Positions 1 to 64,000 of a stretch of DNA of 64,000 nucleotides are shown here, one piece after another. The translations under genes and the position numbers were made by a program. The stretch is taken from positions 6,391,001 to 6,455,000 of the forward strand of contig NC_134679.1 of the NCBI RefSeq assembly GCF_024713945.1, written 5' to 3'. The stretch is from Dermatophagoides farinae. Lineage: Eukaryota > Arthropoda > Arachnida > Sarcoptiformes > Pyroglyphidae. Positions within the stretch are counted from its first letter, which is position 1. The number at the start of each line of letters is the position of its first letter. Under the pieces are notes generated by a model, which ran no database searches, was not told where the DNA came from, and worked only from the letters and a program-made list of their open reading frames with translations.

Positions 1-712
1 CACACAGTAGTAAATTACAATGAATTCGAATCAAATTCGAAAATTTTTGTCGAACACAAAAATTCTTTGAATCAGAAAAAAAAATCACAGCAAATCTAAA
101 AGATGAATGTCGATGATGATGATGATGATTTTTGTTTTGACAATCGGAAAAAAATGTTTCAACAAATGTCAACAATCAAAAAAAAAATTAGGATGATAAT
201 GTCTCTCTCTGTGTGTGTGTGTGTGCATGAATTGAAATGGAAAAATTTTTTTTTTTTGGCTGGTTGTTGTGGTGGTGGTGGTTGGTTGGTTGGTTAGTCA
301 ACTCAGATTTTTTTTTCTTGTTCGAATTTTAATGAGAAAAATCGACAAATGAAGAAATAAATTTTTTTTTTAGTCCCACCAATACGCCATTTATATATAT
401 AAAAAAAACGGGAGCAACTTTTGAGTTTTGTTTGTTGTATATTTTTTTGCGGATTGTTGTTCCAATCAAGCAACAACAGTAAAAGAAAAAAATTTATAAA
501 TAGAAAGAGACACATAATATATTGAATGTGCCTATTTCGACATATGTAGGTTCATGGATTGCAAATATCGATCCGATGGATAAATAAATAAACAAAATTT
601 AAATGTGGAAAAAGTTTATTTTAACGAGGAAAAATAAAACAATAAAAAACATTTAAAGTTTTTTTTCAACAATTTCTAAACAATTTATTATAATTTATAA
701 TTTCACTATTAA
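1..712. other. Left-edge noncoding stretch, no gene seen
   Basis: I see no supportable gene here. The stretch is AT-rich with a short GAT triplet run near 110-130, a GT run near 212-226 and a GGT run near 265-292. Short open frames on either strand are made of homopolymer and triplet repeats. The right part (about 600-712) probably holds the 3' UTR of the minus-strand adenylate kinase gene, since AATAAA-like sequences occur around 585-640. Confidence 0.5.
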
Positions 713-1468
713 TCAAGCTGCTGATGCTGCTGTATTCGATCGAATAAATTGTTCCAAAAATGTTTTGATTTTCGGATAGATTATATCCGATTCTCGTCCT
801 TCAAAATCGTGAACAATTTTCTTTTCACTATGAAAGAAAAATTATAAAATTTTTTTTTTGTTAGATAATAACCATATAATTCATGTGTATAATTACCGAA
901 ATAATTTAACAATTTCATCGTTTTGTTTATGAAATTCGTGCAAGCGAGCTTTAATCACATCGGGTTTATCATCATTTCGTTGTGTTAATGGTTCACCTGT
1001 TTCATCATCGACACCGGGATTTTTTGGCGGACTATAAATCATATGATAAATACGACCAGATGGTAAATGTACCCATCGATGTTTAATACGTTCGATAATT
1101 TCATCATCCGGTACAATCAAATTAATAACGGCATTCGGACGAAATTCATCAGGTTGTCGCCATAATTCTAATGTTTGTTCACGATTTCTTGGATAACCAT
1201 CTAATAGCCATGATTTTTGTTGAAAACGTTCACGAAGTTCATTTATAACCAATTGATTGATTGTCGAATCTGGTACCAATTTTCCTTGTTCAATATAACG
1301 TTTTGCTTCTTTACCGATTTCAGTCTGTTGTTTCATATGATCACGTAAACAATCACCGACAGCAAAATATGTAAGCTTAAAATCACGTATCATACGATTC
1401 GATATGGTTCCTTTACCAGAACCAGGTGCACCCAATATAACTAATTTAAGAAAAAATTTGGTTGCCAT
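713..1468 (-). CDS. AK3: Adenylate kinase, AK3 type (GTP:AMP phosphotransferase)
   Basis: Two exons, 897-1468 and 713-827 (intron 828-896, GT..AG), give 228 aa; human AK3 has 227. Seen: P-loop GAPGSGKGT at residues 13-21, the GDCLRD segment of the NMP-binding region, LDGYPRN, and a long LID with GRIYHMIYSPP, GVDDETGEPL and QRNDDKP. Known of the family: these enzymes transfer phosphate from a nucleoside triphosphate (GTP in AK3) to AMP. AK3 works in the mitochondrial matrix beside the TCA cycle. The long LID without zinc-binding cysteines and the VDDETGEPL block match AK3 better than AK1. The start is the first ATG before the P-loop strand; no long presequence is seen, as in human AK3. The paralogues AK2 and AK4 are less likely. 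It is the first of three minus-strand genes. Confidence 0.93.
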
Positions 1469-1655
1469 TTTTTCTGGTAAAAAAAAATTGGCACGAATTT
1501 ATCAGAATAAAATGTACCGAAAAAAAAATCAAATCATAAAAACGACTATTTATACACAAAAACACATGTTCATCGACATGTTACGCCATCTTTCGGTTTA
1601 ATTTCAAAGTTTTTTTTATTTAAATTCTTTTGTTCAATCATAATCATCACACAAT

Positions 1656-3285
1656 CTATGGAGTTATCATGCCGAAAGGAACACCAATTACGCTGTTTAT
1701 ACCACATTTATTCTGTCCACGGGGCAAATATAGATAGCCATTTATTCCCCAATTCAAGCCTGTTAGAATAATAAAAACAAGACAATTAGTCTGAAAAACA
1801 AATGTCCAACAAAATACAATACCCCAACTATTTTTAATGATCCAATATTGTTTTGTCCATCCAGTTATAACAATAGCATGACTTAATTTTTTACCACATT
1901 GTGCTCGAAATACGCCTTTATTATGTTTCCATTCTTTTCCACTGGCATCAACGGCAGCAAACACTGGTCCATGTTTCAGAATGAAACGTTGAATAAAATC
2001 ATCTGTATTGTATACATCGTCACACCAATTTACAATTCTATAATTGATTTTTGATTTTGGATATGCTTTGCAGCCTCCAGTATACTATTTTAAGAAAGGC
2101 AAAAAAAAATGAATAAATCGACTGATGATCAATTGAATAATGTAATTGACAACAACTTACCATGCTCATGTATGGTGCATCTTCTTCATCAACAATACCT
2201 TGATGTGCCATAGTCATCCAAGCTTGTGTGGGCCAACCACCTGTACGACAAACATCCGGATTCATACAATCCAATATGGCCTGTTCACTTATATCAATTT
2301 CTTCTGGTTTCAAATTTGTTTTACCATGAATCAAATATGCACTTTCAACAACAGCAACAGCTGAAAAAATGAAACAACTACCGCATATAAATTGTTGTTT
2401 TATAGGTGTAACTTTTCCTTTTTCATTCCAATCAAATTCATCGGGAATCACCACAGGTCCAGGATCAATACACGATGTTGATGATGTAATATTCTTATGT
2501 TGGGCATTATTATTATTATCCAATTTAAGTGGTTTATTATATAATTCCTTATTCAACATTTGTTTGTATTCATGGTCGCTCTTTTTTTTTGAAAAAAATT
2601 TTCATTAATGAAAACAAAATTCATACAATTACAAAATCATCAACATACCAAATGTGATAACGTCGTAATGCCCATGACCATTTGTTCTTCATATGGTGAA
2701 ATCAAACATTTTTGTATTAAATGTAATAAAGTTTTTACATTTTGTACAAATATTATCAAACGTTGACGAATTTCAAATTTACTGTCCGACAAAAACAGAT
2801 GATCATGATCACCGCTAGTCTAAAAAAAAGAAATCATCTGAGAAAAAAAATCGAATCGAATGTTTTTTAGGATTTATACTTACAAAATAATCATAAATTA
2901 CATCATGTAATGGCATTTGAAATAAATTCAATTGACGATCACCAAATTCACTGCTATAACATTTTTCCAATTTATTCAAATCAGTTTTATTACCAATATC
3001 ATGTATCAGATCGACAACCGTATCCAATAATTTCATACGAATGCCGTGAATAACTTTTTTTAAAATTTTAAATCCAGCTGGTAATCTGGTTATAATATGA
3101 TCCGCTGGTTCGTCTTTTGTGGAATTGCCATTTTTAGCATTCACAAACAAATCATTATTCTGAAGATTTAAAAATGCAAAAACAATCAATAAAATTTTTA
3201 TCAATGTCCAATTCATAATTTTTTCGATGTTGATGTGATGATTGATGTGGCAAAAGAACAACAAGAAGAAGAAGAATGATTTCAT
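1656..3285 (-). CDS. Papain-family (C1A) cysteine protease, Der p 1-like, copy 1
   Basis: Five exons: 2884-3285, 2649-2819, 2161-2580, 1823-2084, 1656-1759; 452 aa. Seen: oxyanion Gln and catalytic Cys in QQFICGSCF, catalytic His in LSHAIVITGW, catalytic Asn in IIKNSWG, then a WGINGYLYL strand. The triad is therefore complete. The usual CGSCW is CGSCF here. The pro-region contains an I29-like stretch (FEIRQRLIIFVQN and a later HLSDHEYKQML), preceded by about 110 extra residues not found in Der p 1 (320 aa). Two starts are possible: 3285, or the ATG at 3216 that begins MNWTLIKILLIVFAFL, a better signal peptide. Expected to be a secreted, self-activating digestive-type endopeptidase. It lies head-to-tail with a second copy 172 bp away, so the pair arose by tandem duplication. 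Whether it is allergenic or inhibitory cannot be read from sequence. Confidence 0.9.
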
Positions 3286-3457
3286 TTAGACATTTATTGA
3301 TTGCATTTTATATTTCACACATTAGATTTAAATTTGAAATTTGAAATTTTCATTGAATTGAATGTCATCATATTCATAATGTCAATGTGTAATATTCAGG
3401 TAAAATGTCAATGATGTGAAATTTTAACATTTAATTATTAATTTGATTATCAAATGA

Positions 3458-5125
3458 TCAGATGAATTCTCTTTCGACCACCAAACCAATCGGTGCTGCT
3501 ACAATCCAACCAATACCACAATTATTTGGTTTATTTTTTGACAAATACAGATAGCCATCGATTCCCCAATCTTTGTTCCAGCTATTTTTAATGATCCAAT
3601 TTTTTCTAGTCCAACCAACAATAACGATTGAATGATGTAAATGTTTTCGTGATTGCCGACAAGAACCATGATAAACGCCACGTAAAAATTGAAATCGTTT
3701 ATCGAATGCAGCAGCACCAAATATTGGCCCATAACGTATTATTGCAGCCATTATTTCTTCATTCGAATGAACACGTTGATAATTGAAACAAAAATCTTTA
3801 ATACGAAAACGTACTGGATAATTATTATGACATTTTGATGGCTATAATAACAAAAAAATAAAAAAATCAAAGTTTTATACATGAAAAAAAAGAATACACA
3901 TCACATACCTTATTGTTATATGGTTCTAAATGTTCATAAGTAATTCCTTCATTTCGTAAAAAATTAAATAATTTTATCACACTAGATCCATGACATTTTC
4001 CCACACAATTGACAACATGTTGTTCACTAAGATTAATGTCACCACCATGACCATGATGATGATGAGGCTTAACTTTATTCATCCAAATTTGATCATCATC
4101 ATCATCGTTGAATGATGAATATTCATAATGACGACTAGAACGTCTATAACGTTGTCGTTGCTTTTGTTGTTTTCGTAGAATAAGACTTTCAACAGTTGAA
4201 ATCGATGCAAATGCATAACATGATCCACATGTTGCTTGATTTTTTACACTTGTTACAATACCTTTGCGACGCCAATCAAATTTTTCGGGCAATTTTCGTT
4301 GTTGATTCCATTCAAAATTACATGATCTAAATAATCGTGGAACCATTGTTGTTGTTGTTATTGCTGCTGCTGCTGTTGTTGTTGATGGTGTTGTGGTGGT
4401 GGTGGCGATGGAATCATTTTCATTTATCAATTCATCAAATTCATGTAAAAGATGAAAATTTGAAAGTGCATTCATCTCTTCATCAGTATATGCCGATAAT
4501 GGTGTTATACCTAAAACAGTATGTTCATTGGCAACCATTGTAGTTTCATTCTGACCATTCATTCTTTGATGGATACATTCATGTATCATGTGTACAAGAT
4601 TGACCATATTATGAACAAATGATAAAATACGTAACGGAATTTGATATTTTGGTATATCATCAAATATTGATGATTGATTCTATTAGAAAAAAAACAGAAG
4701 AAAAATTTCGCTGATTTTAATTTTAATAATAATAATAATAATAGACTTACGAAAAATTTTTCCACAACATAATGTATATCAATATCCGTATTGAATAGAT
4801 TCAATTCTTCATCACCATAATGTGGATTATAACAATATTTTAAATGCGATAAATGTTCCATTAGAATTTGTCGACGTTTTTTCCATATTGAATTGATTCT
4901 TTTTCTCAAACGTGGTAATAACCAATTGCCAACATATTGAATTATGTTGTAGCCATCATTTGTTGTTGTTGTTGTTGTTGTATAGAATTCTTTATCGGTA
5001 ATATTCGACGACGATATTGTCGATTGTTGTTGTTTGCTTGTCATCACCATCAATAACAATGACAATACAATGGTCAATATTATTGATGTGGTGGTGGTGG
5101 TGGTGGTAATCTTTTCACCATACAT
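3458..5125 (-). CDS. Papain-family (C1A) cysteine protease, Der p 1-like, copy 2
   Basis: Three exons, 4751-5125, 3909-4679 and 3458-3841, give 509 aa; all introns are phase 0. Seen: NQATCGSCY (oxyanion Gln, catalytic Cys, with Tyr replacing the usual Trp), [10 protein letters not shown] (His) and [18 protein letters not shown] (Asn). The active site looks whole. Odd: a roughly 50-residue basic, then Asp-rich, then His-rich insertion sits between the active-site helix and the [11 protein letters not shown] segment. A Thr/Ala-rich linker lies just before the mature domain, which starts near LPEKFDWR. The N-terminus has a hydrophobic run ([15 protein letters not shown]) after a Thr stretch, read as a signal anchor or signal peptide. 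The first ATG was chosen. It shares a clear paralogous layout with its 3' neighbour but has fewer introns, so the two are not recent copies. Confidence 0.88.
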
Positions 5126-5674
5126 GATTTATTTATTTTTATCAATACAACACGTTATTTATGAATCAATTTTCTTATTTCAAATCAAATCTTCCGAATA
5201 ATCAACATCATCATCATCATCATGTGTTTATGATTTTTTTTTCATCAATTTTCTTCTGGTTGACATTTGGTTCAATTGGATGCGACATCAAACAAAAAAA
5301 AAATTAAATTCAACCATGATTAGCGGTGATGACAACAAAACAAATGTGCAATTTCAATTGAAATTTGTTGACATTCAAGATTTTGGCGACATTTATCGTT
5401 GTTTTTGACATTTGTCTGATACTACGGCGTAATCATCCGCGGTAATATTTACACCGAAAATAAAATAAATCGATCAATTAATTTGATTACGAGAAATATT
5501 TTTTTTTTCGTTACAACAACAACAACAAAACAAAACAAAAACATTTAAAAAGAACAGATTTGGTTGTTGAAACATTTTGTTGTTGTTTTTTTTTGGATTA
5601 GAAATTTTTTTTTTAATTTCTAAATACTGAGCGCTTGTTTCTCACTTTAGCTACTACTATTGGCGACAACAAAA
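5126..5674. promoter_or_regulatory. Divergent intergenic region between protease 2 and receptor-like gene A
   Basis: About 550 bp without coding potential separates the start codons of the minus-strand protease and the plus-strand gene A, so it must hold both promoters. I see no confident TATA box. The last 40 bp carry a short element (tactactattggc near 5652-5664) that recurs before gene B (near 7511) and, in altered form, before gene C (near 9311). Confidence 0.4.
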
Positions 5675-7321
5675 ATGATGATGAAATTCAACCATTGGAC
5701 ATTTATCATTGTTGAGATAATTTTAATGACGATGATGATGACAATAATTGCAAGTGAAATACAAACGGCAACAAATGACAATGATTTGGCATGGATTTTG
5801 ATACCAGAAGATGTAAGTTTTTTTTTGTTTTTTGTTTTTTTTTTGCAAAACCATTCCTACCTGAAACTGAACTTTTTTTTGTTGTTTCCCCAATATAAAT
5901 TAGAAAATTTGTGAAAGTATCAAGATGCAACAAAACAATAGTAAATTGAACATATTGGCCATTGGAACAACACGAACACGAATGTTATTGATAACGAATG
6001 ATTACTATGTTTATGATTTACCTGTCGATTCGATGGATACTGTTAATAATAAATTGAATCTATTAGAAATGCCTAAACCGATAACGGAAAAATATCCACA
6101 TCTTTATCAAGATAAACGATTTCAATATATGAAATCATCAAATTTGATTTACACTTCATTCATCATGACTGATGCTAATAGTGAATGGATTTGCATCACA
6201 ACTTGGACTAAACAAACCATGAAACGTGGTGTTAATTATGATATGAAAAATGCAATAACATATTATGGATGGAAAATACTTGAAGTAAAAGAAATGATAA
6301 TCATTTCCACTACTGAACAATGTAAACTTTATGGTATAAAAATAAATGGAAATCTTAAAATAGCTGATGTAAAATGTGAAGAAAGAGATAGTAAAATTAT
6401 ACGACATGTAGAATATTTGGGAACAGATGAATTAATAAACTCTTTGTGTTATCATAAAACCGACACACAGATGATCACCATAGAATATGATGAATGTGGT
6501 TCAAAAAATCCAGTACAATGGCCAATATTGAATGGTTTTGTTGCAGGAAGAAAATTTTATTTATTAGGCAAACATTTTATCTATATATTTAGTGAGGATG
6601 CTTATTACAAAAAAGGTCAACCATATCCGGTGACAAAATTGGATTATAATTCATTTATCAATTGTATATCAACTATTCAACCAAAATCAAGTAAAATAAT
6701 GTCATATCCACGTAAGTAGGTAGTGAGTGTGTGTGTGTGTGTGTTTAATTTGAACACTGTTGTGATCATTAATGTTGTTGTTGTTGTTGTTTTTTCTTTT
6801 GTAAAATCAATTTAAAAGTTTTGAATAAAATTTTAAACTGGATTACAATAACGATCATTATATTATCGTTGATTCTGATGCAAATTTGGTTCTCTATAAT
6901 TGGCACTTTTTGCCGTCGTCGTCATCGTGGACGATCAGCAACAACAACAACAACAACAACCGTAACCGATAAACCATCATCATCATCATCATCATCATCA
7001 GTGTTACAAAAACAACCACAAGAAAAGACTGAATGTTCCAAAATATTGCCCATGTCCTCTGCCTACTGTTCTTCATATCCTATGACGGATGTTAAAAGTA
7101 TACGATCAACAAGTCAACAACAACAAGTACCATTTTCATGTATACAAAATACAACAAAACTTAATACATCAGTGGATGGTGGTGGTGGTGGTTTTGGTGG
7201 TAATAGTAGTTGTAATGGTGGTGCTCTTGAATCAGGAATTTCTTCCACTGACATTTCATCATCATCATTAAGTGTGAAAAAATTTTCAACACATTTTTCT
7301 CATCTAAATGATGGAAAATAA
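5675..7321 (+). CDS. Receptor-like type I membrane protein A (tandem family member 1 of 6)
   Basis: Exons 5675-5812, 5904-6711 and 6819-7321; 482 aa. Exon 1 encodes a signal peptide beginning MMMKFNHWTF. Exon 2 encodes an ectodomain of about 270 residues with seven cysteines in the family pattern: CESI, WICIT, EQCKLY, VKCEE, LCYHK, ECGSK, INCIS. Exon 3 starts with TM segment NWITITIIILSLILMQIW and a stop-transfer CRRRHRGR, then a Thr/Ser/Gly-rich tail of about 130 residues. Intron phases are 0 and 1, as in all six copies. The ATG at 5675 is used because the frame upstream has only a TTG. I do not recognise the family. The last part of exon 2 (RKFYLLGKHFIYIF) resembles a hemopexin-type propeller blade (inference). 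A and B form a subgroup whose tails lack the basic motif block of C-F. Confidence 0.85.
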
Positions 7322-7569
7322 AAAAATTTTCATTTTTTTTCAAAAACCAATTTTTTCATTGTTTCATACACAGAAAACATAAATTGTGATTTATTATGAT
7401 TTGATTAATTGAAATTTTTTTTTTTGTTCGATCCATAACAATACAAAATGAAAATATTGAAAAAAGCGAATTGGATTGAAACTTGTTGATATTATGCAAG
7501 TTTGGAGTACTACTATATTGGCCAAAAGAAATTCACCTGATGTTCATAAGAATTCCACGAACGAATTCA

Positions 7570-9224
7570 ATGATGATGAAATTTCAAATTTCAACATCAT
7601 TCATCATTATTGTTGAAATTTGTATGACAATGATTGCAAATGTAATACAAACGATTGACGCTGATTCTGGTTTGATTTTCGTACCAACAGATGTGAGTTT
7701 GAATTAGATTTTTTTTTGTTTTTTCATTATTAACCAAAAAAATTTTTTTTGTTTTGTTTTTGTAGAAAATTTGTGAAAGCATCAGAAAACGTGATGGTAA
7801 TAAATTGAACATTTTTGCCATTGGAACAACACAAACACGATTATTATTGATAACCAATGATCTATATGTTTATGATTTACCTATCAAAACAATGGATACC
7901 AATATAGATGTATTAAATTTTTATATAAAATCTGATACGATGGCAGAAAAATATCCAATTCTTTATAGAAATGAAACATTTCAAAAGTTAATGAAACAAA
8001 ATCAAATTTACAATTCATTCATCATGACCGATGCAAATAGTGAATGGATTTGTATGACAACAAAACAAACAGAAAGTATTGTTAATGGTATTAATTATGA
8101 TTTAAAACATTCTCATGTATATGATGGATGGACAATCAGTATTGAAAAAGATGTAGTAATAATTTCCACTATTGAAAAATGTAAATTTTATGCAATCAAA
8201 GTAAAAGGAAATGTTGAAATAGCCGATATGCTTTGTGAAGAAGTAAATTATGTTAATAGACAACATGATGATATGTTAAGAGTATCACCATTCTTAAAGT
8301 TATGTTATGATAAAACAGATAGTGAAAAAATTATTAGTGAAAAATTTCAATGTCAATCTGGAAATCCAGTACAATGGCCAATATTAAAAGGTTTTCTTGT
8401 TGGTGGAAAATTCTATTTATTTGGTGAACATTTTATCTATATAATCACTGAAAATGTTTTCGTACATAGAAATCATCCATATCCGGTGACAAAAATTGAT
8501 TACAATTCTTTTTTCAATTGTCCAGGCACTATACAACCTATACCTAGTAAAATAATGTCATATTCATGTAAGTATTATCTGTGTGTTTAATTTGAATTGT
8601 TCGATTAATAATGTTGTTTTTTTTCTCTTGTGTGTGTGTGTAAAAGTGTTGAGTAGAATTTTGAACTGGATTTCATTTGTAATCATTATATTATTGTTGA
8701 TTCTGATAAAAATTTGGTATTCCATAATCGGTACTTGTAGCCGTCGACGATCAACAACAACAAACGTAACTGATCGACCACCATCATCATCATTGTCAAA
8801 ACAACAAGATAAAAGCAAATGTTCCAGTTCCAGTTTGAAAGAACAATCAAAAAATCCTTCCACCAAAATATTGTCTACACCTTCGTTTTCATTCTCATCA
8901 TCGAGTAAAGCGGATATTAAAAGTTTAGAACCAAAAAGCCAACAACAACAACAACAATCATCAAAACCACAAAATGTAACAAAACTTGAAAGAAAAATTA
9001 GTACAACAATGATTTCTCGTTGCGGTAGTGGTAGTAGTATTGGTGGTGGTGGCTTTAGTTCTTCAACATCTGAAATTGGATCAAGAATTTCTAGCAACAA
9101 TTTATCATCATCAAGTGTTGGAAATTGTTCCACAAATGATTCTCGTTTGAAAGATGGTAAAAATAGCATCGCTCCATCATCTACTTCTTCTTTACATGAT
9201 AAGACAAAATCAAAAAAATGTTAA
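7570..9224 (+). CDS. Receptor-like type I membrane protein B (tandem family member 2 of 6)
   Basis: Exons 7570-7692, 7766-8567 and 8647-9224; 500 aa. The exon boundaries and phases (0, 1) are the same as in gene A. Signal peptide in exon 1 (MMMKFQISTSFIIIVE). Ectodomain with the seven family cysteines and the diagnostic NPVQWPILKGF followed by KFYLFGEHFIYIIT. TM NWISFVIIILLLILIKIW, then CSRRRS and the longest tail of the array, rich in Ser, Gln and Lys. It is closest to gene A by exon 2 (FIMTDANSEWIC, NIFAIGTTQTR) and by the TM flank. Only 248 bp separate it from the gene before, so each copy brings its own short promoter. Function unknown; probably at the cell surface. Confidence 0.85.
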
Positions 9225-9472
9225 TTTCTCACATAAAATATGTGGCATATAAATGATGATGATATGAATTTGAAATTTTTTTTTTCATTCAATAAAAATT
9301 CAATTCTCAGTACTACGGCCAATAATGGATAATTTGATTTTTTTTATTCGAATTTTTTTTGTTGTTCCAATTTCCTATATATTCCATAACGAAACCAATG
9401 AAAATGTTGAAAATTTTGAACGATTTTTTTTTGAATTTTCGGTGGTTTTTTCTCCTATTACTACTACTACTA

Positions 9473-10969
9473 ATGCTACTGTCACATTGGACGTTCGATT
9501 TTTCGACATCATTTATGGTTATTGGTGTTTGTATAATTCTAATGATGATGACAAATGAAACACAAACAGATGATGATGATAATAAAATGACAACAACGGC
9601 ACAGCCAAAAGATGTAAGTTGTTTGTTTTGTTTGAAATTTATTTGCGATTAATGAATGATTATTTTTTTTGTTTCGACTACTAAGGAAACTTGTGAAACT
9701 CTTCATAACCATAATGGTACAAAATTGAACATATTGGCCGTAGGTAGAACACCAACACGTTTGATATTGATAACAAATGATTTCTATGTTTATGATGTGT
9801 CCATTGATTCAATTGATTCGGCAATCAATAAATTATATTTACGTACTAAACCAATTCCATTGTCGGAAAAATATCCAGTTCTTTACAATAATGATAGATT
9901 TTATTTTATGAAATTGATGAATCAAATTTATGGTGCATTCATTGCAACGGATGTTGATAATAGTGAATGGATTTGTATGATGACTTGGGCATATCAAACA
10001 GCAGAATATGGAATTAATTTTAATATCGAAGAAAATAAAGTATATAAAGGATGGTTGTATTTTCGTGAACCACAAATAGTAATGATTTCAACTACTGTTA
10101 CATGTGCATATTATGTTTTACATAAAAATAATTATGGAAATGTTCAAATAGGCATGTTCAAATGTATGGGAACTAATCGTATCAGAGATAAAGCACCTAT
10201 GTATCAAATGATAGAATATAGAAACTTTTGTTATGATTACAGTGGCCAAAAGATTACTGTTGAAAGCGATGGATGTCGATCAGCGAATCCAGTACAATGG
10301 CCAGTATTGAAAGGTTTTACAGATAGTGGAAAATTTTATTTATTCGGTCAATATTATATCTACATATTTGATGAAAATGTGGTTCATGAACAAGGTTCTT
10401 CATATCCAGTGACAAAACGTAGTTATGATTCTTTTTTCAATTGTGGTGGTTACATTCCTTCTGGTCAAGTTTCACGTTCATGTAAGTACTTTTTATTCAA
10501 TTGATTTATGACAAAATTTTTCCTTAAAATCTGATTTTTTTATTCTAAAGTTTTCTTATGGATTATTGCAACAATCATCGTTTTATTAATGATTTTGATG
10601 ATAATTTTATGGTGTATACTGACAACTAAACGTAAACGAACATATCGATCATTGATACATGCAAAAACTACACGTTCTGATTATGAAGGTGTGGGACCAA
10701 GAAATCGTTCCATGATGTTGACTCAAAAGGCATCAATGAGAAGTTGTAATAGTATAAAACCAAAAAAATTATCTTCAAATTCTAAAAGTATCATCAAACC
10801 ACCAATTGTTGGTGGTGGCCGATCAACAACAATTTCATGTGGATCAACACCTGCAACCGTTCGCACTGGTTTTAATTGTCGTAATGCTAGTAGTAGTAGT
10901 AATAACAATCTGAATAATAATCGATTTAAATGTTTAACACCCAAAATTCAAAGTAGTAGAAATAGATGA
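9473..10969 (+). CDS. Receptor-like type I membrane protein C (tandem family member 3 of 6)
   Basis: Exons 9473-9613, 9686-10481 and 10551-10969; 451 aa. The start is placed at 9473 because MLLSHWTFD aligns with the HWTF of gene A and recurs at the starts of E and F. An upstream in-frame ATG at 9398 would add 25 residues. Ectodomain begins ETCETLHNHNGTKLN and ends FFNCGGYIPSG, with seven cysteines. TM FFLWIIATIIVLLMILMIIL. The tail is basic and Ser-rich, with the subgroup blocks HAKTTRS, PRNRSMMLT, KKLSSNSK, STPATVRTGFN and RFKCLTP. Several RxxS/T contexts could be sites for basophilic kinases (inference). The central ectodomain differs strongly from D, E and F, although both ends match closely. 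Confidence 0.84.
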
Positions 10970-11275
10970 TAGAAAGAACACAACACAACACAACACGGAT
11001 TTCAATTGAACAACAACAACAACAACAACAAAAAATTAATCAATTTATAATTAATTAACACAACAAATTTAAATTTATTTTTTTTCGTCGTTTTCATTAA
11101 TCGATAATTTGATTTTTTTATTCGAATTTTTTTTTTACAATTTTCCATATATATGCTATAACACGTAATAAAAATGAAAATGTTGAAAATTTTGAACGAT
11201 TTTTGTTTTTGTTTGGTAAACTCGAATTTTTTGGTTTCCTATTACTCCTACTTTACTACAAATAAATAACCACGA
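10970..11275. promoter_or_regulatory. Upstream block shared by receptor-like genes C and D
   Basis: This gap of about 306 bp lies before gene D. From about 11103 it repeats the sequence before gene C (from about 9324): a GATAATTTGATT stretch, a T-rich run, an ATATAT element, then AAAATGAAAATGTTGAAAA. The match shows that the duplication unit included the promoter. No other feature is seen. Confidence 0.5.
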
Positions 11276-12784
11276 ATGATATTGTCAAATTGGACAATCA
11301 ATATTCAAACACTTATTATTATTATTATTGATATGTGTACGATATTAATGATGATGATGGCAAATGAAATACAAACAGATGATTTCAAATTGACTACCAA
11401 TGCACCAAAAAAAGATGTGAGTTGTTTGTTTGTTTGTTTGAATAAATTTTTTACTATTTTTTTTTTTTTTGTTGCAAAGGAAATCTGTGAAAGTATTCGA
11501 AAACGTAATGGTACTAAATTGAACATATTGGCCGTTGGTAGAACACCAACACGAATGTTATTGATAACGATGGATTTCTATGTTTATGATGTGCCTATTG
11601 ATTCAATTGATTCGGCAATTAATAAATTATATTTACGTACTAAACCGATTCCAATGTCGGAAAAATATCCAGTTCTTTTCAATGATCAAAGATTTCAACA
11701 AATTAAGAATGTAATATTCAATTCATTCATAATGACCGATGCTGATAGTGAATGGATTTGTATAACTACTCGACGTTCTGAGACGGATTATCATGGAATT
11801 AATTATAACATCCTACATCCTTTTGTTTTTCAAGGATGGGTATTTAACTTTCAATGGAAAGAAGTATTGATTTCAAGAATTGAAATATGTTTATTCTATG
11901 GTTTACGCCATAATAATCAAGGGAATCTTGAAATGGCTAGTTACAAATGTTATCATAGTAATCATATACGGAGTGGAAATTCAATAGGTTTGGCAAAAGG
12001 TTACCGTTCTATTTGCTTCGACAGTACTGGCCAAAAGATTTCCATCGAAAACGATGGATGTCAATCAGGAAATCCAGTACGGTGGCCAGTATTGAAAGGT
12101 TTTACAGATGGTGGAAAATTTTATTTATTCGGCGAATATTACATCTACATATTTGATGAAAATATCTTCAACGAAGAAGGTTCAGCTTATCCAGTGAAGA
12201 AACGTAATTATGATTCTTTTTTCAATTGTGGTGGTTACATTCCTTCTGGTCAAGTTTCACGTTCACGTAAGTTGATGTGTTGATTAAGATTTTAAAAATT
12301 TCTAAATTCTCTTTCACTATATATTAAAGTTTTCGTTTGGATCGTTGTGATAATCATCGTATTATTAATGATTTTGATGATGATTTTAATGTGCATACTG
12401 ACGGTTCATCGTAAACGAATTCATCGATCATCGATCATACATGCAAAAACTACTCGTTCTGGTTTTGAAAGTAGTATTGTTAATGGTGGACGACCATCAA
12501 ACAATCGTTCCATGATGTTGTCAAAAATAGCTTCTATGAAAAGTGGCAATAGTATGAAAAAATTATCTTCAAATTCCAAAAATATCACTAGCAATAAACC
12601 TGGTTCGATTTCCCGTAGAACAATTGGTGGTAGCCGAGCAGTAATTTCATGTGGATCAACACCTGCTACCGTTCGTACAGGTGTCGATCGTGGTGCAAAC
12701 AGTGGTGTCAATAATACCAATTCTAATAATAATCGATTCAAATGTTTAACAACAACTAGAAATCAAAGTAGTCGATTTAGATGA
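11276..12784 (+). CDS. Receptor-like type I membrane protein D (tandem family member 4 of 6)
   Basis: Exons 11276-11416, 11480-12266 and 12330-12784; 460 aa. Signal peptide MILSNWTINIQTLIIIIID. Ectodomain with seven cysteines (EICESI, EWICITT, EICLFY, YKCYH, SICFD, DGCQSG, FFNCGG). TM FVWIVVIIIVLLMILMMILM, then a basic HRKRIHRSS flank and the C-F-type tail including STPATVRTG and RFKCLTT. The first half of the ectodomain is nearly the same as in F (MSEKYPVLFNDQRFQQIK). The second half (CQSGNPVRWPV, FGEYYIYIFDENIFNEEG) is nearly the same as in E. This mosaic suggests gene conversion within the array. Confidence 0.85.
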
Positions 12785-13100
12785 TATAAGATCATCAGCT
12801 GATCATCAAATTTCACAAAAAAAAATCAAAATCAATCAATTTTGATCATCAATTATGACAAAAATTAACCAAATAATAAATAAACTTATCTATGAATAAT
12901 AATGATCGAAATCAATTCACAATCAACAATTTATTCGATTCCATTATTCACAATTCTACAATAATTTGATTATTTCAATTTCTTGAGAGCAAGAATTTAA
13001 TTGAAAACATTAAAAATATGGAAAATTGGTCAAGCTTCCATGAGTTCAAGTTTTATTTTTTAAATTTTGTTGGCTAGTTACCAGAACCACCTGAATGCAA
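12785..13100. other. Intergenic gap between receptor-like genes D and E
   Basis: About 316 bp of AT-rich sequence with no open frame worth naming. It must contain the 3' end of D (AATAAATAAA near 12876) and the promoter of E. The stretch just before E (GTTGGCTAG near 13069) recalls a GTTGGCTCA near 14803 before F, suggesting a shared promoter in those two copies. Confidence 0.35.
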
Positions 13101-14642
13101 ATGCTACTGTCACATTGGACATTCGATATTTCATTGTCGACATTTATGGTTAGTGTTTGTATAATTCTGATGATGATGACAAATGAAACACAAACAGATG
13201 ATGATAATAAAATGACAACAACGGCACAGCCAAAAGATGTAAGTTGTTTGTTTGTTTGAAATTTATTTGCGATTAATGAATGATTATTTTTTTTTGTTTC
13301 ACTACTAAGGAAACTTGTGAAACTCTTCATAACCATAATGGAGCTAAATTGAACATATTGGCCGTAGGTAGAACACCAACACGAATGTTATTGATAACGA
13401 TGGATTTCTATGTTTATGATGTGCCCATTGATTCAATCGATACGGCTATCAATAAATTATATTTACGTACAAAACCAATTCCATTGTCGGAAAAGTATCC
13501 AGTTCTTTACAACAATGAAAGATTTCAACAAATTAAGGATATAATTTTCAATTCATTCATAATGACCGATGCTGATAGTGAATGGATTTGTATAACTACT
13601 CAACTAACTACAACGAAATTAAATGGAATTAATTATAACATCAAAGATCCTCTTGTTATTGTAGGATGGATATTCAATTTTCAATGGAAAGAAGTATTGA
13701 TTTCAAGAATTGAACCATGTTTATTCTATGGTTTACGCCATAATCAGGGGAATCTTGAAATGGCTAGTTACAAATGTCGTGATGGTAATCGTGTGCGGAG
13801 TAAACAACCAATAGGTTACGTAAGGGGTTACCGTCCTATTTGCTTTGACAGTACTGGCCAAAAGATTACCATCGAAAGGCATGGATGTCAATCAGGAAAT
13901 CCAGTACGATGGCCAGTATTGAAAGGTTTTACAGATGGTGGAAATTTTTATTTATTCGGCGAATATTATATCTATATATTTGATGAAAATATCTTCAATG
14001 AAGAAGGTTCATCGTATCCAGTGAAGAACCGTAGTTATGATTCTTTTTTCAATTGTGCTGGTTACATTCCTTCCAATCAAGTTACACGTTCACGTAAGTT
14101 GATTGTTGATTAAGATTTTATGACAAATTTTTTTTTTAAATCAACTTTTATTTTCCATTAAAGTTTTTTATTGGATTATTGCGGCAATCCTATTATTACT
14201 ATTGATTTTGGTGATGATTTTGTGCTGTATATTAGAGGCTCATCGTCAACGATCATATCGATCATTGATACATGCAAAAACTACACGTTCTGGTTATGAA
14301 GGCGGTGGTGGTGGTGGACCAAGAAATCGTTCCATGTTGTTGACTGAAAAAGCTTCAATGAGAAGTCGTAATAGTGTGAAACCAAAAAAATTATCTTCAA
14401 ATTCTAGAAGTGGTTCAACTAAACCCCCCCTTGGCATGGTTAATGGCAGTACAACAGTTGGTGGTGGTGGCCGATCAACAACAATTTCTGGTGGATCAAC
14501 ACCTGCAACCGTTCGCACTGGTTTCAATCGTCGTGCTAGTAGTAACAATCCTAATAAATTTAAATGTTTAACACCACGAAGTAATCGAAATCGGTCATCA
14601 TCAACACGTCATTCAAGTTCAAGAAAAAATTCTGCAAAATAA
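13101..14642 (+). CDS. Receptor-like type I membrane protein E (tandem family member 5 of 6)
   Basis: Exons 13101-13238, 13310-14093 and 14164-14642; 466 aa. Exon 1 (MLLSHWTFDISLSTFMV) and intron 1 are nearly the same as in C and F. The ectodomain has the seven cysteines. Its N-terminal part resembles C and F, while its middle (FNFQWKEVLISRIE, LRHNQGNLEMASYKC) and end resemble D. TM FYWIIAAILLLLLILVMILC. The tail is the fullest version of the basic block, with a poly-Gly run, PRNRSMLLT, KKLSSNSRS, STPATVRTGFNRRASS and a final Arg/Ser stretch. Function unknown. Confidence 0.85.
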
Positions 14643-14861
14643 AAAAAAAATAGAAGAATAAATAAAAATGAATTAATGAATTAATTTAATTTGATTCAAA
14701 CATTTTTTTTCTTTCACTCTCGGTCCACATAGCCACCAGCCATAACAACAATACATGTAGAGAAAAGTACAAAATACGAAAATTGTTGATGAATTTTTTT
14801 TCGTTGGCTCATGTTTTTTTTTTATTAGTTCCATACACACGCGTATACCCATAGAACGCTA

Positions 14862-16332
14862 ATGCTACTGTTCGATATTTCGACGACATTTATGGTTAGT
14901 GTTTGTATAATTCTAATGATGATGACAAATGAAACACAAACAGATGATGACGATAAAATGACAACAACGGCACAGCCAAAAGATGTAAGTTGTTTGTCTG
15001 TTTGAAATTTATTTGCGATTAATGAATGATTATTTCTGTTTCACTACTAAGGAAACTTGTGAAACTCTGCATAACCATAATGGCGCTAAATTGAACATAT
15101 TGGCCGTTGGTAGAACACCAACACGAATGTTATTGATAACGATGGATTTCTATGTTTATGATGTGCCCATTGATTCAATCGATACGGCTATCAATAAATT
15201 ATATTTACGTACTAAACCAATTCCAATGTCGGAAAAATATCCAGTTCTTTTCAACGATCAAAGATTTCAACAAATTAAGGACGTAATTTTCAATTCATTC
15301 ATAATGACCGATGCTGATAGTGAATGGATTTGTATAACTACTAAAAGTTCTGAAACGAGATATCCTGGAATCAATTATGACATCAAAAATCCTAATGTAT
15401 ATTATGGATGGAAATTCTTTGATTATTGGCGAGAAGTATTGATTTCAACAATTGAAACATGTATATACTATGCTTTACGTCATAATCAAGGAAATCTTGA
15501 GATTACTCGTTACCAATGTCGTGGTGGTGATCGTATACGGACTAGACCACGGATAATTCGATTGATGAGTTTTCGTCCTATTTGCTTTGACAGCACTGGC
15601 CAAAAGATTACTGTCGAAAGACATAGATGTCGATCAGCGAATCCAGTACGATGGCCAGTATTGAAAGGTTTTACAGATGGTGGAAAATTTTATTTATTCG
15701 GTCAATATTACATCTACATATTTGATGAAAATGTTTTTCGTGAACAAGGTTCTTCATATCCAGTGACAAAACGTAGTTATGATTCTTTTTTCAATTGTGC
15801 TGGTTACATTCCTGCCGGTCAAGTTTCACGTTCACGTAAGTTTTTTGTTGAATAGAATTTATGATAAATTTTTTTTTTTAAATCCAATTTTTCTTCCACA
15901 ATTAAAGTTTTCTTATGGATTATTGTGGCAATCTTATTATTGCTATTGATCTTGTTGATGATTTTATGGTGTATATTAGCAGCAGCTCATCATCATCGTC
16001 GTCATCGATCATCATTATCGTTGGATAAAAAAACGGCACGTTCAGGTTTCGAAGGCGGCGGTGGCGGTGTTGGTGTTGGACCACCAAGAAATCGTTCCAT
16101 GATGTTAACACATGGACTTTCTATGAGAAGTCGTTTGCAAACAAGAAAATTATCTTCAAATTCTAAAAATATCACTACTAAACCAGGTGCAGTTTCCTGT
16201 ACAACAGCCGTTTCTGGTCGATCAATGCCTGCAACCGTTCGCACTGGTTTCAATCATCGTGCTAGTAGTAACAATCCTAGTAATCGATTCAAAAGTTTAA
16301 CACCCAGAATTCAAAGTAGTCGAAATAGATGA
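14862..16332 (+). CDS. Receptor-like type I membrane protein F (tandem family member 6 of 6)
   Basis: Exons 14862-14984, 15052-15835 and 15908-16332; 443 aa. Exon 1 lacks the SHWTF residues seen in C and E, so its signal peptide is shorter (MLLFDISTTFMVSVCIILMM). The ectodomain keeps seven cysteines. Its N-terminal half matches D, the middle is its own (FFDYWREVLISTIETCIYY), and the end matches C (CRSANPV, FGQYYIYIFDENV, VTKRSYDSFFNC). TM FLWIIVAILLLLLILLMILW, then an HHHRRHRSS flank and the C-F-type tail in shortened form. It is the last array member; the next plus-strand gene is unrelated. Confidence 0.85.
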
Positions 16333-16696
16333 TAGATTTTAATTACACACAAAAAAAAATTCAATTTCAAAATCAATCATCAATCAATTTAAAACCTCAA
16401 TAAACGCAGCAAATCTACCACTTTTCATTTACTGTAAAATTTTTGGATTTTATTTTTTTTGCAAAAATTTTCCAACAAATTTCTTTAGCAACAAAAAAAA
16501 AAAGAAACTTTTTCCTTCTGATTACTAATGATCATCATAAATTTATCACCAATCATAATTGACTCATTTTTTTTCACATAATCTGATCATGATGCTTGAT
16601 TTTAAAAAAAATAATTAAAAATCGAGAAGCAAATTTTTTTCATTTAACAAATTTTGTTTCTGTCATCATAATTTTCGATTTTTGAAAAAAATCAAT
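16333..16696. other. Gap between the receptor-like array and the RCC1-BTB gene
   Basis: About 360 bp, very AT-rich, with an AATAAA near 16399 that may end gene F. No gene or recognisable motif is seen. It must contain the promoter of the next gene. Confidence 0.35.
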
Positions 16697-18302
16697 ATGG
16701 ACCAAACGAATGACTTGACATTATGGCCAATACTACGCCGGATTCCAATTGATTTTCTACACATTACTGATCGTTTCTATATTTTCAATAATGGTGAATC
16801 ATTATTATTATTTTGTCGTAATGGAAAAGTATATGGATATGGTAGAAATCCTTACGGTATGTTGGGTGTTCCATTTGATGATTTGAGACAAAAATATTTG
16901 GGATTATTACGTTTTTATTGTTGCAATAATCATCATTCATCATCATGTCCATTCGTGAATGAACCACGTGAATTGACAAAGCTACGTTTTATCAATATAA
17001 TTGCATTATCTAAAGGCGATAAACATATGATGGCATTATCGGAATTCGGTGATCTTTATGGCTGGGGTGCTAATCATTCTGGCCAATTAGGTATTGGCTG
17101 GTATCGTATGGGCGCATCGGAACCGACATTGATTTTACATGATGTACAAAAAGTATGTTGTGGCCCAAAACATACTGTTGCATTAATTATGGACGGATCA
17201 ATCCGTATTTGGGGCAAATTTCCTGGTTGTCCACATAATTTTACACCTGAACGCTTGATACGTTCACCATCATCAATGATTGATTTGATTACGACAAAAT
17301 TTCTAACTATTGCTTATAATAATTGTTTCGATGATAATGATAAAGGTGCATTCTATGTTTGGGGAGATTTAAAACATTTTGGTAAGTTTTTATTGTCGCC
17401 CATAATAACAATAATATTAATTATATTCAATTTAATTCTCAAAATCAGGTTTATCTGGATCATCATCCACTGTTCGTTTAACATATAAACGTAGTGATTA
17501 TTCGAAAATTTTCAAAATAATTCCAATTGGTGCTAATAAAATAATGGTACTCACACAGGAAGGACATGCAAGTATAGTGGCCATACAAAATGAACGTGTC
17601 CGATCTATACGTAATCCATTTCGTTCGATTGATTTTATTGATTTTTGTATCGATATTCCTGAAGATCCTAATGTTGCTATTATTCGTACTAGTGATTCAT
17701 GTGGTGGTGAATGTTTTGTTTGGGATGATAATGATAATCGCCAATCACCATCTGGTAATAGCCGTAATAATTTATTTTCAACAAAAATTGGCTCATTAGC
17801 CGATACAACATGTCTTTATTCATCGGCATTCACACCACAATTAACACGATTACCACCAAAATTACTTTCGATCGATTTTCAAACAACAAACAAAACAGTT
17901 AATCATTCACATTCAATTTTTGAATTCAATGATCCACGTGAATCGGATCTGATTTTTCGTTTCAAACATTATCAATCGAAACCAATCTATGTACATCAAA
18001 CAGTGTTGATGAAATATTCAAATTATTTTTATTGGAAATTATCAACAATGTCCAATAACACTAATAATGGTGGTAGCCAAATAATGACCATCATGATTGA
18101 TGATCAAACTGCTTATATATCAATGTTTACATATCTACGTTATATTTATACGAAAAAAATTTCATTCAATCAATTCGATGATAAAATGATTTCCGAAATG
18201 TATCATTTATCATGTAAATATTCGGATCAAGAATTTATTGGCCAAATTATTGATCATCTTTATGGCAAAATTTCACATTATCATCATCAGCCACATTCAT
18301 AA
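16697..18302 (+). CDS. RCC1-repeat and BTB-domain protein
   Basis: Exons 16697-17381 and 17449-18302 (phase 1 intron); 512 aa. RCC1-type repeats are visible as GKVYGYGRNPYGMLGV, GDLYGWGANHSGQLGIG, GSIRIWGKF and GAFYVWGDLKHFG, i.e. the start of a propeller with degenerate later blades. From about residue 388 a BTB fold follows (DLIFRFK, IYVHQTVLMKYSNYF, then MFTYLRYIYT). Known of the family: RCBTB-like proteins combine a propeller with BTB-mediated dimerisation, some as CUL3 adaptors. That role is only inferred here. The ATG at 16697 (MDQTNDLTLWPILRR) is the first in frame. A paralogue with the similar N-terminal LSLWPCLRH lies at 55567-57186 on the other strand. Confidence 0.82.
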
Positions 18303-18505
18303 TAATTTAACCATTTAATATAAATTATTTTTAATTGTATAATTTATGTATTTTTTTCGCTAACATTTCTTTGCCATTTTTTTTTGACGATAATGCTTGA
18401 ACAAAATTTTTGTTTAATTTAAATATATTCATCATATTGGATCAATAAATACAATTTCTTTTTTCTAATAAATGTGACTAAATTTAATTTTCAAAATTTT
18501 TTTTT

Positions 18506-19244
18506 TCAGGTAAGAATTTCATCAAATTTATTTGCTGCATCTGTATCATTGTTATCTGTTGTTCTAATTGGACGTTTACGACGATGTAATAGACATTCAG
18601 CTTGTTTCAGAACACTATCGACGTCATTTAAATTCTCTGTTTCAGAATCAGTATCCGTATCGGAATCATCATCAAATAGATCAGCATCGAAATTATCATA
18701 GTCATTTGTATTCATCGGCGTATCATCATCATTTATATCATCAATACGAATATCATCAAACTGATCAGCTGATGATGATGTATGATTGGCTGTACGATTA
18801 TTGTTGTTGTTGTTGTTGGTATCTTCTTTTTGTTCTTGTTGTTGTTGTTGCTGTTGCTGCTGTTTTTGTAATCGTTCCAAACGTTTTTTTCGTTTTCGTA
18901 ACTTTTTATCGTCAATTGTACCGCCACCAAAGTGTTGTTCCATCTGGAAAAAAAATAATTACTGGTAATGTGATGATGAAATCAATCAAAAATTCATCAA
19001 TACTAACCGCTTCATCAATCTCTTTTTTTCTTTCCGCTTTACGTTCAGCTTCATCGGAAAAGTATTCCCAAATCATAAGGCCAAAAATACCCAATGTTGG
19101 TACGACTAACACCATGGAAAACATACATAATGCAATATAACCAAACCATTCACTGGCCCAATTTAAACTTGTAGAATTAGTGGCTGATTCAATAATCGTT
19201 GAATCGATTATAGGCGATTCTGATGATGATGATGATGATGACAT
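18506..19244 (-). CDS. Unknown single-pass membrane protein with long acidic tail
   Basis: Exons 19008-19244 and 18506-18943 (intron 18944-19007, phase 0); 224 aa. The N-terminus is a Ser run and a short hydrophilic segment, followed by one membrane span (IALCMFSMVLVVPTLGIFGLMIW) and a charged helix (DEAERKAERKKEIDEA). Exon 2 gives a Lys/Arg stretch, poly-Gln and Asn runs, and a long Asp/Glu-rich region ending in CLLHRRKRPIR. I do not recognise the family. The topology is likely N-out with the charged C-terminus in the cytosol. Its nearest neighbour, an RCC1-BTB gene ending 203 bp away, converges on it. The low-complexity tail weakens any homology call. Confidence 0.7.
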
Positions 19245-20179
19245 TTTCGATGCTATGTCATCACAACAATTTTCATTTATGAAATTCAGTGATCAAACAA
19301 GCTATCGATGATCGGAGCAATGAAAGGAAGAAAAAAACCAGAAAAAAATTGACAAATCCAGAATGAAAATGAAATAAAATATATTTACACGTAATGACAA
19401 TAGAATGAATATAAATTTTAATGAAAAAACTTTTTTTTTTGTTGCCAAACAAAGTCCTTCATAAAAAAAAAATTATCGATCGCAAACGAATGGGGAACAA
19501 AAAAAAAAAAATGTTTCCAAGACAACGAAACGAAACGGAAGAAACGAAATGAAAATTTATGTCAAGAATTTTCAACAGAAAAAACACACACACACACATG
19601 ATGATGATGATGATGATATCTGCTTCGATAATTTTTTTATGATAATTTTTTTGTTTTGTTTTGTTTTTCATTTTGATTCGAAAAAAAACAAATGAAATGA
19701 TCAAACAGCAAACAAAATTTTCGTTTGTAATCGCACGCAGAATCATCATCATTTTCATTTAATACAAAAAAAAAATTCATTATGAGGACCATGTTTTTTT
19801 TCAATGATCGCCAATTCATCATCATTGAATTTATAAATTCTTTACATTCGAAAAAAAAATTTTCAATCATTTAATTGGTTAGAATTTGATTTGATAATAG
19901 TGCTGCCACCTGTTAACAACAAACAAAACTATTTCAATTTCAACTTTTTTTTTGACAATTTTTGTATTTTTATTTTTTTTTGTTACAAACAAAATAAGAA
20001 AGGAATGGAATAATTTATTTGAAAATAAACTTTTACATTCAATAAGTAATTTAATATAAAGTTGAATATTTTGATCTTCTGAATCTTCTTATGTAAAAGA
20101 ATTCTGATTTAAATTTGAAATAAGATTATAATAATCGATTGATGAGCTGAGAATGTAGAAAGAAAGATTCATTAATTGA
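19245..20179. other. Gene-free stretch of about 930 bp
   Basis: AT-rich with poly-A/T runs, a CA run near 19586-19598 and a GAT-type run near 19599-19615. Open frames here consist of Lys/Phe/Ile homopolymer translation. It should contain the promoter of the acidic-tail gene on its left and the 3' end of Fis1 on its right. Nothing else is seen. Confidence 0.4.
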
Positions 20180-20713
20180 TCATTTATTTTTGAATGCCAT
20201 GACCAATGCACCAGCAGCTAATGCAACACCGCCAACAATAGCCAATCCTTTCATACCGGTATTGAAACGTTTCTTTTCGGCATAAGTTTTTAGATCCTGT
20301 ACCTGACGATTGGATGGTTCAATTTCCAGAAATTTTTTTGCACATTCCAATGCACGTACATAATCCTAGGTTGATCAGAGATTTTTTTTAAAAAATATTA
20401 GTAATATGTTGATGTTGATTAAAAAAAAAAATAATGAAATACAAACATGAAGTTTAATATTGACAATGATCAAATAGAATAGATAATCTCGAAATGCTTC
20501 TGGATCACCAGATACACATAAATCTTCTAGTAATGTTATAGCACGATGATGATCGGCCGATATTCGTGAACGAGATAATGTAACGGCATATTGAAATTTT
20601 GTATCCACATCGCATTTACCATCACGCATTGCTTGATTAAATTTTTCAGTATGAAGTTTCAATTCAGAATTTGTAACATTACTATCCAACATTGCTTCAA
20701 CTCGTTCTTCCAT
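20180..20713 (-). CDS. FIS1: Mitochondrial fission 1 protein (Fis1)
   Basis: Exons 20447-20713 and 20180-20365; 150 aa (human 152). Seen: TPR-like helices (KFQYAVTLSRSRISADHHRAI, then LFYLIIVNIKLHDYVRAL and KFLEIEPSNRQVQDLK) and a C-terminal tail anchor (GLAIVGGVALAAGALVMAF) followed by KNK. This is the classic Fis1 order: a six-helix TPR-like cytosolic bundle with a tail anchor in the outer mitochondrial membrane. Family role: adaptor in mitochondrial and peroxisomal fission and quality control. The first ATG directly precedes the conserved start. A divergent second Fis1-like gene lies 281 bp upstream on the same strand. Confidence 0.93.
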
Positions 20714-20994
20714 TGTTTTTGTTTTTGTTTTTTTTTTTTGAAAAAATTTTAATTCACTTTTTTTTGAAATAAAGAATGTTGAAAATGAATAAATTGCATC
20801 AGAAATCAAAAAAAAAAAAAAAAAAATCAAAATATCATTATACTCAGCTGCTGCTGCGATGATTGTCAAAAACGAAAACAAAAACAAACTCATTCACAAA
20901 GGACGTAAATAAAAGAATTTTTTTAAAATTTTAAAATTTTCAATCAAAAAAAAATTTGCATTGTTTTGTAATAATACATGTAGATCGAAACTCG

Positions 20995-21538
20995 TTATGA
21001 TTTCTTTCCAGAAATAACCATTAAAGCAATAGCACCAACACCAGCAACAAATGATGCTGCTGCCCAAAAAAATGAACGATTTCGATTTTGAATACGATTT
21101 TCTAACATTTTCAAACGATTCTCTTGTTCAATATTCAAATGGATTAGTTGCCGGCACAAATCCAACTTCATGATGGCATCTTCAAATTTCTAATTAAATT
21201 CAAAAAAAAAAAAAATTAGATGAGAATGTTTCTCTCTCATTTTTTTTTCATTTTTTAAATCATACTTTCACTTTCATGAAACCAATGATCAAGCCAACAT
21301 AATATTCTAGAACCATATTCAATTCATTTCGTCGATTACGAATAAGTTCTTCGAAAATTGTGATTGCTATAAAAAGATCCTGTTCAAATGGTGATTGCAA
21401 CAATACTTGTCCATATTCCAATTCTTGTGATGGATTCAATCGTGATTCTTTGAATGCTTTACCATATTTTTCAACAATTTTTTGCACCTCCGATTCGGAT
21501 ACTTTATTGTTTAATAATGTTTCATCATTATAAATCAT
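20995..21538 (-). CDS. Divergent Fis1-like tail-anchored TPR protein
   Basis: Exons 21266-21538 and 20995-21189; 155 aa. The layout and intron position match the neighbouring Fis1, with an intron before the KFEDAI helix that corresponds to DYVRAL in Fis1. TPR-like segments are ELEYGQVLLQSPFEQDLFIAI and KFEDAIMKLDLCRQLI. The tail anchor is SFFWAAASFVAGVGAIALMVI with basic end SGKKS. Sequence identity to Fis1 is low, so it is an old or fast-evolving tandem paralogue. The ATG at 21538 is preferred over one at 21589, which would add residues typical of noncoding DNA. Location at the outer mitochondrial membrane or peroxisome is inferred from the tail anchor. Confidence 0.82.
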
Positions 21539-21693
21539 TTTGATTGTTGTTGTTGATGTTGAATAATAATAAATAATAATGTTTAACAATGATCGATAAT
21601 AAAAAAAAAATCGAAATAAACACCCATTAATTTTTTGTCAAAAACAGTAAAGCCCAGCTGTAAATAAATTCGATAAACAAAATTGAGAGGTGA

Positions 21694-21794
21694 TAATATA
21701 TACAGTGATTTTTCGCTTTCTAAGTCAGAACAAATATAAATACAGCTGAGTAATAATCTCAGATAACGAACCAAGGGTATCACTGTATATATTA
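21694..21794. mobile_element. Short pogo/Tc1-mariner-type MITE
   Basis: A perfect 16-bp inverted repeat, 21694-21709 and 21779-21794, encloses 69 bp. The element proper would be about 83 bp, from CAGTGAT (21703) to ATCACTG (ending 21785), with TA on both sides as expected for Tc1/mariner/pogo target sites. Read on the minus strand, the end CAGTGATACCCTTGGTTCG has the style of pogo/Tigger termini. There is no coding capacity, so it is a non-autonomous remnant. Confidence 0.6.
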
Positions 21795-21867
21795 CCAAAA
21801 ATTAGCTAAAAACAAAAATAGCTAAACACACCACTCACACTACACAATCCCACCACTACTACTAATG

Positions 21868-21868
<1 letters not shown>

Positions 21869-21897
<29 letters not shown>
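21869..21897. repeat. (CA)n microsatellite
   Basis: A run of about 14 CA dinucleotides. Simple-sequence DNA with no further inference. Confidence 0.9.
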
Positions 21898-21900
<3 letters not shown>

Positions 21901-22162
21901 GGACACGACATGACATGAGCTTTTTATATTTACTTGACTGAAAATCAGAATTATTTTGATTCAAATTCTTTCATTACTCTTATGGGGTGGTTATAATGAT
22001 GATTATATCTCATTCATTCAATTCAATGTAAATTTTATTTCGAAAAATTAAAAAACAGAATTAGCATTATGAAAATTACAAATATAGGATCATTTTTTTT
22101 TATTGATTTATGAGTGGATGGAAAAGTTTTCGGCAATTATTGATTCATCAATCAATCATAAT

Positions 22163-22501
22163 TCACGACAGATGCTTGATATATTCATGATAGATATAAT
22201 GAGACATCTTATCGAACGATTTATGACACCTTGGCCACTGACATTTTAAAATTTCCCCATCTCTTTCGGGTAGTAAGTTTGGTCCAGGTGGTGATGATTC
22301 TGATTCTGATTCCGATGATGTTGATGGTTCTGAACGTGGTGGTGTTTGTTGTTGTTGTTGTACTATTAGTTGTTGTTGTTGATCCATCAATTGTTGTTGT
22401 TTTTGTATTATTTGCAGATGTTGTTGTATCATTTGCAGATGTTGTTGTATCATTTGCAGATGTTGATGTATCAATTGTTGTTGATCCTGTCTTGGATCCA
22501 T
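22163..22501 (-). CDS. Gln-rich single C2H2 zinc-finger protein (zinc-finger gene 1)
   Basis: Single exon, 112 aa. The N-terminal half is a Gln-rich heptad-like repeat (QHLQMIQ three times) that could form a coiled coil. A Ser/Glu/Pro linker follows, then one C2H2 finger, CQWPRCHKSFDKM...HEYIKH (spacing C-x4-C-x12-H-x4-H). It lacks the second finger seen in zinc-finger gene 2. The ATG is at 22501 and a TATAAATA lies on the minus strand at 22640-22633, inside a cassette repeated elsewhere in this window. Family unknown; a sequence-specific DNA-binding or transposon-derived regulator is possible. Confidence 0.6.
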   Translation of the reverse strand: MDPRQDQQQLIHQHLQMIQQHLQMIQQHLQIIQKQQQLMDQQQQLIVQQQQQTPPRSEPSTSSESESESSPPGPNLLPERDGEILKCQWPRCHKSFDKMSHYIYHEYIKHLS

Positions 22502-22572
22502 TGTTCGAATTGGAATGAAAAAAAGGAAAAAAAAATCAATGTAAACAAAAAAAATGTTGAAAAAAATTAAAA

Positions 22573-22860
22573 TAATGACGAACAATCAAAAATGATCGTG
22601 AATAATGGTGATGATCGTGTGTTTTCTCCGAATATTTATACGATTTCTTGGACCGTCCAACTGCCAATCGGTTAAGACCACGCCTCACGTTGATAACCAG
22701 CTCAATCTGTCTTTCACGTGGGCCATGTGTTCAGCTTGTTTCGCTACTCATGTATCAGGCCCGGCTTGTCCTTGCTTGAAATAGTAGAAAAGTTTCCAGA
22801 AAATAAAAGTGGTGTACAGAGCATTAACCAATAGAATTGGAGAGTTTTGGCGGTTAATTA
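22573..22860 (-). promoter_or_regulatory. Zinc-finger promoter cassette, left arm
   Basis: A block of about 288 bp upstream of zinc-finger gene 1. Its inverted copy is at 24270-24558, in front of zinc-finger gene 2. A related copy lies before the topoisomerase II fragment at about 28190-28485, and that copy is repeated at 38232-38527. It contains TATAAATA (minus strand), an E-box-like CACGTG near 22708 and a TTGATAACC element. Conservation between copies is high through noncoding sequence, supporting a shared regulatory unit, though a dispersed repeat is also possible. Confidence 0.6.
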
Positions 22861-22889
22861 AAAAACAAAATTCTTCTTTTTCTTTGGAT

Positions 22890-23640
22890 TAATTACCCCT
22901 CTTTTTTCCTTATCTTGATGACATTAATTCGTGTGTGTGTTGGTTTTAATAACCTTTCACGAGAAAAAACAAACAAACGAACGAACGAGCAAAAAACACA
23001 AAGATGAATCTTTTTCTTTTGTTTGTTGTTTACGACAATGAAGAAAAAATATTCGAAAAAATTGAAACAACAAAAAAAAATTTTTCATTATCACACACAC
23101 TTGTTGCACACACACTCAATATATTTTTCTTATCACTAAAATTTTTTTCGTTATTTTTCAATCGAGTTTTTTCTTCTTCAAATTTCCTGTCCACACACAG
23201 CAAAATAAAAGTCAAAGTCAAAGTTTTTGAAGAAAAATAAAAATCAAATGTATCATTTATTTATATGAGAAAAAAATGAATTATCAAGGGAGTGTGTTTT
23301 GGACTGGAAAAAATTACTGAATCTTTGATAGACAAAAATAAGGCAGGCAATCTGTAGGAAAAACATGGAAACCAATTTCATTGATGAACTTATCCATATC
23401 CTTTGCTTATTGTGTATTTGAATAATAATAATGAGAATAAAGCATAATCTATCTATTTGCAACAGTATCCAAAACATTATCAACGCTCGGAATATCACAT
23501 TTGGACCTATCGACAACAACCAAACATTGGACATGGTTGAACGTTTAAATTGTGTGCTCTTTATCATCAAGCAGTTTGTCGTGATATCAACAAACAATGT
23601 ATAAACCGAGTATTCAAGAAAAAACCATCAAGAATTCCTT
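22890..23640. repeat. Dispersed repeat block with fossil retroelement gag-like piece
   Basis: The block from about 22861 onward recurs at about 28486-29220 and 38528-39262, and in part at about 30480-31020 and 40522-41062. Its first part (about 22900-23100) also occurs inverted at about 29690-29930 and 39732-39972. The right part (about 23380-23610) matches the gag-like portion of the LTR-retroelement fossil at 30.8-31.8 kb. It is old and broken, and I do not assign a complete element. Confidence 0.5.
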
Positions 23641-24181
23641 TCAATATACGAGCTTCTTTGATGATCATTTTTGATAATTCGGCCATCACTTATTATCATC
23701 AAGCGATTTTCACAATCAAACAATTTTCTTGCAGCTGGTGTGCAGTACGATTGCTCTTGACAAAGAGCCACATCCAAATCGAGCTGGTAAAACATCTTCA
23801 AATGATTTCAATACCGATTGAATATATACTGAAACTTGCGATTCTGATTTCTGAATGTTTGCAGCAATCACTCTTGCTACGGTACGTTGTTTATGAACGA
23901 TGTAACAAAGTAAAAAATTGTATGTTCGGTGAACTAATAACACGTGTGTGTGTGTGAGTTCTTGTCGTGAAATGATTTGTGCTCTGTTTTTTTTTTGTAA
24001 TCGGTATGAAATTGTATATATTTATTTTAATATTTCTCATTCTTAATTTATAAATTTCAGTAATAAAGATTACAAATTGTTGTTGTAACACACTCTATTT
24101 GAATCTCCGGTTCTCAATTTATTGAGAAATACGAACAACGCTTCGATTTTAGTTCGATTTCCTTTCAGTACAAAGATTCAC

Positions 24182-24256
24182 GTTGCTGTAAGAGCCGATG
24201 TCGACGATGACAATGCTTGCATTGTCATTGAAGACATTAATGAAGATGAATCTTCA
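24182..24256 (+). pseudogene. Fragment of zinc-finger gene coding sequence
   Basis: A short stretch encoding ADVDDDNACIVIEDINEDES matches the end of the acidic repeat region of zinc-finger gene 2 (ADVDDDNASIVTENIDEDSS at about 25115). It lies just upstream of the right promoter cassette and has no finger of its own. It looks like the left-over of another copy of the gene family lost when the inverted promoters were formed. Confidence 0.5.
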
Positions 24257-24269
24257 AATTCGCCAGCCA

Positions 24270-24558
24270 ATTAACCGCCAAAACTCTCCAATTCTATTGG
24301 TTAATGCTCTGTACACCACTTTTATCTTCTGGAAACTTTTCTACTATTTCAAGCAAGGACAAGCTAGGCCTGATACATGAGTAGCAAAACAAGCTGAACA
24401 CATGGTCCACGTGAAAGGTAGATTGAGCTGGTTATCAACGTGAGGCGTGGTCTTAACCGATTGGCAGTTGGACGGTCCAAGAAATCGTATAAATATTCGG
24501 AGAAAACACACAATCATCACCATTATTCACGATCATTTTTGATTGTTCGTCACTATTT
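24270..24558 (+). promoter_or_regulatory. Zinc-finger promoter cassette, right arm (inverted)
   Basis: Reverse complement of 22573-22860 with a few mismatches. TATAAATA is at 24489-24496, about 210 bp before the ATG of zinc-finger gene 2. The E-box-like site is changed to CCACGTGA context near 24410. The two arms make the two zinc-finger genes head-to-head and form a palindrome with a loop of about 1.4 kb. Confidence 0.6.
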
Positions 24559-24707
24559 TAAACAATTATTTTGTGCTATTTTTTTATTTTTTCATTATTT
24601 TCATCATTTTTTTTGTGCCATTTTTTTTATTTTTTCATTTTTTTCATCATTTTTTTTGTGCCATTTTTTTTTATTTTTACATTTATTTTTTTATTCAAAT
24701 TTTAACA

Positions 24708-25553
24708 ATGGCTCGCACTCAACAAACAATACAACAACTACAACAAACAATACAACATCAACAACAAATGATACAACATCAACAACAAATGATACAACAT
24801 CAACAACAAATGATACAACACCATCAACAACAATTGGAACAACCACACCATCAACAATTTCTACAACAACAACGACAACATCGACGACGACGACAACAAC
24901 AACAACAACGAATGAAAATTCAAGTTGTGGTACCCAATGTTGACGATGATCGTCACGTGGCGGAAGCAGCCGATATTGACGATGACCGTCACGTTGCGGC
25001 AGGAGTTGATATTGACGATGACCGTCACGTTGCGGCAGGAGTTGATATTGACGATGACCGTCACGTTGCGGCAGAAGTTGAAATCGAGGATGGCCAAAAC
25101 GTTGCGGAAGCAGCCGATGTCGATGATGATAATGCAAGCATTGTCACTGAAAACATTGATGAAGATTCATCATCATTATCAAGTTCAAGTTCGGCAAAGT
25201 CTGTAGCGACGCAGACACCATCTTTACCATCAGCATCACCATCACCACAATCTTCACCAACACCATAACCACCACGAGCACAACCACAACCATCACCACC
25301 ACAACTATCACCAACACAACCACAACCATCAACATCACAACTGCGAATGTTATTGCCGTCTCGGGATAACAATAGTGGCAAATGGAAATGTCCATGGGAA
25401 AAGTGCAATAGACAATTCGCAAAAAAATACAAATACGAAGAACACCAAAAAACATATCATCATGGGAATAGATTCGAGTGCAATTATTGTAATAGCACTT
25501 TCGTTTCAAAAGGTTCCCTTGATAAACACAATAGAATATATCATTCAAATTAA
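24708..25553 (+). pseudogene. Zinc-finger gene 2: Gln-rich/acidic repeat protein, C2H2 pair after an in-frame stop
   Basis: From the ATG at 24708 the frame encodes MARTQQTIQQL, Gln-rich repeats (IQHQQQM), an Arg/Gln stretch, five 12-residue repeats of the form DIDDDRHVAAGV, an acidic Ser-rich region and a Ser/Pro tail. It stops at TAA 25266-25268. The same frame continues open after that codon: Pro/Gln-rich, then two C2H2 fingers, CPWEKCNRQFAKK...H and CNYCNSTFVSKGSLDKHNRIYH, ending at 25553. So one stop separates repeat region and fingers. Either the gene is a young pseudogene, the stop is an assembly or allele difference, or a spliced form avoids it; no strong GT..AG pair is obvious. The repeats show a minisatellite structure. 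Same promoter cassette as zinc-finger gene 1. Confidence 0.6.
24939..25118 (+). repeat. 36-bp minisatellite coding for (DIDDDRHVAAGV)n
   Basis: Five units of 36 bp in frame inside zinc-finger gene 2. The three central units are nearly the same; the outer two are diverged. Copy number probably varies between individuals (inference from the uniform middle units). Confidence 0.8.
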
Positions 25554-26284
25554 TAATTCATCTACACACACACACATATATATTGACATTTTTTTGTTAT
25601 TTTTCATTGTTAATTACATTTTTAATTATAAAAAGTAAAATAAATATGGCAATTTGTCCAAAATTTGTTTTGTTTCTGTCTTTATTTTGGTTGCATGAAT
25701 GAAATTGTGTCGTATGAAAAGTTTATCTCAATGCTCAACGTATTCCTTTCTTTCTTTTAGATAACATACAAGATTAGTAAATCAAGAACATCATCAAATG
25801 CTGATTTATTACCATCATTAATTAGTAAAGTAGTGATGGACCAAAACAATCGAAACTTAGTGATCATGGTCAAATTATGGATGAAATAACCGCTAAATGT
25901 TGATAACATTGTGTTACATTTTTGAAATGTATGATGATGAATCTTTTCTAATTCTTGTTGTTTCCAAATTCAATTAGAATTATCGCTGATATGAATAGTG
26001 TTGAAAATAAAAACATCATCTGTATAAATTGAACTATGATTATAAGTTAGAAGTTCTAGAAATTTCTAGTACTATTTAAATATATATATGTAACATTTAA
26101 AATCCAAAACATGATTGTTTTGGAATGTTAATGATCAAAATTGTGATGTTTGAATATTTTAAATGAAATGTTCGACTTTGATTTAATGAATGTTATATAA
26201 TAACTTAATTAATGTTTCAAATTGATTGTAATCCAGTATATAAACCCATCCTAAATTATCATTATCCATCGAGTGTCTGGGATC

Positions 26285-26715
26285 TATGATCTGTGTATAC
26301 TTGATCAATAAAGCTTTATTTTATCCACAAATATTTCAATAGTGTTCAATTCCCAATCATGACTGCGAACGTATTATCGATGTGATAATCATTACGATGT
26401 TATGGACATCGTAGATTTTTATATATATAAATGAAAATTGTCTTTACTAATTGTATCAGATTTTGTCATTTCAATAAATGCAATTATCGATCGATGATCG
26501 TATATTTTTTGAATAAAATGATTGTTTGCAATTTTTATTTTTACATAAGAAAAATAGAAATATAATAACGTTCGTGCAACGGTTAAGAAGAAAAACTTTG
26601 TTGGTCAACTAATTAATAAGAAAGAACTCGATCGAAAAATAATGAAAAAAATTTTAATGATTATGTTGATAAAAAAATATACATTGATTAATATACAAAA
26701 AGTGTGTGAGTGTGT
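26285..26715. repeat. LTR-like dispersed repeat, copy a
   Basis: A block of about 430 bp recurs at 29254-29672 and, through the segmental duplication, at 36327-36757 and 39296-39714. It begins beside a TATA-like TATATAAACCC (26240s) and includes AATAAAGCTTTATTTT, a layout that recalls the promoter and polyadenylation part of a long terminal repeat. Family and exact ends are not certain. It is a fossil repeat. Confidence 0.45.
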
Positions 26716-26825
26716 CTTTCATTAATCAAATATAAGTTGTAAACAAATCTGCGTACATAAGAGAATATGATGATTGAGATCGATGATAATTATTGGTTTA
26801 ATATTCTTCATCTGATGATGAATTA

Positions 26826-28114
26826 TCATAATCGACCAGTTTGTTGAATGCTACCAGTTTTCGATAATTCTTTTGATAACACAGCTTCAGCGATACCAAC
26901 TTTATAAATTTTGTGTACGAAATTGGTACTTGGTGAACAGGTAGAACCGAAACGTTCCACCTTTAATGTCATTGTTTCATTTTTTGGCGAATCAAATTTA
27001 GGATTTTCAATCCAACAATTGACAAACACCCAAAGATGATTACGTATTTGTGATGGTTCCACATTGATGCCAACTTGATTTTCCGTTTTAATAACTTCGG
27101 CCACTTTATTGACAATTTGATCGGTTAAATGATCAACATGTTTACCGCCACGAGTGGTTGCAATGCCATTAACAAAACTGATTTGTTGGAATCCATTATT
27201 GCTAACGGTGGCAGCAATTTCCCATCGATCATTGACTTTTTGATGGACAACTTTGATATCATTACCAATTTCATCTTGACGATCTTTGACAAAAAGTTTG
27301 ACATAATCTTTGAAACCGCTGATGGGTAATTTTTTTCCATTAAGATATACATTTACATCACGCGTTGTACCGGCAATATCGTATGCTCGTCGTGAGAATA
27401 ATGCCACAATATCTTTATCAAGACGATTCATTTTAAATTGCGATAAATCAGGTTTAAATGATATACGGGTAAAATCTTCAGCTGCATTCGCACCGATTTT
27501 AGGATCCTTTATCTTCGTCATATTTTTTTTCCAAATTTGTGAAAATAATTTTTGATATTCTTTGCTTGAAGTTTGTACTTTGAATTTCGTACTGAAAGTG
27601 TTACAGTGTTTGGCTTTAAAACCATTACGACCACCGACCAGTTTTTTCTCTTCGTCATCATAACAATTTGATGGTGTCAATACAGTATCGAATATCAATG
27701 TTGGTACATAGCATTCTTCCGTTTCATGTTCAAACACAGGAATTCCTTTACCATTATTATAAATGGTTATTTCGTTGCGATCGCTACCGTAGTATATATA
27801 TAGAAAAAAAACAAACAAAATCAATTTAAATCAATCAATATACAAGACATAATCATATGACACTTACACATCAATATCTATTCGTATACAATCCATTGAT
27901 TCATCTCTCTGTTTATTATCGGCAGCATTGACAAGTATTTCATCAAATATTTTATACAATAATGGAGCATATGTAATTTCACGGTATACCATTTTTTCTT
28001 GATCACCATCCCAGACCCACATTTGCTATCAAATGTAAAAAAAAAATTTGAATATAGAAAAATTATTCAAGTTATACAAACAAAACAAACCTTTGTCACT
28101 TTTTGCTTATCCAT
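26826..28114 (-). CDS. Truncated topoisomerase II ATPase-domain gene, copy 1
   Basis: Exons 28091-28114, 27868-28025 and 26826-27783; 379 aa. The protein starts MDKQKVTK, then runs through type IIA topoisomerase N-gate sequence: QMWVWDGDQ, FDEILVNAADNKQRD (N-box with Glu and Asn), IYNNGKGIPVFEHE, GGRNGFKAKHC, DKDIVALFSRRAYDIAGTTRDV, FQQISFVNGIATTRGGKHVD. It ends soon after FGSTCSPST. It therefore lacks the first N-terminal segment and everything from TOPRIM onward (the full enzyme has about 1400-1500 aa). In the ATP-binding loop the usual GRNGYGAK reads GRNGFKAK, which may abolish ATP binding. The 5' UTR and promoter are those of the zinc-finger cassette. Intact enzymes relax DNA; this piece cannot. 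It is a possible retained fragment or a processed-looking pseudogene with introns. Best called a chimeric gene of unknown activity. Confidence 0.75.
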
Positions 28115-28189
28115 AGTAGAACCAATATATGTATGTTATGTGACAAAAATTAAATGTAAACAAAAAAAAAGTATAAAATGTTGAAAACA

Positions 28190-28485
28190 ATAATGACGAT
28201 GACGAACAACAATCAAAAAAACGACAATAATGGTGATGATTGTGTCGTTGTCTTGGAAATTTATATGATTTCTTGGACAGTCAAACTGCCAATCGGTTGA
28301 AACCACGCCTCACGTTGATAACCAGCTCAATCTGTCTTTCACGTGGGCCATGTGTTCAGCTTGTTTCGCTACTCATGTATCAGGCCCAGCTTGTCCTTGC
28401 TTGAAATAGTAGAAAAGTTTCCAGAAAATAAAAGTGGTGTACAGAGCATTAACCAATAGAATTGGAGAGTTTTGGCGGTTAATTA
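28190..28485 (-). promoter_or_regulatory. Zinc-finger-type promoter cassette before topoisomerase II fragment, copy 1
   Basis: Matches the cassette at 22573-22860, same orientation. On the minus strand TATAAAT is at 28265-28259, about 145 bp before the ATG at 28114. The 5' UTR region (TTTTCAACATTT, then a T-rich run and TTTGTTTACATT) also matches that of zinc-finger gene 1. This places a truncated host gene under a promoter from another family. Confidence 0.6.
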
Positions 28486-29225
28486 AAAAACAAAATTCTT
28501 CTTTTTCTTTGGATTAATTACCCCTCTTTTTTCCTTATCTTGATGACATTAATTCGTGTGTGTATTGGTTTTAATAACCTTTCACGAGAAAAAACAAACA
28601 AACGAACGAACGAGCAAAAAACACAAAGATGACTTTTTTTTTGTTTGTTGTTTACGACAATGAAAAAAAATATTCGAAAAAATTGAAACAACAAAAAAAA
28701 AAATTTTTTCATTATCACACACACTTGTTGCACACACACTCAATATATTTTTCTTATCACTAAAATTTTTTTCGTTATTTTTCAATCGAGTTTTTTCTTC
28801 TTCAAATTTCCTGTCCACACACAGCAAAATAAAAGTCAAAGTCAAAGTTTTCGAAGAAAAATAAAAATCAAATGTATCATTTATTTATATGAGAAAAAAA
28901 TGAATTATCAAGGGAATGTGTGGTTCGTTTGTAGAAATTAAGAAAAAATTAGTGAATCTTTGATAGACAAAAATAAGGCAGGCAATTTGTAGGAAAAACA
29001 TGGAAACCAATTTCATTGATGAACTTATCCATATCCTTTGCTTATTGTGTATTTGAATAATAATAATGAGAATAAAGCATAATCTATCTGTTTGCAACAG
29101 TATCCAAAACATTATTAACGCTCTTAATATCACATTTGGACCTATCCACAACAACCAAACATTGGACAAAAAATGTATAAACCGAGTATTCAAGAACAAA
29201 ATTCTGCAAATCATGCCGTTTATTT
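28486..29225. repeat. Dispersed repeat block (second copy) with gag-like fossil piece
   Basis: Continuation of the shared block after the promoter cassette, matching about 22861-23610. The right 230 bp match the gag-like part of the retroelement fossil at 30.78-31.02 kb. It joins directly to the LTR-like repeat at about 29254. Broken, old. Confidence 0.5.
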
Positions 29226-29689
29226 AGCGTGATAATAATCAACAAAATGGCTTTATGATCTGCGTATACTTGATCAATAAAGCTTTATTTTATCCACAAA
29301 TATTTCAATAGTGTTCAATTCCCAATCATGACTGCTAACGTATTATCGATGTGATAATCATTACGATGTTATGGACATCGTAGATTTTTACATATATAAA
29401 TGAAAATTGTCTTTACTAATTGTATCAGATTTTGTCATTTCAATAAATGCAATTATCGATCGATGATCGTATATTTTTTGAATAAAATGATTGTTTGCAA
29501 TTTTTATTTTTACATAAGAAAAATAGAAATATAGTAACGTTCGTGCAACGGTTAAGAAGAAAAACTTTGTTGGTCAACCAATTAATAAGATAGAACTCGA
29601 TTGAAAAATAACGAAAAAAATTTTAGTGATAAGAAAAATATATTGATTGAAAATACAAAAAATAGTGTGTGTGTCCAACAAGTGTGTGT

Positions 29690-29930
29690 GATAATGAAAA
29701 ATTTTTTTTTGTTGTTTCAATTTTTTCGAATATTTTTTCTTCATTGTCGTAAACAACAAACAAAAGAAAAAAAGTCATCTTTGTGTTTTTTGCTCGTTCG
29801 TTTGTTTGTTTTTTCTCGTGAAAGGTTATTAAAACCAACACACACGCACACACACTAATCACTGTTTTCGAGATAAGAGAAAAAAAAGGGGTAATTAATC
29901 CAAGGAAAAAGAAGAATTTTTTTTATTGCT
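29690..29930. repeat. Inverted copy of the dispersed repeat block
   Basis: Reverse complement of the segment seen at about 22880-23100 and 28500-28740 (ends in GGGGTAATTAATCC). With the direct copy at 28.5 kb it makes an inverted pair about 950 bp apart. No coding content. Confidence 0.6.
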
Positions 29931-30779
29931 TTCGTTTTTTCTTAATCTTATAAAAAAACAAACAGAAGAAAAAAGTGAAAAAAATGAACGATGAAAAAAT
30001 CTCTGCTGCTGTTGTCGTTTTCACTGGTCGTTTGGTTTTTTTTGTTGGTTCCAAAATATTGAATCAAAACACATGCAGAGAGACATGTCTCATACCATAT
30101 AATAGTTTTGTTGTAGTTTTTTTTATTTGGTTGTTTTTCAGATTTTCTTGAATCACGAAATCTAAGAAAAGAAAATTAAAAATTTGTCTCAATGCATGTA
30201 GTGTGTGGGAATTTTTTTTTTTTGGTCTCAATGACTCGATTCTTTCGAGTATCTTTTCAGTATTTTGTTGCTCCAGTTATTTTTGTTGTTGTTGTTAATG
30301 TTGACAAAACAAAGCAAAAAATTCCGTTTCCGTACTTGATATACACACAAAAAAAATTGCCGCATTGTCATTATCATCATCTAGGAAAAAAGCCATATTG
30401 TCATTGAATTCCGAGACACACATAGAATAATCTGAATGTTATTGATCCATTTCATTGCCTTATTTTACATTGTGAATATACCACACACACTTGTTGCACA
30501 CACACACACACACACACACACTATTTGTATTTTCAATCAATATTTTTCTTATCATTAAAATTTTCTTCGTTATTTTTCAATCCAGTTTTTTCTTCTTCAA
30601 ATTTCCTGTCAAATAAAAGTCAAAGTCAAAGTTTTTGAAGAAAAATAAAAATAAAATGTATCATTTATTTATTTGAGAAAAAAATGAATTATCAAGAGAA
30701 TGTGTGTTTTGAACTGGTGGTTCGTTTGTAGAAATTAAAATTAGAAAAAATTACTGAATCTTTGATAGACAAAAATAAG

Positions 30780-31800
30780 ACAGGCAATTTGTAGGAAAAA
30801 CATGGAAACCAATTTCATTGATGAACTTATCCATATCCTTTCCTTATTGTGTATTTGAATAATAATAATGAGAATAAAGCATAATCTATCTATTTGCAAC
30901 AGTATCCAAAACATTATCAGCGCTCTAAATATCACATTTGGACCTATCCACAACAACCAAACATTGGACAAAGAATGTATAAACCGAGTATTCAAGAACA
31001 AAATTCTGCAAATCATGCGTGATAATAATCAACGAAATGGCTTAACTTCAAACTTCAAACTCTTGAGGCCAAACGAGTAAACCAACAACAACAACGCTCA
31101 TCGTATCCACAAAGCAGGACAACAGGACAACAGAAACAAGAAATGTGCGTTATGTTCAAGGTCGAATCACAGCAACAGTGTGGTTCAGCAAAAACACGAA
31201 AGCAGTTGGCTAAACGTTGTGGTTTAGGACTCAAATGTTTACGACCCAACCACACAAGACCAACGATCGTCGATCAAACATTAGTTGTATCAAGTGCAAT
31301 GGACAACATGCCACTTGCCTATGTGACAAAGCAACAATCAACATATCGGAGATGGCAGATGATGGTACAAACGACAAGGACCAATTCGATGATAATGACG
31401 ATTTAGTGGCTTTAAACTAAACTAACCCTCCCAGGCATTTAATAGAATTCTCTTTGTTTATCAATAAAATTAAAACGTTTTCTTTATACGATACTGGTGC
31501 AAATTTCACTGGAATGTCGAAAAGCAAAGCGGAAGGATTGAAAATCAAGTGGCAGAAGAAAGCCGGAACTGCATATATGGCTGACGGAACAGTAGTTCAA
31601 TGCCTCGGGAGGGCTAAAACATCGGTGTCGATTGGCGAAGAAAACCATGAAATAACAATCTTTGTGTTAAGTTGGAACAGACACCATCGAAAACTTCCTA
31701 TTGGAACAACGAGTTGGTCTGAAAATCTTTCAACACAACAAACCATTGACCAACATGGAAAACAAAAGTTCTTTTCAACCGTTGCACGGACGTGATTTTT
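30780..31800 (+). mobile_element. LTR-retroelement fossil (gag-like knuckle and protease parts), copy 1
   Basis: Fossil internal part of an LTR retroelement. Parts seen in order: a gag-like stretch (about 30.80-31.10 kb), a zinc-knuckle motif CIKCNGQHATCLC (C-x2-C-x3-H-x4-C, near 31290) and an aspartic-protease-like motif LYDTGANFTGMS (near 31490). The knuckle spacing recalls BEL/Pao elements, but Ty3/gypsy is not excluded. No reverse transcriptase or integrase follows within the block. It is broken in several places and only a remnant. The LTR-like repeats at 26.3 and 29.3 kb may belong to the same family. Confidence 0.6.
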
Positions 31801-31845
31801 TATTCAAATAGATTTTATGATGATTCAGAAAATTTTCATTAAGAT

Positions 31846-34402
31846 TTAAATATCGGTAAATACACGAAAATCTCTATAGAATCGGAATGTATTTTTTGTT
31901 ATTAATCTTCCTTTAATAGTAGGTTCTGTAAATAAATGAAATGAAAATGAGAAAAAATCGCGATTACCAATTAATCATCAATTACTAACCTTGTGTATTG
32001 GCACGATATGAAGCACGAAATCCAGGTAGATAATTTTCTTCAGATGAATGGAATTTAATCAACATTGCATTCGATAAACCTTGTATGGGTGCAGGTTTGT
32101 CCTGAGAAGAAAAAAACGAAAAATTAGAATAAAAAAGGGTTAAATATTATGACAATGATTTCTTACCATTGAACAAAATGTAGCCAAACGTTTTTCATCC
32201 AAATCTTCAAGACCATCAAATATGGTGACATAATTTTTATCACATGGTTCAGCTAACATAAATTCATCAAACGTTAATGTTATTGTATGATAACCATTCG
32301 TGTGTATCATCCATACACATGATTGATCCTTTAAAAATGGTAATGGATGATCCGGTGATGTGAATGAACCACGAAGACTGGTGAAATTTCCACCACAACC
32401 AGGTGGTTTAGATTTTGGTTGTGATGTATATGAAATTGAATAAAGAATTTTATTACGATTATCATGTGGATTAAATGGTAACCTGGGGATTCGATTTTGA
32501 AATCGTGCCTGCACAATTATTGACAATCGATTCGTTGTAGTGAATAATGGATTCGGAATTGTTTCTTGATCACAATAGGTACCAAATAGTTGTAATTTTT
32601 TATCGCTACCACCACCACCACCACTATTACCATCATAGATTGTTAAATTTGAATGTGAACAAATGTAAAATTGAAATTGTTCGAAAAACAACGATATTTG
32701 TCTATCTTCAGGCACAGTGATGTTAATATAGCAGAAAATATTTGAATGTATCTGTGTCATATATGGATAATTACGATTGGTAATAAAACCATTATCCGGA
32801 CCATCCAATGATTCATTACAAATTGAAAAATGATGTGTTAGATTAAATCCACGAAACGTTTGTTTTGGTTGATTTGGAATCAATTTCACAGTGGCCGTAC
32901 GATTCACGACAGTGGCAATATTATCATATTCAGTTACCACAGAATCAGTGAATGTTTTCATTATCAAACGAATTCGATTATTTGTAGCAGTCATAAATTT
33001 TATTTGTGTTGGCGATGAACATAATGTTATTGGACTATATAAGAATGATTCATATGCGGATTGTCGAAATTGTAGAATTTGAACATAATCACCACGTGAA
33101 CAATCAAGATCAAGATCTTGAAATTTCAGAATAAGTGGTGTTCGAAAACTGAAATGTGAATATATTTCCCAGCTACAATGTAATGGTCGCTCATAACGAT
33201 TTGGATATTGTGGTGATGATAATGATGTGGGCGTATCCGTCGACAAAATTGTACCGCCACAGGTACGATTTTCTAATTGAAAATGTGCACGAAAACCATG
33301 ACCCAATTGATCATCTAGATTAGTTTTGAATTGCAGTACCATTGAATTGGTTGAACTAGTTAATTTTTCCGGTATCATAGTACGACCACATAATATTGCC
33401 AATTGTTGTGCATGTAAATTAATACCGTCAAAAACTTCAAGATAATCACCACCATGAATACAACGATTAGGATCGGTTCCATTATCATTAGTAGTAGCCA
33501 CATCAAATCTTTCAAATTCCAGAGTTATTATTTGATTTTCATCTTGGCCATGAATTGTCCATATACAATCTAATTGTTTTTCATAGAAAGAATCATCATT
33601 TAAATCTGGCGTAACAATAACGCCTTCGATTTGTTTTTCATCAAAATGACCACCACAATTTGATTTAGGACCAGGTGATGACCAATATCGTAGACGAAAC
33701 TGTGGCATAGAAACATCTGGCCAAATATCATGCATCAACCGTATAATCATTTGATTACCAGTTGATTTGAATGTAACCTCTTCGGTGAGATTCGTACATA
33801 AGAATGCCAATGTTTGTTGGTGGTGAATTTCATTTGGATCTTCCATAATTTTCAAATTATTACAACAATCATATCGACAATGTTCATTACGCATGTTCAA
33901 TTCAATTATCTGTAATGAAATTGACATTCGTTCATCCGGTATGATAATGTTCCATACACATTCATGTCGGAAACCCGATGGACTGACAATTTCACCTTCA
34001 GAATAAGTTATGTTTCCACCACATTTTGTGACATTGTAACGAGCCTTGAAACCACGTTTTGTCACTAAAAGATCAGTATGAAAAACAACGGTAAGCATTT
34101 CATTCGATACGAGACGTGGTGGAGCAAGCGAACCACAATATGGACCATAATATTTAGTAGAAGAATTTCTATTATCACCAAGATAAATGTTGACTGAATC
34201 GAACAGACAATTCATATGATGTTCAAGATCAAATTCTTCAAATTCAATCTGAACATATTCATCAGGATTTCTTCGTATTCGATAAACACAAGTCAAATCA
34301 TTACTATATGATCCTTGGGTAAAATAATTGGGCGAATAAATTATGCCAGATTCGTCTTCAAATTGACCACCACATTTTTGTCGATACTGTACACGGAAAC
34401 CA
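31846..34402 (-). pseudogene. Truncated 3' copy of cubilin (CUB 22-27)
   Basis: Corresponds to the last part of the cubilin gene shifted by 10042 bp: segments 32167-34402, 31990-32101 and 31846-31925. It starts at the tail of CUB 21 (FRVQYRQKCGG) and runs through CUB 27 to the natural stop. It has no signal peptide, EGF region or first 21 CUB modules. Left of the break the frame continues into unrelated sequence derived from a zinc-finger promoter. No ATG is visible in the short extension, which opens only with a TTG. Expression as a useful protein is doubtful. The sequence is essentially the same as the parent, so the copy is very young or an assembly artefact. Confidence 0.8.
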
Positions 34403-34439
34403 CCAACCAACGCTAACCAACACCAGTTTGGCTGTGAAA

Positions 34440-34557
34440 TCGTATAAATTTCCAAGACAACGTCACAATCATCATCATTATTGTCTTTTTTTGCAGTTTG
34501 GTCATTGTCATTATTTTCAACATTATTTTTTTTGACATTTATTTTTTTCAATATTTA
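34440..34557 (+). promoter_or_regulatory. Truncated zinc-finger promoter cassette before zinc-finger gene 3
   Basis: GAAATCGTATAAATTTCC at about 34436-34453 and a TTTTCAACATT 5' UTR-like stretch match the core of the cassettes at 22.6, 24.5 and 28.2 kb, here in plus orientation. TATAAAT is at 34443-34449. The upstream half of the cassette is missing because the segmental-duplication edge (34402) lies close by. A good splice-donor-like AGTAAGT lies near 34556. Confidence 0.5.
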
Positions 34558-34655
34558 GTAAGTATCCGTTTCCGTAGCTGAATAAAGCTATGCATAACAA
34601 GTATTTTTTTGAATTTTAAAAACTAATCAATTCACTCAAAATACTAACCCCAATT

Positions 34656-34775
34656 GGTTGCGATATGAAATAGCCAAACTGAAAATAGCCAAGGCAGAAA
34701 ATAGCCAAATATTTTTATTATTTTCAATATATTTTAGTTGGCTATTTTCATTTTGGCTATTTCAACCCACAATCA
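34656..34775. repeat. Fold-back repeat (AAATAGCC arms)
   Basis: TGAAATAGCCAAACTGAAAA (from about 34664) is mirrored by TTTTCATTTTGGCTATTTCA (ending about 34767). The arms are about 35 nt and imperfect, around an AT-rich loop, with an extra internal AAAATAGCCAA repeat. No coding content. It looks like a small MITE or fold-back element; family unknown. Confidence 0.5.
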
Positions 34776-34969
34776 ATTTAGTGTGATAATGAAACGTATT
34801 TTAGAACTTCATTATTCGATATTAGAACTTGATTATTCGATAATTCGAATAATATATCGCTTTATTGTATTTAATATTATACTTTTGAAAAATAAAATTT
34901 ATTGGATGGTTATACGTTGTAATGAACACATAGTGTTGTTTTATTTCTTTGAGTTTGTGATTTCTTTAA

Positions 34970-35527
34970 TCAAGACCTCTGAATTTACAACAACCACCAA
35001 GATCACAACCATCATCATCATCCCCATCTGGACGATCCTTATTACCGAATTTTGATGATGATGGTAAAATTCTTTGTCCATGGCCACGGTGCGGAAAAAA
35101 ATTCCCTGAGATGTGGAAGTATAAAGAACACCAAAATACCTACCATCTAGGTCGAAAGATTAAGTGCCCGAGGACAAGAACCACAAACCACCACGACCAC
35201 GACGAGGACAAGAACCATTATCACCACCACGACCACGACGAGAACAAGAACCATTATCAACATTATCAACATTATCAACATTATCATCACCATCATCACC
35301 ATCTGAATCTGAATCACTACCATCTAGACGATTAATGCAACCCAAGAAAGATGGGAAAATTCTGACATGTCAGTGGCGAAAATGTCATGAAAAATTTAAA
35401 AAAATGTGTAAATATATTCATCACGAATATTTTAAACACCAAAAAAAAAAATTGAAATGTGCCAGTTGTGGAAGAAAATTCACATCAAAATCAGGTTTAT
35501 ACAAACATAAAAAAAACCATGAAAAAA
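34970..35527 (+). pseudogene. Zinc-finger gene 3 remnant (three C2H2 fingers, broken)
   Basis: Finger 1 (CPWPRCGKKFPEM...HQNTYH, about 35075-35149) lies in one frame after a Gln/Pro/Ser-rich lead. Fingers 2 and 3 (CQWRKCHEKFKKM...HEYFKH and CASCGRKFTSKSGLYKHKKNH, about 35365-35520) are in another frame. The linker between them is made of repeats. No ATG in frame with finger 1 is seen. Right after finger 3 the sequence runs into the duplicated block at 35528, where the end of zinc-finger gene 2 follows in a wrong frame. The family (CxWxxC first knuckle, Tyr before the first His) is the same as in zinc-finger genes 1 and 2. Confidence 0.6.
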
Positions 35528-36326
35528 ATATCATCATGGGAATAGATTCGAGTGCAATTATTGTAATAGCACTTTCGTTTCAAAAGGTTCCCTTGATAAA
35601 CACAATAGAATATATCATTCAAATTAATAATTCATCTACACACACACACATATATATTGACATTTTTTTGTTATTTTTCATTGTTAATTACATTTTTAAT
35701 TATAAAAAAGTAAAATAAATATGGCAATTTGTCCAAAATTTGTTTTGTTTCTGTCTTTATTTTGGTTGCATGAATGAAATTGTGTCGTATGAAAAGTTTA
35801 TCTCAATGCTCAACGTATTCCTTTCTTTCTTTTAGATAACATACAAGATTAGTAAATCAAGAACATCATCAAATGCTGATTTATTACCATCATTAATTAG
35901 TAAAGTAGTGATGGACCAAAACAATCGAAACTTAGTGATCATGGTCAAATTATGGATGAAATAACCGCTAAATGTTGATAACATTGTGTTACATTTTTGA
36001 AATGTATGATGATGAATCTTTTCTAATTCTTGTTGTTTCCAAATTCAATTAGAATTATCGCTGATATGAATAGTGTTGAAAATAAAAACATTATCTGTAT
36101 AAATTGAACGATGATTATAAATTAGAAGTTCTAGAAGTTTAAAATCCAAAACATGATTGTTTTGGAATGTTAATGATCAAAGTTGTGATGTTTGAATATT
36201 TTAAATGGAATGTTCGACTTTGATTTAATGAATGTTATATAATAACTTAATTAATGTTTCAAATTGATTGTAATCCAGTATATAAACCCATCCTAAATTA
36301 TCATTATCCATCGAGTGTCTGGGATC

Positions 36327-36757
36327 TATGATCTGTGTATACTTGATCAATAAAGCTTTATTTTATCCACAAATATTTCAATAGTGTTCAATTCCCAATC
36401 ATGACTGCGAACGTATTATCGATGTGATAATCATTACGATGTTATGGACATCGTAGATTTTTATATATATAAATGAAAATTGTCTTTACTAATTGTATCA
36501 GATTTTGTCATTTCAATAAATGCAATTATCGATCGATGATCGTATATTTTTTGAATAAAATGATTGTTTGCAATTTTTATTTTTACATAAGAAAAATAGA
36601 AATATAATAACGTTCGTGCAACGGTTAAGAAGAAAAACTTTGTTGGTCAACTAATTAATAAGAAAGAACTCGATCGAAAAATAATGAAAAAAATTTTAAT
36701 GATTATGTTGATAAAAAAATATACATTGATTAATATACAAAAAGTGTGTGAGTGTGT
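36327..36757. repeat. LTR-like dispersed repeat, duplicated copy
   Basis: Same block as 26285-26715, carried by the segmental duplication. A further copy lies at 39296-39714, equivalent to 29254-29672. Fossil repeat. Confidence 0.45.
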
Positions 36758-36867
36758 CTTTCATTAATCAAATATAAGTTGTAAACAAATCTGCGTACAT
36801 AAGAGAATATGATGATTGAGATCGATGATAATTATTGGTTTAATATTCTTCATCTGATGATGAATTA

Positions 36868-38156
36868 TCATAATCGACCAGTTTGTTGAATGCTACCAGT
36901 TTTCGATAATTCTTTTGATAACACAGCTTCAGCGATACCAACTTTATAAATTTTGTGTACGAAATTGGTACTTGGTGAACAGGTAGAACCGAAACGTTCC
37001 ACCTTTAATGTCATTGTTTCATTTTTTGGCGAATCAAATTTAGGATTTTCAATCCAACAATTGACAAACACCCAAAGATGATTACGTATTTGTGATGGTT
37101 CCACATTGATGCCAACTTGATTTTCCGTTTTAATAACTTCGGCCACTTTATTGACAATTTGATCGGTTAAATGATCAACATGTTTACCGCCACGAGTGGT
37201 TGCAATGCCATTAACAAAACTGATTTGTTGGAATCCATTATTGCTAACGGTGGCAGCAATTTCCCATCGATCATTGACTTTTTGATGGACAACTTTGATA
37301 TCATTACCAATTTCATCTTGACGATCTTTGACAAAAAGTTTGACATAATCTTTGAAACCGCTGATGGGTAATTTTTTTCCATTAAGATATACATTTACAT
37401 CACGCGTTGTACCGGCAATATCGTATGCTCGTCGTGAGAATAATGCCACAATATCTTTATCAAGACGATTCATTTTAAATTGCGATAAATCAGGTTTAAA
37501 TGATATACGGGTAAAATCTTCAGCTGCATTCGCACCGATTTTAGGATCCTTTATCTTCGTCATATTTTTTTTCCAAATTTGTGAAAATAATTTTTGATAT
37601 TCTTTGCTTGAAGTTTGTACTTTGAATTTCGTACTGAAAGTGTTACAGTGTTTGGCTTTAAAACCATTACGACCACCGACCAGTTTTTTCTCTTCGTCAT
37701 CATAACAATTTGATGGTGTCAATACAGTATCGAATATCAATGTTGGTACATAGCATTCTTCCGTTTCATGTTCAAACACAGGAATTCCTTTACCATTATT
37801 ATAAATGGTTATTTCGTTGCGATCGCTACCGTAGTATATATATAGAAAAAAAACAAACAAAATCAATTTAAATCAATCAATATACAAGACATAATCATAT
37901 GACACTTACACATCAATATCTATTCGTATACAATCCATTGATTCATCTCTCTGTTTATTATCGGCAGCATTGACAAGTATTTCATCAAATATTTTATACA
38001 ATAATGGAGCATATGTAATTTCACGGTATACCATTTTTTCTTGATCACCATCCCAGACCCACATTTGCTATCAAATGTAAAAAAAAAATTTGAATATAGA
38101 AAAATTATTCAAGTTATACAAACAAAACAAACCTTTGTCACTTTTTGCTTATCCAT
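36868..38156 (-). CDS. Truncated topoisomerase II ATPase-domain gene, copy 2
   Basis: Exons 38133-38156, 37910-38067 and 36868-37825; 379 aa. The translated exon 3 is the same as in copy 1, so the two cannot be told apart at protein level. All remarks on copy 1 apply: ATPase/transducer part only, GRNGFKAK in place of the usual GRNGYGAK, and the zinc-finger-type promoter in front (TATAAAT on the minus strand near 38307-38301). Confidence 0.75.
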
Positions 38157-38231
38157 AGTAGAACCAATATATGTATGTTATGTGACAAAAATTAAATGTA
38201 AACAAAAAAAAAGTATAAAATGTTGAAAACA

Positions 38232-39267
38232 ATAATGACGATGACGAACAACAATCAAAAAAACGACAATAATGGTGATGATTGTGTCGTTGTCTTGGAA
38301 ATTTATATGATTTCTTGGACAGTCAAACTGCCAATCGGTTGAAACCACGCCTCACGTTGATAACCAGCTCAATCTGTCTTTCACGTGGGCCATGTGTTCA
38401 GCTTGTTTCGCTACTCATGTATCAGGCCCAGCTTGTCCTTGCTTGAAATAGTAGAAAAGTTTCCAGAAAATAAAAGTGGTGTACAGAGCATTAACCAATA
38501 GAATTGGAGAGTTTTGGCGGTTAATTAAAAAACAAAATTCTTCTTTTTCTTTGGATTAATTACCCCTCTTTTTTCCTTATCTTGATGACATTAATTCGTG
38601 TGTGTATTGGTTTTAATAACCTTTCACGAGAAAAAACAAACAAACGAACGAACGAGCAAAAAACACAAAGATGACTTTTTTTTTGTTTGTTGTTTACGAC
38701 AATGAAAAAAAATATTCGAAAAAATTGAAACAACAAAAAAAAAAATTTTTTCATTATCACACACACTTGTTGCACACACACTCAATATATTTTTCTTATC
38801 ACTAAAATTTTTTTCGTTATTTTTCAATCGAGTTTTTTCTTCTTCAAATTTCCTGTCCACACACAGCAAAATAAAAGTCAAAGTCAAAGTTTTCGAAGAA
38901 AAATAAAAATCAAATGTATCATTTATTTATATGAGAAAAAAATGAATTATCAAGGGAATGTGTGGTTCGTTTGTAGAAATTAAGAAAAAATTAGTGAATC
39001 TTTGATAGACAAAAATAAGGCAGGCAATTTGTAGGAAAAACATGGAAACCAATTTCATTGATGAACTTATCCATATCCTTTGCTTATTGTGTATTTGAAT
39101 AATAATAATGAGAATAAAGCATAATCTATCTGTTTGCAACAGTATCCAAAACATTATTAACGCTCTTAATATCACATTTGGACCTATCCACAACAACCAA
39201 ACATTGGACAAAAAATGTATAAACCGAGTATTCAAGAACAAAATTCTGCAAATCATGCCGTTTATTT
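38232..39267 (-). repeat. Promoter cassette and dispersed repeat block, duplicated copy
   Basis: Equivalent of 28190-29225 shifted by 10042: zinc-finger-type promoter (about 38232-38527), repeat block and gag-like fossil piece. The inverted block is at 39732-39972. Confidence 0.6.
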
Positions 39268-40821
39268 AGCGTGATAATAATCAACAAAATGGCTTTATGA
39301 TCTGCGTATACTTGATCAATAAAGCTTTATTTTATCCACAAATATTTCAATAGTGTTCAATTCCCAATCATGACTGCTAACGTATTATCGATGTGATAAT
39401 CATTACGATGTTATGGACATCGTAGATTTTTATATATATAAATGAAAATTGTCTTTACTAATTGTATCAGATTTTGTCATTTCAATAAATGCAATTATCG
39501 ATCGATGATCGTATATTTTTTGAATAAAATGATTGTTTGCAATTTTTATTTTTACATAAGAAAAATAGAAATATAGTAACGTTCGTGCAACGGTTAAGAA
39601 GAAAAACTTTGTTGGTCAACCAATTAATAAGAAAGAACTCGATTGAAAAATAACGAAAAAAATTTTAGTGATAAGAAAAATATATTGATTGAAAATACAA
39701 AAAATAGTGTGTGTGTCCAACAAGTGTGTGTGATAATGAAAAATTTTTTTTTGTTGTTTCAATTTTTTCGAATATTTTTTCTTCATTGTCGTAAACAACA
39801 AACAAAAGAAAAAAAGTCATCTTTGTGTTTTTTGCTCGTTCGTTTGTTTGTTTTTTCTCGTGAAAGGTTATTAAAACCAACACACACGCACACACACTAA
39901 TCACTGTTTTCGAGATAAGAGAAAAAAAAGGGGTAATTAATCCAAGGAAAAAGAAGAATTTTTTTTATTGCTTTCGTTTTTTCTTAATCTTATAAAAAAA
40001 CAAACAGAAGAAAAAAGTGAAAAAAATGAACGATGAAAAAATCTCTGCTGCTGTTGTCGTTTTCACTGGTCGTTTGGTTTTTTTTGTTGGTTCCAAAATA
40101 TTGAATCAAAACACATGCAGAGAGACATGTCTCATACCATATAATAGTTTTGTTGTAGTTTTTTTTATTTGGTTGTTTTTCAGATTTTCTTGAATCACGA
40201 AATCTAAGAAAAGAAAATTAAAAATTTGTCTCAATGCATGTAGTGTGTGGGAATTTTTTTTTTTTGGTCTCAATGACTCGATTCTTTCGAGTATCTTTTC
40301 AGTATTTTGTTGCTCCAGTTATTTTTGTTGTTGTTGTTAATGTTGACAAAACAAAGCAAAAAATTCCGTTTCCGTACTTGATATACACACAAAAAAAATT
40401 GCCGCATTGTCATTATCATCATCTAGGAAAAAAGCCATATTGTCATTGAATTCCGAGACACACATAGAATAATCTGAATGTTATTGATCCATTTCATTGC
40501 CTTATTTTACATTGTGAATATACCACACACACTTGTTGCACACACACACACACACACACACACTATTTGTATTTTCAATCAATATTTTTCTTATCATTAA
40601 AATTTTCTTCGTTATTTTTCAATCCAGTTTTTTCTTCTTCAAATTTCCTGTCAAATAAAAGTCAAAGTCAAAGTTTTTGAAGAAAAATAAAAATAAAATG
40701 TATCATTTATTTATTTGAGAAAAAAATGAATTATCAAGAGAATGTGTGTTTTGAACTGGTGGTTCGTTTGTAGAAATTAAAATTAGAAAAAATTACTGAA
40801 TCTTTGATAGACAAAAATAAG

Positions 40822-41842
40822 ACAGGCAATTTGTAGGAAAAACATGGAAACCAATTTCATTGATGAACTTATCCATATCCTTTCCTTATTGTGTATTTGA
40901 ATAATAATAATGAGAATAAAGCATAATCTATCTATTTGCAACAGTATCCAAAACATTATCAGCGCTCTAAATATCACATTTGGACCTATCCACAACAACC
41001 AAACATTGGACAAAGAATGTATAAACCGAGTATTCAAGAACAAAATTCTGCAAATCATGCGTGATAATAATCAACGAAATGGCTTAACTTCAAACTTCAA
41101 ACTCTTGAGGCCAAACGAGTAAACCAACAACAACAACGCTCATCGTATCCACAAAGCAGGACAACAGGACAACAGAAACAAGAAATGTGCGTTATGTTCA
41201 AGGTCGAATCACAGCAACAGTGTGGTTCAGCAAAAACACGAAAGCAGTTGGCTAAACGTTGTGGTTTAGGACTCAAATGTTTACGACCCAACCACACAAG
41301 ACCAACGATCGTCGATCAAACATTAGTTGTATCAAGTGCAATGGACAACATGCCACTTGCCTATGTGACAAAGCAACAATCAACATATCGGAGATGGCAG
41401 ATGATGGTACAAACGACAAGGACCAATTCGATGATAATGACGATTTAGTGGCTTTAAACTAAACTAACCCTCCCAGGCATTTAATAGAATTCTCTTTGTT
41501 TATCAATAAAATTAAAACGTTTTCTTTATACGATACTGGTGCAAATTTCACTGGAATGTCGAAAAGCAAAGCGGAAGGATTGAAAATCAAGTGGCAGAAG
41601 AAAGCCGGAACTGCATATATGGCTGACGGAACAGTAGTTCAATGCCTCGGGAGGGCTAAAACATCGGTGTCGATTGGCGAAGAAAACCATGAAATAACAA
41701 TCTTTGTGTTAAGTTGGAACAGACACCATCGAAAACTTCCTATTGGAACAACGAGTTGGTCTGAAAATCTTTCAACACAACAAACCATTGACCAACATGG
41801 AAAACAAAAGTTCTTTTCAACCGTTGCACGGACGTGATTTTT
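40822..41842 (+). mobile_element. LTR-retroelement fossil, duplicated copy
   Basis: Equivalent of 30780-31800. The knuckle (near 41332) and protease-like (near 41532) motifs are unchanged. Broken remnant lying just downstream of the cubilin stop codon, so it does not interrupt cubilin coding. Confidence 0.6.
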
Positions 41843-41887
41843 TATTCAAATAGATTTTATGATGATTCAGAAAATTTTCATTAAGAT

Positions 41888-44800
41888 TTAAATATCGGTA
41901 AATACACGAAAATCTCTATAGAATCGGAATGTATTTTTTGTTATTAATCTTCCTTTAATAGTAGGTTCTGTAAATAAATGAAATGAAAATGAGAAAAAAT
42001 CGCGATTACCAATTAATCATCAATTACTAACCTTGTGTATTGGCACGATATGAAGCACGAAATCCAGGTAGATAATTTTCTTCAGATGAATGGAATTTAA
42101 TCAACATTGCATTCGATAAACCTTGTATGGGTGCAGGTTTGTCCTGAGAAGAAAAAAACGAAAAATTAGAATAAAAAAGGGTTAAATATTATGACAATGA
42201 TTTCTTACCATTGAACAAAATGTAGCCAAACGTTTTTCATCCAAATCTTCAAGACCATCAAATATGGTGACATAATTTTTATCACATGGTTCAGCTAACA
42301 TAAATTCATCAAACGTTAATGTTATTGTATGATAACCATTCGTGTGTATCATCCATACACATGATTGATCCTTTAAAAATGGTAATGGATGATCCGGTGA
42401 TGTGAATGAACCACGAAGACTGGTGAAATTTCCACCACAACCAGGTGGTTTAGATTTTGGTTGTGATGTATATGAAATTGAATAAAGAATTTTATTACGA
42501 TTATCATGTGGATTAAATGGTAACCTGGGGATTCGATTTTGAAATCGTGCCTGCACAATTATTGACAATCGATTCGTTGTAGTGAATAATGGATTCGGAA
42601 TTGTTTCTTGATCACAATAGGTACCAAATAGTTGTAATTTTTTATCGCTACCACCACCACCACCACTATTACCATCATAGATTGTTAAATTTGAATGTGA
42701 ACAAATGTAAAATTGAAATTGTTCGAAAAACAACGATATTTGTCTATCTTCAGGCACAGTGATGTTAATATAGCAGAAAATATTTGAATGTATCTGTGTC
42801 ATATATGGATAATTACGATTGGTAATAAAACCATTATCCGGACCATCCAATGATTCATTACAAATTGAAAAATGATGTGTTAGATTAAATCCACGAAACG
42901 TTTGTTTTGGTTGATTTGGAATCAATTTCACAGTGGCCGTACGATTCACGACAGTGGCAATATTATCATATTCAGTTACCACAGAATCAGTGAATGTTTT
43001 CATTATCAAACGAATTCGATTATTTGTAGCAGTCATAAATTTTATTTGTGTTGGCGATGAACATAATGTTATTGGACTATATAAGAATGATTCATATGCG
43101 GATTGTCGAAATTGTAGAATTTGAACATAATCACCACGTGAACAATCAAGATCAAGATCTTGAAATTTCAGAATAAGTGGTGTTCGAAAACTGAAATGTG
43201 AATATATTTCCCAGCTACAATGTAATGGTCGCTCATAACGATTTGGATATTGTGGTGATGATAATGATGTGGGCGTATCCGTCGACAAAATTGTACCGCC
43301 ACAGGTACGATTTTCTAATTGAAAATGTGCACGAAAACCATGACCCAATTGATCATCTAGATTAGTTTTGAATTGCAGTACCATTGAATTGGTTGAACTA
43401 GTTAATTTTTCCGGTATCATAGTACGACCACATAATATTGCCAATTGTTGTGCATGTAAATTAATACCGTCAAAAACTTCAAGATAATCACCACCATGAA
43501 TACAACGATTAGGATCGGTTCCATTATCATTAGTAGTAGCCACATCAAATCTTTCAAATTCCAGAGTTATTATTTGATTTTCATCTTGGCCATGAATTGT
43601 CCATATACAATCTAATTGTTTTTCATAGAAAGAATCATCATTTAAATCTGGCGTAACAATAACGCCTTCGATTTGTTTTTCATCAAAATGACCACCACAA
43701 TTTGATTTAGGACCAGGTGATGACCAATATCGTAGACGAAACTGTGGCATAGAAACATCTGGCCAAATATCATGCATCAACCGTATAATCATTTGATTAC
43801 CAGTTGATTTGAATGTAACCTCTTCGGTGAGATTCGTACATAAGAATGCCAATGTTTGTTGGTGGTGAATTTCATTTGGATCTTCCATAATTTTCAAATT
43901 ATTACAACAATCATATCGACAATGTTCATTACGCATGTTCAATTCAATTATCTGTAATGAAATTGACATTCGTTCATCCGGTATGATAATGTTCCATACA
44001 CATTCATGTCGGAAACCCGATGGACTGACAATTTCACCTTCAGAATAAGTTATGTTTCCACCACATTTTGTGACATTGTAACGAGCCTTGAAACCACGTT
44101 TTGTCACTAAAAGATCAGTATGAAAAACAACGGTAAGCATTTCATTCGATACGAGACGTGGTGGAGCAAGCGAACCACAATATGGACCATAATATTTAGT
44201 AGAAGAATTTCTATTATCACCAAGATAAATGTTGACTGAATCGAACAGACAATTCATATGATGTTCAAGATCAAATTCTTCAAATTCAATCTGAACATAT
44301 TCATCAGGATTTCTTCGTATTCGATAAACACAAGTCAAATCATTACTATATGATCCTTGGGTAAAATAATTGGGCGAATAAATTATGCCAGATTCGTCTT
44401 CAAATTGACCACCACATTTTTGTCGATACTGTACACGGAAACCATCGCCTTGAATTTTATCATTTGAACGGAAAGTAATACGAACCAAATCGGACTGTGA
44501 AACAATGGTTTTCGGTGTTTGATGGCCACAAAGTTTCGATATTTGTGTCCATTCATCAATATTGGCAAGGCTACGACGTTCTTCGAACAAAAGATAATCA
44601 TTTTGACAACCATCCGCTTGTTCAAGATCAAAACGAGAATTAAATTCAAATTCAAGATGAAAATCAGGTATTGCTTTTATAGTCCAAACACATTCCATGG
44701 ACGGTGGATACTGGTGATTGGTTTGTCCACCAAAACCAATGTTATTATCACCATTATTACTATCATTCAAATAATTTGGTGATTGAAAATAGCCTTGATG

Positions 44801-47800
44801 TGAAGCTAATAGGCCACCACATCCATGTGAAATTGGTTCGATACGAAAACGAAATTTTCTTTGACTATTATCATAAGTGTTTGAATTTGTTTGAACAATG
44901 GAAAGATTTTGACTTGAAACAAATGATAAAATAATTCCATGTGTTAGATAAATAGGTACCGGTAAACTATTGGCATTTGCACATATCCGTTCAGAACCTT
45001 GCCATTCATAACGTGGATTCATTTGTAATAGAAAATAATCCTGATCACAATTATGGCCAATATCAAATTCTAGGAATGTTAATTTATAACCAGGTATACT
45101 ATTGGCTTCATAATCAATATTCATCCGTTTAAATATCCAATGACAAAATGTTGATGATGGATATGCATTTGGATATGATGGTGATTGAAATTCTTGTTCA
45201 ACAATAGGATCAAATGATCCACCACATTTTTGTACAAAATAATCACCACTTATTCCTTTGAATAGATTGGTTTTGGTGCGATTAAAATTCAAGAATACCG
45301 TAGGATTAATTGCCAATGATGCATCAAAATCACGAAAAATTGGAACAATAAATTTCAGGCCATTTTTGTGTGGCCGTCGACTTTCTGGTATACAAATCAT
45401 ATGTCGAATTCCAAATATTTTTGCTATTTTATCAATGGTAAATAAAAATGATTAATTCAAGTAATAATGAACACAAAAAAAACTTACAACCAGAATTTAA
45501 TTGTCCAATATTCAATGTTGAATTTGAACAATCACCAGGAACATCGTATGTATCGATGACCAATGAACCGGATTGATTGAATCCAATTTTCATTTCCCAT
45601 GCACAGCTTATTAAACCAGTCAAGTTGTGGCTGAAATCAAAATCCAATGATCGAAATGAACCATGTGATAAATCCCAAATGCCACTACAGGAATTTTCAT
45701 CATCACCACGAATACCAGTATAAACCAGACTAAAACCTTCATTTGAATCCATTTCTCTAGCATACATTTTAATGGTCATTATATGTGTTAATGATTGAAT
45801 CACTCTTGGCCGAGCTTTTGTACATCCATATTTATTGGTCAATATTGGTGGTACAAAATAATTTCGTTGAATCATCATTAATTTATTACAACGTAATGAT
45901 TTTTTTTTCTCTTGCTTTTTCTTTTCATCATCACTATCGTAAATTTCCACAGGAAATTGACCAAAATTAAACCATGAAAATGTTAATTGAATCTTATTTC
46001 CAGGATCATTATAGAATAACCATTGACATGATACACGACGTGTAGCTGTGGATTGAATGTCTCTGGGTAAATATACTATTCCAGTTGGTGTTTGTCGTAG
46101 ATCAATAAAATGATAACATCTTTTATATTTAGCTGATGCATAAAATTTAATACCAACTGAATCAGGATCATTATCAGCGAATCGATTGATGCCAATATCA
46201 CCACCATCAACATTTGGTTTAATATTCATTTGTTTATACACCAGAAATAATTCATTCGATTGTGATGTAATTATTGATTGATCAATTTGATTGGTTTGAT
46301 TTTTTGGTGAACATAATCGCATCAGATTTGTTGGTGAATTTAAATTTTCTTTAATTTCAATCAAATCACCATTGCTACAATCTTTACCACGTAACCGTAT
46401 GGATGTAATATTTACTGTAATGAAAAAATCAGCTTGTGTCAACAGACGAATTGTACATAGATTAGATGATGATGAAAATGATGTCGATGGATTTTTTGGA
46501 GTTTTTTTACGCAATCGAAATTTCGGAAATTGATATTCATCTTCTAATTTATTATATGCACCGGTTTTATCCGATAATAAACTACCAAATGGAACATAAT
46601 ATTGACGATTACAACCTTCAACGGTGATGGTAGCTTTAAATTTTGATTGAAACAAAACCTTTTTCAATACATAACGAATTAATGTTATATGTGAATTGAT
46701 TACAATCGTATTTTGATTGAATGTTGGCACACAAATTCGTTCGATTAGTCCAGATAATTCGGAACCACCATTATAGATTTCTAAATAAGAATTATTTGCA
46801 TTACATGATGACCATTTTTCTTGTTCAAATGTTATTTGTAAACCATAATCTAATGGGCCACGTATAATCCATTCACAAGTGACATCATGTTTTGGATATT
46901 CTGGATAATCTGGTGATGATATGATAACATCTTCGTCGACATTTTGAATCACCAATTCACCACCACATTTGATGCCAACTTCTTCATAACGTATTCGAAA
47001 TGAATTTGTTGCACGTTTACTTCGATATACAACATATGCATAATTTGTACTTGTTTCTTGTAAAGTGAACCAAGTGGTTGCATGACCACATAATGGACGT
47101 GTCAACAGTGGTGAATCAACGGAATGACCATTATGAATCTCTAGAGATTCACCACGATTTTGACATGTAGAAGAATCAATAATGAATCCAATTGAATAAA
47201 ATTCCACATGAAATCTTATTGTTCGTCCTTGACGTACCTGAATTTTCCATTCACATTGTTTTATGCCGCGAATATGTTCATCAATATCTTCAGTGGAATC
47301 AATTTCACCATTCGGTTGATCAGTTAGATTACCACCACAAACAGGCGTTATAGTCAGATTATAACGGGCTTTCGTTGGAATACCTTCATTCATTTTAAAA
47401 TATTGAAGATGTAAACGAAATTCATTGCTACCACTAACTTCGATTGGTTCTTTCATACTATTACAAATTGATTTAATTGTTTGCCATTTCTGTTTGACGG
47501 TTTCCCAAACATAAACAATCATTTTATTTGACCAACATGATGATGATGGATTCATTTTCATTAAACTGACGGTAATATTCATATGCATTGATTGTTTTGT
47601 ACGAAAATACCAATTAATATCATTTCCATATTCACTGAAATTTTCAGATAACAGATTATATGATTGTCCATGATCTAAGAATATGTTGAATGTTGTATTA
47701 ACATTTTCTGGTACGCCACCAATATTTTGTATTGAATTCATATATTCACTACTATTGAGCATTGACCATCGTAATAAAAATTTGATATCACGAAATGGTA

Positions 47801-50800
47801 AATAAGCTACATATTTATTCACATACATCAATGTAATGGCATTTGAATCGGCAATAAAATTCTTAGGCAATTGTTGGCCACAATATGATTGTTTTGGTTC
47901 CGGTAATATATATGTTTGTAAACTTGTCAATACTTGGTCACTAATTGATGATGATGATGATGGTGACATTTGTGTAAAATCCACTAGACCATTATAAATG
48001 GACAATTGAATTGGACAAAAATTTATCGTTTGATCGCCTTGTAGTGAAAATTCTTGAAATTCCAATTTAATATAATGATCATGTGGAACGGAAACATACC
48101 AGATGAAGGTGATATTTTCAAAATAAAATCCAATAGGCCATCCAGGTGATCCAATCATTCCACTAGGTGCAGAAAGATAAGTAATAGTTGCAATTCGAAA
48201 ATGAAGTAGAAAACCTTTTGCCACTCCAACATCATCGGTTCGAAATTTTATCCATAAATTTCCAGTTAAATCAATTTGAATCTGTGGCATTATTATTGAT
48301 GTTGGTTTTTGTCCATTTTGATTAGCTTGATTACATAAACGTTGACCATTCGGTCCTAGAATCGTACCACTGGAATTATCCAAACGAATTTCCAGATAAT
48401 CATTATTACAATAATCCGATGTTTCAAGATCAAAATCTTGAAATTCCAATTGAAAACGATTACCAGGTGCTGCTTTCAATATCCAAATACATTCAATATT
48501 CAATGGATAACTATTTGGATAACCAGGCGTAGCAATATAGCCTTCAGTTGTATAAAAATCACCACCACAAAATGATTGAATGGATGATACAATAACATGA
48601 AATACTGCTGTTTTAACAACCAACAAAAGTGTATCACCTTGTGATACAATAGGTGGCGGTATTATATGATTACAAACTTGTTGTAAACGTTTATTCGGTA
48701 ATTTTTCTCGTCCTTCATAAATTTCCACCATAAGAAATTCACATGAACTTTGACTATAATCTGTCATTATTGCAACATTCATTGTATCGAAATGTGTAAA
48801 ACGTATGGTCAATCGATTTTCTGGTTTTGATGCTTTCAATATAAAAATGCATTCACCTTCATAATGATTGGGATTTGGATAATTTGGTGAGAATATTTCA
48901 CGATATTGTTCATGATCATCAATAATGATTGTTTTTCCACAAACTTTTCGATAGGTTATATTGAAACCACGACCAGAATTCAGTCCATCTGAAAATAATC
49001 GTACAGATAAAACGGAATTATTGCTACGAAATTTTAATCCTTCATTCGATGATTGTTGTTGCTGTTGCTGTTGCTGCTGTTGTTGTTGTTGTTGTGATGG
49101 TGATGGTGATGGTGATGAAAGTTGGCCACAAAATTTGGCCAAAAGTTTAGAATTAGGTTCATCAAAATCATCATCATAAATAGCCAAATAACTAGCCGAA
49201 CAATTTTCTGATCGTGGTATATCATAATCATTCACAGTTAATTCAATTTCGAAATTTTCATCAGTAACCAATCGATATGAACAATCGGTTTTTGGATCAT
49301 AATGATTACCACCACCATAATTAGGCGAAGTTATTGTACCTTGTTCGGAAAAATATGTTCCACCACAACCACGTTCCATTGTACTATATGTAGCATTGAA
49401 TCCATGTGCAACAGTGGATAAATCGGATGTTAATTTGATTGTCATAACATTACCATATGATGATAGATGAACGTTCGTAGCACGGCTACATTGTTTCAAT
49501 AACAATGGTGAATTACGATCATTGTCACCACTGAATATCTGTAGATTATCAAACATACAACCATGTGAAAATTCAATATCTAAATCTTCAATAAAAAGAT
49601 CAACACGATAACCAGGTTCAGCATAAATATGCCATAAACATTCAACATTTAATGGATATGGATCTGGATAATTTGGTGAAGAAATTATACCAACAGGATG
49701 ATTACGAATTTCACCACCACAACCTTTGGCTGACCATTCTAAACGAAAACCACTTTCAATTGAACGTGTTTCATCCGATATAAATTGTATGATTGCTTCA
49801 TTTTTTCCAGTATGTATTATCGATGGTAATGAACCGGTATAATTTCCACAAAGTGTCATCGTTGTATTCGTATTGAAATGTTCATTCAATACTAATAAAT
49901 GTGAATGTGAAAGTGAATATTGATTTGGCCGTATTACTTCGGAAATATTCAGATAATCAAATTTACAATCAACATTTGATTCGAGTACAAGCTGTGTGAA
50001 GGCAATGGTAATATTATTACCCAATGGTGCCAATATATGCCACATACAATTCAGATTATGTGGATGTGGATCAGGATAATTTGGTGATTCAATAATACCA
50101 TAACGGCCAATCAATGTTTGATTACAATCAGTACGATAATTTAATTTGAAACCACCTTGATTTATCGTAGCATCCGTTACGAAACGTATAAACATTTTAT
50201 TACCAGTTGTTTTTATCGCTGGTCTAGAACCTTCAATATAATTACAGTATTTTCCCAATGATTTTCTTGCTTCATTTCCATCGTCACTATCGAATAGTTC
50301 TAGATAATCAAATTCACAATTTCTTGCCGCATTTGTACGTTCCATATCCAATGTGATAAGATAAGCGACAATAATCGAACCTTCAGCCACACGTATTTTC
50401 CATTCACAATTCATATTACTTGGATAATGATCAGGAAAACCAGGCGATTCAATACTACCAGATTCGGCGGTCATCGTACCCCCGCAACCAGTTGCCATTG
50501 CTTCATAATAAATTTCAAAACCTTTATTTTGCATTGATGGATCCGAAATGAAACGTAGGAATAGATAATTACTATGCGATACGATATCTGGAATCGGTCC
50601 AAAACCACAGAATTGTCCGATCAATGGTGAATCAGGACGACGACCATTACGAATCTCTAGATAATCATAACAACGACTATTCACTTCACTAGCAGGTTCT
50701 AAACGAAATTCAGTAAAATTCAAATGAATTTGTAGGCCATTATCAACATGTATGATCCATGTACAATTACGATTACCAGGATATCGTCGTGGATATCTAG

Positions 50801-53800
50801 GAGAACGAATAAAACCAACATTTTTGAAGATATTTTTATCACAAAATGATCTTGCCGGTACAAAATGATAAGTAGCATAGAATGATGATGATGGTCGTTC
50901 CATTCGATGTATCGATGATGATGATGTGGTCGTCGTCGTCATTGTTGTTGTAGATTTAGTCGTATTGTTCGAATTTTCTGAATAGACAGATGAATCAAAT
51001 TCTTGATTCGTTTGTTGTATAACATTATGAACATAAGTGACAAACAATACATTTCCAGTCGATGTAATTGGTGGTGGTAATTGTTCAATAGAAAATTTTT
51101 TAATCAAACTTCCATCTGAATCATTGACCATAATATAATGATCATTAGAACGTTGTATCAAATCTTGATTGATTATCATATTGGAATTGTCAATCGATGA
51201 TGATGATAATGATGATGATGTTTCGGTATGAAAAAATTTTATCATAACCAAATGCGATTGATTAGCACGAATTTCCCAGAAGCATTGATTTACTATCGAT
51301 GATGTAGCTAGACGTTCAGCAGAAATTGCAATCATTGGTTCACCTTGTTTCAATACACCGCCACAACCAATTTCAATTGATCGATAACGGCCACGAAAAC
51401 CAATAGATGGTTTAGATTCATCATTGACATAATAAACTTTTAGTTCATTGTTCATTGAATAGAATGGTGGTGGAACGGTTTGGCCACAATAACGTTGTCG
51501 CTGTATCATTAGATAATCAAACATACAACGATGATCGAATTCAATATCCATTTGTTCAACGGTAAATTCAATAATATGATCAATTGGTACATTGATTTGA
51601 TAGGTACAATTTTTCGATAGCAATGATGGAGCCGGATAATTTGGTGATTCAATTTGTCCTTGTAATTCATTGAATTCACCACCACATAATGCTTGATATT
51701 TTGCAATGAAACCTCTCAAAGCAACACTCATATCGGAACGAAATTTTACACGCAAAAATCTTCCAGTTGAAATTATTTCTGGCGGAACAATACGACCACA
51801 AAGACGTGCACGTAATGGTGATTCATATGATTCACCATCATAAATTTCAACATAATCAAACATACAAAGACCACCACCAGCACCTCCACCACCACCATTG
51901 GATTGATTACGTGGTCTCATTACCATTGAATCGGATTCTAATGCAAAACTTAAAAATCTTAATGAAATACGTTCATTTGGCATCACTCGTATCAGCCAAT
52001 CACAAACAATATTATTCTGATAGATAAGAAATGTACGACCTGTTAATGTTGATGTATAAGCTGTACTTGGTGATTGAAATATGCCACTGGATCCGGTAAG
52101 TATACCGCCACAAACACCGGGTATTTGATTGAAAACCAGATGAAAACCACGACTATGTATACCGGGATCTGAATGGAAATGAATACGTGCAAATGAACCA
52201 CTTGTTGTAATCGGTGGTGGTACTGATTGTTCGGACGATGCAGTCCAATTACAATAACGTGCAACAATATTAATAGAATCGGCTTTCGAATTTACCGTTC
52301 GAATTGATGATGATGGTGGCAGTCGTGATAAACTTTCTCTTATTATTAGATAATCGAATGTACAATTTGGACTTGGTTCAATGTCCAGATCGGTGAAAAT
52401 GAATTGTATACGTTTACCGAAATCCGTAATAATTTCCCAATGACAATCACGATTTGCTGGATAATGATGTGGATATCCTGGTGATTCAATTATACCGGTA
52501 GTTCGATTAATGATTAAACCACCACATACAGGATCGATAGTATTCCATGTTAATGAGAAACCTTCATGTGATACACTTGGATCGGAACGAAATTTCAAAT
52601 AAATTGAATTAAACGATGTAATAATATTGCCACCTTTCGGTAATTGTTTATCATTACAAAATTTTCCTAAATTTCTATATTCTCTTGATGGTCCATCGAA
52701 AATTTCCAGATAATCAAATGCACAGCCTGGTGATTGTTCCATTTTAAAACGATCGAATGTTATATTCAATACTTTTGTCGAATATTGACGATTTTGTATC
52801 ACCCATATACATGTCACATTATTTGCATAGGTATTTGATGATGATGAATTTGTAGTGGGAAATGAAAGCACACCAGACATCGCATCCAACTGGCCACCAC
52901 AACTGGCACGATTTTGTTCACAATTGATGCCCATATATTCATTGGAACATTCACAGCTATGACAAAAAAAAATCAATAATGATCAATGAATCAATTAATT
53001 AAAATTGAAAATAAAACTCACTAATAAACACCATGATTCGTAATACAACGACCACCATTTTGACATGGATTTGTTTGACATAAATTTGCTTGATTTTCAC
53101 AATATCTACCAGTATAATCCGATGGACATAAACAATAAAAATCTGTTGAACCATGATGATTATAAGAAATACAAGATGCACCATGTTGACATGGATTATT
53201 AGCACAATTTGATAAAACAATTCGTTGACAACCACGTGATCCTTCTCCGTTGCCGGTAAAACCATCATTACAACGACATTGACGAAATCTCGCTGATATA
53301 GCGGTGTTAGCGATGCATGTAGCATCTGGTGAACAACCACCATTATTCGTTGAACATATATCACCATCTACAGTTGAACAAGTGATACCATCACCAACAT
53401 AACCAGCTGGACAAGGTCCACAAATAATACGATCCGATGAACTTGAAGGAAAACATGAAACACGTGGCGACATAGAACAGCCACCATTATTGATCAGACA
53501 GCGGTCATATTGGAAACAATGGAAACCATCACCAGTATATCCAGGTGGACAAACCCCACATTGATAACCATCACGTGTATTGATACAATCAACGGGTGGA
53601 TCTTTCGAACATCTATCGATACCAAGTCGACATTCATCAACATCCACATCGCATGGAGCACTATCAATATTTGGATTTGATTTCGTAAAACCTTGAAAAC
53701 AGACGCAACGAAATGAGGCCACACTGTTCTGTGTTCGTGGCTTATTCAAACATAATCCTTGGCCACAGATTTCATGATCACTGACATTATGGCAATCATT

Positions 53801-54639
53801 GAATTCGATATTACAACGAAGGCCTTGATGATTTGGTGGACAAATACAAACGAAACCGCCGAAAATATTCAAACAAGTGCCACCATTTTGGCATCCTAAT
53901 TCAGTTCCTTGATATTGGACACATTCATCGATATCTTGTTCACAATTTTGTCCTTTGAATCCTGTACGACAACGGCATAAATATTGATTGTAACCATCTT
54001 CACAAGTAGCACCATTTTGACAGGGATTATTTTCACATTCATTTTTCATCAATAATTTTTCTAAACGATCCAAACGTCGTAATAATGTACGCATTCGACG
54101 GAATTGTTTTCGACCAAATATTTTTTTTTGAAAAATAATCGTATCATTTAAACGTTGTGTAAGTTCATCAATACGTGAACTGATTCTTGTTTCAACAATT
54201 GAAAGTTTTCGATCCACCAAACGATCAATGGGAGAATTTTGCTGTGCAACAATATCATTTGTATTCGAATTGATTGGATCCAATTCTTGATTAATGGATT
54301 GAAGTTTTGTTGCCAATAAATCATTTCCATTTATTCGTATTTGTCCAGAACCGGATGAACGAAAAACGATATCTTTATTACGGCCAGTCAATAGGACAAG
54401 ATGTCCATTTTTCACTAAAAGTCGTGGACTTTATTTTTTGGGAGAAAAAAATTACATTACATTACATTAAATTAAATTAAATTTTAAAATTTAAAATTCA
54501 ATTCAAAAAAAACTTACTGTGAATCAAATGGATCAAGATAATGTTCGACATCGAATTGTTCGACGGATTTCACATAAACAATAATGATCAATGTAATGAT
54601 AATGTAGAAAAATCTTAAAATCAATGATGATAATAGCAT
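41888..54639 (-). CDS. CUBN: Cubilin, complete (8 EGF + 27 CUB modules)
   Basis: Six exons: 54518-54639, 53022-54428, 45488-52956 (7.5 kb), 42209-45423, 42032-42143, 41888-41967; 4134 aa. Signal peptide MLLSSLILRFFYIIITLIIIV. The cubilin N-terminal block follows (PRLLVKNGHLVLLTGRN, DIVFRSSG), then a helical stretch before the EGFs (about residues 80-170). Eight EGF modules (about 175-525) begin CENNPCQNGATC, including DIDEC and DVDEC calcium-binding types. I count 27 CUB modules, mostly opening CGG (19 in exon 3, 8 in exon 4). No membrane span, as expected for a peripheral receptor that needs amnionless. Human cubilin has the same module count in 3623 aa; the extra length comes from inserts such as a poly-Gln run (49045-49095) and a Thr/Ser stretch near 50.9 kb. 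Role in animals: endocytic receptor, e.g. nephrocyte-type protein uptake. CUB 13, 14, 17 and 18 are degenerate. Confidence 0.93.
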
Positions 54640-55130
54640 TTTAACAGCGAAAATAATGACATTATAATTTCGAAGAATAATGAATGAATGAATGGATAAA
54701 TTTCATTTCGATTTTGTTTTTTCATTTTCCAATTCGTTTTTTTTTCATTTTCCAATTCGTTTTTTTTTCGTTTGGTAGGGAGTTTTGACCACATCATGAC
54801 AGATTGAATGATAAATTAATTTAGAACCAGTCATTTGATTCTTCTAGGCAGGGGTGTTATAATTGTGGCAAAATATTTCAATACTTCTCGTGATATAACG
54901 AAAACAATTACAGATGTCATTTGTCAATTTTGAATAATCAATCAAACAAACAAAAAAATCAATTCGGATATTATCACATTCAAGTACACGTAAGGTTTAT
55001 ACATTGCGAGTTTTACACAACAAGTTATAATGGTTTGTTTATACACTGATTGAACAACAAATAAAGTTCCGTTTGCTTTTTTTTCTGATTCTATATATAG
55101 AATAAAAACGTGATTTATTTTTCAAACGAT
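54640..55130. promoter_or_regulatory. Divergent intergenic region cubilin / TAF13
   Basis: About 490 bp between two start codons pointing away from each other, so it contains both promoters. A TATATATAG element lies at about 55091-55099, 32 bp before the TAF13 ATG. Two copies of TTCATTTTCCAATTCG (54720-54760) form a short direct repeat. No other feature. Confidence 0.45.
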
Positions 55131-55538
55131 ATGGATGATAATTCCTCGAAACAATCATCATCATCATCATCATCATCGCCATCACCATCGGCAACAACAA
55201 GATTATTTACCAAAGAATTAGCCTGTATGATGTATGGATTTGGTGATGATCGTAATCCTTATATTGAAACAATAAATCTGATGGAAGATTTAGTCATCAA
55301 ATATATCTACGAATTGGTGGATAAAGCTTTCGAAAATCGAACATGTGAACGGCTGACCATCGATGATATTATGTACGCTGTACATAATGATCCAAAGAAA
55401 ATTTCTCGTGTTTATAATTTATTGACCATGAATATGGAATTGAAACAAGCACGTAAAGCATTCGATGAAGTTTCCTTACAGAATCAATCATCATCATCAT
55501 CATCATGTATGGAAAAGAAAAATGATGAAACAAAATAA
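55131..55538 (+). CDS. TAF13: TFIID subunit TAF13
   Basis: Single exon, 135 aa. After a Ser-rich start the sequence shows the TAF13 histone fold: LFTKELACMMYGFGDDRNPY, then MEDLVIKYIYELVDKA, IDDIMYAVHNDPKKISRV and LLTMNMELKQARKAFDE. The closest known pattern is the human one (KELRCMMYGFGDD, LTMNEELKRARKAFDE). Family role: pairs with TAF11 in TFIID in the nucleus and helps TBP loading. The ATG at 55131 is used because the frame upstream opens only with GTG. The Ser-rich ends are not conserved in other animals. Confidence 0.93.
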   Translation: MDDNSSKQSSSSSSSSPSPSATTRLFTKELACMMYGFGDDRNPYIETINLMEDLVIKYIYELVDKAFENRTCERLTIDDIMYAVHNDPKKISRVYNLLTMNMELKQARKAFDEVSLQNQSSSSSSCMEKKNDETK

Positions 55539-55566
55539 GAAACAACAACAAAAAAAATTTTAATTA

Positions 55567-57186
55567 TCAATTATAAATGAGATCAGATAAATCTATCGAA
55601 TTTAAATCAAAATCTTCTGACATATTAGTAGTATTTGAAATTGGAATGAATGGTTTTTCATGTTGTTTTTTAAGTTTTTGAATACCTTGACGGATTTGTT
55701 CACAATGTATGATGGATGTAGGCAATAGTATTGTGTACATTGATTTATAATAATAATAATGTTCAATATAACCAATGGTCAATAATAATTCTGATGTTTC
55801 ATTCAAAGTGGAATTTTGTTGAAATAATCGATGAAAATATGGTTTCCATTGTTGCAATATAGCTTTACATAGATATATTGTACGTATGATTGTTTGTTGG
55901 TTTGTTATCATCATTGGTATTTGTATCTTGAAATCATAACAAAATGGATTATTAAATGTTTCCAATATGGAAATTTGTTGTGGATCCTGTAGACAATTTT
56001 GTTGATTAATATGACAAAATGATGGCGGTGATGATGGATAATGGCCATAAAATGAATACAGATCCGGCAATGATCGTAATGATGTTTTTATTTGTTGTCC
56101 AGTTTGTGTGTTGTAAATGTACCATGAATTATTCGAAATGAATATATAAATATCAGTAGATGGAATGTTGTAACAATTATTGATTTTTGGCATTTTAGTA
56201 ATTATCAATGGTTGACTATCGATTTCATTAGATCGACTATCGAAAACATAAGGAATACCATCACGCATCAATAAAAATGAATCGACACCGGCAATAATAT
56301 TCCAGAAAATTCGTTTATATGAAATGTGTATCGTTTCCAGGTAGTCATCATTTTCATTTTTAAATGATTGTCGCCAAATATGAACAGCTTGTGCACCATA
56401 ATCGGACGAACAAGCCAATATGACGGCATTGGATTGGCCACAATCAAAATCCAAAATAATGAATTTTTCACCAAAAATTTCTTTTATTTGTTGAAATTTC
56501 CATGGTCGAAATTCAATGTTGTCGAAATGTTCAGATTGATCGTGATGAAAAATCATCCACCATACAAGCAGATCACCATCAGAATCTAAAGCCAAACATT
56601 GTTTACCATTCGAACGAAATTTAACAATATCTTCAATAAGAACTTTTAAATGATAATTTTGGCTATTTTCAGTCACCGGATAGAAATATAGACGATGTTT
56701 TTCATCCAATATATAAAGATAGTTTGATGAATCAGAATATGAGTAGATAATTTTATTTGCTATGAAACCAATAAATATGCCTTGATTTGAACCATTGCTA
56801 AAAAGCTGAAGACGATTCTCTTGCTGGTCAATTGTGAACATTGAATAACCTTTATCTACTGGTAAGAATTTTCCAAATTGTTGTTGTAACAATGAACTCC
56901 ATGTAAAATGCCGTAAACATGGCCATAATGATAGTTCATTTGTTTCATTATGTTTATTATCATTTTCATTATGATTATTCGATCGCTAAATAAAGTATGC
57001 ATTAAGATTAACTCAGAATTCAGCAAAAAAAAAACATACCGAAAAACAATGATGTGATGGCAAACGCTCTTCATGGAACAATTTTACAACATTTTCAGCA
57101 ACAAATTTTTGTCCAACTATTCGTTGTTGACTTGATTTTGATATTGATAATGAATTAAAATTTGTAATAACATTTGTTGGATCCAT
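55567..57186 (-). CDS. Divergent RCC1/BTB-like protein
   Basis: Exons 57040-57186 and 55567-56985 (phase 0 intron); 521 aa. The N-terminus MDPTNVITNF and the ELSLWPCLRHF stretch align with MDQTNDLTLWPILRR of the gene at 16697-18302. Propeller-like repeats are weak (LDSDGDLLVWW, QAVHIWRQS, IIAGVDSFLLMRDGIPYVF). From about residue 398 a BTB-like region follows (CYDFKIQI, IYLCKAILQQWKPYFHRLF), ending in an Asp/Ser-rich tail. I call it a fast-evolving paralogue of the first gene. It ends 28 bp from the TAF13 stop, so the two genes converge. Confidence 0.72.
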
Positions 57187-59739
57187 ATTAGAATTTTTTT
57201 TTATTGTTTTAAAAATGAAAAAATGAATCCAAAGTTCGAAATGATGAAATCGAAATTTCCTTACAATAATAATAATAATAAAAATGTGAAACAAAAATAG
57301 TTTCTGAGCCATTTCGAGTGGAAATAGTCGTTGAAAAGTTTCCGGGATTTTTTTTTTCGTTTGTGTTCGATTTTTTGCCTTCCATAAAAACAGTATTTGT
57401 TTTTTTAAAAAAATTCTTTTTTTAGGTCCATGAACTCGAATTAACTCGTATGTTTTTTTTATGTTGATTATCAAATAAAATCCAAAATGTCAAGAGGAAA
57501 AAAAATCAAATTTCCCACGCAACAACCAACCAACCAACCAACAACCCACTGATTTGAGAAAAGAAAATTTCTTTTTCTTTTTCAACCCGTTGACAACGTA
57601 CGAAAATTACGGTAATTATCATTATCAACATTAAACTATGGATTCTATGAAAAATTTTGATATTTTTTTCAGCTCAAATGACATTTTACATCGACACACA
57701 CACACACATTGTGTTGTCAATTTTCAACAATTTTTTTTTCATACAACCATATATGACCATGATGATGATTTGAATGAAATCAAGAACTGGTCCACCGATT
57801 CAACCATCTTTAGCGTTATGATTATAACGATACTTGGCTGGTCATTAACTTTATTTTTCAAGAATTCATTCATTCATTCACACACACACACGAACGTGTG
57901 TATAGAGAAAAAAACTCATCAAACAACTTCCATTTACACACTGGGTGTCATAATAATTTTTTTTTTGTTTTGTTTTGTTCCTTGTCTACCTCGCCATCAT
58001 CAAGATTTAACTTGCCATTTTTTTTTATATGAAGAAGAAAAAAAACCGACCATCAAAACAGCATTGTAAATATCCTGTACTCCCACGACGATAGAAAAAA
58101 CGGCAACATTTTTTTCGGACATTTTCACTGTGGTTCAAATTCATCAATCATCAATTCTTTTGTGATTTTTTTCGAAAAATTCGAAAAATCATCATCATCA
58201 TCATCCCTATTGTTTTTATATATCCATCATCATCATCATCATGATCACATAATCATTATATTGATCATAAAAATGATCAAAATAACAACCAAACAAGAAA
58301 AACCAAATCAAATATATTTATAACCACCATTATCGAACATCTAATCATTTGTGTGTGTGTGTGTGTAACCACGAAACTTTAACAATCAGACATCGCCATC
58401 ACCGGGGCCGGTCGATTGGTTACCAGTTTTTTTTCATTTCTTTTTTTAGGCTATCAAGAGGAAATAAAATTGTAATAATAGGTAATTGTATACTACGAAA
58501 ATAGTCACCACCATCATCATCATCATAGTGGATTGAAACAAAACAAAAAAAAAATGATGAATTTCGAATTGTAAAAAAAAACCAAACACCATTCGTCACT
58601 ATACCTACCATCATCAATGATCATGATCATTAACTATATAGCTACCTTTTTATTTTTTTCGATTGAAATAATGATTATATAACATGGTTTTTGAAACAAA
58701 AGAAAAAAAATCAATTGGATTTTTTTTTATATTTTAAAACAATCATCAATATCAATAGAACAACTTTTTTTGTGTTTGTGTCTAATACCTCACCTTGTTG
58801 TTGTATTATATGTCATCATCATCATCATCATGTCTCTAAATTCTCATCATTCGAATTTATAACTTGTATATCATTGATTGACAGTATAGTGTGGGATTAC
58901 CACTCTTTTGCCATTTATCTACACGTAATCATAATGATTACAGCAACCTGAAACAACAACCATTTTATTGCTTTAAAAAGGATGAATTTTTCATTCATTC
59001 GTTTTCTTTTCTCACAATGTGTTTTTAATATTTTGACCGTTAAATTTCAATTTTTCTATGTGATGCGCCGTCAGTGTTTTCAATTCCACATGTGTGTGTG
59101 TGTGCCTATAATATATTTGAACAAAGCTTTCATAGATTTTCAACTAAGAAGAATTATTCGACTAAAAAAACAAAGAATTAATTACATACATAAATGATAA
59201 AATTTAATTGTATGACAACACCCAAAAATAATTATTGTGTACATGTTGTGTGTATATTTCCTATTTTTTTTTTTTTTTTGTTTGTTACAACCATAGAAAA
59301 TTCAATGCCGCTACCCAAGAATTTTTTCTTTTGAGTTTGGTCTCGTTGTCGTCGTGTTCATCGTCTTTTTCGATTTTATTATTCAAATGCTGATCACATG
59401 CCAGCAAATAAAAAAAAAAGAACCCAGCTCCACTCCACAGTTTGTAAAAGACAGAAGGCACCCATTTCTACCCAATGACAGATTTGAATAGAATTTTTAT
59501 TTTGGAACTATTTTGGTGTGGATCAAACGTTTTTTCTATTATTGTTCACTATTGAAAAAAATTGACAAAGTTATTTCGATGGCTTTGCGTGATCAATTGT
59601 TTTTTTTGTGAATATTTTTTCTCTGTGTTAAACGGGTTTTTTTCGAAATCATCAGTTTTGTTCATCTCCCTACCACCTAGTTGTCATCACATGTAGGATA
59701 AACTTTTTTACTAAAAAAAAATAATCAACGATTACCAAC
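57187..59739. other. Gene-free stretch of 2.5 kb before NKCC
   Basis: No supportable gene. It holds CA/GT runs (about 57696-57706, 57880-57892, 58351-58366), ATC triplet runs (58188-58206, 58222-58242) and poly-A/T. It must contain the promoter of the RCC1/BTB-like gene on its left and the promoter and 5' UTR of NKCC on its right. A frame at 57638-58069 is built mainly from simple repeats and is not accepted. A short GC-rich patch (CACCGGGGCCGGTC, near 58399) stands out against the AT background. I cannot assign it. Confidence 0.45.
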
Positions 59740-62700
59740 ATGAATCGTGATAAAGAATCACCGGTAAATAATGATGATGAGGATCATCATCATCATCATG
59801 AAAATGAATCGATACCCTTATTTAAAAATAATGATGGTAATGTCAAAATCATTAAAAATGAATCAATAAATGAACCGATAAAAAATGCCAAACATCTATC
59901 TGTTCATTATCAAACTGATCAGGATAATAATAAAGATCCTATTGAACAACAGCCACAAACACCCGATCAACAAATAGATGATGGTAATGGTACACTTCGA
60001 TCTAATTCAGCTCACGGTACTATACATTATGATACAAAAAATTTGAAAAGTTTTAAAAATTATACACGTGAAGCACTACCACGAATGGAATTCTATCGTA
60101 ATCTAATGTCTATTGTTCGATTTCATGGTCATGGTCATAGTAATCGACCAACATTGGATGAATTACATGGAAATCAAACCAGTATTTCATTGGATAATCC
60201 AAATGAAAAAGGAATGAATGTTCCTACATCACCAATGGATAGTATTGACCCATCCAAGGTGATTAAATTTGGCTGGATTAAAGGTGTACTTGTAAGAAAT
60301 ATGCTAAACATTTGGGGTGTCATTCTATTTCTTCGGTTATCCTGGGTGGGTGGACAAACTGGTCTTATTTATGGCATATTGATCATCCTGTTAGCTTCAC
60401 TTTGTACAACATTAACGGCTATGTCAATGTCGGCTATCTGTACGAATGGCGAGGTTAAAGGTGGTGGAACATATTACATGATCAGTAGATCATTGGGTCC
60501 TGAATTTGGTGGTGCCATCGGTATCATATTTTCATTAGCAAATGCAGTAGCTGTAGCTATGTATACGGTTGGTTTTGCTGAAACCCTAAGAGATGTTTTA
60601 TGGCCTGAAAATGATTCAATTAATATGATTCGAATAATAAGCTGTATCACGGTGATCTTGTTGTTGGCTATCGTTTTCATCGGTACTGCTTGGGAAGCCA
60701 AAGTAATTAATGATGATCATGATATTTTAAAATTAACTAATTATTAATGATCTAATTTTTTTTCATCCCATTAGGCACAAGTTTTTTTGTTGATAATTTT
60801 GGTTACAGCTATGTTTGATTTTATTGCCGGATTCATTCTAGGTCCAGTCAATGATCAACAGATTGCACGTGGTTATTTTGGATGGAGTAGTATGTATTTT
60901 TTTTTATTATTTATTTACTAACTAGTTTATTATAATAACTGATTTTTTTCAGCTGAAATTCTCCATCAAAATATGATGCCTGATTATCGTGATGGTCATA
61001 ATTTTTTCTCCGTTTTCGCTGTTTATTTTCCAGCTGCAACTGGAATACTTGCCGGTGCTAATATTTCCGGTGATCTTAAAGATCCATCGAAAGCAATACC
61101 GAAAGGAACATTTTTAGCCATAGCAATTACAACCATTGTTTACATTGCATTTCATGTTATTATGACTGCAACTGTTGTTCGTGATGCAAATGGCTTGTTG
61201 GAATTGATTATAAGTGACAATCAAACCGGTCAATTACTACCAAATGTATTCGAAGCGATTCAAGATTGTTCCCGAACTAATTGCCAATATGGTCTGTTAA
61301 ATTTTTATCAGATTGTAGAAATGATGTCCATGTTTGGTCCGATTATATATGCCGGCATATTTGCTGCCGCCTTGTCATCCGCATTAGCCAGTCTGGTTTC
61401 AGCACCAAAAGTATTTCAAGCATTATGTAATGATCGCCTTTTTCCGTATATATCTTTCTTTGGTAAAGGATATGGTCCAAATAATGAACCAAGACCAGGC
61501 TATCTACTTGCATTTGCCATTGCCCTATGCTGTTGTTTATTGGGCGAATTGAATCTTATTGCACCGATTATTTCAAATTTTTTTCTTGCCGCCTATACAT
61601 TGATCAATTTTTCCTGTTTTCATGCTAGTTTCTCTCGATCACCTGGTTTTCGACCAAGTTTTCGTTATTATAATCAATGGTTATCGTTGGCCACTGCGAT
61701 TTTGATGACATTGGTCATGTTCATCACAAGTTGGTCAACGGCATTGCTTACATTTTTGATAATTTTAGTTCTCTACATGTGGATTCTTTATAGAAAACCA
61801 GGTATTTATTATAAAAAATATTTTGATCTAATCTTAACTATGTAATCCTCATTTTCATTCAATAGATGTGAATTGGGGTTCATCGACTCAAGCTCAAACT
61901 TATCGATCGGCTTTAACTTCTGTTCATCGTTTGAATGCCGTACCTGAACATGTGAAAAATTATCGCCCACAAATTCTTTTCCTATCCGGTCATCCAAAAC
62001 ATCGTCCTGATCACGTTGATCTTGCCCATTTAATCATAAAAAATAGTGGTCTATTAATTTGTGGAAATATTGTAACCGATCCAATATCGGCCCGAACACA
62101 AATCAAATTACAAAATGATTCAAATCAATGGCTAACAAAACAGAACATAAAAGCCTTTGTCGACATTATACAAGAAGATGATTTTCACAAAGGTGCTCGT
62201 GCCTTGATACAACTGACTGGAATTGGAAAATTACGGCCAAATATCATCATGTTGGGATTTAAAACCGATTGGAACAATTGTGAATCGAAATGTTTGCTTG
62301 ATTATTTCAACACTATTCAGTATGTGTGATCCATATATGGCCATGATCTAATAATTTAATATCTTTTCTATCATCCAATTTAGCACTATTTTTGATCATC
62401 ATTTATCGGTAGTAATTTTTCGTCATAATCAACAGATACAACAACAAAACGGAACTGACAATAATAAAACAAATGCTGATGATCCTATAACTGATGATAT
62501 GAATAGTTCATCAACAAATGTCGATTCGGAAAATCCTAAATTGGAACCGGAAATTTTGGAACCAAAGACTGAAAGACTATTTCTGACCAAACAATCAAAA
62601 GGTGTTTGTATTGATGTTTGGTGGCTATATGATGATGGTGGCCTTACTCTTCTATTACCATATTTAATACGTTCGAATCCACAATGGAATGGCTGTAAAC

Positions 62701-63294
62701 TTCGTGTTTTTGCTTTAGCAAACAAACAATCAGAATTGGATATCGAACAACGAAACATGGCTGCATTATTGTCGAAATTTCGTATCGATTTCTCTTCCGT
62801 TACATTAATCACCGATATATTGAAACCACCGAAAGAAGAATCGAAAGCTGAATTTCAAAATTTAATTGCAAAATATTTACAACGAGATGATGAACAACAA
62901 GAAAATGAAGGAAATTTTCCAATCACACAAGATGATTTAGAACAATTTAAAGACAAGGTAATAGGATAGTGTTATAATGAATTTGTTTTTTTTCTAATAG
63001 CACAAATTTAATCATAATACAGAGTAATCGAAATATACGTTTGCGGGAATTATTGTTGCAACATTCGAAAGATTCTCGATTGATTGTAATGTACGTAATC
63101 GAATTTGTTTGTTTTTTTTACAAAAAAAAATTCTGATGTCATTTTTTCCACATTTCAGGACATTACCGATGCCACGAAAAGATACCTGTCCACCATCATT
63201 GTATATGGCATGGTTGGATACATTGACCCGTGATATGCCACCAATAATGTTGATGCGTGGTAATCAAACCAATGTATTGACATTTTATTCATAA
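59740..63294 (+). CDS. Na-K-2Cl cotransporter (SLC12A1/2 type, NKCC)
   Basis: Seven exons: 59740-60702, 60775-60889, 60953-61801, 61866-62319, 62384-62957, 63023-63090, 63159-63294; 1052 aa. Cytosolic N-terminus of about 180 residues, 12 expected membrane spans from [19 protein letters not shown] (about 175), and a large C-terminal domain. Diagnostic blocks: [79 protein letters not shown], and the NKCC-type end [13 protein letters not shown] (KCC proteins end differently). The regulatory Thr patch of NKCC1 is recognisable as [18 protein letters not shown] see no RFxV/I docking motif for SPAK/OSR1 kinases in this N-terminus. Family role: electroneutral uptake of Na, K and 2 Cl across the plasma membrane. 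The loop with NCQYG between spans 7 and 8 is short. Confidence 0.92.
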
Positions 63295-63426
63295 ATAAAA
63301 CAAAAACAAAAACAACGACGATATGGCCTTTCCAATATATCATATTTTTATTCAAATCTATCTTTATCACTCATTTTTAAAAATTTTTTGACATTGACGA
63401 ATTTTCAATTCAAATTTTTTTTTTTA

Positions 63427-64000
63427 CTAAACAAATGCACATTCAAGTAATGCAAATATCGATACAGTCATAAACATTAATATGAAAAATATGATACAAG
63501 GTACCCAATTAATACGATCTAATGCCAGATAATGGAATGTATTGTTTATTTTCCATCCACCAACATCATTATCAATATTTTTCGATTGATTAATCCTAGG
63601 TTGTTTGGTCATTGATTTGATTTGATTTCCATTAATCATTGTTGTTGTTATTACGGTTGCTATTGCAGTTGTTGTTGTGTAGATTGGAATTTCTTCAGTC
63701 TGTGTTGTTATAGCCATAAATGAATTTGGCTCAATATAAAGTGGTTTTTTAACTTTTTCATTGATCCATTTTTGAAAATTTAACAACTTTGAACTTATAA
63801 ACAGATTTTCAGTTTCAAATGATATACCAGTTAATGTTGAACATTTTTCAATAACAAATGAAGTAATCGATAATGTAATATTAATTTTAAACGAATGGCT
63901 TTCTATTGAACATATTAATGGGCCATAAAAATGACCATTACGAATCTTACAATCATTATTTATTTGTAGACAATACATTGTTTTTGGATTAAAATCTTTG
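63427..64000 (-). CDS. Unknown membrane protein, C-terminal part (runs off right edge)
   Basis: The open frame continues to the window edge; an ATG at 63978 is possible but upstream codons are also open. Visible: a region of about 130 residues with Cys and Asn-glycosylation-type sites (NITLS), a Thr-rich linker (TTTTAIATVITTTM), and near the end one span (WVPCIIFFILMFMTVSIFALLEC). A type I surface protein is likely. I do not recognise the family. Its stop lies 133 bp from the NKCC stop; the genes converge. Confidence 0.6.
   Translation of the reverse strand, partial: KDFNPKTMYCLQINNDCKIRNGHFYGPLICSIESHSFKINITLSITSFVIEKCSTLTGISFETENLFISSKLLNFQKWINEKVKKPLYIEPNSFMAITTQTEEIPIYTTTTAIATVITTTMINGNQIKSMTKQPRINQSKNIDNDVGGWKINNTFHYLALDRINWVPCIIFFILMFMTVSIFALLECAFV

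Follow-up and report, generated by a model that had tools for sequence, protein, structure and literature searches.

Gene array and upstream element

Do six similar genes at positions 5675-16332 of a Dermatophagoides farinae DNA stretch (the window; 64,000 nucleotides) constitute an undescribed system of surface receptors, for which the original prediction had named them the best candidate in the window, or do they belong to a family already known? All six were recovered as predicted, in head-to-tail orientation and with three predicted exons each (Table 1). In the gene models derived from the sequence, all 12 introns are GT-AG and 63 to 107 bp long, and the order of intron phases first described, 0 and then 1, recurs in every gene. 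The genes are as tightly packed as proposed (220-320 bp), with measured stop-to-ATG gaps of 219-310 bp (248, 248, 306, 310 and 219 bp from gene 1 to gene 6, with gene 3 starting at 9473). A start of gene 3 at 9473 is more likely than one at 9398, because gene 5 has the same MLLSHWTF start as gene 3 read from 9473 and because the gene 4 DNA resembling the longer start of gene 3 lies upstream of the first in-frame ATG of gene 4. No further gene copy was found in the window by tblastn with the six proteins, the 13 matches outside the array all having E values of at least 0.65.

Protein identity among the six ranges from 35 to 76% (15 pairs). The dN/dS of the ectodomain lies between 0.44 and 0.74 in 15 of 15 gene pairs, which supports coding. 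Values for the short exon 1 (0.15-1.04) and for exon 3 (0.48-1.05) offer weaker evidence of coding.

The sequence TAATTTGATT is present 133-196 bp upstream of the start codon in all six genes, exactly in five and with a single mismatch in one, and none of 200 random sextets has any such 10-mer in common, which suggests co-regulation of the six genes. Across the whole window, the 11-base form of the element with one mismatch allowed shows no excess (26 occurrences versus 20.9 expected; 17/100 shuffles).

Table 1 Features of the six-gene array (window coordinates)
Feature	Position	Strand	Details
Upstream element, gene 1	5479..5488	+	TAATTTGATT; -196 from ATG
Gene 1	5675..7321	+	Exons 5675-5812, 5904-6711, 6819-7321; 482 aa; GT-AG, phases 0/1, open frame
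Upstream element, gene 2	7397..7406	+	TGATTTGATT (one mismatch); -173 from ATG
Gene 2	7570..9224	+	Exons 7570-7692, 7766-8567, 8647-9224; 500 aa; ectodomain modelled as beta-propeller
Upstream element, gene 3	9330..9339	+	TAATTTGATT; -143 from ATG
Gene 3	9473..10969	+	Exons 9473-9613 (alternative ATG 9398), 9686-10481, 10551-10969; 451 aa from 9473
Upstream element, gene 4	11105..11114	+	TAATTTGATT; -171 from ATG
Gene 4	11276..12784	+	Exons 11276-11416, 11480-12266, 12330-12784; 460 aa
Upstream element, gene 5	12962..12971	+	TAATTTGATT; -133 from ATG
Gene 5	13095..14642	+	Exons 13095-13238, 13310-14093, 14164-14642; 468 aa
Upstream element, gene 6	14687..14696	+	TAATTTGATT; -175 from ATG
Gene 6	14862..16332	+	Exons 14862-14984, 15052-15835, 15908-16332; 443 aa; ectodomain also modelled
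Variable ectodomain stretch	15313..15576	+	About codons 88-175 of exon 2, placed on gene 6; sliding pN and pS, genes 3-6
Mosaic tract	15395..15893	+	Two-to-two site list, genes 3-6

Protein architecture and sequence searches

Seven cysteines occupy invariant columns of exon 2 in all six genes, in line with the number of conserved ectodomain cysteines first reported. In each of the six proteins hydropathy peaks twice, near the N terminus and again beyond the ectodomain. The first peak (19-residue mean 2.0-2.25) lies within the first 30 residues in every copy and could equally be a signal peptide, while the second (2.37-3.65) is single in all six and corresponds to one predicted transmembrane helix. 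The C-terminal tails comprise 115-168 residues, 44-54% of them S, T, N, Q or G, and are net basic and of low complexity, a composition that points to disorder.

No Pfam family scored above the cut-off on the ectodomain or exon 3 of any of the six proteins, in a HMMER search that discards most matches with E > 0.1, and the ectodomain fits none of the sequence families in Pfam, NCBIfam or the PDB. The view of the array as an expanded family of single-pass surface proteins without a named sequence domain is thereby upheld. Matches under the cut-off on the tails were to Tetraspanin (1.3e-4, gene 1), TMEM9 (6.2e-4, gene 4) and DUF4834 (three of six proteins, E 0.011-0.54), and a match to TcpS (Pfam) in one of the six members, at E 0.12, was taken as chance. 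PDB sequence searches returned no relatives of gene 1 and, with a profile of the six sequences, two chance-level matches only (E 0.46 and 0.5). Profile self-comparison, which has low power here (Neff 1.9), detected no internal repeat in the ectodomain. Viral and prokaryote contig collections yielded 123 and 17 pattern stretches, none of which was confirmed as a relative; as these collections hold no eukaryote genomes, this result says nothing about other animals.

Predicted ectodomain fold

Structure prediction, proposed as a check in the original prediction, gave a recognisable predicted propeller fold for the ectodomain. Two AlphaFold2 runs were made with different query genes (2 and 6) and one common set of six sequences. 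The gene 2 model (pLDDT 84.1, pTM 0.85) is a propeller-like all-beta structure of 18 strands; the weaker gene 6 model (pLDDT 66.3, pTM 0.63) is likewise all-beta and propeller-like, with 16 strands. For both models, most names among the 50 matches listed per PDB fold search are those of what we take to be propeller proteins. The best TM-scores and lowest rmsds among the 50 matches listed for gene 2 belong to MMP chains with a hemopexin domain, namely MMP-13 chain 4fu4_A, with a TMq of 0.46 (the best of the 50) at an rmsd of 5.8, and 1itv_A, the hemopexin domain of MMP9, with a TMt of 0.52 at an rmsd of 5.5. The best TMq among the 50 listed in the other PDB search was that of MMP-1 chain 2clt_A (0.42). 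The scores against PDB chains are modest throughout, TMq not exceeding 0.46 among the matches listed. Ranked by E-value, the 50 matches listed for gene 2 are headed by an RCC1-like propeller and a 90S preribosome chain. Other hemopexin chains (1su3_B, TMq 0.33; 1qhu, 0.31) are on a par with WD40 chains among the matches listed. Against a viral fold library, 8 of 771 matches of the weak gene 6 model reached E 0.001 or better, the 50 listed bearing mostly WD40, BTB and RCC1 names with TMq never above 0.35.

Based on these models, the ectodomain is predicted to be a beta-propeller, for which four blades are favoured, with 16 or 18 strands depending on the model. Since the invariant cysteine C96 sits within strand 92-100 of the gene 2 model, the odd cysteine of the ectodomain, proposed in the original prediction as a free thiol that could link two chains, may be buried.

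The hemopexin domain of MMPs (PF00045) is a four-bladed propeller whose first and last blades are joined by a disulfide, and the array ectodomain resembles it in having a cysteine near each end as well as in the best TM-scores of the gene 2 model among the 50 matches listed. It is very unlikely, in our assessment, that the ectodomain is a true, highly diverged hemopexin domain on a membrane anchor, comparable to a membrane-type MMP without the protease. An hhalign comparison of the array query A2 with the MMP1 domain alone does align the last blade together with the final cysteine, at a score of 24.5 (P 0.006, probability just 6%) that was reached in 0 of 300 column shuffles. However, the other three MMP hemopexin domains scored 15.3, 11.0 and 17.3 and aligned different stretches, and a profile of the four MMPs scored 13.0, which was equalled in 194 of 300 shuffles and compares with 14.1 for the reversed alignment, so that the match confined to MMP1 was rejected as a sign of kinship. 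PF00045 was unmatched in all six proteins, although most matches above E 0.1 are dropped by HMMER. The array ectodomain also differs in length (about 250 residues versus about 190 in MMP hemopexin), in carrying five cysteines beyond the two of MMP1, and in having neither a Pfam match nor a robust profile match to MMP hemopexin. Hemopexin kinship is not supported at the sequence level.

Likeness to the 4BetaP family

In 2025, at least 119 male-biased genes of Dermatophagoides pteronyssinus with such a layout were named 4BetaP; their function is given as not known, and the C. elegans proteins Q22625 and Q19393 are reported to be germline-expressed and to resemble one 4BetaP protein in structure (available portion of PMC12105342). 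By the description of 4BetaP given there, its proteins have in common with those of the array an N-terminal transmembrane alpha-helix (in the array, the hydrophobic peak within the first 30 residues in 6/6), an extracellular propeller without a known sequence domain (in the array, a predicted fold), a disordered C-terminal tail of variable length (in the array, judged from composition), the lack of any additional detected domain, and membership of a multigene family. One or more transmembrane helices follow the propeller in 4BetaP, and one does so in all six array proteins. Tandem arrays, intron phases, a cysteine pattern, gene conversion and an upstream element are array features without mention for 4BetaP in that portion of the paper. 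A second description of such a family was not present among the literature matches listed.

The array genes are probably members of this described family, the comparison being one of layout descriptions, and the claim that the system is undescribed is therefore doubtful. That the ectodomain forms a propeller with five blades, or one of another kind, and merely resembles 4BetaP, we regard as unlikely. The better (gene 2) model has 18 strands, of which the segment 169-192 could form a short fifth blade, but the gene 6 model has 16, the best TM-scores among the matches listed for gene 2 are to four-bladed chains, and 4BetaP itself is described as four-bladed (PMC12105342, available portion).

Variation and mosaicism among copies

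Variation among genes 3-6, measured as sliding pN and pS, is concentrated at about codons 88-175 of exon 2. As pS is also high in this stretch (up to 0.61), age or conversion may account for part of the raised variation; pN exceeds pS in just 5 of 26 windows and positive selection is not demonstrated. Gene 3 pairs with gene 6, and gene 4 with gene 5, at 37 of the 46 two-to-two sites inside the mosaic tract, compared with 3 of 43 in the rest, a pattern matched in 1 of 10000 shuffles (runs test). Genes 3-6 show block-wise mosaicism between copies.

Proposed role

Taken as a whole, the array is probably best explained as encoding type I propeller membrane proteins of the 4BetaP layout that act in male-side recognition. 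Each gene would encode a type I membrane protein in which a signal peptide or N-terminal helix is followed by a cysteine-rich beta-propeller outside the cell and a single transmembrane helix; the tail on the cytoplasmic side would be basic and probably disordered. Closure of the ring would fall to the conserved parts at the two ends of the ectodomain, possibly through a C3-C252 bond (gene 2 numbering), and the variable stretch, which we assign to the model's blades 2 and 3, would bind a partner. Co-expressed in male germ cells or the male tract, the six copies would act in gamete or male-female recognition, with tandem duplication and gene conversion reshuffling the variable part.

Diversified male-side surface recognition is the most likely role on this analysis. 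The original prediction had suggested recognition, adhesion or host/diet contact; the male bias of 4BetaP genes with the same layout favours male reproduction over host/diet contact (PMC12105342, available portion). A separate receptor family of similar propeller layout, serving gut, immune or host/diet recognition, seems quite improbable to us. Layout alone does not fix function, and tandem arrays of other recognition receptors would commonly carry a variable block too, but the sole mite family found with this layout is male-biased across at least 119 genes (PMC12105342, available portion). More speculatively, and with low probability, the array may reflect a gamete or mating recognition system of the mite lineage, in which tandem propeller receptors under a common regulatory element, their variable blades exchanged by gene conversion, provide reshufflable male labels.

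Likeness to 4BetaP tempers the notion of a wholly undescribed receptor system, and the array seems to offer a more detailed look at a family named only recently rather than at a novel system. With explicit gene models, a cysteine pattern and a candidate promoter element now in hand, together with signs of sequence exchange, a role of such proteins in mite reproduction becomes testable.

Gene structure and coding evidence

As far as DNA-based tests reach, the six array genes are real. With exon ends placed by hand, each gene has one open reading frame, all 12 introns are GT-AG and 63-107 bp long, and the intron phase order is 0, then 1, in 6/6 genes. The ectodomain part encoded by exon 2 spans 261-269 residues, and seven cysteines are invariant in the alignment of all six genes, which bears out the original prediction of six three-exon genes with phases 0 and 1 and seven ectodomain cysteines. 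Each protein has one N-terminal hydrophobic segment and one strong segment past the ectodomain, followed by a positively charged tail of 115-168 residues (Ser/Thr/Asn/Gln/Gly 44-54%). Protein identity is 53% between genes 1 and 2, 35-42% between these two and genes 3-6, and 62-76% within genes 3-6. Ectodomain dN/dS was 0.44-0.74 across all 15 gene pairs, with ranges of 0.15-1.04 for exon 1 and 0.48-1.05 for exon 3. For gene 3, a start at 9473 is preferred over one at 9398. Beyond the array, a search of the 64-kb window gave no seventh copy.

Predicted fold of the ectodomain

Searches of Pfam, NCBIfam and PDB sequences returned no family match for the ectodomain, in agreement with the earlier statement that no named domain fits it. 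Structure prediction, also proposed at that stage, was run on two ectodomains using the same six input sequences, and the resulting AlphaFold2 models are non-independent data. The first (gene 6) was mediocre (pLDDT 66.3, pTM 0.63, 16 strands counting those with three or more residues), and the second (gene 2, query trimmed behind the last ectodomain cysteine) was good (pLDDT 84.1, pTM 0.85, 18 strands). Foldseek against PDB at E up to 10 gave 1379 and 1401 matches, respectively, and in both cases the majority of the best 50 are, judging by name, what we take to be propeller proteins. Based on these matches, the predicted propeller fold is well supported, and a blade number of four is favoured but not proven.

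Among the best 50 of 1401 matches to the second model, an RCC1-like propeller ranked top by E-value. The top query TM-score in this set (0.46) belonged to MMP-13 chain 4fu4_A, at an rmsd of 5.8, and the smallest rmsd (5.5, with TMt 0.52) to the MMP9 hemopexin domain 1itv_A. Among the matches listed, hemopexin chains 1su3_B and 1qhu were no better than WD40 chains. The array domain terminates in a hydrophobic pair followed by a cysteine, and the MMP1 hemopexin domain is nearly alike. Using hhalign, the MMP1 domain alone scored 24.5 (P 0.006, probability 6%), a score reached by 0/300 column shuffles. Scores for three further MMP domains were 15.3, 11.0 and 17.3, and a four-sequence MMP profile gave 13.0, equalled or exceeded in 194/300 shuffles. 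The family is not classed as hemopexin.

Variation and probable exchange among genes 3-6

Variation among genes 3-6 clusters in exon 2 windows starting at codons 88-165 (pN 0.22-0.44), and both the start and the finish of the ectodomain are conserved. Since pN exceeded pS in only four of these nine windows (5/26 overall) and pS was also raised there (maximum 0.61), this is no proof of positive selection. In the gene 2 model, the variable codons are read as forming blades 2 and 3, and the proteins would carry a diversified, putative binding surface on a conserved frame.

In the nucleotide alignment of genes 3-6, gapped columns excluded, the 89 two-to-two sites support three groupings that contradict one another (40, 30 and 19 sites) and are distributed block-wise, with 51 of 88 neighbours agreeing (shuffle mean 31.2, matched in 1/10000). 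Outside the mosaic tract (Table), the grouping of genes 3+6 and 4+5 occurs at 3/43 sites. The longest common runs of gene 3 with gene 5 and of gene 3 with gene 6, which lie in exon 1 and intron 1, were matched in 0/2000 permutations, and those of the remaining four pairs in 1, 3, 43 and 76 of 2000. Given the block-wise groupings and long shared runs, the mosaic is taken as putative gene conversion or unequal exchange.

Upstream element and neighbouring features

The 10-base element TAATTTGATT is exact in five of the six genes, 133-196 bp before the ATG, and has one mismatch in gene 2. Exact copies number nine on both strands of the window versus 2.68 expected (0/100 shuffles had as many), five of them before array genes, in the very upstream regions scanned to discover the element. 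The 11-base form at one mismatch showed no excess in the whole window (26 versus 20.9 expected, 17/100 shuffles). None of 200 random sextets of 250-bp pieces elsewhere in the window had a common 10-mer at one mismatch, a control that leaves common descent in, as several array upstream regions align beyond shuffles. No shuffle of 200 was as good for the gene pairs 1-2, 2-3, 2-4 and 3-4, and 1, 5, 8 and 9 were for the pairs 1-6, 2-6, 1-3 and 1-4, respectively. The gene 5 region aligns with no other array gene (53 to 120 of 200 shuffles), yet has TAATTTGATT, and the element is a candidate for a promoter element shared by all six genes.

Farther downstream, the 8.3-kb copies may reflect either a duplication of very recent origin or an artefact of the assembly, and the protease-like matches hint at a mobile element within the duplicated block. 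By sequence comparison, stretches within 22551-24561 are repeated elements.

Table. Positions of features in and around the array
Feature	Position	Strand	Description
TAATTTGATT-type element	5479, 7397, 9330, 11105, 12962, 14687	coding	before genes 1-6, in order
Mosaic tract	15395-15893 (gene 6 coordinates)		genes 3+6 / 4+5 grouping at 37/46 two-to-two sites
Two papain-family ORFs	2038-4679	minus	Peptidase_C1; upstream of array
RCC1-repeat and BTB-domain ORFs	16619-18302	plus	immediately downstream of array
Repeat	22551-23533		repeated at 28175 and 38217 (94.5%); part inverted at 24269-24561 (96.9%)
8.3-kb copies	26096-34402, 36138-44444		identity 99.95%; overlap multi-CUB (cubilin-like) gene with EGF domains, minus strand
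DNA_gyraseB ORFs	26826-27830, 36868-37872		PF00204; one in each 8.3-kb copy
Aspartyl-protease-like ORF	31421-31795		weak matches; PF13650 (E 7.8e-6) above cut-off, PF13975 just below
SLC12-type cation-chloride cotransporter exons	59725-62969	plus	

Comparison with the 4BetaP family

A D. pteronyssinus study describes 4BetaP, a family new at the time, with at least 119 genes and expression 2.7- to 429.7-fold higher in males (BMC Genomics 2025, PMC12105342). As set out there, a typical member begins with an N-terminal transmembrane helix, followed by a non-cytoplasmic four-blade beta-propeller, at least one further transmembrane helix and a C-terminal domain that is putatively disordered; other domains were not detected, and one member structurally resembles two C. 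elegans proteins, both germline-expressed (PMC12105342). The array genes have the same layout, blade count aside. There is a good chance that the six genes belong to 4BetaP, are orthologues of its members or form a very closely analogous family. The suggestion of an undescribed system is doubtful, and the array is ordinary insofar as a family of such layout is already in print (PMC12105342). By analogy with 4BetaP as described there, the array family probably has a reproductive role, and the array is still interesting because the family is large, functionally blank and, on this reading, probably reproductive.
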